In this document: positions 1 to 64,000 of the stretch, one piece after another
Numbering within the stretch: the stretch's first letter is position 1
Layout: each line of letters opens with the position of its first letter
NCBI GenBank assembly: GCA_017458125.1
Contig: JAFTGB010000004.1
Coordinates: 62,001-126,000, forward strand
Origin: Prevotella sp.
GTDB taxonomy: Bacteria > Bacteroidota > Bacteroidia > Bacteroidales > Bacteroidaceae
DNA: 64,000 bases
Reading direction: 5' to 3'
The notes under the pieces: model-generated
Databases searched by the model: none
The model's input: only the letters and a program-made list of their open reading frames with translations
Told to the model about the DNA's origin: nothing
Program-made: the position numbers and the translations under genes

Positions 1-159
1 CCAGAAGTCGTCTTCGCGGGCCGACGGGTCTTTGGTGCCGCCAGTGTCCACGCCACCATAGCCGATGCCGTCACCCGTCACGCCGGAGCCGCACAACATC
101 GCATGCGCTTTCAGCGCAACTTCTCTTGTTATGACTGGAGCAATATAGGTCTTCTTCAT
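1..159 (-). CDS. small hypothetical protein, 3' end outside window
   Basis: Reading the minus strand from an ATG at 159 gives 53 open codons that run off the left edge. The product starts MKKTYIAPVI, is Gly-rich in the middle (residues 28-42) and becomes acidic (SAREDDFW) at the cut. Its ATG overlaps the stop of the upstream 420-residue gene in an ATGA, which suggests translational coupling. Short MKKTY.AP proteins of this sort are common and uncharacterised in Prevotella-like genomes. There is no signal peptide and no known domain. The function is unknown. Confidence 0.6.
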   Translation of the reverse strand, partial: MKKTYIAPVITREVALKAHAMLCGSGVTGDGIGYGGVDTGGTKDPSAREDDFW

Positions 160-1418
160 CTTACTATCACTTTTTTGTTTCCCTTGATATACAGTCCCTT
201 CGCCGGATTTTCCACCCGACGGCCCTGCAAATCATACCAATTTTCTATTTCCGATTTGCGGTTTACGACTTCACTTACCCCCGTGGTCTCGCTGCCTGAG
301 AACGACAGGTTGATGCGGGCGGAGGCGGCGTCCAGCGACGACAGCACGTCCTCGAACATGAAGTAGCCGCGGAAAGCCTTCATCTTTGTCTGTCCCGTCG
401 AGTACCAGAACTTGTTGTCGCTCAGGAACAGGCCGTTCCGGGGCACCGTCGTCTGGGCGCGGAGCGTGCCTTGGAACGTGCCGTACACCTTTAAAGCCTC
501 GCCGTCGAATTGGACGAATTGTGCATGGCAGCGACTCTCGTCAGGGGCAATGGTGCTGTTCACTGTGAACTCTTCCATGTCTGCCGACACCTTGATGAGG
601 TACGGGTTGTTAGCGTAGAACCCCTCCGACAGGTCGGCATCCTTGAAGTTCACCTTGATAGCGGTCACATTGTCGTTGGCGTCGCGTTCCGTTTCATAGT
701 TCGTGAACTCCTTCAGTTGCACGTCGTTGCCGAAGACTTCCGTCACCTGTTCCTCCGTCATGGCGAAGGGCAGGCAGATGGTGCTCCACTCGCCGGCCTT
801 CAGCTTGCGCTTCACCTTGATGTCCACTGCGCCGCTTGTAGCTTCGGGTATCGTCGTCGATGTCTCGTCTAACAGGATGCAGGCCTCGGTGATGGTCACC
901 TTTGTTTTCAGTTCGTCTGTCTTGTAGTGCAGGCTGATGTCGTTCTGAGTGAGTATCATTTTTTTCAGCGTCACGGCATAGTCGCCCGCCTGCATGGCGT
1001 CGGACACTTGCACCTGCAGTGTGGCTATCTCGCCGTCGTTGCCGGTGAAGGTCTCAGGATAGAGCGAACTGCACAGGAAGCGCACGGCACCGTCCGGCTG
1101 GTTGCTGAATGTCAGGTCGTGCTCGTCTTCCTCAGGCAGTCGTGCTGCCGTCAGACTGCCCTGTATGCGACCTTTGCTGCTCTTTACCGCCGTCATGCCC
1201 TCCGGCAGGTAGAGGTCGAACTGGAAACCACGGATGTTCACGGTGTTTTTCATCTTGATGGACACTGTCGTCTGCTGGCCTTTTGTTGCCGTGAAGGGTT
1301 CGATATAGATGACGTTGTCGATGCTGCTCACGTCAGTAACCTCTACCGTCGTCTGCTGGCCAAACGTGTAACTGGCACAGCAAATGAGAAGGACGGAAAG
1401 TAAAATGTGCTTTATCAT
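156..1418 (-). CDS. secreted protein with cohesin-like N-terminal domain and type IX-like C-terminal tail
   Basis: This is a 420-residue exported protein. A signal peptide (residues 1-20) ends before QQTT. Residues about 35-160 resemble the cohesin/dockerin-associated beta-sandwich of Bacteroidota surface proteins (TATKGQQTTVSIKMKN, then FQFDLYLPEGM). A second beta-rich region follows (about 195-385). The last 30 residues (WYDLQGRRV...KGLYIKGNKKVIVR) match the tail found on type IX secretion cargo. It has its own promoter at 1492-1499 and is coupled to the small gene downstream. It lies past the fructan genes, but nothing in its sequence ties it to fructan. The role is unknown; cell-surface location is inferred from the tail. 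Confidence 0.75.
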   Translation of the reverse strand: MIKHILLSVLLICCASYTFGQQTTVEVTDVSSIDNVIYIEPFTATKGQQTTVSIKMKNTVNIRGFQFDLYLPEGMTAVKSSKGRIQGSLTAARLPEEDEHDLTFSNQPDGAVRFLCSSLYPETFTGNDGEIATLQVQVSDAMQAGDYAVTLKKMILTQNDISLHYKTDELKTKVTITEACILLDETSTTIPEATSGAVDIKVKRKLKAGEWSTICLPFAMTEEQVTEVFGNDVQLKEFTNYETERDANDNVTAIKVNFKDADLSEGFYANNPYLIKVSADMEEFTVNSTIAPDESRCHAQFVQFDGEALKVYGTFQGTLRAQTTVPRNGLFLSDNKFWYSTGQTKMKAFRGYFMFEDVLSSLDAASARINLSFSGSETTGVSEVVNRKSEIENWYDLQGRRVENPAKGLYIKGNKKVIVR

Positions 1419-1491
1419 CGTTTCTTTTGTAGTATGACAGGTTTGTAATATCGCCTGCCCAGTCCGACTGGGGGTCGTCTGGGAGCGGTTG

Positions 1492-1499
1492 CAAAGTTA
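1492..1499 (-). promoter_or_regulatory. -7 promoter element TAACTTTG
   Basis: TAACTTTG on the minus strand, with TTTG 19 nt upstream (about 1519-1522), matches the Bacteroidota -33/-7 pattern. It would start the transcript of the 420-residue secreted protein with a leader of about 70 nt. Confidence 0.6.
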
Positions 1500-1571
1500 G
1501 CCAATAATTATGAAAAGACAAAGGAAACGGTGGGGATTTTATTGGCGATGCCATCAGAAAGTATCAGCTGA

Positions 1572-1605
1572 ACTCCTCTCCCGCGGGGTGAGGCGGGAGA
1601 GGAGT
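1572..1605. repeat. extragenic palindrome
   Basis: A 13-bp perfect inverted repeat, ACTCCTCTCCCGC and its complement, encloses 8 nt in the gap after the DUF4960 gene. There is no T-run, so it is either a repeat-family hairpin or a weak terminator for the susCD operon. It resembles the C/G-rich hairpin at 38824-38876. Confidence 0.55.
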
Positions 1606-1664
1606 GGAGGAGGGGTGTGGACTGCCAACGGGCAGTGGCCCCCTTATTAAAACTACTAACTAAA

Positions 1665-3212
1665 CTAAATTGACATCAGGTATTCTACGCTGTTCTTGGC
1701 CAGCTTCAGGACGTTGCCCTGGCAGGAGTTGTTCTTGGGCGAGGCACTGACGTCCTTCGAACCGTCCTCGTTTTTCATGGAGAACTCGCAGCCGCCGTTG
1801 CCGATGCAGAGCACCGTGCCGCAGCCCTCCTGGAAACCGTCAGGAGCACTGGGTGCGCCCTTGGCCTCCCACACGTTGAGCTGGCTGACCCATGCGGCCT
1901 GTGAGTCCCACGTGCCGAGGGGATAGATGCCGAACTGAGTGGTGACGGCATTGTAGCACTCCTCGGTGTTGTTGTCCAAGCCCGTCAGTGCTGAGGGGAT
2001 GTTGAAGAACAGGCAGTTGTGGTCTTCCGTCCAGCCCGGGCCCTTGAAGGCGATGGCGGCGAAGCACTGGTCGTTGAGCTTCTCGGTGGGAATGCCGGCA
2101 TAGATGGGGTGCGAGGAGAAGTCCTTGGTGAACGAGCCGGTGTTCAGGCAGACACCCATCTTCCATGTGTCAGGGTTCCAGCCGCCTTTGCCGCAGCCCA
2201 TGGCGTTGTCGACACCGCGCAACTGCGAGGTGGGCAGGCGGTTGATGGTGCCTATATAGGGCACGGCGTGCTGCCAGAGCAGCAGGTTGCCGCCGTTCTT
2301 GACGTACTGCTCGACGATGGGAGCGGCATTGCGTGCCACGTCGGAGAAGTTCCAGATGTCGTCGACGTTGCCCGTCTCCAGGTCGCGCAGCCAGAAGAGC
2401 ATGCGGTAGTCCTCGATGTCCTCGACGGTGCTGATGTTGCCAAAGTAGATGTAGTCGCCCTTGGGGTAGTTCTCGTGGAACCACAGCCAGGCCGAGGCTT
2501 CGTCGTCGTCGCCGTTGGCAATGAGCTCTTCGGGTGTGGCATACTCAGAGAGGAAAGCCGGAATCTTGCCGCCAATCTTGGTGTTGGCCTCAATGGGCAG
2601 TGCCTTGCCTTCAGCGTTCTGGGCAATGAGTGTGGCCTTCCAGCGCTCCTTCATCTGGACGCCCTTCAGCGTGTAGGAGGTGCCGTTGACGGTCTCGGTG
2701 ACAGTCCTGCTGCCGTCGCCGTTGACGAGGGTGAGCAGGTAGGAGGTGGCATTCTCTACGGCCGACCAGGTGATCTGCAGGTTGTGCTCGTCGTCAGAGA
2801 TGTCGACTTGCGTCATCTTCAGCTCTGCCGGCGACGAGGCGCCGCCACGGGTGTAGCTGGTCATGACGCCTTTGGAGGTGGCGTCGTCGTTGGCATACTT
2901 GAAAAGGAACTCGTAGAGCACGTTGGTCTCCAGGTTCTTCAGTGTGAACGAGTTGTTGGGGCAGGGGGTGAGGCCCTGTATCTGCGACCCGTTCTTAAAG
3001 ACGGCTACCTGCATGGTGGCACCGTTGTTGGCAGCAGGCCACGACAGGGTATAGTCGTAGTTGTTGGCACCGGTGGCGACACCGCTGATGGTCGTCACGT
3101 CAGGCGCAGCCAGTTTCATGGCACCCGAGCCGGGCAGGTCGTGGTCCTGGCAGGAAGCAAAGAGCAGCAGCCCCATCAGTGCCATACCTATTCTGTTATA
3201 TATATTATTCAT
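1665..3212 (-). CDS. surface glycan-binding lipoprotein, DUF4960 family
   Basis: 515 residues. A lipoprotein signal ends at Cys21 (LLLFASC). Two fibronectin-III-like modules follow (about 36-120 and 130-215). The C-terminal part (about 225-515), rich in aromatic residues, looks like DUF4960. In Bacteroides thetaiotaomicron the gene at this place in the levan locus (BT1761) is a DUF4960 levan-binding surface lipoprotein, and the order SusC-SusD-this gene is the same here. It probably holds fructan at the cell surface for the SusCD transporter. It lies 51 nt after susD, in the same operon. Binding specificity is inferred from context. Confidence 0.75.
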   Translation of the reverse strand: MNNIYNRIGMALMGLLLFASCQDHDLPGSGAMKLAAPDVTTISGVATGANNYDYTLSWPAANNGATMQVAVFKNGSQIQGLTPCPNNSFTLKNLETNVLYEFLFKYANDDATSKGVMTSYTRGGASSPAELKMTQVDISDDEHNLQITWSAVENATSYLLTLVNGDGSRTVTETVNGTSYTLKGVQMKERWKATLIAQNAEGKALPIEANTKIGGKIPAFLSEYATPEELIANGDDDEASAWLWFHENYPKGDYIYFGNISTVEDIEDYRMLFWLRDLETGNVDDIWNFSDVARNAAPIVEQYVKNGGNLLLWQHAVPYIGTINRLPTSQLRGVDNAMGCGKGGWNPDTWKMGVCLNTGSFTKDFSSHPIYAGIPTEKLNDQCFAAIAFKGPGWTEDHNCLFFNIPSALTGLDNNTEECYNAVTTQFGIYPLGTWDSQAAWVSQLNVWEAKGAPSAPDGFQEGCGTVLCIGNGGCEFSMKNEDGSKDVSASPKNNSCQGNVLKLAKNSVEYLMSI

Positions 3213-3222
3213 ATTGCTATAA

Positions 3223-3268
3223 TCTTTTAACTTTTAACCTTTAAACTTTTAACCTTTTAACCCTTAAT
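3223..3268. repeat. CTTTTAAC micro-repeat between susD and the binding-protein gene
   Basis: Five or so imperfect copies of CTTTTAAC/CTTTAAAC fill the gap and extend into the last codons of susD. It is one of many short-unit repeats in this window. Confidence 0.6.
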
Positions 3269-4979
3269 ACCCTCTGTTCTGGTGATACAATCCCTGGACG
3301 TAGTTCATCTGGTTGGAAGCAATGGGGAAGTATTCGTTCTTGCCAGGAGTGAAGAAGGCGTCCTTGTAGTAGAGACCATAGGTCTGGCCGTCGTACTCGT
3401 CGGTCTTCTCGGTCTCGAAGTACTTGTTGAGTGTAGTGCTGAGCAGTCCCCAGCGACGCAGGTCGAAGAAACGGTGTCCCTCCATGGCCAGTTCTACGCG
3501 GCGTTCCCAGCGCAGGGCCTTGCGGGCGTCGTCCTTGGTGGCGAAGTGGCCATAGAGACTGATTTCGCACTGGTTCTTGGCATACTTGATGAGTGAGGTG
3601 CTCGAGATGTCTCGTTTGGCGCGTTCGCGAATGGTATTGATAATCTGTAGGGCCTCGCCGTTGTAGTCGCCGCTCTCAATGAGGGCTTCGGCACGCATCA
3701 GCATGACGTCGGTGTAGCGCAGCACGTAGTCGTTCTGTCCGAAGGCTTGCCAGGGGTTGTCGTAGTCCTCGCCCTTCGAGCGCTGGGGCACCTCCTTCAT
3801 GGAGCAGTAATAACCGTAGGTGTTGGGCGTGCGGCTGTTGGCCTTGGTCAGTGTGAAGTTCTCCTCGTATTTATATGGATAGGTAGGCATGCCCACGGTG
3901 TGGAACAGGCGGGGATCGTACTTGTACTTGGAGTCGGCTCCGTTGACGACGATGGCGTTGTGGTCTTCGTCGAAGTTGTCCATTGGCAGGCCGTTCTTGG
4001 TCTTGAAGGCGTTGACCAGGTTCTGCGAGGGCTTGTGGAAGTCCCATCCGCACGACCAGATGCCCCATACGCCATTCAGCATGTTCGACCAGTTGGCGCG
4101 TCCGTAGAGCGTGCCGTCATCGGCCTTGTTGGAGTGCTGTACGGCAAAGATGCTCTCGCACGAGTTGGCATAGTCCTGCAGGAAGATGTGTCCGTAGGTG
4201 TCCAGATAGTCGTAGGGTGAGTTCTTCACCACTTCAGTGTACTCCAGTACCTTCTTTATCTTGGCCTGGTCTACGTGGCTGTAGCCTGTGGTAGCCTCAT
4301 AGCCGTCGCCGTAGGCCCAGTTCAGGTAGCACTTGGCCAGATAGGCTGCTGCAGCCACCTTGTGGGCGCGGCCGGTAGTGCCGGGGTCAGCCTCTTTCAG
4401 GTTCTCGTAGGCATACTGGAAGTCGTCGATGATGGTCTGCATAATCTGGTCGTGGCTGCTTTGTGGTGTAGCTTCAATGGTGGCATTGTCCATGCCTTCA
4501 GTGATGAAGGGTACTTCATACCACATCTGCTGCAGTTTGTAGTAGAAGTGGCCGCGCAGGAAGCGTGTCTCGGCTTTAAGCTGCTTGATGGCAGGCGTCT
4601 CCTCGACGTTCGTCATCGACTCAAGGGCGCGGTTGCAGCGCGAGATGGCACTGTAAAGCTGGTACCACAGCTCGTCGAACTCGCCGCGGTCGGGCTGCAG
4701 GGTGGAGAAAATCTCCATCGGGTGGTAGCCCGTGTCGTTCTCGCCGGAACCGCCCTTCAGGCAGTCGTCGGCACTCATGTCGCCGTAGGGCCACAGGTTA
4801 AACGGATAGCTGTACCAGTCGTCGCCCAGTTTGGCGTAGGCTGCTATGACCAGTTTCTCGGGGCTGGAGAATGCCGTCTCTTCGTCGAGCGTACCCTGGG
4901 GCTTCACGTCGTCCACGCTGCAGGATACTGCAAAGACTGACAGCAGCAATGTTGCTATATATATATTGATCTTTTTCAT
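3264..4979 (-). CDS. susD: SusD/RagB-family nutrient-binding lipoprotein
   Basis: 571 residues from the preferred ATG at 4979. An ATG 24 nt further upstream would add a non-signal extension before MKKINIY. The lipoprotein signal ends at Cys20 (FAVSC). The body shows the SusD pattern: an N-terminal TPR-like helical core (ETRFLRGHFYYKLQQMW), then the C-terminal RagB/SusD region (YVLRYTDVMLMRAEA; ALRWERRVELAMEGHRFFDLRRW). SusD caps the SusC barrel and delivers oligosaccharide to it. It is 48 nt after susC. The substrate is inferred to be fructan from the GH32, fructose permease and fructokinase nearby. Confidence 0.9.
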   Translation of the reverse strand: MKKINIYIATLLLSVFAVSCSVDDVKPQGTLDEETAFSSPEKLVIAAYAKLGDDWYSYPFNLWPYGDMSADDCLKGGSGENDTGYHPMEIFSTLQPDRGEFDELWYQLYSAISRCNRALESMTNVEETPAIKQLKAETRFLRGHFYYKLQQMWYEVPFITEGMDNATIEATPQSSHDQIMQTIIDDFQYAYENLKEADPGTTGRAHKVAAAAYLAKCYLNWAYGDGYEATTGYSHVDQAKIKKVLEYTEVVKNSPYDYLDTYGHIFLQDYANSCESIFAVQHSNKADDGTLYGRANWSNMLNGVWGIWSCGWDFHKPSQNLVNAFKTKNGLPMDNFDEDHNAIVVNGADSKYKYDPRLFHTVGMPTYPYKYEENFTLTKANSRTPNTYGYYCSMKEVPQRSKGEDYDNPWQAFGQNDYVLRYTDVMLMRAEALIESGDYNGEALQIINTIRERAKRDISSTSLIKYAKNQCEISLYGHFATKDDARKALRWERRVELAMEGHRFFDLRRWGLLSTTLNKYFETEKTDEYDGQTYGLYYKDAFFTPGKNEYFPIASNQMNYVQGLYHQNRGY

Positions 4980-4987
4980 TGTTCTTT

Positions 4988-5027
4988 CTTTTATATTATG
5001 CATTATGCATTATTAATTATGCATTAT
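4988..5027. repeat. ATGCATTAT micro-repeat between susC and susD
   Basis: Three copies of TTATGCATTA-like units fill the gap. The same ATGCATTAT motif recurs between GH32 and the MFS gene (11769-11797), so one repeat type marks two gaps in this locus. Confidence 0.6.
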
Positions 5028-8000
5028 TTAGAATCCTACTTGTATTCCAAAGGTAAAGGAAGCCGTGTGAGGATAGCTCCATGCAGTGCTCTCCGGGTCA
5101 GAGCAGGTCAGCGAGCTCGACTTGATGGTCCAGAGGTTGTCGCCCGAGAGGTAGACACGGGCCTTGGCCAGCAGCAGCTTCTTTACTAACTGAGCAGGCA
5201 GGGTGTAGCCCAGCTGGAGGGTGCGCAGCTTGGCATAGGAGCCGTTCTCCACGAAGTAGGACGACATGCGGCCTTCGTCGGCACCGTTCGAGGTGGTCAG
5301 TGCGGGAATGCTGGAGCCGTTGTTGGCCTGTGTCCAGGCGCTGACCACGCGCGCACCCTTGTTGCTTCCGGCGTCGGTGATGCTCCAGAAATCGGTCTGG
5401 AACTTCTGGTCGTTGATGATGTCGACACCCGACACGCCCTGCCAGAACATGGTGAAGTCGAAGCTCTTGTAGCTCAGGTTGACGTTCAGACCATACGAGA
5501 AGTTGGGCACCGGATTGTAGACCCAAGTACGGTCGGCCTCGTTGATGCGGCCGTCGCCGTTCAGGTCGGCATACTTCAGACCGCCCACGCGGGCACCGGC
5601 CTGACCGCCGGCCAGCACTTCCTCGCGCGACTGGTACAGTCCCTCGACCACGTAGCCGATGCGCGACCCGTAGGCCTTCTCGTCCTGAGCCAGGTTGTGG
5701 TAGTCGTTGTGCTCATAGGAGTTCTTGGAGTTCTCCGGCAGATAGGTCACCTTAGAGCGGAAGAAGTCGACGTTGCCGTTGATGTCGTACGACAGGCCGT
5801 AGGCCGTGGTGTGGCGGTAGCCCAGGTTGAGCTCCATACCCCAGTTCTTCAGCGTCGGACCGTTGATCCATGTCTGTCCGCCGAAGCCGATGGCTCCGAG
5901 GAATGCCGGTTGCACCAGCATGTCCTTGGTTTCCTTGAAGAAGACGTCGTAGGAACCGTAGAGGTCACCGCCGAAGAGCGAGAAGTCGGTACCGAAGTTC
6001 CACTGCGACGACGACTCCCACTTCAGGTCCTCATTGGCCGACTGCGACTTGTAATAGCCCGAAGGCAGCGTGCCCGAGCCCTGCAGGTTGACGTCGTAGG
6101 CCGTGGAGTTCTCGCGGCTTGAACCGTAGTCGGCCACGTAGAGTCCATAGTGGGCCGTGTTGGAGTTCATGCCCTGATTACCGGTGACACCGTAGCTGGC
6201 GCGGATTTTCCAGTCGCGCAGCCAGTCGGCATTGATGTGCTTGCTGATGCGGTAGCCTAATGACACCGAGGGGAAGGTACCGTACTGATGGTTCTTACCG
6301 AAACGGCTCGAACCGTCGTGGCGCAGCGTGAACGAGGCCAGCAGCTGGTCGTTCCAGTTGTAGTCCAGCTTGCCGAAGTACGACATCAGCTTGTATCCGT
6401 CACCGGAGCCGCGTACGGTCTGCAGGCCAGTGCCCGCACTGGGCCACATGTAGTCGACGGTCTCTAAGGGGTAGTCCACGCGGCGGGCGGCAAAGTCTAT
6501 GCCGTTGTCCTGATGGGTCTCCAGTCCGAGCAGCACGTTCAGGTTGTGACCCTCGGTTATGTCGAAGTTGTATTGCAGTGTGTTCGACCACGTCCACTTG
6601 GTGCTGTGCGTCTGAGCCAGCTCACTAGCGTTGGTGTCGTTGTTCACCACGTCTGAATGCCATGTGTGCGTCAGCGCGCGGATGTAGCCGTTGGTGTAGT
6701 CGATACCGAAGTTAGAACGGAACAGCATGCCCTTCACCAGCGTGACGTCAACGTATGCGTTGGCGAAGATGCGCCACTTCTTCAGGCGGTTGTCGCGGTT
6801 CTGGTACAGCTCGCGCATCGGGTTCTGGCGGTCGCTCATGCCACCGACGGGACCCGAGAAGGTCTTGCCGTCCTCTTCATAGACGGGCAGTGTGGGCGCC
6901 ATCTTCAGGGCGTTCTCTAAGGGTTCCGAGTTGACATTGCTCGAATACGCGAAGGTGGCGTTCTCGCCCACGCTGATGATGCTGTTCAGCTTGTAGCTGC
7001 TGTTGAAGCGGGCCGAGAAGTTCTCGAAGTCGGTGTACTTCAGCACACCGGTGGCCTTCTTGTAGCCAGCCGAGAACAGCGTGGTAGCCTTGTCGGTGGC
7101 TTTCGAGAACGCAATGTCGTAGTTCTGCGTGACACCTGTGCGTCCTATCTCGTCCACCCAGTCGGTGTCGCTATACAGCATGGTCTTTCTGGCATTCATG
7201 TAACCGTCGTAGTAGCCGCCTACAGAGAAAGACTCCATGCTTCCTGTTGCCGGGTTGTAGACTGTAATGGGCGTGCCACCGTCAGCCGTCAGCGTCAGGC
7301 CGTAGTTCTGGGCGTAGTCGTGCGGGTTCTTGCCGTCGTTCAGTGCTGCCTGCACTAAGGCAGTGGCGTACTGCTGGCTGTTGAGCAGCTTCATCTTCTG
7401 CGACTGCCAGGCCACTGACACTGAGGCATTGAAGTCGATGTTGATTTTGTCGCCCTTCTTGCCCTTCTTGGTGGTGATGACGATGACGCCGTTGGCAGCT
7501 CGTGAACCATAGATAGAGGCTGAGGCAGCGTCCTTCAGCACCTGCATCGACTCAATGTCGGCAGCGTTGATGCTGTTCAGCGAACCACTGTAGGGCATGC
7601 CGTCGACAATATACAGCGGTGCCGTGCTGGAACCGCCCATAGAGCCGATACCGCGAATGCGTACGTTGGCCTCGCCGGAGGGAGAGCCGTTCGACGTGAT
7701 GGTCATGCCTGGCACTTTACCCTGCAAGGAAGCCATAGGGTCGGTGTTGCTGGTCTTGAAGTCTTTGGTCTCCACTACGCCCACCGAGCCCGTCAGGTCG
7801 GCCTTGCGCTGTACCTGATAACCGGTGACCACCACCTCGCTCAGCGCCTGGGCGTCGTCTTCCATGGTGACCTTCATGCCCTGCTGGGCAGGCAACTCCA
7901 AGGTTTTGTAGCCGATGTAGGTGAACACCAGCGTCTTGCCTGGCTCCACTTTCAGCGTGAAGTTACCGTCGAAGTCGGTCACCGTTCCGTTGTTGGTGCC

Positions 8001-8135
8001 TTTCTCCATGACAGTAGCGCCGATGACCGGCCCCATGGCGTCGGACACCGTTCCAGTAATCTCCTGTTGCGCGTACATTAATGAACACGTCAACAAGGCG
8101 AAGAAACTGAGAATGAATCTTTTCGCTTGTTTCAT
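5028..8135 (-). CDS. susC: SusC/RagA-family TonB-linked outer-membrane transporter
   Basis: 1035 residues. The signal peptide ends at about residue 22 (MYAQQ). A carboxypeptidase-like regulatory domain follows (about 24-105, ITGTVSDAMGPVIGATV). Next is the TonB box/plug region (SEVVVTGYQ, then VRIRGIGSM and IYGSRAANGVIVITTKKG), and then a 22-strand barrel ending SFTFGIQVGF. Length and domain order are normal for the family. It imports oligosaccharides together with SusD using TonB energy. It is first in the operon with its own promoter (8189-8196) and a palindromic operator just upstream (8243-8288). A fructan substrate is inferred from the neighbours. Confidence 0.93.
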   Translation of the reverse strand: MKQAKRFILSFFALLTCSLMYAQQEITGTVSDAMGPVIGATVMEKGTNNGTVTDFDGNFTLKVEPGKTLVFTYIGYKTLELPAQQGMKVTMEDDAQALSEVVVTGYQVQRKADLTGSVGVVETKDFKTSNTDPMASLQGKVPGMTITSNGSPSGEANVRIRGIGSMGGSSTAPLYIVDGMPYSGSLNSINAADIESMQVLKDAASASIYGSRAANGVIVITTKKGKKGDKINIDFNASVSVAWQSQKMKLLNSQQYATALVQAALNDGKNPHDYAQNYGLTLTADGGTPITVYNPATGSMESFSVGGYYDGYMNARKTMLYSDTDWVDEIGRTGVTQNYDIAFSKATDKATTLFSAGYKKATGVLKYTDFENFSARFNSSYKLNSIISVGENATFAYSSNVNSEPLENALKMAPTLPVYEEDGKTFSGPVGGMSDRQNPMRELYQNRDNRLKKWRIFANAYVDVTLVKGMLFRSNFGIDYTNGYIRALTHTWHSDVVNNDTNASELAQTHSTKWTWSNTLQYNFDITEGHNLNVLLGLETHQDNGIDFAARRVDYPLETVDYMWPSAGTGLQTVRGSGDGYKLMSYFGKLDYNWNDQLLASFTLRHDGSSRFGKNHQYGTFPSVSLGYRISKHINADWLRDWKIRASYGVTGNQGMNSNTAHYGLYVADYGSSRENSTAYDVNLQGSGTLPSGYYKSQSANEDLKWESSSQWNFGTDFSLFGGDLYGSYDVFFKETKDMLVQPAFLGAIGFGGQTWINGPTLKNWGMELNLGYRHTTAYGLSYDINGNVDFFRSKVTYLPENSKNSYEHNDYHNLAQDEKAYGSRIGYVVEGLYQSREEVLAGGQAGARVGGLKYADLNGDGRINEADRTWVYNPVPNFSYGLNVNLSYKSFDFTMFWQGVSGVDIINDQKFQTDFWSITDAGSNKGARVVSAWTQANNGSSIPALTTSNGADEGRMSSYFVENGSYAKLRTLQLGYTLPAQLVKKLLLAKARVYLSGDNLWTIKSSSLTCSDPESTAWSYPHTASFTFGIQVGF

Positions 8136-8188
8136 TTGCTTTTACGTTTTTAGTTGTTAGTACTGTTGTTGCTAAATGTTTTCTGCTA

Positions 8189-8196
8189 CAAAAGTA
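8189..8196 (-). promoter_or_regulatory. susC -7 promoter element TACTTTTG
   Basis: TACTTTTG on the minus strand, 53 nt before the susC start. I see no good TTTG at the -33 position, which fits an activator-dependent promoter. Exactly 46 nt separate it from the operator at 8243-8288. Confidence 0.7.
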
Positions 8197-8242
8197 CGGT
8201 CTTTCGCACGCAAGGTATGGAAAACTTGTTTCAAGGGACAAA

Positions 8243-8288
8243 AAAAATCGTTCAATGCAACATTTTTGTTAAACATTGAACGATTTTT
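8243..8288. promoter_or_regulatory. palindromic operator upstream of susC
   Basis: A perfect 15-bp inverted repeat, AAAAATCGTTCAATG and CATTGAACGATTTTT, is separated by 16 nt. The first arm recurs base for base at 9938-9952 upstream of GH32, with the same arm spacing and the same 46-nt distance to the -7 box. It is a likely binding site for the AraC-type regulator encoded next to it (8312-9844). Confidence 0.75.
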
Positions 8289-8311
8289 CGCAGCCTGTCG
8301 CCCGTGGTAGC

Positions 8312-9844
8312 TTACGCTCTCAGATTGCCAGGCAACTGGCCGTACTCCTCTTTGAAACATTTGGTGAAGTAGGACGGAGCGGTGAAGCCAACCTTGTAGG
8401 CTACCTCGCTGATGCTCTTGTCGGTGGTCAGCAGCAGCTGGTAGGCTCGCTTCAGACGGGCCGTGCGCAGCAGTTCAACGGGCGTGGAGCCAGTGACGGC
8501 CTTCACCTTCCTATATAATTGTACGCGACTGAGGTGCATCTCGGTAGCCAGGTCTTCGATGCTGAGTTCGCTGTCTTCGAGGCGCGACTCTACAGCCTCC
8601 TTGAAACGGGCAATGAACAACGAGGCCGACGTTGCCGGCTCTTTCTCCTCGGTTTTCTCGTCTTCGTCTTCGTTTTCGTCATGGTTTTCGTTTTCGTCAT
8701 TTTCCGGCTTCATGTTCCACAGCGTGTTGACTACGCGTTCCCGGCGCAGCGTCATCTTACCTATGTGGTAACGGTAGAACAGAATGATGGCGATGACGAG
8801 CAGTGCTATGACGCCGAGCGCCAGCAGCGAGATGATGCGCTGGTTGTCCAACTGTTGCAGGTATGTGTCGGCTTTCTTGTGTAGACGGTCAAGGTTGTTG
8901 TTTTGCCGCATCATCTCCTCCGTCTGCATCAGCAGCACTTTGGCGTTGTCGCGTGTGACGATGGCCGACTGTAGCAGAACCTCCTTTTCAAAGGGCTTGC
9001 CGTCCAGTATGTCGACGGCCTGTTGTATCAGCCTGTCGCCATGCGTGGGGTAGATGTAGGAGGCCTCAAGGATGCTGTCGCGTACCAGTTGGATGCCGCC
9101 GCCCTCTCCCGGTAGTCCGTCAATGCCGCAGTATTTGGGGGACACATCGCTTAAAGCCTTGCGTGCCCCCATGGCCATACGGTCGTTCTGGCCGAAGACA
9201 AAGTCGATGCCCTTCGCTGCGGCTTGCTGTCCTTCGGCAGTAGCCAGCCATTGGGCCATGGCCTTTGTGCCGCTCTCCTCCGTCCAGTCGCCTTGCAGCG
9301 TAGCTACCAGTTCTATGTTCGGGTGTTGTGCCAAGGCGTCGGCGAAGCCGTTATGTCGCTCGATGGCGGGCGAAGAGCCCTTCAGTCCCTTCACTTCTAC
9401 TACGCGTCCGTGGCCTTTCAGCTGTTTGGCGATGTACTCTCCCATCTGCCGCCCCATCTCGTAGTTGTCGGCCGACATGAAAGAGGTGTACTTCTGTGAG
9501 TTGGTTTTACGCTCGAAGACGATGACGGGTATGCCGCTGTCGTAGGCCCGGTCAATGGCGGGCGATATGGTCTGCACCTGGTTGGGGGCAACGATGAGCA
9601 GGTCGATGCCTGTGGCCAACAGGCTGTCTATTTGTTGGATTTGTCGCTCGTCGCTGTCGTAGGCTGCAGCAAAACGCAACTCCACACCGTCGTTGAAGTA
9701 GGTTCCCATGCGCAGTTCTGCGTTTTGCTTCTCACGCCAGATGTCGGCTGAGCACTGGGAGACGCCGATGACGTAGCGTGGCTGCTTAGGGCTACATCCG
9801 AAACAAAGCAGCAGAAGTGCGGTTGCCAGACAAATTTTTTGCAT
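8312..9844 (-). CDS. membrane-spanning sugar sensor with AraC DNA-binding domain (kinase-less HTCS-like regulator)
   Basis: 510 residues. An N-terminal hydrophobic segment (1-17) leads to a LacI/RbsB-type periplasmic sugar-binding domain (about 23-310; YVIGVSQCSADIWR, GIDLLIVAPNQ, DFVFGQNDRMAMGA). Then come a short coiled segment (about 315-336), one membrane helix (about 338-358), a basic stretch, a very acidic linker (381-402, Glu/Asp/Asn) and an AraC helix-turn-helix pair (about 405-510, ending SYFTKCFKEEYGQLP). In the B. theta fructan locus the regulator BT1754 has the same sensor and AraC ends, but a histidine kinase and receiver lie between them. Both are absent here. The cytoplasmic part is too short to hide them. 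It probably senses fructose and activates susC and GH32 directly. It has its own promoter (9897-9904). Confidence 0.85.
   Translation of the reverse strand: MQKICLATALLLLCFGCSPKQPRYVIGVSQCSADIWREKQNAELRMGTYFNDGVELRFAAAYDSDERQIQQIDSLLATGIDLLIVAPNQVQTISPAIDRAYDSGIPVIVFERKTNSQKYTSFMSADNYEMGRQMGEYIAKQLKGHGRVVEVKGLKGSSPAIERHNGFADALAQHPNIELVATLQGDWTEESGTKAMAQWLATAEGQQAAAKGIDFVFGQNDRMAMGARKALSDVSPKYCGIDGLPGEGGGIQLVRDSILEASYIYPTHGDRLIQQAVDILDGKPFEKEVLLQSAIVTRDNAKVLLMQTEEMMRQNNNLDRLHKKADTYLQQLDNQRIISLLALGVIALLVIAIILFYRYHIGKMTLRRERVVNTLWNMKPENDENENHDENEDEDEKTEEKEPATSASLFIARFKEAVESRLEDSELSIEDLATEMHLSRVQLYRKVKAVTGSTPVELLRTARLKRAYQLLLTTDKSISEVAYKVGFTAPSYFTKCFKEEYGQLPGNLRA
8640..8706. repeat. GAAAACGAAGAC micro-repeat encoding the acidic linker
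   Basis: Short GAAAAC/GAAGAC/GATGAC units on the minus strand encode the Glu/Asp/Asn linker of the regulator. Similar units encode NENEDENEN in the GH78 protein (42905-42930), so the linker may derive from a repeat insertion. Confidence 0.5.
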
Positions 9845-9896
9845 CAGTGATTCTTTATGATTTTCGATTTACGTTTTCGTTTTTGTCTTCTGACTG

Positions 9897-9904
9897 CAAA
9901 GGTA
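9897..9904 (-). promoter_or_regulatory. regulator -7 promoter element TACCTTTG
   Basis: TACCTTTG on the minus strand has TTTG at 9924-9927, 19 nt upstream, which is a complete -33/-7 pair. The operator at 9938-9983 starts about 10 nt beyond the -33 box, so autoregulation is possible. Confidence 0.65.
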
Positions 9905-9937
9905 ACGTTTTTCTTTTAACCAACAAAAAAAGGTCGC

Positions 9938-9983
9938 AAAAATCGTTCAATGGTTAGAAAAAACGATAAGTTGAACGTTTTTT
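9938..9983. promoter_or_regulatory. palindromic operator between regulator and GH32
   Basis: The left arm AAAAATCGTTCAATG is identical to the susC operator arm. After 16 nt, the right arm AGTTGAACGTTTTTT matches the susC right arm at 12 of 15 positions. Exactly 46 nt separate it from the GH32 -7 box. It lies in a divergent gap and could control both directions. Confidence 0.75.
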
Positions 9984-10029
9984 GTTATGTTTTGTATCAA
10001 ATATTATAGTATAAGCATCCTTTTTTCCT

Positions 10030-10037
10030 TATCTTTG
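10030..10037 (+). promoter_or_regulatory. GH32 -7 promoter element TATCTTTG
   Basis: TATCTTTG lies 32 nt before the GH32 ATG. There is no clear -33 TTTG, as for susC, consistent with dependence on a bound activator. Confidence 0.7.
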
Positions 10038-10069
10038 CGGCAAATAATCAATAACTAAAACCGAACGAC

Positions 10070-11758
10070 ATGAAAAAAATCCTATTGGTAATGATGACCA
10101 TGGTGCTGACGCTCACCGGAGCTTTGGCACAACAGAAGTTGCAGGTGTTGGGTAAGAGCCGTGCCATGCAGCGCGTAGTAGTGACGAACAAGTACCTGTT
10201 GTTGCCCGTTCAGGAGCGCGAGGACAATGCTAACATCCGCATCCTGAAGGACGGCCAGCAGGTGAAGTCGCTGAATGTACGCCTTGCCGTCGACCAGGTG
10301 GACTACTATGTTCCGCTAAACCTCACGCAGTTCACTACGACTAATTCGCAACTCCTGCTCGACATCACGTTCTATGGCGACCGCCGCTTTACGGGGGCCA
10401 TGAAAGACTTCCTCTGCTGGAAGGAGATGAAGCAGAGCGACACCTTTGACACCAAGAACCGCGAGAAGTACCGTCCGCAGTACCACCACACTCCTGTGTA
10501 CGGCTGGATGAACGACCCCAACGGCATGTTCTACAAGGATGGCGTCTACCACCTGTACTACCAATGGAACCCTTACGGCTCCATGTGGGAGAATATGACG
10601 TGGGGCCACTCTACGTCGCGCGACCTCATCCACTGGGAGGCGCAGCCGACGGCTATCGAGCCAGATGCCTTAGGCGACATCTTCAGTGGTTCGTGCGTGG
10701 TGGACAAAGAGAACGACCGCGTTGTAGCTTTCTACACCTCGGCAGGCAAGAGCCAGACACAGTCGATGGCTGTTTCCAAAGATAACGGGCAGACCTTCGA
10801 GAAGTACAGCGGCAACCCCGTGCTGGTGAGCACCGAAGAGGACTTCCGTGACCCCAAGGCCTTCTGGAACCCTGAGATACAGCGTTGGAATCTCATCCTG
10901 GCTGTTGGTCAGGAGATGCGCATCTACTCGTCGGCCGACCTGAAGGAGTGGAAGTACGAGAGCTCTTTCGGCAAGGAGCTGGGCTGCCACGACGGAGTCT
11001 GGGAGTGCCCTGACCTGATGAAGCTGCAGGTGCGCGGCACCGATAAGCAGAAGTGGCTGCTCATCTGCAACATCAATCCTGGCGGACCCTTCGGCGGCAG
11101 TGCCACCCAGTATTTCGTCGGCACCTTCGACGGCCACCACTTCAATTGCGAACATAAGGACACACGCTGGATGGACTATGGCAAGGATCACTATGCCACC
11201 GTCACCTTCGACAACGCCCCCGACGGTCGAAAGATTGCCCTGGCTTGGATGTCGAACTGGCAGTATGCCAACCAGGTGCCCACCAAGCAGTTCCGCAGTG
11301 CCAACTCGCTGCCCCGTGACCTTGACCTGTACGAGTACGAAGGCCAGACCTATTGCGGTGTGACACCGTCACGCGAGGTCAACGCCCTGCGTGGCAAAGT
11401 GGTGAAGAAGCTGCCCAAAACCTGTGAGATTGTGGTCGACGTCAAGGGTACGACGGAAGTAACCCTGTCCAACAAGCTCGGCGAACAGGTGCTCATGAAG
11501 TATGACGTTGCCAAGAAGACGTTCTCCATGGACCGTACCCGCAGCTACGCCAGCTTCAGCGAGGCCTTCCCCTGTGTGACCACTGCTCCCGTCTATGGTG
11601 ACATCCGCCAGCTGCGCATCTTCATCGACAACAGCAGCATTGAAGTCTTCGACGCCGAAGGACGCCTGTCAATGACTAACCTCATCTTCCCCACCGAGCC
11701 CTATAATAATATAAAGGTGGCAGGCGGACGTGCCACGATCTATGAGATTAAAAATTAA
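10070..11758 (+). CDS. GH32 fructan beta-fructosidase
   Basis: 562 residues with a signal peptide ending at about residue 20 (GALAQQ). An extra N-terminal beta domain (about 22-130) precedes the five-blade GH32 propeller. The three catalytic motifs are intact: WMNDPNG with nucleophile Asp149, FRDPK with Asp261, and WECPDL with acid/base Glu312. A C-terminal beta-sandwich carries the usual SSIEVFD stretch. It hydrolyses beta-fructosidic bonds of levan or inulin-type fructans to release fructose, in the periplasm or at the surface. It heads a plus-strand operon with a permease and fructokinase. Exo versus endo action and linkage preference cannot be told from sequence alone. Confidence 0.92.
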   Translation: MKKILLVMMTMVLTLTGALAQQKLQVLGKSRAMQRVVVTNKYLLLPVQEREDNANIRILKDGQQVKSLNVRLAVDQVDYYVPLNLTQFTTTNSQLLLDITFYGDRRFTGAMKDFLCWKEMKQSDTFDTKNREKYRPQYHHTPVYGWMNDPNGMFYKDGVYHLYYQWNPYGSMWENMTWGHSTSRDLIHWEAQPTAIEPDALGDIFSGSCVVDKENDRVVAFYTSAGKSQTQSMAVSKDNGQTFEKYSGNPVLVSTEEDFRDPKAFWNPEIQRWNLILAVGQEMRIYSSADLKEWKYESSFGKELGCHDGVWECPDLMKLQVRGTDKQKWLLICNINPGGPFGGSATQYFVGTFDGHHFNCEHKDTRWMDYGKDHYATVTFDNAPDGRKIALAWMSNWQYANQVPTKQFRSANSLPRDLDLYEYEGQTYCGVTPSREVNALRGKVVKKLPKTCEIVVDVKGTTEVTLSNKLGEQVLMKYDVAKKTFSMDRTRSYASFSEAFPCVTTAPVYGDIRQLRIFIDNSSIEVFDAEGRLSMTNLIFPTEPYNNIKVAGGRATIYEIKN

Positions 11759-11797
11759 AGATTAAAAATGATGCATTATGCATTATAAATTATGCAT
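11752..11797. repeat. ATTAAAA / ATGCATTAT micro-repeat
   Basis: GATTAAAAATTAAAGATTAA units overlap the GH32 stop codon and pass into ATGCATTAT copies like those between susC and susD. The last GH32 residues (KN) are read from this repeat. Confidence 0.55.
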
Positions 11798-11803
11798 TAA
11801 ATT

Positions 11804-12961
11804 ATGAATAAGAACAAGTCCATCTACCTCATCCCCGTTATGCTCTGCTTCTTCTGCATGGGCTTCGTGGACCTTGTGGGCATAGCTTCCAACTATGTCA
11901 AGGAAGACCTCGCGCTGAGCGACTCTGTTGCCAACATATTCCCCTCGTTGGTGTTCTTCTGGTTCCTCATCTTCTCCGTCCCCACGGGCATGCTGATGAA
12001 CAAGATTGGCCGAAAGAAGACCGTGCTGCTCTCGCTCCTTGTCACCGTCGTCTCGCTGTTCATCCCGCTGTTGGGCTACTCCTTCGGCATCATGCTGGTG
12101 GCCTTCTCGCTGTTGGGCATCGGCAACGCGCTGATGCAGACCAGCATCAACCCGCTGGCCATGCTCATCATTGGCGACAAAAACTTGGCGTCGACGCTGA
12201 CCTTCGGGCAGTTTGTCAAGGCCATAGCCTCCTTCATGGCTCCCTACTTGGCCATGTGGGGTGCCACGCAGGTCATGCCATCTTTCGGCTACGATTGGCG
12301 CGTGCTGTTCCTCGTCTACTTTGTTGTCGGCGTACTGGCCACGGGCCTGCTGTGGGCAACTCCCATTCATGAGGAGATGACCGAGGGCAAGTCGTCGTCG
12401 TTCATGGACTGTCTGCGCCTGTTGGGAAAGCCCATTGTGCTACTGTCGTTCCTGGCCATCATGTGTCATGTGGGTATTGACGTCGGCACTAACACCACGG
12501 CACCCAAACTGCTGATGGAACGCGTGGGCATGACGCTCAACGAGGCCGCCTTCGCCACCTCGCTCTACTTCATCTTCCGCACCATCGGTGCGCTGACGGG
12601 CTCGTTCTTCCTGCGCGTCATGAAGACCCGCTGGTTCTTCATCGTCAGTGTTGTGCTCATGGCCCTGTCCATGGTCGGCATGTTCTTCGGCACCGAGCAG
12701 TGGGAATTGTATGCGGCCATCGCGCTGGTGGGCTACGGCAACTCCAACGTTTTCTCCATGGCTTTCTCGGAAGCGCTGCTCTCTGTCCCCGACAAGCAGA
12801 ACGAGGTCAGTGGTCTGATGATTATGGGACTCTTTGGCGGCACTGTGTTCCCCCTCATCATGGGACTGTGCAGCGATGCCGTCGGTCAGGCTGGTGCCGT
12901 GGCCGTCATGGCAGTTGGTGTCGTCTACCTGTTCACGTTCATCAAGCAAGTAAATCATTAA
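11804..12961 (+). CDS. MFS sugar permease (FucP/GluP-like), probable fructose importer
   Basis: 385 residues with about 12 membrane helices (first at 10-30, VMLCFFCMGFVDLVG) and an MFS signature loop after helix 2 (NKIGRKK). The family is the FucP/glucose-galactose porter branch. In B. theta the gene in the same place (BT1758) is a fructose permease. It should carry fructose across the inner membrane. It lies 45 nt after GH32 and 49 nt before fructokinase, with no promoter in between, so the three are probably one transcript. Confidence 0.85.
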   Translation: MNKNKSIYLIPVMLCFFCMGFVDLVGIASNYVKEDLALSDSVANIFPSLVFFWFLIFSVPTGMLMNKIGRKKTVLLSLLVTVVSLFIPLLGYSFGIMLVAFSLLGIGNALMQTSINPLAMLIIGDKNLASTLTFGQFVKAIASFMAPYLAMWGATQVMPSFGYDWRVLFLVYFVVGVLATGLLWATPIHEEMTEGKSSSFMDCLRLLGKPIVLLSFLAIMCHVGIDVGTNTTAPKLLMERVGMTLNEAAFATSLYFIFRTIGALTGSFFLRVMKTRWFFIVSVVLMALSMVGMFFGTEQWELYAAIALVGYGNSNVFSMAFSEALLSVPDKQNEVSGLMIMGLFGGTVFPLIMGLCSDAVGQAGAVAVMAVGVVYLFTFIKQVNH

Positions 12962-13010
12962 TGAAAGACAAATAAATCGAAAATTGTAAATCAGTAAATC
13001 GTAAATAATT

Positions 13011-13886
13011 ATGAAGGATTTGATTATCGGACTGGGCGAGGCATTGTGGGACATGCTGCCCGAAGGAAAGAAACTGGGTGGCGCACCGGCAAACTTTGCC
13101 TATCATGCCGGACAGTTCGGCCTGAACACCATGGCCATCAGTGCCTTAGGCGAGGACAAGCTGGCCGACGAGACCATTGAAGCCTTGGAGAAGAACGGAC
13201 TGAATTACCTGATGCCGCGCGTGCCTTACGCTACGGGTACGGTGTTAGTGACGCTGACGGGCGACGGCATCCCTACGTATGAAATCAAGGAGAACGTGGC
13301 ATGGGATAACATACCTTTCACTGCCGAGGTGGAGGAAGCTGCCCGCAACTGCCGCGCTGTCTGCTTCGGGTCACTGGCCCAGCGCAACGTGGTAAGCCGG
13401 CAGACCATCCAGAAGTTCCTGGAAGCCACACCCGCTGACTGCCTGAAAATCTGCGACATCAACCTGCGTCAGCAGTTCTACAGCAAGGAAGTGCTGGAGG
13501 AGTCGTTCCGTCGCTGCAACATCCTGAAGATTAACGACGAGGAGCTGGTGGTCGTCAGCCGCATGTTCGGCTATCAGGAACTCGACGATGCCAAGGTCTG
13601 CCAGCAGATGGTCAAGGACTACAATCTGCAGTTGTTAGTGCTCACCTGCGGCACCAACGGTTCCTACGTGTTCACAGCCGATGGCGACCAGTCGTTCCAG
13701 CCTACGCCGAAGGTGGAGGTTGCCGACACGGTGGGTGCCGGCGACTCGTTCACCGGTTCGTTCTGTGCCGCCGTGCTCAACGGCAAGCCCGTCGCCGAAG
13801 CTCACCGCATTGCCGTCGAGGTGTCTGCCTACGTGTGTACGCAGAACGGTGCCATGCCTAAATATCCTGCCGAGCTTTTTAAATGA
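13011..13886 (+). CDS. fructokinase, PfkB family
   Basis: 291 residues, normal for a PfkB fructokinase. The N-terminal substrate motif (GEALWDMLPEGKKLGGAPANFA) and the C-terminal ATP/catalytic signature (DTVGAGDSFTGSF, whose Asp is the catalytic base) are both present. It is cytoplasmic and phosphorylates fructose from ATP to feed glycolysis. It is the last gene of the GH32-permease-kinase operon and is followed by a repeat-built hairpin. Confidence 0.92.
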   Translation: MKDLIIGLGEALWDMLPEGKKLGGAPANFAYHAGQFGLNTMAISALGEDKLADETIEALEKNGLNYLMPRVPYATGTVLVTLTGDGIPTYEIKENVAWDNIPFTAEVEEAARNCRAVCFGSLAQRNVVSRQTIQKFLEATPADCLKICDINLRQQFYSKEVLEESFRRCNILKINDEELVVVSRMFGYQELDDAKVCQQMVKDYNLQLLVLTCGTNGSYVFTADGDQSFQPTPKVEVADTVGAGDSFTGSFCAAVLNGKPVAEAHRIAVEVSAYVCTQNGAMPKYPAELFK

Positions 13887-14004
13887 AAAATAAAAAGTAA
13901 GAAATAAAAAATAAGAATGAAGAATTTGCTGCCGCCTTTGGAGTGGGGCAGGAAATTCTTCATTTTTTATTTCTTATTTTTTATTTCTTATTTTTTATTT
14001 CTTA
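13887..14004. repeat. A/T micro-repeat hairpin after fructokinase
   Basis: The left arm (about 13888-13926) is built of AAATAAAAA/GTAAGAAAT units. The right arm (13953-14004) ends in three perfect tandem copies of the 14-mer TTTTTTATTTCTTA (13963-14004). The arms can pair around a GC-rich loop and could terminate the fructokinase transcript. The final TA of the third copy is the first two bases of the next promoter. Confidence 0.65.
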
Positions 14005-14010
14005 CCTTTG
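14003..14010 (+). promoter_or_regulatory. helicase -7 promoter element TACCTTTG
   Basis: TACCTTTG ends 5 nt before the helicase ATG, so the mRNA would be leaderless or nearly so. Its upstream sequence is the 14-mer repeat. Confidence 0.65.
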
Positions 14011-14015
14011 CAGGC

Positions 14016-15968
14016 ATGAACGTCACACAGTCAGCTATTCAGATGCTCCAGCAGCAGCGTTTGCTGCTCCAGTTAGAGTATGAGACCGAGAGGGAGGCCT
14101 ACCGCCAGCAGACCGAGACCATCGGTATTGGGCGCAAGGTGAAGCGCGGCGATGCCTGGTGGCCGCTGCGTTTCTCGAAGAGCTACTACAACTCGTTGAA
14201 CCAGCTGGCTGTGGAAGTGGTGCGCACCGCCGACACCGACATCGAACACAACTTCGAGTTCGGGCGGCCGGTGGCTTTTTTTGTGTGCGACGGCGAGGGG
14301 GGCAACATCCGCTACTTCCGCTTTACCGGCACTGTCAGCTACGTCGACGGCGACCGCATGGTGGTCACCGTGCCCGACCGTGCACCCCTTGCTGACCTGC
14401 AAGGGTCGGCAAATGTCGGCGTGCAGCTGTCGTTCGACGAGACCAGCTACCGGCTGATGTTGGAGGCCCTGGACCGCGTTATTCGCGGCAAGGGGCGCCT
14501 GGGCTACTTGCGCGACCTGTTCAGCACGCCGGCCATGAAGCCCGAGACGTTCACCTTCCAGCCTATGCACTTCCCCTACCTGAACACCACGCAGGAGCAG
14601 GCCGTCAACGAAGTGCTGCGCGCCAAGGATGTGGCCGTCGTGCACGGTCCTCCGGGCACGGGCAAGACGACAACGCTGGTGGAGGCCATTCGCGAGACGC
14701 TGATGCGCGAGAGTCAGGTGATGGTGTGTGCCCAGAGCAATATGGCTGTCGACTGGATTAGCGAGAAGCTGGTGGACCGTGGCATCAACGTGCTGCGGTT
14801 GGGCAACCCCACGCGTGTCAACGACAAGATGCTGTCGTTCACCTACGAGCGACGCTTTGAGGCGCACCCCGACTATCCGCAGTTGTGGGCGTTGCGCAAG
14901 GCCATCCGCGAGCTGCGCGCTCACCGCGGCCGCAGTTCCTCCGACGCCTGGCACCAGAAACTGGAGCACCTGAAGAGCCGTGCCACGGAGCTGGAGATAC
15001 GCATCAATGCCGAACTGTTCGGTGAGGCGCGCGTCATTGCGTCAACCCTTGTGGGAGCCGCTAACCGGCTGTTGGACGGACAGCGCTTCGGCACGCTGTT
15101 CATCGACGAGGCCGCCCAGGCCTTGGAGCCCGCCTGCTGGATACCCCTGCGCCGGGTCAGCCGTGTGGTGCTGGCCGGCGACCACTGCCAGCTGCCGCCG
15201 ACGGTCAAAAGCATTGCCGCCCTGAAGGCCGGATTGGGGCGCACGCTCATGGAGCGCATTGCGGAGACGCACCCCGAGGCGGTCACCCTGCTGAGGGTGC
15301 AGTACCGCATGAACGATGACATCATGCGTTTCTCCAGCAACTACTTCTACCATGGACTGGTGCAGAGTGCCCCCGAAGTCAGGTTCCGCGGCATTCTGGA
15401 CCTTGACACGCCCATGCAGTGGATTGACACGGGGAGCTTGCTGAAAGAGGAGTTCGTGGGCGAGAGCTACGGGCGCATCAACAAGGCCGAGGCCGAGCTG
15501 ACGCTGCAGGAGCTGCAACACTACTTTGAACGCATAGGCAAGCAGCGCCTGCTGGACGAGCGCATCGACGTGGGCATCATCTCGCCCTACCGCGCACAGG
15601 TGCAGCTGCTGCGCCGTATGCTGCTGAAACAAGCCTACTTCAAACCTTTCCGGCGGCTGATTAGCGTCAACACCGTCGACGGTTTCCAGGGACAGGAGCG
15701 CGACGTCATCGTCATCTCCCTCGTGCGCTCCAACGACGAGGGACAGATTGGTTTCCTGCGCGACCTGCGCCGCATGAACGTGGCCATCACGAGGGCCCGC
15801 ATGAAGGTCATCATCCTTGGCGACCGCCGCACGCTGACGAGCCACCCTTTCTACCGGCAGCTTTGGAAATACATTACTCAACTAAAACATAACGACGATG
15901 AAGACACTACTGATGATGGTGCTGACAACCGTGCTGATGACGACGAAAGCCATGGCACAGCAGTTTAA
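14016..15968 (+). CDS. superfamily 1B DNA2/SMUBP2-like helicase
   Basis: 650 residues from ATG 14016. The frame stays open upstream, but those codons are low-complexity repeat (FFIFYFLFFISYFLF) lying before the promoter. Walker A is GPPGTGKTTTL, Walker B is DEAAQALEP. Later helicase motifs include LRVQYRMNDDIM, NTVDGFQGQERDVIVISLVRS and NVAITRARMKV. It is an ATP-dependent 5'-3' DNA or RNA helicase of the AAA_11/AAA_12 type. The last 24 residues, very acidic, are read through the signal-peptide codons of the pullulanase in another frame (71-nt overlap) and look non-native. Confidence 0.88.
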   Translation: MNVTQSAIQMLQQQRLLLQLEYETEREAYRQQTETIGIGRKVKRGDAWWPLRFSKSYYNSLNQLAVEVVRTADTDIEHNFEFGRPVAFFVCDGEGGNIRYFRFTGTVSYVDGDRMVVTVPDRAPLADLQGSANVGVQLSFDETSYRLMLEALDRVIRGKGRLGYLRDLFSTPAMKPETFTFQPMHFPYLNTTQEQAVNEVLRAKDVAVVHGPPGTGKTTTLVEAIRETLMRESQVMVCAQSNMAVDWISEKLVDRGINVLRLGNPTRVNDKMLSFTYERRFEAHPDYPQLWALRKAIRELRAHRGRSSSDAWHQKLEHLKSRATELEIRINAELFGEARVIASTLVGAANRLLDGQRFGTLFIDEAAQALEPACWIPLRRVSRVVLAGDHCQLPPTVKSIAALKAGLGRTLMERIAETHPEAVTLLRVQYRMNDDIMRFSSNYFYHGLVQSAPEVRFRGILDLDTPMQWIDTGSLLKEEFVGESYGRINKAEAELTLQELQHYFERIGKQRLLDERIDVGIISPYRAQVQLLRRMLLKQAYFKPFRRLISVNTVDGFQGQERDVIVISLVRSNDEGQIGFLRDLRRMNVAITRARMKVIILGDRRTLTSHPFYRQLWKYITQLKHNDDEDTTDDGADNRADDDESHGTAV

Positions 15969-18075
15969 CGAGATGACCTACTCACCCGAAAAGACCGCCT
16001 TCGCCCTCTTCGCTCCTGCCGAGGCCAAGGCCGTCAAGGTGCGTATCTACAAGGCCGGGACGGGAGGCAAGGCGCTGAAGACCGTCAAGATGAACTACCA
16101 GGACGGCCGCTGGCGCGCCGAGGTGAAGGGCGACCTGATGGGACGCTTCTACACCTTCGACATGGGGCGCGGCGAGTCGCCCGGCGTCTTTGCCAAAGCC
16201 GTGGGCGTCAACGGACAGCGCGCTGCCATCATCGACATGGCCGCCACCGACCCCGCAGGCTGGGACACCGACCGGCGACCGGTGTGCAAGTCGCCCGCCG
16301 ACCTTGTTATTTACGAGATGCACCACCGCGACTTCACCGTAGCGCGTGCCGGCGCACGCCATCCCGGCAAGTTCCTGGCCCTCACGGAGCCGTGGGCGAT
16401 AGACCATCTGAAGGCTTTAGGTGTCAACGCCGTCCACATCCTGCCCTCCTACGACTTCGGTTCGGTGGACGAGACACGCCTTGCCGACAACAAATACAAC
16501 TGGGGCTACGACCCCGTCAACTACAACGTGCCTGAAGGCAGCTACAGCACCGACCCCTATCAGCCTGCCGTGCGCATCCGCGAGTTCAAGCAGATGGTGC
16601 AAGCACTCCACCGCGCCGGCATCCGCGTCATCCTCGACGTGGTGTATAACCACACCTACGACATCGACCACTCTAACTTCCAGCGCACCTATCCTGATTA
16701 TTTTTATAGGAAAGCCCCCCTGTCGCCCCCCGAGGGGGGCACGAATGTCCTAAAGACTAATGAAGCCCCCTCGGGGGCCGTAGGGGGGGCACCCTCGGGG
16801 GCCGTAGGGGGGGCATCCTCGGGGGACGAAGGGGGGGCATCCTCGGGGGACGAAGGGGGGGCTTTGTTCTCCAACGGTTCCGGCTGTGGCAACGAAACGG
16901 CATCGGAGCAGCCCATGATGCGGGCGTTCATGCTGGAGAGCGTGCGCTACTGGATAGACGAATATCACATCGACGGTTTCCGTTTCGACCTCATGGGGTG
17001 CCACGACATCGAGACCATGAACCAGATACGGCAGATGGTGGACACCATAGACCCCACCATCTTCATCTACGGCGAGGGCTGGAGCGCCGGAGCCTGTGCC
17101 CTGCCCACCGAACAGTTAGGTGTCAAGGCTAACATACCGATGATGCCCGGCATCGCTGCCTTCAGCGACGAACTGCGCGACGCCTTGCGCGGTTCGTTCA
17201 GCGACGACAGCAAGGGCGGCTTTCTGGCTGGCGTCCCCGACTGCGAGGAGAGTGTGAAGTTCGGCATTGCAGGCTGCATCAGTCATCCGCAGGTTGACAT
17301 GCAGAAGGTCAACTACTCCACCAAGCCGTGGGCTTTGCAGCCCACGCAGATGATCAGCTATGTCTCGTGCCACGACGACATGTGCCTGGTAGACCGCCTG
17401 AAAGCCAGCGCATTGGACCATTGTACTATTTCACCATTGGACCATTGTACTATTTCACCATTGCAAAACAGCGGAACCGGCAATAGTAAAATAGTGCAAT
17501 GGTCAAATAGTAAAATAGTAAAATCGTCCAATGGTCCAATAGTAAAATCGTCCAATAGTCAAATATCCGAGCTTATCCGCCTCGACCTGCTGGCTCAGAC
17601 GGCAGTGTTCACGTCGCAGGGTGTGCCCTTCATGCTCAGCGGCGAAGAGCTGCTGCGCGACAAGCGGGGCGTGCACAACTCGTATGAGTCGCCCGACAGC
17701 ATCAACCGCCTGGACTGGAGCAACCTGCAACGCTATCCGCAGGTCTTCGACTACTACAGCCGACTCATTGCCCTGCGGCGTCACCATCCGGCCTTCCGCT
17801 TAGGCTCCGCCGACCTGGTGCGCAGGCACCTCGTGTTCCTCGACACTCCACGCCAGGTGGTGGCCTTCCGGCTGAAGGACTATGCCGGGCGCGACGACTG
17901 GCGCAACATCATTGTCATACTCAATGCCTCGTGCACGCCGCAGACGGTCGACATCCCTGCCGGCACCTACACCAAAGTGTGCTGCGACGGCGTCATCAAC
18001 GAGGACGGCCTTGGCACCGTCACTGGCTCGCAGGTGGCGGTAAGCCCCCAGTCGGCCCTTATTCTGCACGACTGA
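15898..18075 (+). CDS. pulA: type I pullulanase (GH13) with two repeat-derived insertions
   Basis: 725 residues with a signal peptide (1-20, KAMAQQ). An N-terminal carbohydrate-binding-like domain (about 25-110) precedes the GH13 barrel. Motifs seen: region I DVVYNHTYD, region II DGFRFDLMG with the nucleophile Asp, region III YGEGWSAG with the acid/base Glu, region IV YVSCHDD. It cleaves alpha-1,6 bonds of pullulan or branched glucans. Two in-frame segments do not belong to the family: a Pro/Ser/Gly/Ala repeat between YFYRK and FSNGSGCGNE (16711-16867), and a second after DRLKASA (17412-17570). Both sit in loops, and all catalytic motifs flank them intact, so the enzyme may still fold. It starts inside the helicase gene. 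Confidence 0.88.
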   Translation: MKTLLMMVLTTVLMTTKAMAQQFNEMTYSPEKTAFALFAPAEAKAVKVRIYKAGTGGKALKTVKMNYQDGRWRAEVKGDLMGRFYTFDMGRGESPGVFAKAVGVNGQRAAIIDMAATDPAGWDTDRRPVCKSPADLVIYEMHHRDFTVARAGARHPGKFLALTEPWAIDHLKALGVNAVHILPSYDFGSVDETRLADNKYNWGYDPVNYNVPEGSYSTDPYQPAVRIREFKQMVQALHRAGIRVILDVVYNHTYDIDHSNFQRTYPDYFYRKAPLSPPEGGTNVLKTNEAPSGAVGGAPSGAVGGASSGDEGGASSGDEGGALFSNGSGCGNETASEQPMMRAFMLESVRYWIDEYHIDGFRFDLMGCHDIETMNQIRQMVDTIDPTIFIYGEGWSAGACALPTEQLGVKANIPMMPGIAAFSDELRDALRGSFSDDSKGGFLAGVPDCEESVKFGIAGCISHPQVDMQKVNYSTKPWALQPTQMISYVSCHDDMCLVDRLKASALDHCTISPLDHCTISPLQNSGTGNSKIVQWSNSKIVKSSNGPIVKSSNSQISELIRLDLLAQTAVFTSQGVPFMLSGEELLRDKRGVHNSYESPDSINRLDWSNLQRYPQVFDYYSRLIALRRHHPAFRLGSADLVRRHLVFLDTPRQVVAFRLKDYAGRDDWRNIIVILNASCTPQTVDIPAGTYTKVCCDGVINEDGLGTVTGSQVAVSPQSALILHD
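16711..16867. repeat. GC-rich palindromic repeat inserted in pullulanase, four 24-bp units
   Basis: Four tandem 24-bp units lie at 16768-16863: two CCCTCGGGGGCCGTAG-type, then two TCCTCGGGGGACGAAG-type, each ending in a G-run. They follow an inverted copy (16714-16740). The outer ends AAAGCCCCCC and GGGGGGGCTTT are complementary. All units keep the frame. One unit recurs with a single change at the end of gltX (53675-53705). Confidence 0.85.
17412..17570. repeat. A/T-rich palindromic repeat inserted in pullulanase
   Basis: Two tandem 24-bp copies of ATTGGACCATTGTACTATTT plus CACC (17412-17435 and 17436-17459) are followed by a spacer. Then come several inverted relatives (AATAGTAAAAT, CAATGGTC, TCGTCCAAT) up to about 17570. 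The whole can fold back on itself and reads in frame. Confidence 0.85.
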
Positions 18076-18104
18076 ATGTTACAACTATTAAACTTATTAT
18101 AACT

Positions 18105-20594
18105 ATGAGAAGAATTTTCTGGATTGTGTTATGTCTATGGTGTACTGCCAAGGTGTGGTGCGCCGAACCGTTCGTTGTGTTTCAACCCTCAGAACAGACG
18201 CTGTCGCTCGCTGAGGCAACTATCAGCTATGACAGCCGTGAGCACCGTTGCGTGCAGATAGCAGCCGCCAATCTGGCGGAAGACTTTGAGCGCGTCACCG
18301 GTAAACGGCCAGCACTCAACGCCCTGACTTCTCACCTCTCACCTCTCACTTCTCACCTCTTAATAGGTACCGTAGGCTGCAACCGCCAGATAGACCAGTG
18401 GGTGAAGCAGGGAGAACTGCGCGACCTGAAGGGCAAGACCGAGAAGTACATCATCAAGACCATTGGCCGGCAGCTCGTCATTGCAGGCAGCGACAAGCGC
18501 GGCACCGTCTTCGGCATCTATGAACTCAGTCAGCAGATGGGCGTGTCGCCATGGTACTGGTGGGCCGATGTGCCCGTTGCAAAGCACGAAGCCCTGTATA
18601 TTAAGAAAGGTGAGTACACCGACGGCGAACCGCGCGTGCGCTACCGCGGCCTCTTCCTCAACGACGAGGCACCCTGTCTGACAGGCTGGGTCAAGAATAC
18701 TTTCGGCACCAACTACGGCGACCACCGTTTCTATGCCCGCGTCTTTGAACTCATCCTGCGCCTGAAGGGTAACTTCCTGTGGCCCGCCATGTGGCAGTGG
18801 GCGTTCTATGCCGACGACGCGCTGAACTCGAAGACGGCCGACGACATGGGCGTCATCATTGGCACGTCGCACCACGAACCCATGGCGCGCAACCATCAGG
18901 AGTATGCCCGCCGCCGCAGCGAGTGGGGGCCGTGGAACTATCAGAAGAACCAACAGCAGCTGGACCGCTTCTTCCGTGAGGGCATAGAGCGCATGCGGGG
19001 CACCGACGACATCGTGACCATCGGCATGCGCGGCGACGGCGACGAGGCCATGAGCGAGGATGCCGACACCAAGCTGCTGCAGCGCATCGTCGACAACCAG
19101 CGCAGGATTATCCGCGAGGTGACGGGACGACCGGCCAAGGAGACACCGCAGGTGTGGGCACTGTATAAGGAGGTGCTGGACTATTACGACAAGGGCATGC
19201 GCGTGCCTGACGACGTGCTCATCCTGCTGTGCGACGACAACTGGGGCAATGTGCGCCGCGTGCCTACCGCCAAGGAGCGGCGGCACCCCGGCGGATGGGG
19301 ACTCTACTACCACGTCGACTACGTGGGTGCACCGCGTAACTCGAAGTGGCTCAACGTCACCCCGTCGCAGAACATGTGGGAACAGCTGACGCTGGCGGCT
19401 GACTATGGGCTGGACCGCATGTGGATACTTAACGTGGGCGACCTGAAACCCATGGAGTACCCCATCACGCTCTTCATGGACATGGCATGGAACCCCCGTT
19501 CCGTCGGTCGCGATGTCGTGGCGACGCACACCGAACGCTTCTGCCGTCAGGCCTTCGGCGACAGCCAGGCTGCCGAGGCCGCACGCCTGCTCAACCTGTG
19601 CTGCAAGTACGCCGGGCGCACGACGGCGGAGATGCTGGACGCTACGACCTACAACGTCGTCACGGGCGAGTGGCGCCAGGTGGCCGACGACTACATGCGG
19701 CTGGAGGCCGAGGCCCTGCGTCAGTACGTGACGCTGCGCCCCGAGCAGCGCGATGCCTACCAGCAGCTCATCCTGTTTCCCATACAGGCCATGGCAAACC
19801 TCTATCAGCTGTACTATGCCGTGGCCATGAACCGCCATCTGGCGCAGCGCCGACTGCCCGAAGCCAACCAGTGGGCGGCCAAGGCCCGCGAGGCCTTCCG
19901 CCGCGACTCGCTGCTCTGCGCCGCCTACAACAACGACATCAGCGGGGGTAAGTGGCGCGGCATGATGACGCAGAAGCACATCGGATATACCATCTGGAAC
20001 GACGACTTCCCCGCCGACTGCATGCCGGACGTGGTGACAGTGCCTGAGGGCGACGGCGGCTATTCGTTCACCATGCGCGACGGTTACGTGGCCATGGAGG
20101 CCGAACACTACCACACCGCCGTGCCCGCTGCCAAGGCGCAATGGACGGTGCTGCCCTTCGTGGGACGCACGCTGAGCGGCATGACGCTCACTCCTTACAC
20201 CGAACCCGTCGGCGGTGCTGCCCTGCACTACCGCTTCAAGGCCGACCGCCGCGTCGACAGCGTACGCGTGCACGTCGTCGTCAAGTCGACGCTCGACTTC
20301 CTGAACAAGAGCGGACTGACCTACACGGTATCGTTGGACGGTGGACAACGGCGCGTCAACTTCAACCATAACCTGAACGAGGCCAAGGAGAATATCTACA
20401 CCGTGTTCTATCCTACGGTGGCACGCCGTGTCGTTGAGTCCGTGGTGACGCTGCCCTTCGACAGCACCAAGTCCGAACACGTGCTGACCCTAAGCCCCGA
20501 CGACCCGGCCATCGTCTTCGAGAAAATCGTCGTCGACGCCGGCGGCTATCAGCCGCAATTCCTCTTCGGACAGGAGTCGCCAGCCCAAAGGTAA
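18105..20594 (+). CDS. GH115 glycoside hydrolase, probable xylan alpha-1,2-glucuronidase
   Basis: 829 residues from ATG 18105; the frame is open upstream, but only inside the pullulanase gene. Signal peptide 1-20. The GH115 pattern is clear: KRGTVFGIYELSQQMGVSPWYWWADVPV, then RYRGLFLNDEAP, LKGNFLWPAMWQWAF, GTSHHEPM, and the C-terminal GH115 domain (about 660-829). The family removes (4-O-methyl)glucuronic acid from xylan side chains, usually exported in Bacteroidota. A short CTCACCT-type micro-repeat at 18326-18361 adds LTSHLSPLTSHLL (about 75-87) in a surface loop before the LIGTVG strand. It lies 29 nt after pullulanase. Confidence 0.9.
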   Translation: MRRIFWIVLCLWCTAKVWCAEPFVVFQPSEQTLSLAEATISYDSREHRCVQIAAANLAEDFERVTGKRPALNALTSHLSPLTSHLLIGTVGCNRQIDQWVKQGELRDLKGKTEKYIIKTIGRQLVIAGSDKRGTVFGIYELSQQMGVSPWYWWADVPVAKHEALYIKKGEYTDGEPRVRYRGLFLNDEAPCLTGWVKNTFGTNYGDHRFYARVFELILRLKGNFLWPAMWQWAFYADDALNSKTADDMGVIIGTSHHEPMARNHQEYARRRSEWGPWNYQKNQQQLDRFFREGIERMRGTDDIVTIGMRGDGDEAMSEDADTKLLQRIVDNQRRIIREVTGRPAKETPQVWALYKEVLDYYDKGMRVPDDVLILLCDDNWGNVRRVPTAKERRHPGGWGLYYHVDYVGAPRNSKWLNVTPSQNMWEQLTLAADYGLDRMWILNVGDLKPMEYPITLFMDMAWNPRSVGRDVVATHTERFCRQAFGDSQAAEAARLLNLCCKYAGRTTAEMLDATTYNVVTGEWRQVADDYMRLEAEALRQYVTLRPEQRDAYQQLILFPIQAMANLYQLYYAVAMNRHLAQRRLPEANQWAAKAREAFRRDSLLCAAYNNDISGGKWRGMMTQKHIGYTIWNDDFPADCMPDVVTVPEGDGGYSFTMRDGYVAMEAEHYHTAVPAAKAQWTVLPFVGRTLSGMTLTPYTEPVGGAALHYRFKADRRVDSVRVHVVVKSTLDFLNKSGLTYTVSLDGGQRRVNFNHNLNEAKENIYTVFYPTVARRVVESVVTLPFDSTKSEHVLTLSPDDPAIVFEKIVVDAGGYQPQFLFGQESPAQR

Positions 20595-21431
20595 ACTCCG
20601 ACCATCCTGTTCTTTCAGGTTATTTCCTCTTTCCGTGTCGGCTTCAAACTGGACTTGCTGACTGGTGTTCCGTCCTTTGACTTAGGACTCGGTGACATAC
20701 AGATGCCGCAGACCACATTAGACGAACTGTTCCGGTATATTGACGAGGCCGACAAGCCCTGTATCATCGCCATCGACGAGTTTCAGCAGATTGGCGGGTA
20801 TAGCGAGAAGAATGTGGAGGCACTGTTGCGAACGAAGATACAGCAGTGCAAGAAGGCCCGCTTCATCTTCTCAGGCAGCAAGCGCCATGTGATGAGCAAC
20901 ATGTTCAATTCGCCGTCGAAACCGTTCTACCAAAGTGTTGTCAGCATGGGGCTGGAACCTATTCCCGTCGAGGTATACACTGACTTTGCATGCAACCTGT
21001 TTGAAGCCTACGGCAGAAGTGTCGACCGCGACGTGGTGAGAGCAGTCTGGCAGCAGTATGAGGGGTGCACATGGTTTGTCCAGATGCTCATGAACGAGCT
21101 GTTCGCCATGACAGCACCTGGCGACGCTTGCAAATATGACATGCTGGACGAAGCGCGGCGTCATGTGGTCATGGCACAGGCAGACAGCTACAAAGACCTT
21201 TTGTCCAATATGTCGGTGAAGCAAAAAACGGTGTTACAGGCCATTGCCAAGGAGGGCGTAGCCCGTAACATCACTTCTTCCAAGTTTATCAAGAAGTACA
21301 GTCTTAACTCTGCGAGTTCCGTGCAGGCAGCTGTCAAGCAGCTGCTGAAGAACGACCTGGTGACCCAGACGGACGGCGCATACCGTGTCTATGACTACTT
21401 CTTCTCACAGTGGTTGTCCACGGTGTATTAA
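20595..21431 (+). pseudogene. AAA ATPase (archaeal-ATPase family), N-terminal part deleted
   Basis: The frame is open from directly after the GH115 stop, with no ATG at the start. It encodes the C-terminal two thirds of a Bacteroidota ATPase family: a Walker B-like CIIAIDEFQQIGGY, then ARFIFSGSKRH, and a winged-helix tail (RNITSSKFIKKYSLNSASSVQAAVKQLL ending YDYFFSQWL). The first part, which in full-length members carries the Walker A P-loop, is missing. A TTG at 20655 could allow translation, but ATP binding would be lost. I read it as a decayed gene cut by a deletion that joined it to GH115. Confidence 0.75.
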
Positions 21432-21452
21432 CCTGCTCTCTCTTGTCCCCCT

Positions 21453-23882
21453 TCAGCGGGCAGTGAGGACGCAGTCGGCGTCTTTCTTGGTGGAGAGCTC
21501 GTAGACTCCTTGCTGCTTGGTGCGCTTCAGACCCTTGCCCTTGAGGGCGGTGAGACTGCGGATGAGGCACTTGCCGCCGTGGCGCGAGCGGACGACAGCA
21601 CGGGTGAGGCGGCCGTCATGCCAGTCGATGTCGACCTCGAAACCGCCACGGGCCACGAGTCCCTTGACGGAGCCGTCGCGCCATACTGACGGCAGGGCGG
21701 GCAGCAGGTAGATGCAGCCGTCGTGGCTTTGCATGAGCATCTCGGCAATGCCGGCGGTGCAGCCGAAGTTGCCGTCAATCTGGAACGGCGGGTGGGCGTC
21801 GAACAGATTGGGATAGGTGCCGCCGCGCTGCTTGACGGTTCCGAAGATGAGGAACGTGTCGGCGGTCAGCGTCAGCTGGTCCTTGATGAGCTTGTAGGCG
21901 TGCTCACCGTCTAACAGTCGTGCCCACGAGCACACCTTCCACCCCATGCTCCAGCCCGTGGAGACGTCGCCGCGCGCCTCTAACGAGGTGCGTGCGGCCT
22001 TCCACAGGTCAGGGGTGCGGAAGGGCGAGATGAGGTAGCTGGGGTAGAGTCCGTAGAGGTGTGAGAAGTGGCGGTGGTCGTCCTTGGGGTCGTCCACGTC
22101 GTCAAGCCACTCCTGCAGCTGTCCCCAGCGCCCCACCTTCATGGGCGGCAACTGTGTCAGCTGTGTGCTGATGGTGGCCAGCAGCGGGTCGTTGTCGCCT
22201 AAGACCTTGGCGGCAGCCAGGACGTTGGAGTAGAGTTCGGTGACAATCTGGTTGTCCATGGTGACGCCGGCGTCAAGCGGCGAGGGACGGCCCTTGCCGC
22301 CGTGCTCGGGCGACTCGCCGGGGCACACCACGAGGTAGCCCAGTGTGGGGTGCTTCTGCAGCGTCTGCGTGTAGAAGCGTGCGGCGTCGAGCATGATGGG
22401 GTAGTGCTGGCGCAGGAAAGCGGTGTCGCGGGTATAGAGGTAGTGCTCCCACAGGTGTCGGCAGAGCCAGGCGGAGCCTGTGGGCCACAGTCCTGTTTGG
22501 GCGTGGTCCACGGGGCCGGTGATGCGCCACTGGTCGGTGTTGTGGTGCAGCACCCAGCCTTCTGCGCCGTACATGTCGCGTGCGGTCTGCTGTCCCTGTT
22601 CGTAAATCTCGCGGATGAGTTTGAACAGCGGCTCGTTGAGTTCCGTCAGGTTGGTGACCTCCGACGGCCAGTAGTTCATCTCCAAGTTGATGTTGGTAGT
22701 ATATTTAGAGTCCCATGAGGGGAACATCTTGTCGTTCCAGATGCCCTGCAGGTTGGCGGGGTTGATGTTGTCGGGCTGCGACGACGAGATGAGCAGGTAG
22801 CGGCCGAACTGGAAGTAGGTGGCCACGAGGTGGTTGTCGGGTTGGGAGGGTTGAGGGTTGAGCTGAGAGAACTGCTCTATGCGCTTGTCCATGGGGACGT
22901 GGGCGTAGAGGTCGTCGCCGAGGTCCAGACTGACGCGGTCGTAGTAGTGGTGGTAGGTCTTTTCGTGCAGGGCTTTCAGTGCGTCGTAGCCTAAGGCCAT
23001 GGCACGCTGAAGACGGTCGCGCGACTGCTGTGCCTCGTCGCCCGTGATGTCCTTGTAGCTCCGGACGTTAGTACCTATGGTCAGGTAGACGACAGCCTCG
23101 TCGGCTCCCACCACGCTGATGTTGCCGTTGCTGCTGCTCACGCGACCGCCCTTGGTCTGTACGGCCATGCGCCCCATGAACCTGACCTTGCCCTTCAGTC
23201 CCTCGTGCTTGCCGGAGACGCCTAAAAGGGTGGCGGTGGCCCATTCTTCACTCTTCACTTTTAACTGTTCACTCCCTATGAGCACGTTCTCGTGAGGCGA
23301 CGTCATGTTGGCCGTGAACGTGATTTTGCCTTTCTCGGTAGCCGTCAGGCGGATGGCGATGACCTCGTGGCTGCCTAACGGCGTGATGACTTCGCGCTCG
23401 TAACGCACGCCGTCCACGCTGTAGCGCACCACGGTTCGCGCGTTGTCCAAGTCTAAGAAGCGCTCGTAGCCGGTATAGTCGGCGTGGCCGGGCATGGCGA
23501 TGTAGAGGTCGCCGAAGGGCTGGTAGGGCATGCCCATGTTCTTGCCGGCGCTGACGGGCATCACCTCGGCGTTGGCCAGCTCCTGGGCTTCCTTATACTT
23601 GCCTTCGAAGATGAGCTGGCGCACGCGTGGCAATGCCGCCTTGGCCTTGGGGTTGACGACGTTGTTGGGCTGGCCGGCCCAGATGGTCTCCTCGTTCAGC
23701 TGTATGTGTTCCACAGCCGGTGTGCCGAACACCATGCCGCCGATGACGCCGTTGCCGACGGGCAGGGCCTGCGTCCACGTCATGGCCGGGCGGTTATACC
23801 ATAGTCTGTACTCGCGGGCCGTCAGCAGGGTGGCCGCCATCATGCTCAGCAGAAAGCAGAAAAATCGTTTGGTCATCATCAT
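21453..23882 (-). CDS. GH95 alpha-L-fucosidase family protein
   Basis: 809 residues from the ATG run at 23876-23882; the longer frame to 24044 lies inside comEC. Signal peptide about 1-22 ([10 protein letters not shown]...TAREYRLWY). GH95 features: an N-terminal beta domain ([25 protein letters not shown]), then an (alpha/alpha)6 barrel ([82 protein letters not shown]). Members remove alpha-1,2 fucose or related alpha-L-galactose residues. A micro-repeat at 23243-23279 adds [13 protein letters not shown]. FucI lies about 9 kb away in the window and could use any fucose released. It is last in a run esterase-comEC-GH95. Confidence 0.9.
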
Positions 23883-23925
23883 TGTCAGTATTTTTATAAA
23901 AGACTGTCTGCAAGGCGTTTTGTCA

Positions 23926-25065
23926 TCATTCAGGACGGAAACGGGTGACGACGACATAGAGGCTGGCGATGACGACGTAGAGCAGGAGCGTCTGGGCGAG
24001 GGTGGGGTGGAGCGGAGAGATGCTGGCCCCGGGCAGCCGGGCAATGACGGTTAGCAGGTTACCGGCGGTCAGCGCCGTGGCGGTCAGGGCGGAAGCCACG
24101 AGTGCCGACCCGCTGAACAGCAGGACGACGCCACCTGTTAATATAAGGTAAGCCTCGGGGATGACCACGATGTTGGCCAGCAGGAAGTAGGGCGAGAAGC
24201 GGTGGAAGTAGAAAGCGATGACGGGAGCGACGGCTATCTGGGCGGCGCACGACACGGCCACCATGGCCCACAGCGTGCGCACGAGGCGGTGACGCTGCAG
24301 GAAGTCGGCCGGGATGAGACCGTAGAGGGAGGGGTAAAAAAGCAGAATGCCCAGGACGGCAAGGTACGACAGTTGGAAACCGATGTCGAACACGGCCGAG
24401 GGCGTGAGCAGGAGCGTGACGATGGCCGTGAAAGCCAGCACGTTGACGCTGGCTCCGCGGCGGTAGCCGATGTTCATGAGGGCGTAGACGGTGAGCATGG
24501 TGGCGGCGCGGACGATGCTGGGTGCCAGTCCGGTGAGGAAGGCGAAGGCCCAGACGGTCAGGATAGTGACGGCCTGTACCAGCCAATGGTGGCGGCGTCC
24601 GGCAGTGAGCAGGGTGATGAACCAGTAGATGATGCTCAGGTGCAGGCCGCTCAGCGCCAGGACGTGGGCAGCTCCCGTGGTGTTGTAGCTGTGGCGCATG
24701 TCGGTGGTCAGCGCCGACTTGTCGCCTAATGTCATGGCAGCCACGATGGCGTAGGCCTCGCCGTCCAGTCCGGCGGCCTCGTACTGGCTGGTCAGCGTGG
24801 TGCGAAACTGCAGCATGTTGTGGCGCGCCTGCCGCAGCGTGGCGGGTTCGGGCCACTGCACTTCGTGAGCCGACAGGCAGTAGCCCAAGAGCAGCGTCGA
24901 GACGTAGATGCCCGCCGTCTGCCAGCGCGGCAGACGGTGGGCAAGGGCGGTCAGCACAAGTGCAACGACAAGTAGCGGCAGTCCGTACAGACTGGCTTCA
25001 GCCCAGTAGCGTCCGGCTGCGATGCCTGCTATGAGGCTGGCGGCCACGGGCAGCAGTGGGGCCAT
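23926..25065 (-). CDS. comEC: ComEC/Rec2-family DNA-uptake channel, short form
   Basis: 379 residues and about ten membrane helices. The ComEC core motif is present: [37 protein letters not shown], then [12 protein letters not shown] and [15 protein letters not shown]. ComEC passes single-stranded DNA across the inner membrane during natural transformation. Two regions usual in larger homologues are not seen: the OB-fold domain between the first helices and the core (only about 25 residues link them here), and the C-terminal metallo-beta-lactamase domain. It is placed between carbohydrate-active genes, 43 nt before GH95. Confidence 0.8.
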
Positions 25066-25125
25066 GACGGTCGTGCGACGTTTCCTTGGCTGCGTGGCTG
25101 CTTTAGTTGGTTATGTGTGGAAGGA

Positions 25126-26421
25126 TTACTTGTAGAGCGACTTCAGTGCCTCGGCGGGTTCTATCTCCACCTTGCTCTCGTCGAGCATGGTGCGGTCGAG
25201 GCCGAAGACGTCGATGAAGAAGTCATAGACGGCCTGGCGCTTGTTCTCCCTGAAGTCGTGGCGCTCGGAAGGCAGGTGGACGTTGCGCACCTGGTCCCGG
25301 GCACCGTAGAACGAGTAGATACGCTGCAGGTAGGGAAACTCTAATGTGGGCACGGTGTTCGTCCAGTCGCCGCCGTCGCTGACGATGAGCATGGGCTTGG
25401 GAGCCATCACCGCGGCCAGCTCAGCCTCGCAGGTGCCGCCGCCGCTCAGCTGGACGGGCTTGCCGCTTTCGCAGGGACAGCCGCCGTCGAAGTGGGAGGC
25501 TAAGTGCACCACAGGAGCCGAGGCCGTCACGCGGTCGTCGAGCAGCGAGAGCAGCACGGTGTGCGTGCCGCCGCCCGAACCGCCCATCACGCCGACGCGC
25601 TGCGGGTCGATGTCCTTGCGGTTCTTGAGCATGTAGTCTAACAGCACGTAGCCGCAGGCTGCCTGATAGACGTGGGCGCGGCTGGTGTGGTGGGCCGCGG
25701 CGCCGACCTCCTGTTCGCTCTCGCCCCAGCCGTAGAGGTCGAAGTCGACACAGACGGCACCCATGCGAGCCAGCGTGCCCAGCCGCTGCTGCTCGTCCTT
25801 GCGGTAGCGCATGGGCCAGTGGCCGTCAGGACAGATGATGAGTGCATGCTTCCCTTTCTTTGTGGAGGCGTAGATGGTGCCGAAGAGGTGCTGGCCAGGC
25901 GTCAGCTCTATGCAGATGTTCTGCGTGGTGTAGCCGTCGTGCTTGCGCACCTTGGAGAGCAGCGGCTTCCCTAACACACACGAGTCGAGGAAGGCGTCAA
26001 GCTCTAAGCGCTGGCGTACCTCGCGGCGCAGCGAGTCGCGCCGCGCCTCCCACTCCTCCTTATTATGATATAAGGTGGAGAGGTAGTCGAGCATCAACTT
26101 GCCCTCCTGTTCGTGGCGGCGCGGATATTCGTAAAGTTTGATTTTGTAGACATTGCCCGACTGTTTCCACCAGTTCCAGTCGTAATACTTGCAGATGTTG
26201 TCGAGCGTCGTCTCCAAAGAGTAGGGACGCACGCGGAAGTCAGCATAAGGCAGGCGCCGTCCCACGGTATCGACGTTGCTGTCGAACTTGAAGCGCACGC
26301 CGAAGCGCCGCACCACGTCGCCCATCAGGTCGTGGACGGGTCGCTCAAAGCGTGTCTCAAAAGTCTGTGCCATGGCCGTTGTCGACAGGACTGCAAGGGC
26401 TGCTATCAGGAGTTTTCTCAT
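25126..26421 (-). CDS. exported alpha/beta hydrolase, acetyl-xylan-esterase-like
   Basis: 431 residues from ATG 26421 (an ATG at 26442 gives seven more); both give a signal peptide ending STTAMAQ. An N-terminal STN-like segment (about 25-100; LMGDVVRRFGVRFKFD, LETTLDNICKYYDWNWW) precedes an alpha/beta hydrolase: nucleophile elbow GGSGGG, then Asp in VSDGGDW and His in SERHDF, a complete triad. It probably cleaves ester substituents from plant glycans, matching its neighbours GH115 and GH95. The STN-like front is unusual for an esterase. The exact carbohydrate-esterase family is not certain. Confidence 0.7.
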   Translation of the reverse strand: MRKLLIAALAVLSTTAMAQTFETRFERPVHDLMGDVVRRFGVRFKFDSNVDTVGRRLPYADFRVRPYSLETTLDNICKYYDWNWWKQSGNVYKIKLYEYPRRHEQEGKLMLDYLSTLYHNKEEWEARRDSLRREVRQRLELDAFLDSCVLGKPLLSKVRKHDGYTTQNICIELTPGQHLFGTIYASTKKGKHALIICPDGHWPMRYRKDEQQRLGTLARMGAVCVDFDLYGWGESEQEVGAAAHHTSRAHVYQAACGYVLLDYMLKNRKDIDPQRVGVMGGSGGGTHTVLLSLLDDRVTASAPVVHLASHFDGGCPCESGKPVQLSGGGTCEAELAAVMAPKPMLIVSDGGDWTNTVPTLEFPYLQRIYSFYGARDQVRNVHLPSERHDFRENKRQAVYDFFIDVFGLDRTMLDESKVEIEPAEALKSLYK

Positions 26422-26542
26422 AAGCCGGAATGGTTTTGTCATCGATATAAGAAAGACTGACAGCCGCCCGTTTTGTCGTCAAGTCAAAAAAATATAATGC
26501 AGGTATGGTCATCTTTTGCAACTTCTTCCGTCTATTATGTAG

Positions 26543-27055
26543 ATGAACTCAATAGTCAGTAAAGAAGACTTTGCCCAGTTGGTACGGCAACACGCCGCAG
26601 CGGTGATAGACTTCACTGCCCGTCTGCTGCCTGACCGCAGGGAGGCTGAAGAGGTGGCGCAGGATGCCTTTGTGAAGGCATTCCGCAACCTGTCCTCCTT
26701 CCGTGGCGAGTCCTCGCTACTGACTTGGGTGCAGCGCATCGCATATCATAAGGCAGTCGACCACCTGCGACAACGACGGCCTTATATGGTAGCCATTGAT
26801 GAGGTGCCGACGCTGTTGGAGGATGAAGAAATGGTGATGGAACGAGAAGAGCGCATCCTGCTGATAGAAGAAGCCGTAGACAGGCTAACGCCCGACGACC
26901 AGCTGCTGCTGCACCTCTTCTACTACGAAGACCGACCGCTGCGAGACATCGCCTACATCATGGACGTGGAGCCGAACACGCTGTCACAGCGGCTCCACCG
27001 TATACGAAAAAAACTGATGGTAATGATTAAACAAAAAGAAAATGGACAACAGTAA
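26543..27055 (+). CDS. ECF-family RNA polymerase sigma factor
   Basis: 170 residues. Sigma region 2 (about 10-80; LLPDRREAEEVAQDAFVKAFRNLSSFRGESSLLTWVQRIAYHKAVDHLR) and region 4 (about 112-165; LTPDDQLLLHLFYYEDRPLRDIAYIMDVEPNTLSQRLHRIRKKL) are both complete. It overlaps the anti-sigma gene by 14 nt and probably autoregulates the four-gene operon 26543-32510. Confidence 0.92.
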   Translation: MNSIVSKEDFAQLVRQHAAAVIDFTARLLPDRREAEEVAQDAFVKAFRNLSSFRGESSLLTWVQRIAYHKAVDHLRQRRPYMVAIDEVPTLLEDEEMVMEREERILLIEEAVDRLTPDDQLLLHLFYYEDRPLRDIAYIMDVEPNTLSQRLHRIRKKLMVMIKQKENGQQ

Positions 27056-27620
27056 AGATAAAGACCTTCAGGTCAGAGAGGACCGTTTCGCCGAAGACCT
27101 GCGCGATGCCCTGCGCCGAAAGGAATCCCGGCGGCCACAGGCGGAAGTGCCAGCGGACTTCCTTAATAGCGTCATGCAGCGAGTGGAGTTAGATGCGGCT
27201 CAGACATGGCGCATTGCTGCCAGTGTGCTTGTCGCTGCCGCCTGCGTTGCTTTTGTTGCGTTGATGGTATGGCCAACGAAAGACAATCCAAAGTCTGACG
27301 CAAGCCGTCTTGTCATCTGTAAGGAGCGGATTGCCAGTCCGCAGCCTTCAGACACTTTGGCTATGAGTACGGAGAAGCATGTTGTTGCAATTCCTGCGAC
27401 CAAGGTGAAAACCAAGAAGCAGGCTCATCAACGGCACCTGCCCCAACAGCAACCTGCCCAGATGCAAAGCCCCGAGACCACAGACAGCTATATGGCAGAG
27501 TTGGAAAACAGCCTGGCAGACGTGCGCGACAGCTGCTATCTGGCACAGGTGGAGCGCATGATTGCCGACAACGAAGAACTGCAGCAACTGATGAACGAAA
27601 TGATAAACCACAAACAATAA
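27042..27620 (+). CDS. probable membrane anti-sigma factor
   Basis: 192 residues with no conserved domain that I recognise by name. A cytoplasmic N-terminus rich in Arg/Glu/Asp (1-56; FAEDLRDALRRKESRRPQ, then VPADFLNSVMQRV) is followed by one membrane helix (about 59-78, VLVAAACVAFVALMVWP). Then a low-complexity Gln/Pro periplasmic segment and a coiled C-terminus (TDSYMAELENSLADVRDSCY). Position after an ECF sigma gene, the 14-nt overlap and the single helix make an anti-sigma role likely. It is probably controlled by the barrel protein encoded downstream. Confidence 0.65.
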   Translation: MDNSKDKDLQVREDRFAEDLRDALRRKESRRPQAEVPADFLNSVMQRVELDAAQTWRIAASVLVAAACVAFVALMVWPTKDNPKSDASRLVICKERIASPQPSDTLAMSTEKHVVAIPATKVKTKKQAHQRHLPQQQPAQMQSPETTDSYMAELENSLADVRDSCYLAQVERMIADNEELQQLMNEMINHKQ

Positions 27621-27626
27621 CGCCCT

Positions 27627-29654
27627 ATGAAGAGACTCTATATCATCGCATGGACGCTGACGGTCCTGCTGACCGCCGCCAAGGCACAGACACAGACCGG
27701 CATCAATGCCATGCAGCAGGCCTTTAAGGCATTCCTCGCCTCGCCCGGCGTGATGACCAAGGACACGCACTGGAGCCGCATGCACGAGCAGTGGACCTTC
27801 AAGTACGTCTGCCAGGGCGACACCATGCCCGTTCCCGCAGCCCTGCAGGCGCTGACCGATGCCTTCTACGATAATGTGCGCTACGCCACGGCCAGCTACT
27901 ACCACACACCCCAGGACGGCCCAACGCCGTTCACGCTGAAGACTTTTTCGCGCAAGGACGAGTTCCGCGGCACCGTGACGGGTGTCGAACGGCTGACGGA
28001 CAACGACTATTCCTATACACTCAATTTTACAGACATGAGTAGCGGGCTGACCAGTTACAATCTGGTGTGGCACGAGGTAGCCTTCCGCGACCGTAACGGT
28101 CAGCCCTTCCGCACCATCGACGGCACCATCTACCGCCACTACGGCGGCATCTGGCGGATGGAGAAATTCCGTCAGGACGACCCGTGGCAGCTGAAAGCGG
28201 AGCAGATGAACCGCCCCGTCGGCGCCGACGACCAGTCGCGCTACGAGTCGCTGCTGGCGCAGGTCAACTACTTGGCCAACAGCTACCGCGAACAGCAGAA
28301 GAAGGGCAACGAGAAGGGTTGCGACGCCGTGGTCTACATGCTCAAGAAGGTGTGCGACGGCTTCGACGGACAACTGATGCAGCAGCAGTTCGACGAGATT
28401 GCCAAGGCGACATCCGTATTCCTTAGCAAAGATGCTAAAACTGAACGTACTCGCATAGTCAGCAGGGCTGTAGGCAAACTATGGGGGAAGGTGGTCGTCG
28501 ACCGTCTCTTGGGCGAGATGAGGTTCGGCGGCGTGGTGAAGGGCACATTCGTGCATCCCGACCAAATTCGTGAGATAGACGAATGTTACGACTACGGCTT
28601 CAAGAAACGTCCGCAGGTGAAAGTCCTGCTGACCGTCCGCACCTCGCCCAAGTGTCGCAAGGTGACCATCCAGCAGCAGCATCCCATCAATAAGCCCTAC
28701 GCCGTCACGGGCGACAGCGGACGGTTCACGTTCAGTCAGCCCTTCATGCCCGACCAACTGTTAGAGGTGTCGGACGGCGAGGGCCACCGCATGGTCATCT
28801 TCACCGACAGCGTGGCCACGGACATCGACCTCACGGACATGACCCTGCACGGCTCGCCGCTGAACGAGCGCTTTGCCGACTGCCAGCAGCGGCTGCGGGC
28901 ATTGGAACCCGAGATTCACAAGTACGCTACCGTGGAGGAAGTGGGCGGCAACACCATCATGGACGAGGCGGGTTTCCGTCGGCTGGCCGACGATGCCCAC
29001 CAGTTGCAGATGCAGTTCATCCGAGAGAACCAGGACAACCTCATCCCGGTCTGGTACATCGCCGAGAACTACGCCGCCATGACCCTCGACGAACTGGAGC
29101 AGAGCCTGACGGGCAGCCATCCCTACGACAGTCTCGTAGCCCTGCAGCCCGCTCGCGCTCAGTACGAGGGACTGCTGAAGCGTCGACCGGGCAACATGTT
29201 CCACGATGTGGCCTGCATCGACACGGCGGGCATCAGCCACCAGTTGAGCGACTACATCGGCCGCGGCGACTATGTGGTGATGTACTGCTGGTCAACCAAC
29301 AACAGGTATCCGCGCAACGGCGTCAAGGTGATGAAGCAACTGATGCGGGAGCACAAGGGCAAGAATCTGCGCGTCATCGGATTCTCGATGGACGAGGACA
29401 AGGACAGGTGGCGGCGCTACATCAAGAGCCGCAAGGTGAACTTCGACGTCCATTTGGCGATACCCGGCAATACCGACAAGTTTTCGAAGGGTACTGGCAT
29501 GTACCCAGACCTCTGGCGGTCGGAATTCATGACGACCTACGGTCTTCACTCGCTGGTCGAGACCATCGTCTTCGACCCCGAAGGCCGCATTGTCAGCACG
29601 GGACTGATGGGTGACCCGCTCATCGAGCACATCCGCGCCTTGCCACTTAAATAA
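27627..29654 (+). CDS. exported TlpA/ResA-like protein lacking the CxxC motif
   Basis: 675 residues with signal peptide 1-20 (LLTAAKAQ). The first 340 residues match nothing I know. About 345-450 is a DUF4369-like beta domain, and about 520-675 is a thioredoxin fold of the TlpA/ResA type (GNMFHDVACIDTAGISHQLSDYIGRGDYVVMYCW). Where TlpA has W-x-x-W-C-x-x-C, this protein reads CWSTNNRYPR (Cys554 onward), so both redox cysteines are gone. It cannot be a thiol reductase by the normal mechanism; a scaffold or binding role is more likely. It lies 6 nt after the anti-sigma gene and 27 nt before the barrel gene. Confidence 0.7.
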   Translation: MKRLYIIAWTLTVLLTAAKAQTQTGINAMQQAFKAFLASPGVMTKDTHWSRMHEQWTFKYVCQGDTMPVPAALQALTDAFYDNVRYATASYYHTPQDGPTPFTLKTFSRKDEFRGTVTGVERLTDNDYSYTLNFTDMSSGLTSYNLVWHEVAFRDRNGQPFRTIDGTIYRHYGGIWRMEKFRQDDPWQLKAEQMNRPVGADDQSRYESLLAQVNYLANSYREQQKKGNEKGCDAVVYMLKKVCDGFDGQLMQQQFDEIAKATSVFLSKDAKTERTRIVSRAVGKLWGKVVVDRLLGEMRFGGVVKGTFVHPDQIREIDECYDYGFKKRPQVKVLLTVRTSPKCRKVTIQQQHPINKPYAVTGDSGRFTFSQPFMPDQLLEVSDGEGHRMVIFTDSVATDIDLTDMTLHGSPLNERFADCQQRLRALEPEIHKYATVEEVGGNTIMDEAGFRRLADDAHQLQMQFIRENQDNLIPVWYIAENYAAMTLDELEQSLTGSHPYDSLVALQPARAQYEGLLKRRPGNMFHDVACIDTAGISHQLSDYIGRGDYVVMYCWSTNNRYPRNGVKVMKQLMREHKGKNLRVIGFSMDEDKDRWRRYIKSRKVNFDVHLAIPGNTDKFSKGTGMYPDLWRSEFMTTYGLHSLVETIVFDPEGRIVSTGLMGDPLIEHIRALPLK

Positions 29655-29681
29655 GCATCTTTAAACATAACAAACAATACG

Positions 29682-32510
29682 ATGAAGAAAGGTATTTTGA
29701 TACTCTTCTTAGCCCTTGCTGTGTCCGCACTTTGGGGCCAAGAAGCAGAGAAAGAGCGGAATATATGGCTGCACGGCCGAGTATGCGACTCCTTCACCAA
29801 GGCCCCCGTGCCGAAGGGCGGACGAGCCTCGTTGCTACGGGCGGACTCTACCCTCCTGCAAGACACCATCAAGCTGATGGAGCGTAACAGCTACATGACG
29901 GGCAGTCGCCGCATGGTCAGCATGGAGTATGCCCTCATCCTCCGAGAGCCGGGCCGTTACATCATCAAGGTCGAGCACCCGAACTACGAGACGACCTACG
30001 TGCCGTACGAGGTGAAGCGCATCGGACGACGGGTCAGGGAAATCGAAGGCCCGCCCGTCTACATGAAGAAAGCCGCCAAGGCTCATCACCATGAGGGCGG
30101 CGAGCTGGACGAGGTGGTGGTGAAGGCCACGAAGGTCAAAATGGTGTGGCGCGGCGATACCTTAGTATATAATGCCGATGCGTTCAACGTGCCGGAAGGC
30201 TCCATGCTCGACGGACTCATCAAGCAGCTGCCGGGCGTGGAACTGACCGAGGAAGGCGAGATATTCGTCAACGGCAAGAAGATAGACAACCTGACGCTGA
30301 ACGGGGCCGACTTCTTCAAGGGCAAGAACAAGGTGATGCTCGACAACCTGCCCTACTACACCGTCAAGAACGTTGAGGTCTACAAGAAGCAGACCGACTG
30401 GCAGAAGTATGTCGGCAACAACGACGAAGACAAGAAGGAATATACGATGGACGTGGTGCTGAAGCGGGAATACAGCATCGGGGGCACAGCCAATCTGGAG
30501 GCGGGAGCCGGAACTGACGAGCGCTACCGGCTGAAGGGCTTTGGATTGCGCTTCACCGACCATACGCGGGCGGTGCTCTTCGGTGGAGCAAACAATGTGA
30601 ACGAGAGCATCGACTTCAATGACGAGGGCAAGGACAAGGGCAAGACCAACCAGGCTGGCAATCGCCACTTCAAGCAGACTGGCGGCATGTTCATGGTCAA
30701 CAGCATGGAGGGCCGTCTGCAGAACACCACCGAGCTGCGCGCCGAGTGGAAGGACGACCGCGCCGAGACGCGCACCAATGGCGAGACCTATCTCAACAGT
30801 GGCTCCACCTTCTCGAAGTCGGAGGGCGCGCGCCGCGACATGCCTGCCAGCTTCAGTCTGAGAAACCAGCTGCGCCTCCGCACGAAGGTCTTCTTCAACT
30901 CATGGCTCAACCTGGACTATGAGCGGCAGAAGTCGGAGAATGAAAATTGGTCGCTGACCGCCGCCGACCAGCTGTTTGCCGACAGCACCAATGCCGTGCG
31001 CGGCCGTTCGTGGAACAAACAGGGCCGCCTGCGGGGCAATCTGAACAATAGCCTCAGCCTGAAACTGCCGTCGGGCGACAACATCGACTTCTCTTTGTCT
31101 GGCAATTATCAGCGCTCGTTCAGCCCCGAGAACGAGAGCTGGCGCCACTATACCTATTATAAATTAGGCACCACCGACTATCAGCACCGTCGCACGGAGT
31201 CGCCGTCGGACAGCTACTCAGTGAACGCCCGCATCAGTTACAACCTGCACCTGATGGAAAACTTCACCCTGTCGCCCTACTACGGCATCAGCCCCTCACG
31301 CCGCAACAATGACAATCTGGAATACTTGGCCACCAGCGAGACGCTGCCTCTGCTGCCCGACCTCGACAACACCCGCTACCAAACCACGCAGGGCTTTAAG
31401 CACAACACGGGAATGGACATCAGCTACTACACTATTGGAAAGAAAAACGGCTGGGTCTTTAATGCCCACTTCAACCTGCCCGTCTCGTTCGACCGCCAGC
31501 GCATGAGTTACAACAGCGAGCCCTTCCAGACCAGCCTCACCCGCCATTATACGACATTCCAACCCTTCGTCTACTTCTTCCTGGACAACCGCAAGACGAA
31601 GGGACGAAGCAAGAACTTCTATGCCCGATATAATATGTCACAGATGACGCCGTTCATCCATAACCTCATCACGTTTCCCAACACCACCAATCCGCTGTAT
31701 ATCCGAATGGGCAACCCCGACCTGAAAATGGAAACGCAACACCTATTCTATACCGAATACACCGCCCGCATCGACTCCATCGACCAGCAGTTCCGCATAC
31801 AACTGGAGGCCAAGGCCAAGCGTAACGCCTGGGCGCAGGGCTACATCTACGACCCCGTGACGGGTATCCGCACCTATCGGGCAGAGAACATCACGTCGGG
31901 CAACTGGAAGCTGTCGTCCACACTAAGCCACCGCCGCGCCATAGGCAGCAAGAAACTGTTCCACATAGAGAACGAGCTGCGCCTGTCCTTGGAAAAGAGC
32001 ACCGACCTCGCCAGTGTCAGCGGCAGCACCTCCACAGAGCTAAGCCGTGTTACCACCACTTACACCCGCTGGAAGCCCCGCCTGCGCTACCAAAAGGGCA
32101 ACCTAAACTGCACCCTGCGCGGCGAGCTGTCGTGGCAGCACCTGCACCGCAGTCTCGTGGTCGACGGTTTACCCGTCGACATCTGGAACTTCTCCTACGG
32201 CCTCTATGCCCAGTACAAACTGCCGCTGAACTTCACCATTGACACCGACCTTGACCTGTACCACCGCCGAGGCTACACCGACGAGGAGATGAACGACAAC
32301 CGCATCTACTGGAACGCCTCGCTCACGAAGTCGCTGATGAAAGGACGCTGGGTACTGAAGCTGCGCGCCTACGACCTTTTAGGGCAGGTCAGCAACCTGC
32401 GCTACAGCATCAACGCGCAAGGACGCACCGAGACGTGGACCAACTCGATGCGCCGTTACGTGCTGCTCAGCGTTAGCTACCGGTTCAGTCAGAAGCCTAA
32501 AAAGAAGTAG
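29682..32510 (+). CDS. TonB-receptor-like outer-membrane beta-barrel protein
   Basis: 942 residues with signal peptide 1-18 (SALWGQE). An N-terminal carboxypeptidase-regulatory-like domain (about 20-135) is followed by a plug-like region (DEVVVKATKVKMVWRGDTLVYNADAFNVPEGSMLDGLIKQLPGVEL, NGKKIDNLTLNGADFFKG) and a large barrel ending LLSVSYRFSQKPKKK. This is the outer-membrane beta-barrel type common behind ECF sigma genes in Bacteroidota. It may sense or import a ligand and signal through the anti-sigma factor. The substrate is unknown. The transcript probably ends near the shared hairpin at 32547-32584. Confidence 0.8.
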   Translation: MKKGILILFLALAVSALWGQEAEKERNIWLHGRVCDSFTKAPVPKGGRASLLRADSTLLQDTIKLMERNSYMTGSRRMVSMEYALILREPGRYIIKVEHPNYETTYVPYEVKRIGRRVREIEGPPVYMKKAAKAHHHEGGELDEVVVKATKVKMVWRGDTLVYNADAFNVPEGSMLDGLIKQLPGVELTEEGEIFVNGKKIDNLTLNGADFFKGKNKVMLDNLPYYTVKNVEVYKKQTDWQKYVGNNDEDKKEYTMDVVLKREYSIGGTANLEAGAGTDERYRLKGFGLRFTDHTRAVLFGGANNVNESIDFNDEGKDKGKTNQAGNRHFKQTGGMFMVNSMEGRLQNTTELRAEWKDDRAETRTNGETYLNSGSTFSKSEGARRDMPASFSLRNQLRLRTKVFFNSWLNLDYERQKSENENWSLTAADQLFADSTNAVRGRSWNKQGRLRGNLNNSLSLKLPSGDNIDFSLSGNYQRSFSPENESWRHYTYYKLGTTDYQHRRTESPSDSYSVNARISYNLHLMENFTLSPYYGISPSRRNNDNLEYLATSETLPLLPDLDNTRYQTTQGFKHNTGMDISYYTIGKKNGWVFNAHFNLPVSFDRQRMSYNSEPFQTSLTRHYTTFQPFVYFFLDNRKTKGRSKNFYARYNMSQMTPFIHNLITFPNTTNPLYIRMGNPDLKMETQHLFYTEYTARIDSIDQQFRIQLEAKAKRNAWAQGYIYDPVTGIRTYRAENITSGNWKLSSTLSHRRAIGSKKLFHIENELRLSLEKSTDLASVSGSTSTELSRVTTTYTRWKPRLRYQKGNLNCTLRGELSWQHLHRSLVVDGLPVDIWNFSYGLYAQYKLPLNFTIDTDLDLYHRRGYTDEEMNDNRIYWNASLTKSLMKGRWVLKLRAYDLLGQVSNLRYSINAQGRTETWTNSMRRYVLLSVSYRFSQKPKKK

Positions 32511-32546
32511 TATTTTACTTTCAATACTAACAGACAAAGAAATAGT

Positions 32547-32584
32547 AAAAAGCACGGTACATCGTGAGGATGTACCGTGCTTTA
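32547..32584 (-). terminator. terminator between converging genes
   Basis: Arms AGCACGGTACATC (32551-32563) and GATGTACCGTGCT (32569-32581) pair around 5 nt. On the minus strand the stem is followed by TTTTT, giving a good terminator for fucI. On the plus strand it is weaker. Confidence 0.8.
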
Positions 32585-32605
32585 CAGGTTGATGGAGATG
32601 AATAT

Positions 32606-34429
32606 TTACTTATACAGCGGTCCGAAGTTTGCACAGGCACGGTAGTCGGCACCCTCCTTGTCCATGCCGAAAGCATTCCAGCAGGCAGGACGGAAGACGT
32701 CCTGGTCGGCGATGTTGTGCATGCAGACGGGGATGCGCAGCATGGCGCAAAGCGTGATGAGGTCGGCACCGACGTGTCCGTAGCAGATGGCGCCATGGTT
32801 GGCTCCCCAGTTGTTCATGACGGAGTAGACATCCTTGAAGGCATCCTTCGTGGGGTCCAGACGCGGGGCGAACCATGTGGTGGGCCATGTGGGGTCGGTG
32901 CGCTTGTCCAAGGTGTCGTTGACGTCCTTGGGCAGGTCCACCGTCCAGCCCTCTGCAAGCTGCAGCACGGGACCGAGTCCGGCCACGAGGTTCAGGCGCA
33001 GCATGGTCATCGGCATGCCGCCGCGCGTGAGGAAGTGGCTTGAGTAGCCGCCGCCGCGGAAGTAGTCGCGGTCGGCAGGCATCCAGTTTGTAGCCTTCAG
33101 ACAAGCCTCCATGTCCTGCTGCGACAGTTCCCAGTGGTGTTTCATGGTGGGGTTGCCGTCCTTGTCGCTGATGGCACCAGTGGCGTCGAGCGTTGTGGCA
33201 CCGCTGTTGATGAGGTGGATGAAGCCGTTGGCAGCACCGCCCTCGGCCGTCCAGCCCGTCACACGCTTTACGGCTTCTGGACTCCAGTAGGTGCGGATGT
33301 CGGAGAACATGACGCCACGGTTGGTGAGCAGGTGGCCGAAGAGCATGGAGATGCCGTTGAGGAAGTCGTTCTCGGTGGCCAAGGTGTAAGCCTCGCGCGG
33401 TCCGTTCCAGTCGAACGACGTACACATCATGGACTCGGGAAAGTCGAAGTTGGGCTTGTAGTCCGTCCACTGGCGCTGACCCTGCACGCCGGCGGCGATG
33501 GCGTTGTGGCCGATGGCTTCTTCCTTGTAGCCCATCTCTAAGAGCTTGTCGCTGCCCTGCATGAGGTCGCGGATAATCATCATGTTCTTGACGGTGAACG
33601 CCCAGTCCTCGTCTTTCTCCTGGCGGTTCTTGCCTTTGCCCTTGCCGTTGAATGTGGTCATGGGCACGCCGGGGAACAGCGGGCGGTCTTCGTTGTAGTC
33701 GTGACCCTCCTGAGGCTTGCAGTATTGCTCAACCCACAGCATGGCGCGCTTGAACTCCTCCTTGTCGTAGATGCCGAAGTCGACGCGGCGCAGTATTTCC
33801 ACTAAGGAGACATACTCGGTGCGCATGCCAAGGTACTGTTGCAGGAAGTCGGCATTGACGATGCTGCCGGCAATACCCATGCACGTGTTGCCTAACGACA
33901 GGTAGCTCTTGCCGCGCATGGTGGCCACGGCCTGGGCGGCACGGGCGAAGCGCAGCAGCTTCTCGGCCACGTCGGCGGGGATGCTGTTGTCGGCCAGGTC
34001 CTGCACGTCGTGACCGTAGATGCCGTAGGCGGGCAGGCCCTTCTGGGCGTGTGCGGCCAGTACGGCGGCCAGATAGACGGCACCGGGGCGCTCCGTCCCG
34101 TTAAATCCCCATACGGCTTTCGGGTAGGTGGGGTTCATGTCCATGGTCTCCGAGCCGTAGCACCAGCAGGAGGTGACGGTGATAGTGCTGCCTACGCCCT
34201 CGCGCTCGAACTGCTCTGCGCAGGCAGCACTCTCACCCACTCGGCCTATGGTGGTGTTGCTGATGACACACTCCACGGGACTTCCGTCACCGTTCTTCAG
34301 GTTGGTCTCGATGAGGGTCTTTACGGCCTTGGCCAAATTCATGGTCTTCTCTTCCAGTCCCTCGCGTATGCCGCCCTGTCGACCGTCGATGGTTGGGCGG
34401 ATACCAATCTTCGGATAGCTTTTCTTCAT
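32606..34429 (-). CDS. fucI: L-fucose isomerase
   Basis: 607 residues, near full length for FucI. It is recognisable along its length: [17 protein letters not shown] at the start, [56 protein letters not shown], and [14 protein letters not shown]. It interconverts L-fucose and L-fuculose in the cytoplasm using a divalent metal. Two tandem promoters upstream (34629-34636, 34713-34720) and a terminator downstream suggest a single-gene transcript. No fuculokinase or aldolase is seen next to it. GH95 in this window could supply the fucose. Confidence 0.93.
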
Positions 34430-34467
34430 AAGTTTTAGGTTTTTAGTATTGGTATGTCGTTTGTGTT

Positions 34468-34595
34468 TTAGAGCCTGATGAGCGTCGAGCCCTGGTTGCC
34501 TATCTTGACAGCGTAGACGCCTGCCGGCAGGTTGGGCAGCTCCACTGACCAGCCGTCATCATGGCCAGGGCTGCGAGTAAAACTTTATATTTCAT
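34468..34595 (-). pseudogene. fossil of a secreted protein: signal peptide joined to type IX-like tail
   Basis: A minus-strand ATG at 34595 begins a signal-peptide-like stretch ([16 protein letters not shown]) and hits a stop at 34500. A second frame through the same DNA reads a sorting-tail C-terminus ([28 protein letters not shown] split over frames) ending at TAA 34468. A real gene of this kind would have several hundred codons between the two, so an internal deletion plus frameshift is the simplest reading. Confidence 0.55.
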
Positions 34596-34628
34596 AGTCT
34601 TCTTATTGCTGTTAAATAGTTTTGTCGG

Positions 34629-34636
34629 CAAAATTA
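34629..34636 (-). promoter_or_regulatory. -7 promoter element TAATTTTG (proximal)
   Basis: TAATTTTG on the minus strand within CGTAATTTTGCCG. It would drive the fossil gene and fucI. Confidence 0.45.
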
Positions 34637-34712
34637 CGAAAAGTCGAGAGCAAAACAAAAAGAATTTATTCTTTTTTTTTGCCGAGACGGAGTAATCTCG
34701 CGCTTTTAAGCG

Positions 34713-34720
34713 CAAAATTA
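34713..34720 (-). promoter_or_regulatory. -7 promoter element TAATTTTG (distal copy)
   Basis: The same TAATTTTG within CGTAATTTTGCGC, 84 bp upstream of the first. About 17 flanking bases are shared, suggesting a small duplication. Confidence 0.45.
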
Positions 34721-34802
34721 CGAAAAATCGCGTAATCGCCAAAGTGTTTAATCTTTTTTAAAAAGCTCGTATCGTCAGGATGTGTACTCTTTTTGATTTA
34801 TG

Positions 34803-36314
34803 TCATGTCTTTTTCACCGCTATTGTAGCTAAGAAACCGGTCAGGAAGATGACGGTGGTGCCCAAGACGATGGCCAGGTAGGGGTGCAGGTGTGGACCCG
34901 GCAGGCTCCACATGTCGGCCAGCGATATCCATCCGATGACGACGATGCCTGCCACACACCCCAGCATGGCTGCCCAGCGGTTGATGGTCTGCGGGATGCA
35001 GCCTAAGAGGAACAGCCCTAACATGCCACCGGAGAAGATGCTCGACAGTGTCCACCAGGCGTCGATGATGCTTTCTACCGACAGCATGGCGATGGCCACG
35101 AGAGAACCCAGGATGCCCACACCGAAACTGCTGAGGCGCACGATGGCCAGTTCGAGTTTCTGGTGCTTGTGGTGGTCGGTGGGGTCATGATGGCGCAGAT
35201 GGTCAGTGACTTTGCGGGCTTTGAGGAAGAACGGACGCACGTAGTCGGTCAGGATGATGGTGGCGGCACTGGTCACTGACGTGGACACGGTGCTCATGCC
35301 GGCGGCGAAGATGCTGGCTATCAGCAGGCCGCGCAGACCTATGGGCAGTCCGTTGACGATGAAGTAGGGGAAGACGTAGTCAGGCTTCTGGGCAATCTCG
35401 GCGGGCAACTCGGCCACGCCAGCCTGATAGTAGCTGTAGAGGGCACTGCCGATGAGGAAGAACAGTGCTGAGACGGGTATGAAGAGGTAGCCGCCGAAGA
35501 GTGCCGAGAACTTGGCGTCCTTGTCGGTCTTGGCGGCGTGGTAGCGCTGCACGTAGTTCTGGTCGATGCCGTAGTTCTGCAAGTTGATGAACACGCCGTA
35601 GATGAGGCACACCCAGAAGGTGCTGGTGGTCAGGTCGCTGGTGAATGCGCCCAAGGAGAACTTGTTGCCCATGGGGCTATGCGCAGCCAGCTCAAAGGTC
35701 TGCATCGGACCCTCGGGCATGGAGCACATCAGGATAATCAGGCACAGCACGGCTCCACCTATTAATATTATACCCTGTATGGCGTCGGCCCAGATGACGG
35801 CCTTCAGTCCGCCCATCATGGAGTAGACGATGATGCCGACGGTGGTGCAGATGATGACCGTGTGCATGTCCCACCCCATGAGGATATACATGGGGACGGC
35901 CAGCAGGTAGAGGATGCTGCCCATGCGCGCTATCTGGGTCAGCAGGTAGCAGGCCGAGGCGTAGAGCCGTGCCCAGGCTCCGAACTTCTCCTCCAAGAAG
36001 GTGTAGGCCGACACCGAGCCGCTGTGGCGGTAGAAGGGCACGAAGTATTTGGCGGCAAAGTAGCTGGCTATGGGTATCGAGAGCGAGAAGACAAAGGCGT
36101 TCCAGTCGGCGGCGAAGGCCTTGCCGGGGTACCCTATGTAGCTGATGCTTGACACGTATGTGGCGAAGATGCTCATGCCGACCACCCAGCCGGGTATGGA
36201 GTGTCCTGCCGACGTGAACTCGTCGGCGCTCGACCCTTTCTTGAAGAACGAGCAGCCGAAGACCACCACGCCTAAGGTGAACAGGATGAAGATGACGAAG
36301 TCAATAACGTGCAT
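34803..36314 (-). CDS. sodium:solute symporter (SSS family)
   Basis: 503 residues with 13 or so membrane helices. SSS features: a first helix at about 5-22, the loop SADEFTSAGHSIPGWVVGMSIFATYVSSISYIGYPGKAF, and YSMMGGLKAVIWADAIQG. It imports a small organic solute with sodium. In Bacteroidota, symporters next to DapA/NanA-family aldolases often carry sialic or other sugar acids, and here the aldolase gene is directly upstream in the same direction. The substrate is inferred only. Confidence 0.8.
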   Translation of the reverse strand: MHVIDFVIFILFTLGVVVFGCSFFKKGSSADEFTSAGHSIPGWVVGMSIFATYVSSISYIGYPGKAFAADWNAFVFSLSIPIASYFAAKYFVPFYRHSGSVSAYTFLEEKFGAWARLYASACYLLTQIARMGSILYLLAVPMYILMGWDMHTVIICTTVGIIVYSMMGGLKAVIWADAIQGIILIGGAVLCLIILMCSMPEGPMQTFELAAHSPMGNKFSLGAFTSDLTTSTFWVCLIYGVFINLQNYGIDQNYVQRYHAAKTDKDAKFSALFGGYLFIPVSALFFLIGSALYSYYQAGVAELPAEIAQKPDYVFPYFIVNGLPIGLRGLLIASIFAAGMSTVSTSVTSAATIILTDYVRPFFLKARKVTDHLRHHDPTDHHKHQKLELAIVRLSSFGVGILGSLVAIAMLSVESIIDAWWTLSSIFSGGMLGLFLLGCIPQTINRWAAMLGCVAGIVVIGWISLADMWSLPGPHLHPYLAIVLGTTVIFLTGFLATIAVKKT

Positions 36315-36322
36315 GTTCCTAA

Positions 36323-36411
36323 AGTAATGAGTAATGAGTAATTATGATTTGTCTTGCGGCAGAGGTTCAGCTCAGCATAAAAGTAATCATAATTACTCAT
36401 TACTCATTACT
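36323..36411. repeat. 27-bp perfect inverted repeat of AGTAATG units
   Basis: Arms 36323-36349 and 36385-36411 are exact complements, built from AGTAATG repeats, with a 35-nt loop. The right arm contains the last five codons and stop of the aldolase gene. It may act as a hairpin in the mRNA between aldolase and symporter. Confidence 0.85.
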
Positions 36412-37319
36412 AATTGATCCAGTGCCTGGCGAATTTTCTCCCGCTCGGGAGCCTCGAACTTATAGAACGGGGAAGCCACGAAGTCGTCGTTGATGATGCC
36501 AAGGAGCGAGAGGGCGCACTTCAGTCCCTTCAGGTAGCTGCTGCCGTGACGGCCCACGGTGTAGATGGTTGTCGAAATCTGCATGATGCGCTGCTGCAGC
36601 TGCAGCACACGCTCTATGTCGCGTGCCTTGGCAGCCTCGTACATGCCGACGTACAGCTCCGGGAACATGTTGGCGCCGCCGTTGATGCCGCCGTGGGCAC
36701 CCAGCAGCACGCACTCGCCCGTAATCTCCTCGGGACCGACGAGCATGGCGAAGTCCGGACGGTGCCGCATCTTATACATCACCGACTGGAAGTAGACGGT
36801 GTTGGCGCTTGAGTCCTTGAAGCCCACCACCTGCTCCAACTGTGCGATGCGGGCTACGGTGTCGGGCGCAAAGCTCACCTTGACGTGGCTCGGCATGTTA
36901 TACAGGAATACGGGCAGCGGCAGCTGCGGCACCAGTTCCTCGTAGAACTGCGCCAGCTCGGGCTGGCCGGTGGCGAAGTAGTAGGGTGGCGCACTCACCA
37001 CGCCGTCGGCACCGCAGTCGGCGGCTACTTGGGCCAGCTTGATGCTCTCGACGATGCTCGTGTCGGTGATGCACGCTAACAGGGGCAGCCGTCCGCGGTT
37101 GATGCGGCACGACTCCTTGATCATCTGCTTGCGCACGTCGTAGCTGAGGCTCTGCTCCTCGCCCGTGGTGCCGAGCACGAAGAGTCCGTGCACGCCGCCC
37201 GCAATGAGGTGCTCGATGAGCCGCTCCAGACTTTCCACGTCCAGTGTCTCGTTGTTGACCAAGGGGGTTACCAGCGGGGGAATGATGCCGCTCAGCGGTC
37301 TTTTGAAGTTCGTTGTCAT
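36393..37319 (-). CDS. DapA/NanA-family class I aldolase
   Basis: 308 residues, the usual length. Family motifs: PPLVTPLVNNETLD, GVHGLFVLGTTGEEQSLS, the Tyr in VFLYNMPSH and the Schiff-base Lys in VVGFKDSS, and GAHGGINGGANMFPEL. The family cleaves or forms bonds to pyruvate: N-acetylneuraminate lyase, dihydrodipicolinate synthase or keto-deoxy-sugar-acid aldolases. The catabolic context (symporter downstream, fucI beyond) favours a sugar-acid lyase rather than DapA. The C-terminal LVMSNE is encoded by the inverted repeat at 36323-36411 and is probably not ancestral. Confidence 0.8.
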   Translation of the reverse strand: MTTNFKRPLSGIIPPLVTPLVNNETLDVESLERLIEHLIAGGVHGLFVLGTTGEEQSLSYDVRKQMIKESCRINRGRLPLLACITDTSIVESIKLAQVAADCGADGVVSAPPYYFATGQPELAQFYEELVPQLPLPVFLYNMPSHVKVSFAPDTVARIAQLEQVVGFKDSSANTVYFQSVMYKMRHRPDFAMLVGPEEITGECVLLGAHGGINGGANMFPELYVGMYEAAKARDIERVLQLQQRIMQISTTIYTVGRHGSSYLKGLKCALSLLGIINDDFVASPFYKFEAPEREKIRQALDQLVMSNE

Positions 37320-37394
37320 AGTTTTCTCTTGTCTTTTTTCGTTCGTTTATTAAATGACGAATGCAATAAGCTCTTGTAATCTTTTGCCGGGAAG

Positions 37395-37428
37395 AAAAAA
37401 GCCCGCAGGCTTGGCCAAGCCTGCGGAC
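37395..37428 (-). terminator. rho-independent terminator
   Basis: GTCCGCAGGCTTGGCCAAGC plus its pairing half (37401-37428), followed on the minus strand by six T, follows the decayed tail at 37464. It is an intact terminator left behind a dead gene. Confidence 0.8.
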
Positions 37429-37463
37429 TATGCTGTATTGTGCGCTGTTACAGCGCAACCGGT

Positions 37464-37590
37464 TTACTTGACGATGACTTTCTTGCCGTTCATGATGTAG
37501 ATGCCCTTAGCCGGGAAAGGCAGGCGTCCCATGTCGTAGTATTTACGTTTCCAGGCGGAAAGCTGGTTATACATGTAGGCCACGTTCTGA
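37464..37590 (-). pseudogene. fossil type IX-like C-terminal tail
   Basis: The minus frame ending at TAA 37464 reads AYMYNQLSAWKRKYYDMGRL then PFPAKGIYIMNGKKVIVK, a good sorting tail. Upstream, the sequence switches abruptly to an antitoxin fragment near 37590, so only the 3' end of a secreted-protein gene remains. Confidence 0.6.
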
Positions 37591-37701
37591 TGCGGCAACG
37601 CTCTTTTCAAACTCGTTACGGCGGGGACTGCCCACCTTTCCGAAATGCTTATCCAACACTTCTTCTGAACTGTACATTTTGAATTTTCCTATCTGTTCCA
37701 T
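37567..37701 (-). pseudogene. truncated HigA/XRE-type antitoxin, N-terminal fragment
   Basis: ATG 37701 opens a 44-codon frame, MEQIGKFKMYSSEEVLDKHF then GKVGSPRRNEFEKSVAAS, which resembles the front of Bacteroidota HTH antitoxins (GK.G(T/S)P.R..FE). It stops before any helix-turn-helix. The 59-bp core is repeated inverted at 41147-41205. Family assignment is from memory of the motif and is moderate. Confidence 0.45.
37589..37647 (-). repeat. 59-bp inverted repeat, copy A
   Basis: Matches 41147-41205 in opposite orientation with one difference (58 of 59). The two copies bracket the accessory island from 37.6 to 41.2 kb. The match stops sharply at both ends. Confidence 0.85.
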
Positions 37702-37799
37702 ATTTTTCGCCTCATTATTTTAATAAAGCGTGCAATTCTTGACGTCTGCTTTTCAGACGGCTTCTCATTGATGATGCTGACGGCGGTAGGAAAGTAATG
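37689..37799 (-). pseudogene. possible toxin C-terminal remnant
   Basis: A minus frame without start reads HYFPTAVSIINEKPSEKQTS then RIARFIKIMRRKIWNR and ends at TAG, overlapping the antitoxin fragment start by 13 nt. Toxin-first order with a small overlap is usual for HigBA-like pairs. Identity of the toxin is not clear. Confidence 0.3.
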
Positions 37800-37800
37800 T

Positions 37801-38016
37801 TCAGGATTTGTTCATCAGTTCGTAAAGGTATGCGGGACTTTGCACATAGAGTTCCCCCTCTTCGTCTTGCAAAGCAGGCATCAGTGATGAGTTATAGACA
37901 CGCTCCATGGCCTGTTCTATAGTGCAACTGGTATCTTCCATGACATATTTTACTAATTCGCTTAACGCGTAATTAGTCAGGTAGGTTGCTGTTTGGTGGT
38001 GAGTAGGACGGTTCAT
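37801..38016 (-). CDS. small acidic protein, third gene of DUF3791-DUF3990 cassette
   Basis: 71 residues (MNRPTHHQTATYLTNYALSE at the start), mostly helical, no signal peptide. Its ATG overlaps the DUF3990 stop in an ATGA, so translation should be coupled. I do not recognise a named family with certainty. Given the position it could be the antidote or a partner of the ADP-ribosyltransferase-like protein. Confidence 0.65.
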   Translation of the reverse strand: MNRPTHHQTATYLTNYALSELVKYVMEDTSCTIEQAMERVYNSSLMPALQDEEGELYVQSPAYLYELMNKS

Positions 38017-38501
38017 AGGGTTTGGCTGCTTGTTTTATGAAGGAAGCTCAATGCTCGTTGTGTACCAAAATAATATTGCTGGTCAAGATATTTGTCTTGA
38101 AGCAGTTGCGCTGCCTGTTCTGGGGAGTAGATTCCTTCCCGGTAGTTCGTCAGTTGCAGAACAACTCCGTCATCAGCTATTGGACCAATAACGATGTCGT
38201 AATCGTGAACTGGTTGAACATGATGTCTGTCGCGATTGGCGTCAACAAACAGAAACCACTCCACACAGGCTTTCTCTGGGAATTTCTTCACTTTCAGTTC
38301 TGAGTTCAGGGCAGACTCAGACCAGTCGTAGGTAATGAGTGTTGGTGTACCTCCGAAGAGTCGTGCTTTCTTCTTAGCCATTCGTATGGCTGTAGACTTA
38401 TCGGGGGTCAGATAAAAACCTTTCCCGAAATCCTTGTATCTTAGCCCTTTTTCAAGGTCGATTACTTCAATATCCTCGTTGGAGCCGTGGTAGAGTGTCA
38501 T
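38013..38501 (-). CDS. DUF3990 protein, ADP-ribosyltransferase-like, putative toxin
   Basis: 162 residues from ATG 38501; a longer open frame upstream overlaps the previous gene and is not used. The start MTLYHGSNEDIEVID and the segment GKGFYLTPDKSTAIRMAKKKA fit DUF3990, a small fold related to ADP-ribosyltransferases: His in YHGS and Tyr in GFYLT would contact NAD, and a Glu near YSPEQAA could serve as the third residue. The end QYYFGTQRALSFL is typical for the family. It overlaps both neighbours by 4 nt (ATGA). A toxin role is inferred from fold and cassette layout. Confidence 0.65.
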   Translation of the reverse strand: MTLYHGSNEDIEVIDLEKGLRYKDFGKGFYLTPDKSTAIRMAKKKARLFGGTPTLITYDWSESALNSELKVKKFPEKACVEWFLFVDANRDRHHVQPVHDYDIVIGPIADDGVVLQLTNYREGIYSPEQAAQLLQDKYLDQQYYFGTQRALSFLHKTSSQTL

Positions 38502-38713
38502 GCTAAAGTTCCTCCATTCTTTTGGCAGATGATGAGGACGTCGTCTATCGTTTCTTCTATAGACTGAAGATGTTCGACATCGTAGAATTCTATCAGGAAG
38601 GCAAGTCCCTTGTGTTCGTGCAAATATCGGAAAGCCGCTTGCCGGGTCATGGTAAAACGTTCGGCGAAAGCCTGAATGCATGCTGTCAGGAATGGAATCT
38701 CGTACTTGCTCAT
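38498..38713 (-). CDS. DUF3791 protein, putative antitoxin-side partner
   Basis: 71 residues (MSKYEIPFLTACIQAFAERF at the start; RQAAFRYLHEHKGLAFLIEF in the middle), all-helical, fitting DUF3791. This family is regularly found directly before DUF3990. First gene of the cassette, 38 nt after the -7 box at 38751-38758. Stop and next start share ATGA. Confidence 0.65.
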   Translation of the reverse strand: MSKYEIPFLTACIQAFAERFTMTRQAAFRYLHEHKGLAFLIEFYDVEHLQSIEETIDDVLIICQKNGGTLA

Positions 38714-38750
38714 AAATCCGTTTCTATAGAATGTTTACGCTGTTTGACTG

Positions 38751-38758
38751 CAAAATTA
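38751..38758 (-). promoter_or_regulatory. -7 promoter element TAATTTTG for the DUF3791-DUF3990 cassette
   Basis: TAATTTTG on the minus strand in CGTAATTTTGCAG, 38 nt before the DUF3791 start. Confidence 0.55.
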
Positions 38759-38823
38759 CGAAAAATTTTCAAAATCAAGCGGATTCGTCTCTAAAATAAT
38801 TATCGAAAATCATCACGGTATCA

Positions 38824-38876
38824 CAAAAAAAACACCTCCACGCTCTCTCCCGAGGGGGGAGGAAGCGTGGAGGTGC
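38824..38876 (-). terminator. terminator of the HU gene
   Basis: The arms CACCTCCACGCT and AGCGTGGAGGTG, with inner CCTCCCCCC/GGGAGAG pairing, are followed on the minus strand by eight T. Directly downstream of the HU stop. Confidence 0.85.
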
Positions 38877-38887
38877 GGACAGGGCGA

Positions 38888-39337
38888 CTAAGGCTTCTCT
38901 TCGTCGTCGGACTCCTTCGGGGTACCGTTGAGGACGTCAATGTCAAGGATGGAAGTCTTGCTGCGCAGCGTCTTGGAGTCGAGCGGGTAGCTCTTCTTCA
39001 TGTTCGGAAGGAAGCGCAGATGCACCTTTTTTACCTTCTCGGCAGTGAACAGGTCCTTCTCGGTCTGACCCTCAGTCTCGGCTGAGGCGTAGAACGTACC
39101 AAGGTCAGAGAACTGAACCTTCTTGGAGTCGAGCGTGAGCTCCACCAGACAGTCGATGAGCAACGTGACAACGCCCATGATGACACCACGGGGAAAGGGT
39201 GACGTGTGCCCGCAGATGTGGTTGATGAACTCGTCGAACGTCAGCGTCTCGGTGTAGACGAAGCGGCCGTACCACTTGCCGAAAGCCAGAGACTTTGAGT
39301 TCTTGTTCTGATACTTTTTAGTGATCATTTTACCCAT
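38888..39337 (-). CDS. HU-family DNA-binding protein, Bacteroidota long type
   Basis: 149 residues. It has an HU-like core (FDEFINHICGHTSPFPRGVIMGVVTLLIDCLVELTLDSKKVQFSDLGTFYASAETEGQ), longer than classical 90-residue HU, with a variable acidic C-terminus (ESDDEEKP). Such HU-like proteins are typical companions of smalltalk peptides in Bacteroides and Prevotella; a smalltalk gene lies 1.9 kb away here. Own promoter (39441-39448), a 100-nt leader and a strong terminator. Confidence 0.8.
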   Translation of the reverse strand: MGKMITKKYQNKNSKSLAFGKWYGRFVYTETLTFDEFINHICGHTSPFPRGVIMGVVTLLIDCLVELTLDSKKVQFSDLGTFYASAETEGQTEKDLFTAEKVKKVHLRFLPNMKKSYPLDSKTLRSKTSILDIDVLNGTPKESDDEEKP

Positions 39338-39440
39338 AGTACAAAGGTTTTAATTGTTAATGTAAATAAAGAAAGAACACTTGCTGCGGCTATAAACCAT
39401 TTGCAGCATCCAACCGAGTATTTCATCTGATTGGACACTG

Positions 39441-39448
39441 CAAAGATA
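39441..39448 (-). promoter_or_regulatory. HU -7 promoter element TATCTTTG
   Basis: TATCTTTG on the minus strand, about 103 nt before the HU start. The leader includes a GCTGC...GCAGC stem near 39383-39408. Confidence 0.6.
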
Positions 39449-39520
39449 AGCTATTCCTTCCTTTCCTTTGGGCGAAATGAAAAAAGTAGTTTTCCGTGAA
39501 AAAAGCCTATACGGAAAGCC

Positions 39521-40453
39521 TTACTGCAAAAGGGGTTTCAGCACATTGTAGTAATCGGTCGCGTGGAAAATTTCACGCACCTTGAGGAAGTTTTCAAGGT
39601 AAATGTTCCTCCGCCAGTAGTCTTGTTGGAACCGGCTGTCGCGTGACTCGCCCTGCATCCGCTTCCTGAAGATGCCTAAGTTGTCCGTCAGCCGGTTGTA
39701 GAAGGTGCGCGAAGTGCACTGCACATTGACGATGCCTTGGTCCTTGACGAACCTGAAGAACGGGCTGATGCCCTTCTCGCTGAAGCTGCCGCTGCCTAAG
39801 TGCTCGTGCTCGACCAGTATAAACAGGTAGGCCATGAAGGTAGGCACGTCACGGCCGCTGCCCTTCAGCTCCTCCTTGCGGTCGATGCCGTAGAAGTCCA
39901 CGCTGACCTTCTTGAAGCAGGCGGCCAGCTTGCCTTCGTCCACGAAGTCGCGGAACAGGCCCGTAGGCTTGTGGCCGTCGTCGTCGGGCACTGTCAGCAT
40001 GACGCGCTCCATCTGCCGCGCTATGTCCACCACCGCCCAGTACATCTGCGCTATCTCCTCGTGCTGGTTGCTGCCGCCGGAGCGGTTCCACACGCCTGAC
40101 TGGTGCCTGACTGTCGGCTCCAGGCCGTGTCGCCGCACCCAGGCCTCGCGGAAGTTCAGGCGCTTTTTCCCCTTTCCGTTGACTCTGGGCGTGATGAGCT
40201 CCACCTTGATGCCCTTGCTCCTCAGTGCTTCTATCTTCTGCTTCGTCAGCAGACACACCGCCTTCAGCTGTCCGTCGGGCATGTCCACGTACTTCACTAT
40301 CCGCATGTCGCGCACGCCCGTCGTGGCTGAGTAGCTTTTCCTCGCCATAAACCTTCGGTGGGGCGAATAGGCATTCTCCCAGAGTATTCCCTTTTTCCGG
40401 GCTATCACTTTCTTGCCTTTAAGGATAATGCTCTTTGTCTTGTCGGAATCCAT
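39521..40453 (-). CDS. hypothetical protein of the HU/DUF6078 island
   Basis: 310 residues, basic, no signal peptide or membrane helix. It starts MDSDKTKSIILKGKKVIARK and has a GKGKKRLNFREAWVRRHGLE basic patch at about 113-132. A helical C-terminal half contains RRNIYLENFLKVREIFH. It resembles no family that I can name; the basic character would allow nucleic-acid binding. It follows DUF6078 by 38 nt and is probably co-transcribed with it. Confidence 0.65.
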   Translation of the reverse strand: MDSDKTKSIILKGKKVIARKKGILWENAYSPHRRFMARKSYSATTGVRDMRIVKYVDMPDGQLKAVCLLTKQKIEALRSKGIKVELITPRVNGKGKKRLNFREAWVRRHGLEPTVRHQSGVWNRSGGSNQHEEIAQMYWAVVDIARQMERVMLTVPDDDGHKPTGLFRDFVDEGKLAACFKKVSVDFYGIDRKEELKGSGRDVPTFMAYLFILVEHEHLGSGSFSEKGISPFFRFVKDQGIVNVQCTSRTFYNRLTDNLGIFRKRMQGESRDSRFQQDYWRRNIYLENFLKVREIFHATDYYNVLKPLLQ

Positions 40454-40491
40454 ACTTATTCCTTTCTATATATAATTGAGGTGACACACGA

Positions 40492-40926
40492 CTACCACAC
40501 CAGCTCGTCGCGGTAGCGGTCGAAGACGACGGGTGCCGTCCAGCCGCACTCGCGGCAGACACTGCTGATTTTTTGCGCAATGTCGGGAGTGATGGGGCGC
40601 TCGCCGCGGCGGTAGCGGTAGTACATCACGCGCGAGAAAGCGTCAATCAGCCGCTTCTTGATGGTCACCTCCAGAACCCGCGGCATGTCATCATACATCC
40701 GCGTCATGCCGTAGGGCACGCGCTGGGGCTGGTCGCTGCGGTAGCCTGGGCAGTGTTCGGTGCCGGCCTGCTCGTAGCGGGGGTTGAAGCATCTGATGCT
40801 GAAGGGGTGCTCCGGAACGCAGCATCCCGCCTGCCAGCGCAGACAGTGCTCGTGCAGCGGGCACTCACCGTTGAAGCACACTGCGTAGCTTCGGGCTTTC
40901 TCTTGCAAAATCTTTTCGTCTGTCAT
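40492..40926 (-). CDS. DUF6078-family cysteine-rich protein
   Basis: 144 residues from ATG 40926, 26 nt after the -7 box; the ATG at 40974 lies before the promoter. It contains a Cys cluster CFNGECPLHEHCLRWQAGCC and a later CRECGW, likely metal-binding, plus IRCFNPRY. The pattern fits DUF6078, known only from Bacteroidota. Function unknown. Confidence 0.7.
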   Translation of the reverse strand: MTDEKILQEKARSYAVCFNGECPLHEHCLRWQAGCCVPEHPFSIRCFNPRYEQAGTEHCPGYRSDQPQRVPYGMTRMYDDMPRVLEVTIKKRLIDAFSRVMYYRYRRGERPITPDIAQKISSVCRECGWTAPVVFDRYRDELVW

Positions 40927-40951
40927 GGCTCTCTTAGTCGGTTTCTTGTGG

Positions 40952-40959
40952 CAAAAGTA
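40952..40959 (-). promoter_or_regulatory. -7 promoter element TACTTTTG for DUF6078
   Basis: TACTTTTG on the minus strand within CGTACTTTTGCCAC, giving a leader of about 20 nt. It decides the start at 40926. Confidence 0.65.
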
Positions 40960-41000
40960 CGAATAAATTACCAAACAGCCAAAAAATTATCGCCAAAATT

Positions 41001-41074
41001 GAAAAGTGTGCCAACGGCAGGCACACAGTGTGCCTGCGCTGGGCACACTGTGTGCCCACCGTTGGCACACTTTC
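41001..41074. repeat. REP-like palindrome GTGTGCCAACG, copy 1
   Basis: Ends AAAAGTGTGCCAACGG and CCGTTGGCACACTTT are inverted, and the inside holds GGCACACAGTGTGCC and GGCACACTGTGTGCC palindromes. A close relative with the same ends and size lies at 55003-55076. Confidence 0.85.
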
Positions 41075-41146
41075 CCATCACCATGACCCCGCCCCCTGTC
41101 AGCGGTCTGCTTTTGTCCGCTTTTCGGTAAAATGTGTACGTGAAGT

Positions 41147-41205
41147 CATTTCGGAAAGGTGGGCAGTCCCCGCCGTGACGAGTTTGAAAAGAGCGTTGCC
41201 GCATC
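41147..41205 (+). repeat. 59-bp inverted repeat, copy B (antitoxin fragment)
   Basis: Reads HFGKVGSPRRDEFEKSVAAS in frame, as in the truncated antitoxin at 37567-37701, but with a stop just upstream and no start. It ends 20 nt before the smalltalk ATG. Confidence 0.8.
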
Positions 41206-41225
41206 CGCTGACTCCCTAACGGCTT

Positions 41226-41345
41226 ATGAAGGGACGCAACATCATCGAGATTGTGGCGAAGGTCTTAGTAGCCGCGCTCACCGCATTCCTTACGGCCATT
41301 ACGACGACCTCGTGCATGGGTCGCGGACCGCTGGAGCTGTTCTGA
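41226..41345 (+). CDS. smalltalk-type small protein
   Basis: 39 residues: MKGRNIIEIVAKVLVAALTA followed by FLTAITTTSCMGRGPLELF. One hydrophobic helix runs into TTTSCMG, as in the Bacteroidota smalltalk family found near HU genes. Too short for most gene callers. A terminator follows at 41414-41451. Function unknown; the Cys could mark lipidation. Confidence 0.75.
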   Translation: MKGRNIIEIVAKVLVAALTAFLTAITTTSCMGRGPLELF

Positions 41346-41413
41346 ACTTTCTAAATTCTTTTTTTCATTTTTCTTCGGTATTTAGGTTAGTAGTTTTTTA
41401 AAAATGGTTTGAC

Positions 41414-41451
41414 AGTTCACTGCGTTGCGATAACGCGGTGAACTTTTTTTT
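41414..41451 (+). terminator. terminator of the smalltalk gene
   Basis: GTTCACTGCGTT and AACGCGGTGAAC pair around 5 nt and are followed by nine T. Typical rho-independent form. Confidence 0.85.
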
Positions 41452-41497
41452 CAAAACTTCATTCCTTAAATAGTAATCGCCGTTACTGTAATGAGTA

Positions 41498-43888
41498 TTA
41501 CTTTTGCAAAGTCACCCGTTCGGTAAACACATTCCTGCCCGGGCGGGCTGTCCGCTGGCTGCCCGAGTAGGGCATGCGGACGAGGGCTTGGCTGTGGGGC
41601 GGCATGTCGACGGTGAGGGTGAACAGGTTGCCCGCTATGCGCCACGAAGCCTTGACGCCGTCGGACTCGCCGTTGCACCAGGTGAGGTCGCCCATGGGGT
41701 GGGGAGCCACGACGGTCTTGCCGTGCTCGCGCCAGATGCCTAAGAGGTAGGGCACGAGCAGGTTGTTCAGGTGACCCATCATGAAGTGGTTCATGGAGGC
41801 TCCGTGCTCCGGGTTCCACTGCTCGGTGAGCGTGGTGTGGCCCAGCTTTATCTGGTAGCCGTAGCCCGGCACGTCATAGTGGTTGAGCATGCGGTACAGC
41901 AGTTCCTGCCGGCCGTTGTGGATGAGTGCGCTGAACAGGTAGCGGTTGCCTACGTCGCCCGTCGTCAGCCGGTCGCCGTGGGCGTGGATGTCGTCGGTGA
42001 GCACCTGCAGCACGCCCTCGCGGTCGCCCTCCGGCACGAGTCCCATCTCTAACGCTATGGCCTGTGCGCACTGGCTTCCCGTGCCCACGCGGTATGTCGC
42101 GGCGTCGTAGAACTCGCGCTGGAATGCCGCCTTGATACTGTCGGCCCTCGGCTCGCCCATCAGCTTGTTCCACCAGTAGTAGTGCGCCGTCGACACTAAC
42201 GGCATGGGAGTGTTCTGGGCGAAGCCTGCCCGGCGCGGGCCGTAGTCGTACCAGTCGCCCAGTCCCTGCCTCAGTATGTATGCTGAGTCCTGCGTGGCCA
42301 AGTAGTCCACGTAGCGTTTCATCTGCTTGCGGTACTTCCTCACCATGCTGTCGTCGCCGTAGTAGTCCTGATAGAGGAAGGGCAGGGCGATGAAGGCGCC
42401 GCCCCACTCGGGCGACTCAAGGAACGGCGGTGCCCACGACCCCTCGAAGACGCACAGGTTGGGCGCTATCTCGGGCAGCGCTCCGTTGGGAAACTGCGCG
42501 TCGGCTATCTGCTGCAGCGTCTGCTCTATCATCGTGCGGCAGTCGTAGTTGGCCGTCAGTCCCTCGCCGTTGAGCCAGTCCTGCTCCAGCCAGCCCAGCT
42601 TCTCGCGGTGCGGGCAGTCGGTCCACACGCTCTGCCAGTTGCTGCGTATGGCGCGGTCGATGATGCGGTAGGCGTCGTTCAGCAGCGGGTTGGAGCACTC
42701 GAACGCCCCCGTCTTGGGTGCCGAGTTGTAGACGAAGCACGACTCCACCTTGCGCAGCACCTCGATGTCGCCCTCCACCTGCAGGTAGCGGAAACCGTAG
42801 TAGGAGAAACGGGGATGCCATTCTTTTGAGGTTTGAGGTTTGAAGTTTGAAGTTTGAAGTGTATGTTTTGAGGTTTGAAGTTTGAAGGTTGAAGTTTGAA
42901 GTGTATTTTCGTTTTCATCTTCGTTTTCGTTTCCTAATATATACGTATAGTAATGCGGACGGCCCGTCTGCCGCTGGTTCACCAGTCCCTCGGCTGTCAG
43001 CGTCTCGCCGGGCGTCAGCTTCAGCCGCTGGCCGGCCTTGCCCTGAACGGTGATTTCGGGGAACCCGCTCAGGTTCTGCCCCATGTCGAGCACTAAGAGC
43101 GTGTCGCACTTGAGGATGGTGTCCTGCACGGCGTAACGCTCCATGATTTTCACCGGCCGGGCTATCTGCCGACGCAGCACGCCGCGCGGGGGCTCCTGAA
43201 CGACGACGGGGCGCCAGCCGGTAGGGGTGATGCGGGCGTCGTAGTCCTCGCCGCCATAGATGCTGTTGAACGTGACGGGGCTGGGAGCCCACAGCCATGA
43301 GCGGTCGCTGACCACCTCCTGCGTCGTGCCGTCCTCGTAGTTGACGACGAGGCGCAACAGCAGGGTGGGCGGACCGAACGACACCTTCATCTTGGCGTAG
43401 CGGCGGCCGTGTTCGTTGTAGAAGCCGTTGCCTAACAGCACCTGGATGATGTTTTTAGTTTTTAGTGTTGAGTGTTGAGTTTTGGGTGCTGAGAGGTGGG
43501 CGGTGACATCGTACGAGTTATAAAAAATGGTCTTGTCGTAGTCGCTCCACAGCGGGGCCATCACGTCGTCGCCCACCTTGCGCCCGTTCAGCGTCAGCTC
43601 GTAGAAGCCGAGGCCGCAGACGTAGACCGTGGCCTGTCTGACGCGTCCCCTTAGCCTGACGTCGCGTCTGACGTAGATGCTGCGGTCGGCCAGCGGGTCG
43701 ACGGCCGTCCAGGCCTGCTTGACGGCAGGCTCCTTCAGCTTCGCCCCCGTGTAGTTGCGCCCCTCGGGGATGTGGGCGTCCTGACGCGTCAGGGCTCCTA
43801 TCCATTGGGCCGTTCCGAACTCGTTCTGTGCCACGCTCAGCGTCATGCACCCTATCACCAGGAATGAGATAACCAGCAGTCGTTTCAT
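41498..43888 (-). CDS. GH78 alpha-L-rhamnosidase
   Basis: 796 residues with signal peptide 1-20 (LSVAQ). N-terminal beta domains (about 25-330: VYVCGLGFYELTLNGRKVGDDVMAPLWSDYDKTIFYNSYDVT; DMGQNLSGFPEI) lead to the (alpha/alpha)6 GH78 domain (about 420-720) with WTDCPHREKLGWLEQDW, which carries family catalytic acidic residues, and TEQWNPEHGASMNHFMMG. It removes terminal alpha-L-rhamnose from pectin-like glycans or glycosides. Two micro-repeat insertions break the N-terminal part: QTSxFKxQTSK-type (42829-42930) and APKTQHSTLKTK (43451-43493). Both are in frame and in loops. No operon partner. Confidence 0.9.
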   Translation of the reverse strand: MKRLLVISFLVIGCMTLSVAQNEFGTAQWIGALTRQDAHIPEGRNYTGAKLKEPAVKQAWTAVDPLADRSIYVRRDVRLRGRVRQATVYVCGLGFYELTLNGRKVGDDVMAPLWSDYDKTIFYNSYDVTAHLSAPKTQHSTLKTKNIIQVLLGNGFYNEHGRRYAKMKVSFGPPTLLLRLVVNYEDGTTQEVVSDRSWLWAPSPVTFNSIYGGEDYDARITPTGWRPVVVQEPPRGVLRRQIARPVKIMERYAVQDTILKCDTLLVLDMGQNLSGFPEITVQGKAGQRLKLTPGETLTAEGLVNQRQTGRPHYYTYILGNENEDENENTLQTSTFKLQTSKHTLQTSNFKPQTSKEWHPRFSYYGFRYLQVEGDIEVLRKVESCFVYNSAPKTGAFECSNPLLNDAYRIIDRAIRSNWQSVWTDCPHREKLGWLEQDWLNGEGLTANYDCRTMIEQTLQQIADAQFPNGALPEIAPNLCVFEGSWAPPFLESPEWGGAFIALPFLYQDYYGDDSMVRKYRKQMKRYVDYLATQDSAYILRQGLGDWYDYGPRRAGFAQNTPMPLVSTAHYYWWNKLMGEPRADSIKAAFQREFYDAATYRVGTGSQCAQAIALEMGLVPEGDREGVLQVLTDDIHAHGDRLTTGDVGNRYLFSALIHNGRQELLYRMLNHYDVPGYGYQIKLGHTTLTEQWNPEHGASMNHFMMGHLNNLLVPYLLGIWREHGKTVVAPHPMGDLTWCNGESDGVKASWRIAGNLFTLTVDMPPHSQALVRMPYSGSQRTARPGRNVFTERVTLQK
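42829..42930. repeat. 7-nt micro-repeat (ACTTCAA) inside the GH78 gene
   Basis: About ten ACTTCAA/CCTCAAA units on the minus strand, followed by GAAAACGAAGAT units, encode about 34 extra residues between YTYILG and WHPRFSYYG. The direct junction of those two flanks would read as normal GH78. Confidence 0.75.
43451..43493. repeat. second micro-repeat inside the GH78 gene
   Basis: AACTCAACACTCAACACTAA units on the minus strand encode APKTQHSTLKTKN between YDVTAHLS and IIQVLLGNGFYNE. Confidence 0.65.
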
Positions 43889-43964
43889 GCTGAAAAGACG
43901 TGCGCCCCATGCGCTTTGTCATCAATTTAAGGGCCGCGAGGTTGGCGGTTTTCAAATTATTGTG

Positions 43965-43972
43965 TACCTTTG
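43965..43972 (+). promoter_or_regulatory. priA -7 promoter element TACCTTTG
   Basis: TACCTTTG ends 7 nt before the priA ATG, so the leader is only a few nt at most. It rules out upstream starts in the open frame. Confidence 0.65.
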
Positions 43973-43979
43973 CATTCCA

Positions 43980-46271
43980 ATGCGATATGCCGACGTCATC
44001 TTGCCAGTGCCCCTGCAGGGCATGTTCACCTACGCCGTAGCCCAAGGCACGGTGCCGCAGGTGGGCATGCGCGTGCTGGTCAGCTTCGGGCGGTCCAAGC
44101 AGTACGTCGGTCTGGTGGCCCGACTGCACGACACGAAGCCCGAGGGCTACGAGGTGAAGGAGATACTGCAGGTGATGGACGCGCAACCTGTGGTGACCAG
44201 CCGCCAGCTCAGCCTGTGGCAGTGGATCAGCGACTACTACCTGTCGCCCATTGGCGACGTCTACAAGGCCGCGCTGCCCGCAGGACTGAAGGCCGAGGAC
44301 GGCTACCGTCCGAAGATGGAGACCTATGTGCGGCTGACCGAGGCCTACCGCAGCGCGGCCGCCCTGCATGTGGCGCTGAACGTGCTGGCGCGTGCCAGGA
44401 AGCAGTTGGAGGCTTTTACCTGCTATCTGGAACTGTCGCACTGGGACCAGATAGACAATGAGGAATGGGGAATGGGGAATGAGGAATGTCCGCCTGCGGC
44501 GGTGAGCGTGACGCGCGAAGAGCTGCTCAACGCCAGTCAGGCATCGTCAGAGACCGTGCGCCTGTTGGAGAAGCGCGGCATGCTGGAGTGCTACGAGCTG
44601 GAGGTGGGACGCCTGAACCATGGCGGCGACTACCGCCCGGACCTCGTCAAGCCCCTCAGTGCCGCCCAGCAGGATGCGTACAACGCCATACTGATGTCGA
44701 TGATGAAGAAGCGCGTCACACTGCTGCACGGCGTGACGGGCAGCGGCAAGACGGAGATATACATCCACCTCATACAGCGCGCCCTGGAGCGCAAGGAGCA
44801 GGTGCTCTACCTGCTGCCCGAGATAGCGCTGACCGTTCAGATGATGCAGCGTCTGCAGCGTATCTTCGGCAACCGCCTGGGCATCTACCACTCCAAATAC
44901 AGTGACGCCGAGCGCGTCGAGATATGGCAGAAACAGCTGTCGCAGAACCCCTACGACGTCATCTTGGGCGCACGCTCGGCGGTGTTCCTGCCCTTCCAGC
45001 GCTTAGGACTCGTCATCGTGGACGAGGAGCACGAGACCAGCTACAAGCAGCAGGACCCCGCACCCCGCTACCACGCCCGCAGTGCCGCCATCATGCTGGC
45101 CCACCAGACCGGGGGAGCCACCGTGCTCCTGGGAACGGCCACGCCCTCCTTGGAGAGCTACCACAACGCCCGCTGCGGCAAGTACGGGCTGGTGGAGCTG
45201 AAGGAGCGCTACAAGGGCATGCTGCTGCCCGAGATACAGGTGGTGGACACCGCCGACCTGCAGCGTCGCAAGATGATGGCAGGGCCGTTCTCGCCCCTGC
45301 TGCTGACACGCGTACGCGAGGCCTTGGAGCGCGGCGAGCAGGCCATCCTGTTCCAGAACCGCCGCGGCTTCGCCCCTGTGGTGGAGTGCCAGCAGTGCGG
45401 CTGGGTGCCCACATGCCAGCACTGCGACGTCAAGCTGACGTTGCACCGCCAGATGGGGCAGCTGACGTGCCACTACTGCGGCTTCACCTACCGCGTGCCT
45501 ACGGAGTGTCCGTGCTGCGGCAGCACCGACTTGCGCACGCGTGGCTACGGCACCGAGAAGCTGGAGCAGCAGGTGCGTGAGGTGTTCCCCGAAGCCCGCG
45601 TGGCGCGTATGGACCTGGACACCACGCGTACGCGCAACGCCTACGAGCGCATCATCAGCGACTTCAGCGCGGGGCGCACCAACGTGCTCATCGGCACGCA
45701 GATGGTGTCCAAGGGACTGGACTTCGACCGCGTCTCGGTGGTGGGCATCGTCAATGCCGACGCTATGCTGAACATGCCGGACTTCCGCGCCTACGAGCAC
45801 GCCTACATGATGATGGCGCAGGTCAGCGGACGCGCAGGGCGCAAGGACCGCCGCGGACTCGTGGTGCTGCAGACCAAGCAGAAGGAGGCACCGGTCGTCG
45901 GCTACGTGGTGCGCAACGACTATGGCGCGCTCTACCGTGACCTCATTGCCGAGCGGCAGGCCTTCCGCTATCCGCCCTTCTGTCACCTGATATACGTCTT
46001 CCTCAAGCACCGCCATGACAGCGTGGTGCAGACGGCTGCCGCAGAGCTGGGCACGCTGCTGCGCCAGTGGTTCGGCAACCGCGTGTTAGGCCCCGACAAG
46101 CCTGCGGTGGCCAAGGTGAAGCAGCAGAACATCCGCAAGCTGGTGCTCAAGCTGGAGACGGGCATCGACATGGCGCGCGTGCGCCAATACCTGCTGAAAG
46201 CGCAGTCGCAGATGCTGGCCGACAAGCGCTACGCGTCGCTGACCGTGTACTACGATGCCGACCCGACGTAA
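43980..46271 (+). CDS. priA: primosomal protein N' (replication restart helicase)
   Basis: 763 residues from ATG 43980, right after the promoter; the open frame back to 43845 crosses the GH78 start region and is not used. A 3'-DNA-binding domain (about 5-100) precedes Walker A GVTGSGKTEIY, Walker B VDEEHETSYKQQ, a zinc cluster with paired cysteines (CQQCGWVPTCQHC, CHYCG, CPCCGS), and helicase motifs GTQMVSKGLDFDRVSVVGI and QVSGRAGRKDRRG. It reloads the replisome at stalled forks. A GGAATGGG micro-repeat (44455-44488) adds about 12 residues (DNEEWGMGNEEC) at about 159-171. Confidence 0.93.
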   Translation: MRYADVILPVPLQGMFTYAVAQGTVPQVGMRVLVSFGRSKQYVGLVARLHDTKPEGYEVKEILQVMDAQPVVTSRQLSLWQWISDYYLSPIGDVYKAALPAGLKAEDGYRPKMETYVRLTEAYRSAAALHVALNVLARARKQLEAFTCYLELSHWDQIDNEEWGMGNEECPPAAVSVTREELLNASQASSETVRLLEKRGMLECYELEVGRLNHGGDYRPDLVKPLSAAQQDAYNAILMSMMKKRVTLLHGVTGSGKTEIYIHLIQRALERKEQVLYLLPEIALTVQMMQRLQRIFGNRLGIYHSKYSDAERVEIWQKQLSQNPYDVILGARSAVFLPFQRLGLVIVDEEHETSYKQQDPAPRYHARSAAIMLAHQTGGATVLLGTATPSLESYHNARCGKYGLVELKERYKGMLLPEIQVVDTADLQRRKMMAGPFSPLLLTRVREALERGEQAILFQNRRGFAPVVECQQCGWVPTCQHCDVKLTLHRQMGQLTCHYCGFTYRVPTECPCCGSTDLRTRGYGTEKLEQQVREVFPEARVARMDLDTTRTRNAYERIISDFSAGRTNVLIGTQMVSKGLDFDRVSVVGIVNADAMLNMPDFRAYEHAYMMMAQVSGRAGRKDRRGLVVLQTKQKEAPVVGYVVRNDYGALYRDLIAERQAFRYPPFCHLIYVFLKHRHDSVVQTAAAELGTLLRQWFGNRVLGPDKPAVAKVKQQNIRKLVLKLETGIDMARVRQYLLKAQSQMLADKRYASLTVYYDADPT
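44455..44488 (+). repeat. GGAATGGG micro-repeat inside priA
   Basis: Four GAATG(GG/AG) units in frame inside an essential-type gene, between SHWDQI and PPAAVSVTREELL. Confidence 0.65.
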
Positions 46272-46313
46272 GCCGCGGAAACGAGATTACACATTATTAA
46301 TATATAAAGCAAC

Positions 46314-48221
46314 ATGCTTATGAAGAAAATTTTTACCCTTTTGGTTGTCCTGGCACTTGCTGGGGCAACAGTCGCGCAGACTCAGGTGCTGCGCAAGTCT
46401 GCGAACGTCAAGACACTGTCGGTGAAGAAACAGAACAGGGCCTTCAACCAAGTCTGGTGGGGCTATGCCGATGCTAATGAGCAAATGGGCGGCTTGGGCG
46501 TCCAAGCTGCCGACACCTACCATTGCGCTATCTACATTCCGGGCACCAACGCCATGGCATTAGGCAAGGCTGTGCGTTCCGTGCGCTTCTTTCTGGACGC
46601 ACCTCATGCCGCAGATGTCAAGGCCTGGCTTTCCACCACGCTTCCCTCATCGGCCGATGCTGCCGACGTGGAGACGGTCAGCGTGAGCAGCGGCAATCCC
46701 GGCGGAATGGTTGAGGCGTCGTTCACCACTGGCAAGACCATTGCGAAGGATGGCCTCTACGTGGGCTATACGTTCACGATTACGGAGGCGGAAACGGAGA
46801 ACGACATGTACCCCATTTCCGTCATTTACCAGGAGGACGTTGCCAATGCCTTGCTCCTCAGAACGGACAATGCTGTCAAGAGTTGGAGCGACATGAACGG
46901 ACAGGGCTACGGACGCCTCTACATGGAGGTGCAGCTTGAAGGCGACTTCGCTACTAACGCTGCCACGCCGGCAACCTTCAGAATGCCCGTAGCCGTGCAG
47001 GGCGGTACGGTCACCGTGGCCGTTCCCGTCAGTGGCGGAGGCGTGAACGCCGTCGAGAGCATTGACTACACCGTCACCACCGACGGCGCAACCGGCGAGG
47101 AGCAGCACGCTACGGCAGCATCGCCCATCGCCATTGGTGTCGACGGCTATGTGAACATCGAGCTGGCTGCTGACGACGCCGTGGGCCAGATTAAGCAGAA
47201 GACGCTGACCATCACCAAGGTGAACGGTAAGGCCAACGAGGCTGTCGCCAAGACTGTCGACTTCTCGCTGGCCACCGTCGACCACTATGTCGACCACCGC
47301 GTGGTCGTAGAGGAGTACACGGGCACGGGCTGCGGCTGGTGTCCGCGCGGCATCGTCGGTATGGAGAAGCTGAACAAACAGTTCGGCGACGCCTTTGTGG
47401 GCATAGCCATCCACCAGTACAACTCGGCTGATGCCATGTATATGGCCAAGAACAGCTATGCGAGCTTGACCTTCGAGGGCGCTCCGCAGTGCACCGTCGA
47501 GCGCAGATACTACACTGACCCGTATTACGGCATCACGGGCGACATCATCGGCGACGTGCAGGCCGCCATGGATTATGCTGCCTTGGTCGGTGTGGAGGTC
47601 GAGGGCGTGTGGAACGACGACCAGACACAGGTCAACGCCACGGCTACCGTCGAGTCGCTCATTGAGGGTGCCGGATACAACGTGGAGTTCGTGCTCGTCG
47701 GCGACGGACTGAAGGGCAGCGGAACCGCCTGGAACCAGGCAAACTTTTACAATCAGTACACGATGTCGCAGCTGCCTGCCGACTTGAAGCAGTTCGGCTC
47801 TGGTGGTGCCAATGGCAACAGGACGCTTACCGGATGGACATTCAATGACGTTGCGCTCTGCAGCTCGTACGTCAGCGGCAGCAATCAGGCTCAGGCTCTT
47901 GAGAACCTGACGACGACGGAACCTGCCACCAGCTCCTACACGCTGACCCTGCCCACGAAGACGACGCTGAAAAACGCCATCAAGAAGGATAAGGTCTATG
48001 TCGTTGCCCTGTTAGTCAACAGTGACGGTGTGGTGGAGAATGCCGCCAAGGCCAAGGTCGTCGAGAAAGGCGACGTCGACGGCATTGCCGGCAACAAGGC
48101 CTCGGCTGCCGTCGTGACGGCCCGCTACACGCTGGACGGTCGTCGCATCGACGCCCCGCAGCGTGGTCTGAACATTGTCAAGATGAGTGACGGCACCATC
48201 CGCAAGGTGATGGTGAAGTGA
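46314..48221 (+). CDS. Omp28-like exported protein with thioredoxin CGWC motif and type IX-like tail
   Basis: 635 residues; an inner ATG at 46320 (MKKIFTLL) could also start it. Signal peptide to about residue 22 (ATVAQT). An N-terminal beta region (about 40-320) precedes an Omp28/thioredoxin-like domain that begins HRVVVEEYTGTGCGWCPRG, with redox pair Cys340-Gly-Trp-Cys343, and continues IAIHQYNSADAM and FEGAPQCTVERR. The C-terminus (RYTLDGRRIDAPQRGLNIVKM plus basic end) fits a sorting tail. Surface or secreted, possibly redox-active. It begins 42 nt after priA, perhaps from its own promoter, which I could not see. Confidence 0.75.
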   Translation: MLMKKIFTLLVVLALAGATVAQTQVLRKSANVKTLSVKKQNRAFNQVWWGYADANEQMGGLGVQAADTYHCAIYIPGTNAMALGKAVRSVRFFLDAPHAADVKAWLSTTLPSSADAADVETVSVSSGNPGGMVEASFTTGKTIAKDGLYVGYTFTITEAETENDMYPISVIYQEDVANALLLRTDNAVKSWSDMNGQGYGRLYMEVQLEGDFATNAATPATFRMPVAVQGGTVTVAVPVSGGGVNAVESIDYTVTTDGATGEEQHATAASPIAIGVDGYVNIELAADDAVGQIKQKTLTITKVNGKANEAVAKTVDFSLATVDHYVDHRVVVEEYTGTGCGWCPRGIVGMEKLNKQFGDAFVGIAIHQYNSADAMYMAKNSYASLTFEGAPQCTVERRYYTDPYYGITGDIIGDVQAAMDYAALVGVEVEGVWNDDQTQVNATATVESLIEGAGYNVEFVLVGDGLKGSGTAWNQANFYNQYTMSQLPADLKQFGSGGANGNRTLTGWTFNDVALCSSYVSGSNQAQALENLTTTEPATSSYTLTLPTKTTLKNAIKKDKVYVVALLVNSDGVVENAAKAKVVEKGDVDGIAGNKASAAVVTARYTLDGRRIDAPQRGLNIVKMSDGTIRKVMVK

Positions 48222-48230
48222 TGATCATTT

Positions 48231-48309
48231 AGAAGCAAGAGGCAAGAGGCAAGAAGCAAGAGAATACTCAAACATCAGACATTTCTCTTGCTTCTTGCCT
48301 CTTGCTTCT
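48231..48309. terminator. repeat-built hairpin terminator between converging genes
   Basis: AGAAGCAAGAGGCAAGAGGC and further units form the left arm (48231-48262). TCTCTTGCTTCTTGCCTCTT and further units form the right arm (48283-48309). The loop is 20 nt. It overlaps the stop codon of the FadL-like gene. Pairing is nearly perfect, but there is no long T-run. Confidence 0.75.
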
Positions 48310-49828
48310 AAAAATCTAACTGAATGCCGGCACCAAACACGCGGTTGGTGCGGGTGAAGTGGTCGCTGATGCCTTCTGCCGGGTAGTTGTCGCGCTTGTA
48401 GGTGCCGTAGTTGGTCTGGAAGTAGGCAGCCGACAGCGTGATGTTCTCCTTCACCTTGTAGCTGAAGCCCAGACCGATGCTGTAGCTGTTGACGACGAAC
48501 GACATGTCGCTCATGTACTTGTCGTCCAGACCGTAGCGCGTCAGCTGTCCGCCGCACGACACGTTGAGCTTCGGTGTGACGTCCCACTCCACACCGGCCA
48601 GGAACTCGTTGGTGTTGTGGCGCAGCAGGTCTTGCGAGTTGTTATACCAGTTGGCGTCCTTGTCGAAGTAGTGGTGCCAGCCCAGATTGAGGCTCACCAC
48701 GTCGATGGGCTTCCACTGGGCTCCGATGGAGAGCAGGGCGGGGGAGTCCTCGTTCACCTTCTCGCCGTCGCGGAACCTGTTGACGGCGGCAATCTCGCTG
48801 GCCTCGTTGACCGTCGACTCGTTCTTCATGCGCAGCTGGGTCTTGAACTCATACTTGGCAGCGAAGTTGAAGTCGCTGACTTTGTAGTGAACACCGATGA
48901 CGGGAGCAATGCCCACACCGTCCTGGTTGCTTAGCAGGTTGACGCCGTCGGCATACTTCTGCAGCTGGTTCAGGCTGGCCTTGGTGCCTTCGAGCTGCAC
49001 CTGCTGGGCCGTGAGCTGCTGCTGGGTGGCTATCAGCTCAGCGGGAACGGGAACACCGGCGGCCTCGTACTGCGCAATGCCGGCGTTGACCTGTGCCAGT
49101 CCGGCGTTGACTTTTTCAAGACCGTTGCTGACGGTGGCCGACGACGTCTGCAGGAAGTCGGAGAAACCGACGTATCCGCCCTCGGTCTTCACCATGATGT
49201 TGCTGATTTTTGCCTTGTACGTGGCGTCGCCGTAGAGCAGTCGCAGACCGCCATAGACCGCCAGGTTTGGGTATATCTTGTAGGCAGCACCCAACTGCAC
49301 ACCGTAGTAGTATTGACGACCTTTCATGTAGCCCTCCATGTCGTAGCCCTGTGCGCCGAGGGGTTGCAGCATGGCTGCGATGTTACCCACCACGCTCTCG
49401 AAGGAACCCAAGCCGTCGGCAAACTCGCACGAGCCGCCGCCGCCAGGCACCGACAGGTTGAACTGCACGCTCCAGTTGCCTTTGTTATAGGCTCCCTGCA
49501 GCGACGGAATGATGGGGGCATCGGCCACGCCCTCAAACTCCTTGGTGGCGTTTCCGCCGTTCTTCTTGCCAAGGGCAAAGGCGGGGTTGGTCGAAGTGAT
49601 GGTACGCGTCTGGTGTGCATACTGCCAGTTGAAGGCTACGTGGAAGCCTTCCGACATGAAAGCCACACCAGCGGGGTTAGAATAGACGCCGTCAAGTCCT
49701 ACGGCTGCGTCGCGTGCAGGGTTCTTTAGAAAGAGGATGCTTTGGTTGGTGTTGGTGACGATGCCGCCGGCATAGGCGCTCGTCATGGTCATCGTGAAAA
49801 CAATGAAGGATGCTAAAAACTTTTTCAT
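48308..49828 (-). CDS. OmpP1/FadL-family outer-membrane protein
   Basis: 506 residues with signal peptide 1-20 (TSAYAGG). FadL pattern: an N-terminal plug (FLKNPARDAAVGLDGVYSNPAGVAFMSEGF), an outer-membrane barrel (LGLRLLYGDATYKAKI-like strands), and a final strand FGAGIQLDF. A coiled insert (about 215-285: VNAGLAQVNAGIAQYEAAGV, TQQQLTAQQVQLEGTKASL) is unusually long. The family passes hydrophobic compounds through the outer membrane. Promoter at 49860-49867. Confidence 0.85.
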   Translation of the reverse strand: MKKFLASFIVFTMTMTSAYAGGIVTNTNQSILFLKNPARDAAVGLDGVYSNPAGVAFMSEGFHVAFNWQYAHQTRTITSTNPAFALGKKNGGNATKEFEGVADAPIIPSLQGAYNKGNWSVQFNLSVPGGGGSCEFADGLGSFESVVGNIAAMLQPLGAQGYDMEGYMKGRQYYYGVQLGAAYKIYPNLAVYGGLRLLYGDATYKAKISNIMVKTEGGYVGFSDFLQTSSATVSNGLEKVNAGLAQVNAGIAQYEAAGVPVPAELIATQQQLTAQQVQLEGTKASLNQLQKYADGVNLLSNQDGVGIAPVIGVHYKVSDFNFAAKYEFKTQLRMKNESTVNEASEIAAVNRFRDGEKVNEDSPALLSIGAQWKPIDVVSLNLGWHHYFDKDANWYNNSQDLLRHNTNEFLAGVEWDVTPKLNVSCGGQLTRYGLDDKYMSDMSFVVNSYSIGLGFSYKVKENITLSAAYFQTNYGTYKRDNYPAEGISDHFTRTNRVFGAGIQLDF

Positions 49829-49859
49829 CTTTTAAACACTTTTTTTCTAAAAACGGCTG

Positions 49860-49867
49860 CAAAGGTA
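49860..49867 (-). promoter_or_regulatory. -7 promoter element TACCTTTG of the FadL-like gene
   Basis: TACCTTTG on the minus strand, 31 nt before the ATG. Confidence 0.65.
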
Positions 49868-49926
49868 GTGGTATTGCACAAAACGCGAAAGAAAGTGCAA
49901 AAGATATTAACTCTTATTAACCAAAA

Positions 49927-49963
49927 ACTGCACACTTCCTGCACAAAAGTGCGAAAGTGTGCA
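49927..49963. terminator. hairpin downstream of the 7TM-HD gene
   Basis: TGCACACTT and AAGTGTGCA enclose GCAC-AAAA-GTGC, a compact stem. It could end the minus-strand transcript from 52 kb. No T-run. The TGCACAC motif resembles the REP-like palindromes at 41.0 and 55.0 kb. Confidence 0.5.
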
Positions 49964-49987
49964 TAAAAGTGTGTGCGCAAACACGTC

Positions 49988-52042
49988 TTATTCTTTCTTT
50001 TCCGTAGGGTAGGTGACGCGCGTATGGTAGACCGTTTTCAGCTTTTCTATGAGCACCGTCTTGGCATACTGGATGTCGCGGAACGTGATGGGGCACTCGC
50101 GGAAGTAGCCGTCGGCCACCTGGCTGTCCACAATTTTCTCGACGAGCTTGCGGATGCTATGCTCCGTGTAGTCCGAGAGCGAGCGCGACGCCGCTTCCAC
50201 TGAGTCGGCCATCATCAGGCAAGCCTGCTCGCGGGTGAAGGGGTTCGGACCGGGATAGGTGAACAGGAGGTCGTCGACGGGCTTGTCGGGGTGCTCGTTC
50301 TTATAGCGGATGTAGAAGAACTTGGCCTTGCCCAGTCCGTGGTGAGTGGCTATGAAGTCGCGGATGACCTTCGGCAGACCGTACTTGTCGGCCATCTTCA
50401 AGCCCTCGGTGACGTGGCTGATGATGATTTGTGCGCTTTCAATGTCGGTCAGCATCTCGTGCGGGTCTATGCCCGTCTGGTTCTCCGTATAATAAATAGG
50501 ATTAGAGAGCTTGCCGATGTCGTGGTAGAGGGCGCCCGTGCGCACCAACTGCGCCTTGGCACCTATCTTGTTGGCTATCTCGCCCGCCAGGTTGGCCACC
50601 TGTATGGAGTGGTTGAAGGTGCCCGGAGCCACCTCGCTCATCTTGCGCAGCAGCTCATTGTTGGTGTTCGACAGTTCAATAAGCGTGATGTCGCTGGTGA
50701 AGCCGAAGGCCTTCTCGATGAGGTAGAGCAGCGGGTAGGCGAAGAGCAGGGCGATGCCGTTGACCACTAAGTAGTTGTACGTGCTGTAGTCTATCATGGT
50801 CAGCGTCGTGGCCCGTGTCCAGTCGAAAGCCAGGTTGACGGCCATGCTGGACAGCGAGATGATGATGGCCGACTTGAACAACTGCGACCGTTGCGACAGC
50901 TCGCGCAGCGAACTGATGGCCACCAGTCCGGCCACGGTCTCCAAGACGACGAACTCAAACGGGTGCTGCAGCATGATGGCGCAGATGAAGACCATGGTGG
51001 TGTGCGTCATGAAAGCCGTTCGCGAGTCGAGGAACACGCGGATGAAGATGGGCACCATGGCGTAGGGCAGTATGTAGACGTGTACGAAAGTGTTGCGCAC
51101 GAAGAGTGCCGTCAGCAGCGCAAAGATGACTATCATGACATAGAGCATGGCGATGTTGCGCGGCTTCTCGAAGTAGTCCTTGCGGTACAGACTCAGGTAG
51201 ACGGTGAACAGAATCATAAGGATGGACACGTACAGTATCTGTCCCATCAGCGATATCTGGTTCTGCGTCTTGTCCTGCATGCGCCGCTCGTTTTCCTTGG
51301 TGAACGACTCGATGATGCGGAAAGTGCGCTCGGTCACGATGTCGCCGTGGTCAATAATCTTCTGCCCCTTCTGCACCATGCCGCTGGCCAGCGGTATGCT
51401 GGCCATGAGTTCGTTCTTGCTGGTCTCGCTGCGCGTCTGGTCGAACACCAGGTTGGGCGTGATGTAGTTGTTCAGGTTGCACTTCTGCAGTTGCGGGCGC
51501 ACGGGGGCTAACAGCTCGTTCTGGAACAGCCGCTCGTATGCCGTCTTAGGCGAGTAGACGTTCATGATGGACACGCTGGCGGCCTGCTTCTGCGTGACCA
51601 CGCGGATGGTGCTCGACGTGTCGAGGTGCAGTTCCTCGTACGCTTTCGACTCCATGATGCCCTGTTCGTACAGACCGTGCAGCAGTCTGGCTATGGTGCC
51701 CACGTAGTCGTCGGTCAGTCCCGGTATGCCGTCGGCATAGTCGGCCTTGAACTTGCGTATCATCTTCGTCTCCGTGTCGCCGTTCAGCTTGTAGTACGGC
51801 TCGTATTCCTTCATCACGCTGTCGCGCTCGTACTTGATGACGTCCTCCGACTTATAGACCAGGAAGTCGAAAGGTGCCGTGAAGTCGGCGTACTTCCAGG
51901 GCTTCCCCTTTTCAGCGAAGAAGAGGTTAGCGGTATCGTGAGGCAGCGACCACACCACGATGGCTACCGTGGCGATGACCAGCGACGAGCGTATCAGCAG
52001 GTCGCGCAGCATGGTGTTTTCCTTGAGTTTTATGTTACCCAT
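49988..52042 (-). CDS. 7TM-HD membrane phosphohydrolase (PgpH-like)
   Basis: 684 residues. One N-terminal helix (about 16-34), an extracytoplasmic 7TMR-HD domain (about 45-270), seven membrane helices (about 272-455) and a cytoplasmic HD domain (about 480-640) with NHSIQVANLAGEIANKIGA, YHDIGKLSNPIYYTENQ and ATHHGLGKAKFFY. In PgpH of Firmicutes this architecture hydrolyses cyclic di-AMP; in Bacteroidota the substrate is less certain. An ATG ten codons further in (MLRDLLIRSS) could be the real start. It is divergent from gltX. Confidence 0.88.
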   Translation of the reverse strand: MGNIKLKENTMLRDLLIRSSLVIATVAIVVWSLPHDTANLFFAEKGKPWKYADFTAPFDFLVYKSEDVIKYERDSVMKEYEPYYKLNGDTETKMIRKFKADYADGIPGLTDDYVGTIARLLHGLYEQGIMESKAYEELHLDTSSTIRVVTQKQAASVSIMNVYSPKTAYERLFQNELLAPVRPQLQKCNLNNYITPNLVFDQTRSETSKNELMASIPLASGMVQKGQKIIDHGDIVTERTFRIIESFTKENERRMQDKTQNQISLMGQILYVSILMILFTVYLSLYRKDYFEKPRNIAMLYVMIVIFALLTALFVRNTFVHVYILPYAMVPIFIRVFLDSRTAFMTHTTMVFICAIMLQHPFEFVVLETVAGLVAISSLRELSQRSQLFKSAIIISLSSMAVNLAFDWTRATTLTMIDYSTYNYLVVNGIALLFAYPLLYLIEKAFGFTSDITLIELSNTNNELLRKMSEVAPGTFNHSIQVANLAGEIANKIGAKAQLVRTGALYHDIGKLSNPIYYTENQTGIDPHEMLTDIESAQIIISHVTEGLKMADKYGLPKVIRDFIATHHGLGKAKFFYIRYKNEHPDKPVDDLLFTYPGPNPFTREQACLMMADSVEAASRSLSDYTEHSIRKLVEKIVDSQVADGYFRECPITFRDIQYAKTVLIEKLKTVYHTRVTYPTEKKE

Positions 52043-52080
52043 GAGTAAGTGAAAATGGTTCCTATTTTTTATTTACCGTG

Positions 52081-52088
52081 CGAAAATA
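52081..52088 (-). promoter_or_regulatory. possible -7 element TATTTTCG of the 7TM-HD gene
   Basis: TATTTTCG on the minus strand, one base off consensus, 38 nt before the start. Weak. Confidence 0.35.
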
Positions 52089-52121
52089 CGAAAAAAAAGC
52101 CTAATTCTCAAAAAAAATGCG

Positions 52122-52129
52122 TACTTTTG
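52122..52129 (+). promoter_or_regulatory. gltX -7 promoter element TACTTTTG
   Basis: TACTTTTG, 31 nt before the gltX ATG. Confidence 0.65.
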
Positions 52130-52160
52130 CACAAATTATTGGAAAAAAGACCATTCAAGC

Positions 52161-53717
52161 ATGGCTGAAAGAAGAGTAAGGGTGCGTTTTGCACCCAGTC
52201 CCACGGGGGCATTGCATATTGGCGGCGTACGTACCGCATTGTATAATTATCTGTTTGCACGCCAGCACGGCGGCGACTTGGTGTTCCGCATTGAGGACAC
52301 CGACTCGACACGTTTCGTTCCCGGTGCCGAGGAGTATATCATCGAGAGTTTCAAGTGGCTGGGCATCCAGTTCGACGAAGGCGTCTCTTTCGGTGGCGAC
52401 AAAGGTCCCTACCGGCAGAGCGAGCGTCGTGACATCTATAAGAAATATGTGCAGCAGCTGCTCGACAACGGCAAGGCTTACATCGCTTTTGACACTCCGC
52501 AGGAGCTGGAGCAGAAGCGCGCCGAGATACAAAACTTCCAATACGACTGCCATACGCGCCAGCAGATGCGCAATTCGCTGACGCTGCCCAAGGAGGAGGT
52601 AGACCGTCTGATAGCCGACGGTCAGCAGTACGTGGTGCGTTTCCGCGTGGAGGCTGGCCGGGAGATTTTGGTCAACGACCTCATCCGTGGCGAGGTGCGC
52701 GTCAAAAGCGACATCTGCGACGATAAGGTGCTTTACAAGAGTGCCGACGAGTTACCCACTTACCATCTGGCCAACATCGTCGACGACCACCTGATGGAGA
52801 TTTCGCACGTCATCCGTGGCGAGGAGTGGTTGCCCTCGGCGCCGCTGCACGTCATGCTGTATGAGGCCTTTGGCTGGCAGGACACCATGCCGCAGTTTGC
52901 CCACCTGCCCCTGCTGCTCAAGCCCGACGGCAAGGGTAAGCTGTCGAAGCGCGACGGCGACCGGCTGGGTTTCCCCGTGTTCCCCCTGCGCTGGACCGAT
53001 CCCAAGACGGGCGACGTCAGCCGTGGCTATCGTGAGGACGGCTACTTCCCCGAGGCCGTCATCAATTTCCTGGCCCTCTTGGGTTGGAACCCCGGCACCG
53101 AGCAGGAGCTGTTCACGCTTGACGAGCTGGTGCCGCTGTTCGACATCAGCAAGTGCTCGAAGGCCGGAGCTAAGTTTGCCTACGAGAAAGCCGTATGGTT
53201 CAACCATGAGTACATTCTTAAAAAGTCGGCCGAGGAGATTGCCGCACTGTTCTTCCCTGAAGTGAAAGAGCACTGTCCCGACGAGACGATGGAGCGTGTG
53301 ACGGCTGTTACGCGCATGATGAAGGATCGCGTCAGTTTCGTCCACGAGCTGTGGCCCCTGTGCTCGTTCTTCTTCGTTGCTCCCACCACGTACGACGAGA
53401 AGACGGTGAAGAAGCGCTGGAAGGAAGACTCCGCCCAGCAGCTCACCGAGCTTATCGGCGTTCTGGAGGGCATCGACGACTTCTCGCTGGAGAACCAGGA
53501 GCGCATCGTCCACGCCTGGATAGAAGAGAAGGGCTACAAGCTTGGTAACATCATGAACGCTTGGCGTCTGACGCTTGTCGGCGAGGGTAAGGGTCCCGGC
53601 ATGTTCGACATCTCTGCCTTCCTCGGCAAGGACGAGACCATCCGTCGCATGAAGCGGGCCATTGAAGTGCTGGAGACCCCCTCGGGGGCCGTAGGAGGGG
53701 CTTTACTTTATGTATAA
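52161..53717 (+). CDS. gltX: glutamyl-tRNA synthetase with repeat-derived C-terminus
   Basis: 518 residues. Class I signatures are present: [24 protein letters not shown] near the start (HIGH box) and [15 protein letters not shown] (KMSKS box), with the helical anticodon-binding C-terminus. It charges tRNA-Glu. The last residues, [13 protein letters not shown], are read from a 24-bp GC-rich repeat unit also found in the pullulanase gene. The family normally ends soon after a stretch like MKRAIEVL, so this tail is an acquired extension. It overlaps waaA by 8 nt. Confidence 0.95.
53675..53705 (+). repeat. GC-rich repeat unit at the end of gltX
   Basis: CCCCTCGGGGGCCGTAGG followed by AGGGGC (within 53675-53705) differs from pullulanase unit 16768-16791 by one base (A for G). 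It supplies PSGAVGGA of the GltX tail and lies just before the waaA start. Confidence 0.85.
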
Positions 53718-54978
53718 CTTAGGCATCTATCTCTACCAGTTAGGCGTTGCCGTCACGAGCCTTTTCAGCGAGAAGGTGCGCAAGATGTGGCGTGGTGAGC
53801 GCGAAGCCATACGTCTGCTGCGCCAGAAGGTCGACCCCGAGGCCAGCTATGTCTGGTTCCATGCCGCCTCCTTAGGCGAGTTCGAGCAGGGCCGACCGCT
53901 CATGGAGCAGCTGCGGCGCGAACATCCGGAGTATAAGATTCTGCTGACCTTCTTCTCGCCTTCGGGCTACGAGGTGCGCAAGAACTACGAAGGCGCCGAC
54001 ATCATCTGCTACCTGCCGCTCGACACCATCACCAACGCCCGCCGCTTCCTGCGTGCCGTCAGGCCCGTCATGGCCTTCTTCATCAAGTACGAGTTCTGGT
54101 ACAACTACCTGCATATCCTCAAGCACCGCAATGTGCCTGTCTACAGCGTCAGCAGCATCTTCCGTCCCGGTCAGATATTCTTCCGCTGGTACGGTCGCCA
54201 GTACAGTCATGTGCTCAAGTGCTTCACCCGCTTCTACGTGCAGAACGAAGTTAGCCGCCAGCTGCTGCATTCGATAGGCATCACCGACGTGCAGGTGGTC
54301 GGCGACACCCGTTTCGACCGTGTGCTGCAAATCAAGGAGGCTGCCCGTCAGCTGTCCGTCGTCGAGGAGTTTTTGGGAGTTAGTGGCGAGAAGTTAGAGG
54401 TCGGTGAGAAACCCAAGGTCTTCGTAGCCGGTTCCTCATGGGAGCCAGACGAGGAGATTTTCATCCCTTGGTTTAAGCAGCATCCTGACTGGAAACTCAT
54501 CATAGCCCCCCACGTCATCAGCGAGGAACACCTCCGCCAGATAGAGTCCAAGCTGAAGGGCAAGGTCATCCGTTACAGCCAGTGTTCAGAAGGAAGTGCG
54601 GAAGCAAATTCTTCACTCTTCACTCTTCACTCTTCACGATTCATCGAATGTTTCGGCCTGCTCAGCAGCATCTACCGCTATGCTGACGTCACCTACGTCG
54701 GCGGAGGCTTCGGCGTAGGCATTCACAACACGTTGGAGGCTGCCGTGTGGGACGTTCCCGTCATCTTCGGCCCTAACAACGAGCGCTTCCAGGAGGCTCA
54801 GGGCCTCAAGGCCTGTGGCGGCGGTTTCGAGATTAGCGGCCCCGCCGATTTCCAGCGCGTCATGCAGCAGTTCGCCGACCATCCCCAAGCCATCCGCGAC
54901 GCCGGTCGCCAGTCGGGCCGTTTCGTCCAGCAGATGACCGGTGCCACTGAGAAAATCCTTGCCGACGTAAAGCTGTAA
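53710..54978 (+). CDS. waaA: 3-deoxy-D-manno-octulosonic acid (Kdo) transferase
   Basis: 422 residues. N-terminal membrane anchor (about 1-20), then [20 protein letters not shown], the conserved WaaA start with the catalytic Glu, [17 protein letters not shown], and the GT-B C-terminal domain ([43 protein letters not shown]). It adds Kdo to lipid A at the inner membrane. Two small micro-repeats give [11 protein letters not shown] (54372-54412) and [12 protein letters not shown] (54605-54640). It starts inside gltX and has no promoter of its own that I can see. Confidence 0.9.
54605..54640 (+). repeat. 7-nt micro-repeat (TTCACTC) inside waaA
   Basis: Four copies of CTTCACT in tandem (54610-54637) encode [11 protein letters not shown] between ANS and [12 protein letters not shown], in frame. 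CACTCTTCACT units also occur in GH95 (23243-23279). Confidence 0.7.
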
Positions 54979-55002
54979 ACGCCGGTCGTCATCATGGCCC
55001 CC

Positions 55003-55076
55003 AAAAAGTGTGCCAACGCTGGGCACACTGTGTGCCTGCCGCTGGCACACTGTGTGCCTACCGTTGGCACACTTTT
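55003..55076. repeat. REP-like palindrome GTGTGCCAACG, copy 2
   Basis: AAAAAGTGTGCCAACG and CGTTGGCACACTTTT form the ends, with two internal GGCACACTGTGTGCC-type palindromes. Same ends and length as 41001-41074. It lies 24 nt after the waaA stop and may serve as its terminator (stem then TTTT). Confidence 0.85.
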
Positions 55077-55150
55077 CGATTAGGCTGAAAAATTCTTGAG
55101 CGAATGGCGTTAATCTTCTAAAAATGCTTTCTCGTTTCAGCCTTATTTCG

Positions 55151-55158
55151 TATATTTG
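55151..55158 (+). promoter_or_regulatory. -7 promoter element TATATTTG
   Basis: TATATTTG, 41 nt before the ATG of the membrane AraC regulator. Confidence 0.6.
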
Positions 55159-55199
55159 CAAAACAGTGTCCAATAGAAAGGTTCAAGAATCATAGTACA

Positions 55200-56333
55200 A
55201 TGACAGGGAATGATGCCTATATGACGCTTTATGGAGCAGCAGCCATGCTGTCATTGGTAGCATGTTGCTATCTGCTGTTACGCCGGGCCAACGCCATCGC
55301 CCCTGATGTCACGTCTCCGGAACGCCTGCGCCGATGGACTGCAGCCTTATTTGCAAGCATGACTTTGAGCCATGTGTGGTATATGCCGGAATTCTATCTC
55401 AGCTCGGCTGAAGATGTTCTGCTGTGCAATCTTGTAGGTGGAACGCTCGACTTCATGACGCTTGTCCCTCTTGGAATAATCGTATTGCTGTCCATGCTGC
55501 AAGACCGCAGACGGCCTCTCTGGCCAGTCTGCGTTGCGGTGTCCCCACTTGTAGTCATCACGATGCTGTGCGCCGTCGCCCGTAGCATAGCACTTCTACC
55601 TATATTATATCTCTACTACCTGTGGTTGGGCATCGTCTTTGTGTCATATATGGTACGTCAGGTGCGACGCTACAGCCTCTGGCTGCGCGACAACTATGCC
55701 GATTTGGAGCACAAGGAGGTGTGGCAGAGTTTTGTTATATTGGCCTTCATTCTGTTTTTTTTCGGCATTTACACCTTAGACCCCTACTATCGCGCCGTCA
55801 AATATATCATGCAATTAAACAACATGATCCTTGTGTGCTATCTTCTGTGGCGAGTGGAGACGTTAAGCGACTTGAGTGCTCATGGGGTTTCGGAGGCTGA
55901 GATGACATCACCTGATAACCTTAAAAGCTCACAATCTGATAACCTTAAAATCCCACAGTCTCTAAATCTCACCCCATTGCTGCAAAAGCATTGCATAGAC
56001 ACCCAGCTCTACTTACAGCATGACCTGACCTTGTTTCAGCTTGCCAAGGCTATTGGAACCAACCGCTACTATCTTAGCCAGTATTTCTCACACCGGGGTA
56101 CGACATACAATGCCTACATCAACGGCCTGCGCATCCAGCACTTTATGAGTATCTGTCGCAAGGCCGTCGCCAGTCAGCAATCCTTCACAGCTCAGCAGTT
56201 GGCCTTAGAGAGCGGTTTCCATCATTACCGCACGTTTAGCAATGCCTTCAAGCAGCAGACGGGGCAGACAGTGACAGGCTGGATGAAGGCTTGCTCGAAG
56301 GACAAGGCTCAGCAGGGGATAGAAGCACCCTAA
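55200..56333 (+). CDS. membrane-anchored AraC-family regulator
   Basis: 377 residues: about seven membrane helices (first at 10-27, last ending near 220), a short linker, then an AraC helix-turn-helix domain (about 262-365; DLTLFQLAKAIGTNRYYLSQYF, then YINGLRIQHFMS and ESGFHHYRTFSNAFKQQTGQT). It would link a membrane signal directly to transcription without a kinase. The linker contains two exact copies of a 15-mer 24 nt apart (55912-55926, 55936-55950), giving SDNLK twice. It is followed by a strong terminator. Target genes are unknown; the amidohydrolase gene downstream is one candidate. Confidence 0.8.
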   Translation: MTGNDAYMTLYGAAAMLSLVACCYLLLRRANAIAPDVTSPERLRRWTAALFASMTLSHVWYMPEFYLSSAEDVLLCNLVGGTLDFMTLVPLGIIVLLSMLQDRRRPLWPVCVAVSPLVVITMLCAVARSIALLPILYLYYLWLGIVFVSYMVRQVRRYSLWLRDNYADLEHKEVWQSFVILAFILFFFGIYTLDPYYRAVKYIMQLNNMILVCYLLWRVETLSDLSAHGVSEAEMTSPDNLKSSQSDNLKIPQSLNLTPLLQKHCIDTQLYLQHDLTLFQLAKAIGTNRYYLSQYFSHRGTTYNAYINGLRIQHFMSICRKAVASQQSFTAQQLALESGFHHYRTFSNAFKQQTGQTVTGWMKACSKDKAQQGIEAP

Positions 56334-56370
56334 AGTGGAAAAATCTGCAAAAGTAATAGTAAAATCTGCA

Positions 56371-56408
56371 AGAATCACGGCTTACGACATGAGCCGTGAT
56401 TCTTTTTT
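56371..56408 (+). terminator. terminator of the membrane AraC gene
   Basis: GAATCACGGCT and AGCCGTGATTC pair around 9 nt and are followed by seven T. Confidence 0.88.
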
Positions 56409-56421
56409 TAGGGGAAAACAC

Positions 56422-56429
56422 TAACTTTG
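56422..56429 (+). promoter_or_regulatory. -7 promoter element TAACTTTG
   Basis: TAACTTTG, 80 nt before the amidohydrolase ATG. Confidence 0.55.
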
Positions 56430-56509
56430 CCAACAGCTATGCTCGACAAAAACCAGGTTTGTAAAAGCTGAATATAAATAGAGATTGTATAAACGCAAAT
56501 AAACAAGCA

Positions 56510-58300
56510 ATGAAAACAATTAGCAAAAGTATGAAGAGGATGCTGTCATGCATCGTAGTTTTAGGCGGCGTTGTTGCAGCGGGTATGCTTGCCAGTTGCT
56601 CGGACAAAGACAACTCAAAAGAAGATACCCCTTCGGAAAAGAAAGGTGCCGACCTCGTGGTTTATGGTAAGATTTTCACTTCCGAAAACAACCAGATTGT
56701 AGAAGCCTTTGCCGTGAAAGACGGCAAGTACGTCTATGTGGGTGACAAGAAGGGCGCCGAGGTCTTTGTTGAGGCAGGAAAGACCGAAGTGGTGGACTAT
56801 ACTGGCAAAGGCCTCGTGATGTCCGGCTGTGGTAACGGACACTCTCACTACATGCTGGGTTATGCCCTTAAGACCATCGGCACGATAATCAGTTTAGAGG
56901 ATGATTCGGAAAAGCTGCTCAAGGAAATCGTTCCCGCTGCCGTCAAAAAGGCAAGGGCTGAAGGCGCAACGTCAATCTTTGCCCAAGGCTGGCGTCTGCA
57001 GAGCCTTGAGCCTCAAGTGCCTACCCGTGAGGATCTGGATGCCATCTGCAGCGACATACCCATATACCTCCTCGATGAGGAGTGCCACAAGGCACTGGCC
57101 AACACCATCCTGCTGAAGAAGGCCGGCATCATCAAGGAAGACGGTACCGCAGGCAGGACAGCATTGCGCGGCGGCGAGATAGTGACAGATGCTAACGGCA
57201 TGCCTACTGGTATGCTGAAAGAGCAGGCCCAAACCTATGTGCGCCAGTTCCTGGACAATGACAACCTCTATACCCTCGACAGGGCCATAGCCAACCTTGC
57301 GGAAATCGAGCAATACATGCTGTCAGTGGGTTATACGATGTACCACGGGGGCTGGGGTAACTATTTCGTCAACACGAATTACTACGAGGCTTGTCAGCAG
57401 CTGGACAATGCCGGCAAGCTGCACTTTGTGGTGGGCCTGCCCTACGAGATAGAGAGCTGGATGGATATGGACGAGGCTCTGGCCAGAGCCGTTGATGCCA
57501 AGAAGTTCGCTTCCAAGCGCGTCTTGCCAAGATGGATCAAGTTGCTCTACGACGGTGGGGTCGAAGCAGGAACAGGAATTGTGGACCCGCTCTATCCCGA
57601 CGGTCACCAGGGCATTGCCAACTGGACGGAAGCAGAGGTGACGGAGCTGACGCGCAAGGCTAATGCCCAAGGTCTGACTATTCACATACACGTGATGGGC
57701 AACAAGGGAGTCAATCAAGTGGTCAACGCCTTCGTCAATGGCGGAAAGGACGAGATGCGCAATACGCTGGTACACGTACGCAACGTCGATGAGGCCGATT
57801 ACAAGCGTATGGCAGAGCATAACATCTATGTCACCTCTGGCGTGACTTGGCATCATGCCCAAACAGGATTGGCTGACCTGCTTCGGCAGTATGGCATGAC
57901 TCCCATAGGTCAGGAGGACAAGTCGTATCCTTTTAAGTCTTTCTTCGACAACAACATTCCCGTGACCATCCACTCAGACTATCCTGCACTGAGCGGCAGT
58001 CCCGACGACCCGTTCGGCATCATGGAGATTGCAGTGACTGGAGTGCTTTGGTCTGAGAACGGTACTCCTTGGTGGCCAGAAGAACTTGCCACTCGCGAAC
58101 AGACTCTCGCTGCCATGACCATCAACGTTGCCAAACAGATGTTCATTGAGAATGAAAGAGGCAGTATCAGCACTGGCAAATATGCCGACTTCCTCCTTCT
58201 TAATCAGGATGTGCTAACCTGTCCTGTGAACGAAATTCACTCTACCAAGCCTGTAGCCACCTACTTCGAGGGCAAGAAGGTGTTCCCGGTAGTGAAATAA
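56510..58300 (+). CDS. amidohydrolase-family lipoprotein (YtcJ-like)
   Basis: 596 residues. A lipoprotein signal ends at a Cys in GMLASC (about residue 30). It has the metal-dependent hydrolase layout: a beta-sandwich front (ADLVVYGKIFTSENNQIVEAFAVKDGKYVYVG), then NGHSHY with His111 and His113, later HIHVMGNKG, and the end SISTGKYADFLLLNQDVL. YtcJ-like enzymes hydrolyse amide or related bonds of small molecules; the substrate here is unknown. Being a lipoprotein it acts outside the cytoplasm. Less GC-rich than its neighbours. Strong terminator at 58321-58358. Confidence 0.85.
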   Translation: MKTISKSMKRMLSCIVVLGGVVAAGMLASCSDKDNSKEDTPSEKKGADLVVYGKIFTSENNQIVEAFAVKDGKYVYVGDKKGAEVFVEAGKTEVVDYTGKGLVMSGCGNGHSHYMLGYALKTIGTIISLEDDSEKLLKEIVPAAVKKARAEGATSIFAQGWRLQSLEPQVPTREDLDAICSDIPIYLLDEECHKALANTILLKKAGIIKEDGTAGRTALRGGEIVTDANGMPTGMLKEQAQTYVRQFLDNDNLYTLDRAIANLAEIEQYMLSVGYTMYHGGWGNYFVNTNYYEACQQLDNAGKLHFVVGLPYEIESWMDMDEALARAVDAKKFASKRVLPRWIKLLYDGGVEAGTGIVDPLYPDGHQGIANWTEAEVTELTRKANAQGLTIHIHVMGNKGVNQVVNAFVNGGKDEMRNTLVHVRNVDEADYKRMAEHNIYVTSGVTWHHAQTGLADLLRQYGMTPIGQEDKSYPFKSFFDNNIPVTIHSDYPALSGSPDDPFGIMEIAVTGVLWSENGTPWWPEELATREQTLAAMTINVAKQMFIENERGSISTGKYADFLLLNQDVLTCPVNEIHSTKPVATYFEGKKVFPVVK

Positions 58301-58320
58301 GGATATACATTCATGGAATC

Positions 58321-58358
58321 AAGAAGAGAATGCGTCGACGCATTCTCTTCTTTTTTTT
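58321..58358 (+). terminator. terminator of the amidohydrolase gene
   Basis: A perfect 32-nt palindrome, AAGAAGAGAATGCGTC with its complement, runs into eight or more T. Confidence 0.9.
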
Positions 58359-58424
58359 CTGCCATCTGGAGCCTCTCACCAGCTAAAAAACGCCCAAACC
58401 TTTGGTTGTTCTGATTTTTTTCCG

Positions 58425-58432
58425 TATCTTTG
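58425..58432 (+). promoter_or_regulatory. -7 promoter element TATCTTTG with long leader
   Basis: TATCTTTG with TTTG at 58401-58404, 20 nt upstream, a good -33/-7 pair. The next ATG of a real gene is about 360 nt downstream. Confidence 0.7.
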
Positions 58433-58795
58433 CCCGCACTGTCAGTTAGTCCATCCGTGGGCGGCGGGCGGTCTTATATATGAGAAAGACGTTTTCGAAC
58501 GTCTGTCGTTGTAGGTCGTGAATCTCGCAAGTTCCTTATCTCTACAACAGGCAGATGGCAACGAGACGTCTGCGGTGGTACGTTTCTATATACCTTAAAT
58601 ATTTATATAGTTCGTGCTGGCGTGGGCTAACTGCGTTGTCTATCCTGTGTAGAGAGGGCAATGCGAGAGCCTGCGACCTCAGGGTAGACGAGAGAACAGA
58701 CACCTACGCCATTTTCGTATGATAAGCAAAACCTAAAACTGCTCATTAAAATTGCCGAAGTTGGGGTGTTGAGGAGGCAAGGAAAACGAAGAAAA
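58433..58795 (+). ncRNA. long structured leader or independent small RNA, unidentified
   Basis: About 360 nt between a strong promoter and the coiled-coil lipoprotein gene, without a convincing ORF. Possible stems: GCCCGC with GCGGGC near its start (58432-58475), AGACGTT-TTCG-AACGTCT (58485-58502), and pairing of TATATA-type strings around 58590-58612. It does not match the conserved pieces of RNase P, tmRNA or SRP RNA that I know. Either a regulatory leader or an RNA gene. Confidence 0.35.
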
Positions 58796-59653
58796 ATGAA
58801 ACGGAATTATTTATTGTGTTTAATGTTTTTGGCAGTGACAGCCTTTACTTCTTGTGGTAATAAAACAGAGAAACTGCAGCAGGAAGTGGACTCATTGCAG
58901 TCTGCACTTAAACAGCGGAATCAAGACTACTCCAACCTGCAGAACTTCGTGTCTGTAGTCAGCGACGGTCTGAATGCTATCAACATTCAAGAGAACAACA
59001 TCTTCCGTGCCGACCCGGAGAAACCGCTTCCAAACCGTGAGCAGATGAAACAGTCGCTGGCACAACTCAAAGAGACATTGCAGCAACAGCGCGACAGGAT
59101 AGAGCAACTGGAAAAGAAAGTCTCGACAGGTAGTGCCGATGCCGCAAAACTCCGCACCATCATCACTGCCCTTAAACAGCAGATTGCCCAGAAAGACGCG
59201 CAAATATCAGACCTAATGACCCAGTTAGAGCAAAGCAAACTGTCTGTAGCACAGCTGACGAGCCGTGTAGGGACGTTGACACAAAAGACAACGGAACAGG
59301 CATCTCAGATTGCTCAGCAGGAGGAGGTGATGCAGGCACAGGACCAGATACTGAACGAGGGTTACGTCAAGATGGGCTCGAAAAAGGAGCTGAAGGACGC
59401 TGGTCTTCTCTCAGGCGGATTTCTGAAGAAGACGAAAGTAAACTACTCCAACATCAACCTTGACCTGTTCCAGAAGATAGACATCCGCGAGGCGACCAGC
59501 ATCACGATACCCTCTACGTCACCGAAAATTCTGACTAATGTTCCCGCTGGCTCCTACACTTTGCAAAAGGAAGGCCAGAGCACCATCCTTGTCATTTCAG
59601 ACCCCACCGCCTTCTGGAGCGTGTCTAACTTCCTGATTATCCAAACGAAATAG
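58796..59653 (+). CDS. coiled-coil lipoprotein
   Basis: 285 residues from ATG 58796 (MKRNYLLCLMFLAVTAFTSC); the lipobox TSC gives Cys20. Two coiled-coil stretches (about 24-50 and 82-185; TEKLQQEVDSLQSALKQRNQ, RDRIEQLEKKVSTGSADAAK) precede a beta-rich C-terminal domain (about 190-285, GYVKMGSKKELKDAGLLSGG). No catalytic motif. Similar envelope lipoproteins occur in Bacteroidota with no known role. It lies 19 nt before the LysM gene and probably shares its transcript. Confidence 0.75.
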   Translation: MKRNYLLCLMFLAVTAFTSCGNKTEKLQQEVDSLQSALKQRNQDYSNLQNFVSVVSDGLNAINIQENNIFRADPEKPLPNREQMKQSLAQLKETLQQQRDRIEQLEKKVSTGSADAAKLRTIITALKQQIAQKDAQISDLMTQLEQSKLSVAQLTSRVGTLTQKTTEQASQIAQQEEVMQAQDQILNEGYVKMGSKKELKDAGLLSGGFLKKTKVNYSNINLDLFQKIDIREATSITIPSTSPKILTNVPAGSYTLQKEGQSTILVISDPTAFWSVSNFLIIQTK

Positions 59654-59672
59654 AACAACGAAAGCAGAGACT

Positions 59673-61004
59673 ATGAAGAAACTATTCATCACTATTCTCC
59701 TATCCCTTGGCATCAGTACGGCTGCCTTGGCCCAGCAGGCGGAACATCAGGTGAAACGCGGCGAGACCTTTGCCTCCATAGCCGCCAAATACGGCATCAC
59801 AGAGGCCGCGCTGCGCAAAGCCAACGCCGACAGGAAAACAGCCTTTGCAGGGATGAAACTGAGGATACCAGCAGCGAAAACAACGTCCGAGAAGTTTACA
59901 GTTGACACTCCTGTCCCAATTTCTGAACCTACCGTTCAGCCATCTGCACCAACTACTGAACCTACCGTTCAGCCATCCGCACCAACGACAGAACATAGCG
60001 GTAACAGCTTCAGTATGGTCAATTTCAACAAAGGAAAAGAGTATTTCTACAACAAAAAGTGGAAGAAGGCTATAAAAGCCTTCAACAATGTCCTTGCTGA
60101 CCCTATGGCTGATGAAGAAACGAAGCAGTTAAGCTCACAGTTTTTAGCTCAGGCTCAGCAGCAACAGCAAGAAAGAAAAGAACGGCGTGAGGCGTTCTGG
60201 AGCATGCTTTCCAAGGGCCTCAAAGCTGTGGGGAACACGCTTGTTGAGACGGTGGATGTGTTACAACAACATGAAAACAGAAGCAACAATACTTATGCTC
60301 AAAATCAAGGCGAGCAAAGCGGTATAGATGGTAACCAGCTGCCAGATTATTATAATATTGACAACAATACCTCTACTGACCCAAGAATTGCTTCCTTGGA
60401 ACAGCGCATTAAAGCACTTAAAATAGAATATAATGAACTAAAGCAACAATCTGATGCTATTGGAAAAGAGGCTTCACTGGCAAATAATGCTGAAATGGAA
60501 GCTTTAGGTAATAAATATAGAAAGAAAACACCCAAAGCAACAGGTTATGACCCTAATGCAGTTAGAGGAACCAGAACTGTATTGAGTAGTACATCCACAA
60601 AAGGCCATTGGGAGGCAATGCAAACGTTTGCCAGAATGGAAAAGAATAGAGAACAGGCTTCCCAGAAACAATTAGAAATAGCAAAAAAAATGTCCGATAT
60701 ATCAATACAAATTCGCCAATTAGAAGGCCAGCTTGCTAATCTAAAAGGTGAAATGCATAATGATTCTGGTAATGAATACCAAAATAGCAAATCGGATAAC
60801 TCTACATTTTCTGAACATTCCACTAAAGTAAAATGTAGTATCTGCAATGGAAGCGGAGATTGTAAAGAATGCGGTGGAAGAGGATGGAGAGCAAAGCGTA
60901 AAAATGAAATTGAAGACTGCAAAACATGCCATGGTAATAAAAGATGTAGATATTGTTATGGCAAAGGGTTCCGCTGGATAAATCATGGTTATAAAATAGA
61001 TTGA
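59673..61004 (+). CDS. exported LysM protein with DnaJ-type zinc-finger C-terminus
   Basis: 443 residues. Signal peptide 1-20; LysM domain about 25-67 (HQVKRGETFASIAAKYGITE), which binds peptidoglycan. Two copies of EPTVQPSAPTT (about 84-105), a TPR-like pair (FNKGKEYFYNKKWKKAIKAF), coiled coils, and at the end a Cys-rich domain with CSICNGSGDCKECGGRG and CKTCHGNKRCRYCYGKG, spaced like DnaJ zinc fingers. From about 60.1 kb base composition drops to clearly AT-rich while the frame continues, suggesting a recombined 3' half. No function is known for this combination. The 169 nt after it hold only a TTTGTTG-AAA-CAACAAA stem. Confidence 0.75.
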   Translation: MKKLFITILLSLGISTAALAQQAEHQVKRGETFASIAAKYGITEAALRKANADRKTAFAGMKLRIPAAKTTSEKFTVDTPVPISEPTVQPSAPTTEPTVQPSAPTTEHSGNSFSMVNFNKGKEYFYNKKWKKAIKAFNNVLADPMADEETKQLSSQFLAQAQQQQQERKERREAFWSMLSKGLKAVGNTLVETVDVLQQHENRSNNTYAQNQGEQSGIDGNQLPDYYNIDNNTSTDPRIASLEQRIKALKIEYNELKQQSDAIGKEASLANNAEMEALGNKYRKKTPKATGYDPNAVRGTRTVLSSTSTKGHWEAMQTFARMEKNREQASQKQLEIAKKMSDISIQIRQLEGQLANLKGEMHNDSGNEYQNSKSDNSTFSEHSTKVKCSICNGSGDCKECGGRGWRAKRKNEIEDCKTCHGNKRCRYCYGKGFRWINHGYKID

Positions 61005-61173
61005 ACCAAAATGTAAATCCATGTTTGTTGAAACAACAAAACTGGACAAAAGGAGATAAGATAGGACGTATATGGAAATGGGTAATTAAACAGATGAATA
61101 TGACGTCATTCTTCCCCTCACAGGCATTGACTAATAGTTGACGAAACTTGAAACTAAGATAGAAGATGGATTG

Positions 61174-61518
61174 CTAAACGTTGAATCCAAGTTCGCGCGC
61201 CATCTGTTTGATGACATTCAGCTTAACGGTGGACGCATCCTCCTTGTCGTAAATGGTGAGAAGGGCTATGCGTCCCTCATGCTCGGCAACAATGGCGTTG
61301 GCCGTGATGACGCGGGCACCGCCAGACTTGCCGCGCCCCTTGGACGTAATGGACATACGAATCTTGCGGATGCCGGGACAGAGTTCGGCACCTTGGAGGG
61401 GATTCTCTTGAAGACTGTCGCGGAAGTCTCTAATGTCATCGGGCAGACTTCGATATCTTTTATAGAGTCGTTTGAAACTATGCTCAAACTCGGGATGACT
61501 CTGAATGGCGTAACTCAT
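61174..61518 (-). CDS. RelE/ParE-type toxin
   Basis: 114 residues: MSYAIQSHPEFEHSFKRLYK, then DIRDFRDSLQENPLQGAELC, IRKIRMSITSKGRGKSGGAR and LLTIYDKEDAS. This is the layout of RelE-superfamily mRNA interferases or gyrase inhibitors (beta-strand, two helices, KIR-type strand, YDK near the end). It overlaps the antitoxin gene by 35 nt, with antitoxin first. Confidence 0.85.
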   Translation of the reverse strand: MSYAIQSHPEFEHSFKRLYKRYRSLPDDIRDFRDSLQENPLQGAELCPGIRKIRMSITSKGRGKSGGARVITANAIVAEHEGRIALLTIYDKEDASTVKLNVIKQMARELGFNV

Positions 61519-61756
61519 CTAAAAACTCATCTAATGGTCGGAACTTGTCTGACTTCCCTGTCTCTAAATATTCTTTCCAGTCCTTCATCCCCTGGCAAAT
61601 CTCTGCCGTCACATCGCGCTTGGGTTTCTCATCCTCGACGGGCATCAGACGGACGCTGCCACGACGTGACTTCAGCACAACTTGCTCGCCACGTAAGGCC
61701 ATATCCAGATACTTGGTCTGGTTGGTTCGGAAATCTCTTGTAGTTACAATGGTCAT
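61484..61756 (-). CDS. Phd/YefM-type antitoxin
   Basis: 90 residues. The N-terminal DNA-binding part (VTTRDFRTNQTKYLDMALRG, EQVVLKSRRGSVRLMPVE) fits prevent-host-death antitoxins, and a helical C-terminus binds the toxin. The pair should repress its own promoter (61785-61792). Confidence 0.85.
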   Translation of the reverse strand: MTIVTTRDFRTNQTKYLDMALRGEQVVLKSRRGSVRLMPVEDEKPKRDVTAEICQGMKDWKEYLETGKSDKFRPLDEFLDELRHSESSRV

Positions 61757-61784
61757 AATCTACTGCTTTTAAGGTCTCACGCTG

Positions 61785-61792
61785 CAAAGGTA
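61785..61792 (-). promoter_or_regulatory. -7 promoter element TACCTTTG of the toxin-antitoxin pair
   Basis: TACCTTTG on the minus strand, 28 nt before the antitoxin ATG. It lies back to back with the promoter at 61856-61863. Confidence 0.65.
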
Positions 61793-61855
61793 CGAATAAA
61801 TAATTAAAAGATTAGAAGTTTCGGACAAAAACTTGGCTGCTTCGTTTTTTTTGGC

Positions 61856-61863
61856 TACCTTTG
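61856..61863 (+). promoter_or_regulatory. -7 promoter element TACCTTTG of the Cys/His protein and TonB receptor
   Basis: TACCTTTG ends 5 nt before the GTG at 61869, implying an mRNA with almost no leader and favouring GTG over upstream starts. Confidence 0.6.
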
Positions 61864-61868
61864 CAGCC

Positions 61869-62216
61869 GTGAACGCAAAAACGAAGAGACATATTGCTTC
61901 CTGGGTGCTGTTGGCAGCGTTCCTGCCGATGCTTGTTGTGGCATCGCTGCACATCCATCCGCAGGTCTCTTTCGGTGGCGATGCCTGCACGGAGTGCATC
62001 CATCACCACTGTGGCGGACACCTGACGCAGCAGACGACGCCCTTTCATGCCTGTGTGCTCTGTCAGTTTCTGACGCTGACCATGCTGGCCGTAGCCGTTG
62101 CTACGGTGTATATATATAATAAGGTGTGCAGGACTGCACCTGACTGTGGACACCGCAATGTGTGTGTGGCTCACAGTGGCATGGTAGGTCTGCGGGCACC
62201 GCCTGCTGTCTGGTAG
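61869..62216 (+). CDS. small Cys/His-rich membrane protein
   Basis: 115 residues from GTG 61869, chosen by promoter position. Two hydrophobic helices (about 9-29 and 65-85) flank a segment full of metal ligands: HIHP, CTECIHHHCGGHL and FHACVLCQF. A further Cys/His stretch (CGHRNVCVAHS) follows. This looks like a metal-binding or metal-sensing envelope protein. It precedes the TonB receptor by 107 nt in the same direction. The metal and role are unknown. Confidence 0.6.
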   Translation: MNAKTKRHIASWVLLAAFLPMLVVASLHIHPQVSFGGDACTECIHHHCGGHLTQQTTPFHACVLCQFLTLTMLAVAVATVYIYNKVCRTAPDCGHRNVCVAHSGMVGLRAPPAVW

Positions 62217-62323
62217 TAACCTTCGTTTTTTGGGAGATGCCGGTACCGCTTGTTGGCGGGCAACGGCTTCATGGTGGATTCCTGACGGGGTTCATCTCTA
62301 ATGTTGATTTAACAGACAGCAAC

Positions 62324-64000
62324 ATGATAAACAGCATATTGGCAGCTGCACTATTGTCGTGCGCAGTAGGCGATACCATCGTGAAACTTGACGATGTGAC
62401 CGTAACGGGTCAGCAGCGTCGAGACTACCAGATGCGCTCGTCGCAGTCGGCCGTACAGGTCAACCGCGACTATCTGAGTCAGCACTTTGCGGGTAGCCTG
62501 ATGCAGACGCTGCAGGGCATTCCCGGCGTCAAGGCCATGTCGATAGGTTCCGGCCAGTCGAAGCCTACCATCCGTGGTTTGGGCTTCAACCGTCTGGCGG
62601 TGAGCGAGGACGGCATCAAGCATGAAGGACAACAGTGGGGCGACGACCACGGACTGGAGATAGACCAGTTTGCCATCGACCGCGTCGAGGTCATCAAGGG
62701 TCCTGGCGCCCTGCTCTATGGCAGCGATGCCATAGGCGGCGTGCTTAGCCTTTATACCAACCACCTGCCCACCAAGCCCCTTGAGGGTGCCGTGCAGCTG
62801 TTCGGCCGTACTAACAACGAGCAGTTGGGGGTGTCGGCGCGCATCGGCGGGCGCAAGGGTAAGTTCTTCTTCCGGGCCAACGCCACGTTCATCGACTATG
62901 CCGACTACCGTGTGCCGACGGACAGCATACAATACTACTCGTACTGGATAAAGCTCAAGGACGGACGGCTGCGCAACACGGCAGGAGCAGAGCGCGACGG
63001 CAGCGTGATGGTGGGCTATGCCGGCTACAACTTCCATACCGACGTGCGCGTGTCGGACAGCTACTCGAAGAGTGGCTTCTTTGCCAACGCCCACGGCTTG
63101 GAGGTGCGCCTGAGCGACATCGACTACGACCGTTCGCGCCGCGATGTCGACCTGCCCTACCAGTGGGTGAACCACCTGAAGGTGCTCAGCCATACGACGT
63201 GGCGCACCGAGGCGACAAACGTGGAGCTGAACCTGGCCTACCAGAACAACCTGCGCGAAGAGCTGTCGGAGCCCGTCAGCCATGGCTACATGCCTACGCC
63301 CGACGGCACGCTGGAGCGCCGCTTCAACAAGAATACCTATACGGCGACGTTCTCGCTGCGCCACGAGCTGGGCAGCCATGCCTTGCAGGGCGGTGTCAGC
63401 GGTGAACTGCAACGCAACCGGCGTGGCGGCTGGGGCTTCATCATCCCCGACTTCGAGACAGGGACCTTCGGTGCCTACCTCCTGGACCGCTACACCGTGA
63501 GCGAACGGCTCATCCTGAACGCCGGAGTGCGCTACGACTTCGCGCGGACGCGTATACACAGCTACCAGGACTGGTACCAGACTCCCGTGGACGGCACGCC
63601 CACTTACCTGCAACGCTCCTCTGACATGCGGCGTTACTTCAACAGTCTGACGTGGTCGGCTGGTGTCAACTACACCGTGGGGCAGTGGCTCGTCAAGGCC
63701 AATGTGGGCAAGAGCTTCCGCGTACCCATTCCCAAGGAGTTGGGTGCCGACGGCATCAACTACCACATCTTCCGTTACGAGCGCGGCAATGCCAGCCTCG
63801 ACCCTGAGGAGTCCTACCAGGTGGATGCCACTGTCAGCTGGGGCAATGGCCATGTGGAGGCGCAGGTGGAACCCTATCTGAACTATTTTCCCAACTATAT
63901 CTACCTGAGTCCCACGGCCCAGTATGTCGAGGGCTTGCAACTCTATCACTACACGCAGGCGCGTGTGCTGCGCTATGGAGTGGAGGCCCAGCTGACATGG
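62324..64000 (+). CDS. TonB-dependent receptor, 3' end outside window
   Basis: 559 codons from ATG 62324 to the edge. A short signal peptide (MINSILAAALLSCAVG), then a TonB-box-like DDVTVTGQQ, a plug domain (LMQTLQGIPGVKAMSIGSGQ, KPTIRGLGFNRLAVSEDGIK, VEVIKGPGALLYGSDAIGGV) and the first barrel strands. No SusC-type N-terminal domain, so it is a small-ligand receptor (iron complex, metal or cofactor) rather than a glycan transporter. The preceding Cys/His protein suggests a metal, but this is inference. Confidence 0.85.
   Translation, partial: MINSILAAALLSCAVGDTIVKLDDVTVTGQQRRDYQMRSSQSAVQVNRDYLSQHFAGSLMQTLQGIPGVKAMSIGSGQSKPTIRGLGFNRLAVSEDGIKHEGQQWGDDHGLEIDQFAIDRVEVIKGPGALLYGSDAIGGVLSLYTNHLPTKPLEGAVQLFGRTNNEQLGVSARIGGRKGKFFFRANATFIDYADYRVPTDSIQYYSYWIKLKDGRLRNTAGAERDGSVMVGYAGYNFHTDVRVSDSYSKSGFFANAHGLEVRLSDIDYDRSRRDVDLPYQWVNHLKVLSHTTWRTEATNVELNLAYQNNLREELSEPVSHGYMPTPDGTLERRFNKNTYTATFSLRHELGSHALQGGVSGELQRNRRGGWGFIIPDFETGTFGAYLLDRYTVSERLILNAGVRYDFARTRIHSYQDWYQTPVDGTPTYLQRSSDMRRYFNSLTWSAGVNYTVGQWLVKANVGKSFRVPIPKELGADGINYHIFRYERGNASLDPEESYQVDATVSWGNGHVEAQVEPYLNYFPNYIYLSPTAQYVEGLQLYHYTQARVLRYGVEAQLTW

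Follow-up and report, generated by a model that had tools for sequence, protein, structure and literature searches.

Two-component systems are usually pictured as having grown from one-component systems. Among the one-component regulators, ToxR and CadC are membrane proteins, in which a periplasmic part, one membrane helix and a cytoplasmic DNA-binding domain are combined in one protein. AraC of Escherichia coli acts on araBAD at araI1-I2, a strong and a weak direct half-site that stand two helical turns apart beside the polymerase, and the weak I2 half-site keeps araBAD inducible. Hybrid two-component systems (HTCSs) such as BT1754 possess kinase and receiver domains (accessible text of PMC3404733 and PMC3878776), and their operators are described in the accessible text of PMC3878776 as predicted direct repeats with an average distance of 21 bp.

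The present analysis concerned a stretch of 64,000 nt from Prevotella sp. (referred to as the window), in which a regulator gene at 8312-9844 is located between the promoters of a susC-type gene and a GH32 gene. Comparison of sequences suggested that this regulator has two three-part operators, whose distal two thirds correspond to the inverted repeats at 8243-8288 and 9938-9983, and to this explanation, taken as a whole, we assign a probability of about 0.8. Judged by its content of SusC, SusD, DUF4960, GH32, MFS and PfkB genes, the locus is a fructan locus (Table 1), and both switches are probably used for the consumption of plant fructan by a rumen-type bacterium.

Table 1. Positions of the genes, promoter boxes and operator elements in the window
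Feature	Position	Strand	Remark
DUF4960 protein	1665..3212	-	
SusD-type protein	3264..5003	-	
SusC-type TonB-dependent transporter	5028..8135	-	Target promoter 1
susC -7 box	8189..8196	-	TACTTTTG; without -33 TTTG
susC P	8227..8233	-	TGAAACA, weak form; 30 nt from -7 box
susC inverted repeat	8243..8288	strandless	15-bp arms, 16-nt spacer
susC M	8248..8254	-	TGAACGA, strong form; 51 nt from -7 box
susC D	8277..8283	-	TCGTTCA; start 87 nt before -7 box; conserved in relatives
Regulator	8312..9844	-	510 aa
Acidic linker of the regulator	8639..8713	-	Low confidence; aa 378-402, membrane helix to AraC domain
Membrane segment of the regulator	8771..8836	-	About aa 337-358, within predicted 76-residue helix aa 301-376
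Regulator's own -7 box	9897..9904	-	TACCTTTG
Regulator's own -33 box	9924..9927	-	TTTG; 19-nt spacer
GH32 inverted repeat	9938..9983	strandless	12/15 match between arms
GH32 D	9943..9949	+	TCGTTCA; start 87 nt before -7 box
GH32 M	9972..9978	+	TGAACGT; 51 nt from -7 box
GH32 P	9993..9999	+	TGTATCA; 30 nt from -7 box
GH32 -7 box	10030..10037	+	TATCTTTG; without -33 TTTG
GH32 fructan hydrolase	10070..11758	+	Target promoter 2
MFS permease	11804..12961	+	Probably co-transcribed with GH32
PfkB-type sugar kinase	13011..13886	+	Probable fructokinase

Inverted repeats at the susC and GH32 promoters

The original prediction had described twin palindromes of identical geometry at the two promoters, and this geometry was reproduced. 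At susC, the arm AAAAATCGTTCAATG (8243-8257) is paired with its perfect reverse complement (8274-8288), while at GH32 the same AAAAATCGTTCAATG is located at 9938-9952 and its partner, matching at 12 of 15 positions, at 9969-9983, with 16 nt between the arms in both repeats. The 46 nt given in the original prediction between arm and -7 box were confirmed at both promoters by re-measurement. The proposed lack of a good -33 box also held, as TTTG was absent at 18-21 nt before the -7 box of susC and GH32, whereas the regulator promoter has TTTG-N19-TACCTTTG. A sigma-70 promoter scan gave one match against 1.2 expected and was not used.

With up to three mismatches allowed, the arm 15-mer matched seven times in the window, compared with a mean of 1.06 and a largest value of 5 in 100 shuffles. 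Four of these matches were the arms themselves, and the other three belonged to an octamer array within a GH13 gene. The pattern TCGTTCA-N21/22-TGAACG was present in the window's own genome solely at susC and GH32, and the backwards pattern had no matches. Near-perfect palindromes in two neighbouring intergenic gaps could also be copies of a mobile or repetitive element of the REP or MITE type that landed there by chance. Such an origin is hardly credible for a sequence found in just two places in 3.37 Mb, with a promoter register that is fixed across many genomes as described below, and it was rejected as the sole explanation because of the two copies.

Conservation and spacing of the operator in relatives

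Conservation of the arms in relatives, on which the original prediction depended, was examined in 110 loci, namely that of the window and 109 fetched around regulator relatives. TCGTTCA followed by TGAACGA with 0-80 nt between them was looked for in the region extending from 60 nt upstream to 700 nt downstream of the regulator stop, and the exact pair was detected in 88 of the 110 loci and was absent from 22. The lack of conservation that would have refuted the original prediction was not observed. This core search was used instead of simple repeat finding in the gap, which ranked unrelated hairpins first in some loci (for example L033, L073 and L105). The spacings of the distinct pairs were 21 (2 pairs), 22 (21), 42 (6), 43 (36) and 70 nt (1), with no others in the range of 0-80 nt. 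They formed a short and a long class, which differ by 21 bp (two helical turns) and both include a less frequent form shorter by one base. The long-form operator was not found in the window's own genome (3.37 Mb, 88% complete), in which the backwards control pattern gave one match.

The two classes also differed in their distance to the promoter. The proximal core ended 51 nt from the -7 box in 25 of the 26 distinct short-class sites, the last one having no box, and 30 nt from it in 45 of the 50 distinct long-class sites, three of these 45 with a second box at 18. The long-class exceptions were one site at 31 nt, one at 51 nt and three without a box. As the spacing class and the core-to-box distance shift together, the distal core (D) keeps a constant position, with its start 86-87 nt upstream of the -7 box. 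Its strong partner occupies one of two places separated by two turns, according to the 51-nt or 30-nt class. The 46 nt that had been proposed as a general activation distance thus did not apply to the long class, in which 30 nt, instead of 51, separate the strong proximal core from the -7 box.

When the sites were aligned on the -7 box, the position without the strong core was not empty but still conserved. In the window, this third conserved element lies beyond the two arms of the earlier description, 21 bp past the core of the second arm and 30 nt from the -7 box. The assignment of the palindromes as the probable site of the regulator was well supported by the comparison, but the two-arm model was incomplete, since three half-sites are present. 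Two of them, M and P, are repeated in direct orientation at a distance of 21 bp (two helical turns), and D is inverted. Direct half-sites about 21 bp apart that adjoin the promoter are the arrangement of AraC/XylS-type operators, and M and P would be read in this manner by the regulator.

A strict scan for D, a strong M or P and TAnnTTTG in register, with one mismatch allowed in total, was applied to both strands of 200 loci (1,755,944 bases), bearing in mind that the locus sets overlap and that some species are counted twice. It detected 138 matches in 127 of the 200 loci and none in the reversed sequences. After sites sharing 90% identity or more over 125 nt had been removed, 102 distinct sites were left, of which 39 had a strong M, 59 a strong P and 4 both copies strong. 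A single TGAACGA-like copy among M and P was seen in 98 of the 102 sites, the other copy usually being TGNAACA, and the roles swapped between sites. As the strict scan already demands D and at least one strong M or P, it is the weakness of the other copy, together with its location, that was found independently of the search, and this weakness is not indispensable because 4 of the 102 sites carry both copies strong.

The weak copy was located precisely. A P-like element (TGAAACA with up to two mismatches) was present at exactly -37 in 38 of the 39 M-strong sites, and an M-like element defined in the same way at exactly -58 in 56 of the 59 P-strong sites, so that at two mismatches the third element was missing from one and three sites, respectively. 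The median of TGAAACA-like 7-mers over all offsets was 0, with peaks outside the operator of 18/39 and 33/59 at +6 and of 32/59 at -66. These counts bear on a simpler operator of two parts, in which a dimer on the inverted D-M pair would activate across a distance of 46 nt to the -7 box and P would be incidental. The inclusion of D and M in a perfect repeat at susC and the distance of 46 nt at both promoters agree with it, but it does not account for a P-like 7-mer at one exact position in the M-strong sites, nor for the long class, in which P is the strong partner and M the weak one. Moreover, the average of 21 bp between the direct repeats of known HTCSs matches M-P (accessible text of PMC3878776). 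We consider the two-part operator unlikely, and the third element led to its rejection as the sole explanation. Within the three-part operator, the conservation of P in the short class covers chiefly the 7-mer plus the bases after it, and P may for this reason be read by another factor or by the polymerase itself.

Operators at the GH32 promoters of relatives

Among 11 distinct GH32 upstream regions, D, M and a P-like TGTATCA or TGCATCA were found in eight (L001, L041, L047, L053, L056, L057, L069 and L151), and a recognisable operator was absent from the other three (L102, L120 and L159). The operator of L047 was recognised by inspecting the sequence and its -7 box is off-pattern, and the GH32 cores of L053, L056 and L069 contain one mismatch each. 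The loci L041, L053, L056 and L069 each have one long-class (P-strong) site in addition to the short-class GH32 site. As both classes are held in the same locus, one regulator can plausibly read both registers.

Promoter boxes of the operator-bearing genes

TTTG was found 18-21 nt before the -7 box in one of the 102 operator promoters, and in three when 17-22 nt was considered. TTTG-N18-21-TAnnTTTG was present in 25 of 107 regulator upstream regions, a contrast which is only rough because these regions are longer; TAnnTTTG at all was present in 73 of the 107. The element P adjoins the place where a -33 box would be. The absence of the -33 box from the operator promoters fits a dependence on an activator.

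Terminator and Cur as alternative explanations

The susC repeat starts 23 nt after the regulator stop and is followed by a T-tract (a U-run in the RNA), and the regulator-sense RNA of the repeat was calculated to fold as a hairpin at -22.9 kcal/mol (z -6.4). Three long-class sites give equal or more stable folds (-23.0 to -33.0 kcal/mol, z -5.3 to -8.1), and one other short site reaches -16.4 kcal/mol (z -6.2). These properties raise the possibility that the susC repeat is chiefly an intrinsic terminator of the regulator gene, or terminator and operator at once, a proposal we treat as tentative. The GH32 repeat, however, lies between divergent promoters, where no gene ends, and has a z of only -3.1, while a terminator leaves the fixed 51/30-nt register and the third element unexplained. 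The susC repeat was also unlisted by a simple terminator scan, which permits loops of 3-8 only. A terminator as the sole explanation was rejected on account of the GH32 copy and the register, and is very improbable for the susC repeat; double use as terminator and operator is less likely than not, but deserves to be kept as a rival.

Alternatively, the palindromes might belong to a different regulator, such as the Crp-like global activator Cur (BT4338), with the PBP-AraC gene as a bystander. The long-class centre ATGTTACATTGCAACAT indeed resembles wwwTATGTTnTAnAACATAwww (accessible text of PMC6989115 and PMC3878776). By-eye comparison of the sites with this consensus, however, did not reveal the TATGTTnTAnAACATA palindrome: the gap from ATGTT to AACAT is 7 or 6 nt as opposed to 4, and the short class is without the right half. 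The occurrence of the core motif at just two promoters in the own genome is unlike that of a global regulator, and the motif tracks the present regulator across loci, all of which were fetched via the regulator. The spacing led us to reject Crp/Cur as the sole explanation, and we regard a bystander role of the PBP-AraC gene as quite improbable.

Domain structure of the regulator

Pfam detected Peripla_BP_4 at residues 58-283 (E 5.1e-44) and HTH_18 at residues 432-509 (E 5e-22) in the 510-aa regulator, and gave no match to HisKA, HATPase_c or Response_reg. All NCBIfam matches, among those listed, were far under the curated cut-offs. The structure model (mean pLDDT 87.7, pTM 0.64) consisted of a sensor fold, a helix and an AraC domain, the last being a two-HTH DNA-binding domain with its helices at 404-508, and had no room for a kinase between the membrane helix and the AraC domain. 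The periplasmic sensor, membrane helix and C-terminal AraC domain of an HTCS are accordingly present, and its kinase and receiver are not. The best solved relative of the sensor was 2x7x (residues 21-338, E 4.6e-76), which we take to be the fructose sensor of BT1754. On the basis of this relation and the gene context, we infer that fructose is the likely ligand. The regulator appears to be a membrane sensor that lost its signalling kinase in evolution, and it is most likely a phosphorylation-free activator working beside the missing -33 box.

Regulator designs among relatives

Relatives of the regulator (E up to 1e-60) were found in 101 of the 150 same-genus genomes searched and, in a sample of 199 genomes from the family, in 90. 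The named set, limited to the best 80 of the 511 relatives confirmed, comprised 69 from Prevotella/Prevotellaceae and 11 from Bacteroidales/Bacteroidaceae, and ruminant forestomachs are cited for many of these 80.

The 200 loci, some of which overlap, contained 208 regulator frames, consisting of 141 complete sensor-AraC proteins, 34 full HTCSs, 27 complete proteins with HisKA and receiver but without the ATPase, and 6 frames that were partial or had the sensor only. All 24 ATPase-less proteins that were aligned keep the histidine of HisKA as well as the Asp and Lys of the receiver. The stretch from HisKA to receiver was 28-52 residues in these 24, versus about 197-228 in full HTCSs. The absence of HATPase was determined by Pfam for three ATPase-less proteins and with a profile built from four kinases of relatives for the rest.

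Whatever the design, full HTCS, ATPase-less or kinase-less, some of the loci bore the same operator. The strict scan was positive in 106 of 138 loci with sensor-AraC regulators only, 11 of 28 ATPase-less loci, 8 of 32 HTCS loci and 2 of 2 mixed loci, where the fetched stretch around the regulator need not include every target promoter. The 13 full-HTCS loci that came from other genera all failed the strict scan, and one of them, L197, came near in a relaxed scan; as far as seen, the shared operator is therefore a feature of the Prevotella lineage.

Trees of the regulators

The first tree was built from the sensor and the AraC domain of 167 rows, with the middle omitted. The design changed at least 13 times on this tree, and the register class of the downstream site at least 7 times. 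The second tree was calculated with IQ-TREE from 86 of the 167 rows, leaving out the long rows L205 and L202. It placed the window's regulator in a group of 26 sensor-AraC and 22 ATPase-less rows without any HTCS (SH-aLRT 95), in which sensor-AraC rows were nested among ATPase-less ones, the inner group having a support of 92 in the second tree and 98 in the first. The AU test rejected a single clade of all sensor-AraC rows (p-AU 1.8e-51) as well as a single clade of the ATPase-less rows (p 0.00013), the groups having been defined by domain content with the tree known before testing.

The direction of change depends on the root, for which the full HTCSs of other genera were used; in the first tree this outgroup did not form one side of a branch. 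With this root, the trees read as repeated loss, of the ATPase first and of HisKA and receiver later. The ATPase-less L158 and L161 (and L143 in the first tree) are located inside the sensor-AraC group, indicating several losses or a regain. As the sensor-AraC rows L132, L206 and L160 adjoin full HTCSs with no ATPase-less neighbour, the stepwise path is seen in part of the tree only. We lean slightly towards the view that the fructan HTCS of the Prevotella lineage was pared down repeatedly, losing the ATPase first and HisKA and receiver afterwards, until a one-component membrane activator independent of phosphorylation was left, with the ancestral three-part operator kept. In this case the phosphorelay would be dispensable, and the choice of the tandem half-site that stays weak would set the on-off behaviour.

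Proposed mechanism and significance

The following mechanism could operate at both promoters. Fructose would close the periplasmic domain of the regulator, and the change would travel along the continuous membrane helix and place the tethered AraC domains on M and P. The AraC domain bound at P would touch the polymerase and substitute for the missing -33 contact. D may hold the resting dimer together with the strong copy, or may assist and strengthen binding, and the presence of one weak copy among M and P would keep the promoter dependent on the inducer.

In the openly searchable literature, with subscription papers, preprints and supplements outside the scope, no description of a fructan HTCS without kinase or ATPase, or of this operator, was recognised. 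Within the same scope, we did not recognise a prior description of a kinase-less sensor-AraC regulator that has a three-part swapping operator in common with its HTCS relatives. The analysis provides a sequence-level operator for a Prevotella-type fructan locus, and the register of this operator to the promoter is directly testable. One operator shared by full HTCS, ATPase-less and kinase-less regulators constitutes a natural deletion series, which addresses the role of the phosphorelay within hybrid two-component regulators and also the activation of promoters without a -33 box by a membrane-tethered AraC domain.

Comparison with known systems

The individual parts appear to be of known kinds. 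Like BT1754 (HTCS_Fru) of Bacteroides thetaiotaomicron, the window regulator belongs to a fructan locus and combines a COG1879-type periplasmic sensor with an AraC-type output, but it matches neither kinase nor receiver. The direct repeats M and P, 21 bp apart, are like those of HTCS operators; the window operators add the inverted D and the exchange of strong and weak forms between M and P, whereas the accessible text of PMC3878776 gives direct repeats only.

With araI1-I2, the window operators share a strong and a weak direct half-site at a distance of two turns, near the polymerase. In contrast to AraC, the present regulator is membrane-tethered, a third, inverted half-site lies one step upstream and the strong and weak half-sites can trade places; no distant loop is known for the window operator. 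ToxR and CadC resemble the window regulator in uniting an outside part, one helix and an inside DNA-binding domain in a single protein, but they have the opposite domain order and belong to unrelated families, the window regulator having a sugar-binding protein outside and an AraC domain inside. Unlike them, the window regulator was derived, according to the trees, from a hybrid two-component system. The tree rooted on full HTCSs reads in the direction opposite to the usual picture, from a two-component to a one-component system.

Operator variants and regulator features among relatives

In L074, one of the loci fetched around relatives of the fructan regulator, a natural operator in which all three half-sites (D, M and P) are strong was found 3' of the regulator gene. 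Measured from the regulator stop, its cores lie at 12, 40 and 61 nt. This all-strong operator provides a natural test case for inducer dependence. Further sensor-AraC relatives, sharing approximately 38-46% identity and adjoining susC genes, were found in L129, L131, L133, L135, L136 and L137, where related sites seem to be present as TTTCATGTAACA or TTTCATGTATCA followed by GAACGA.

Residue 17 of the window regulator is a cysteine at a lipobox-like position. Each of the 26 sensor-AraC regulators in the alignment has this cysteine, which suggests a lipid anchor in addition to the membrane helix. The HTCS-like proteins of L119, L121, L122 and other loci (24 aligned) lacked the ATPase domain, while the HisKA histidine and the receiver Asp were conserved.

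Repeats in the window

Within the GH13 gene, the arrays at 17411-17463 and 17481-17565 appeared mutually inverted. The 22-bp GTGTGCCAACGGTAGGCACAC-type palindrome, flanked by AAAA and TTTT, is a dispersed repeat family, as its pattern (at most one mismatch) gave 17 matches in the source assembly and the pattern read backwards gave none.

Features in the window
Feature	Position	Remark
Cysteine, regulator residue 17	9794-9796	lipobox-like place
GH13 gene	15898-18075	
24-bp repeats and octamer arrays	16768-16862, 17411-17463, 17481-17565	inside GH13 gene
Triplet of 22-bp palindrome, GTGTGCCAACGGTAGGCACAC type	41006-41071	intergenic
Triplet of 22-bp palindrome, GTGTGCCAACGGTAGGCACAC type	55008-55073	intergenic
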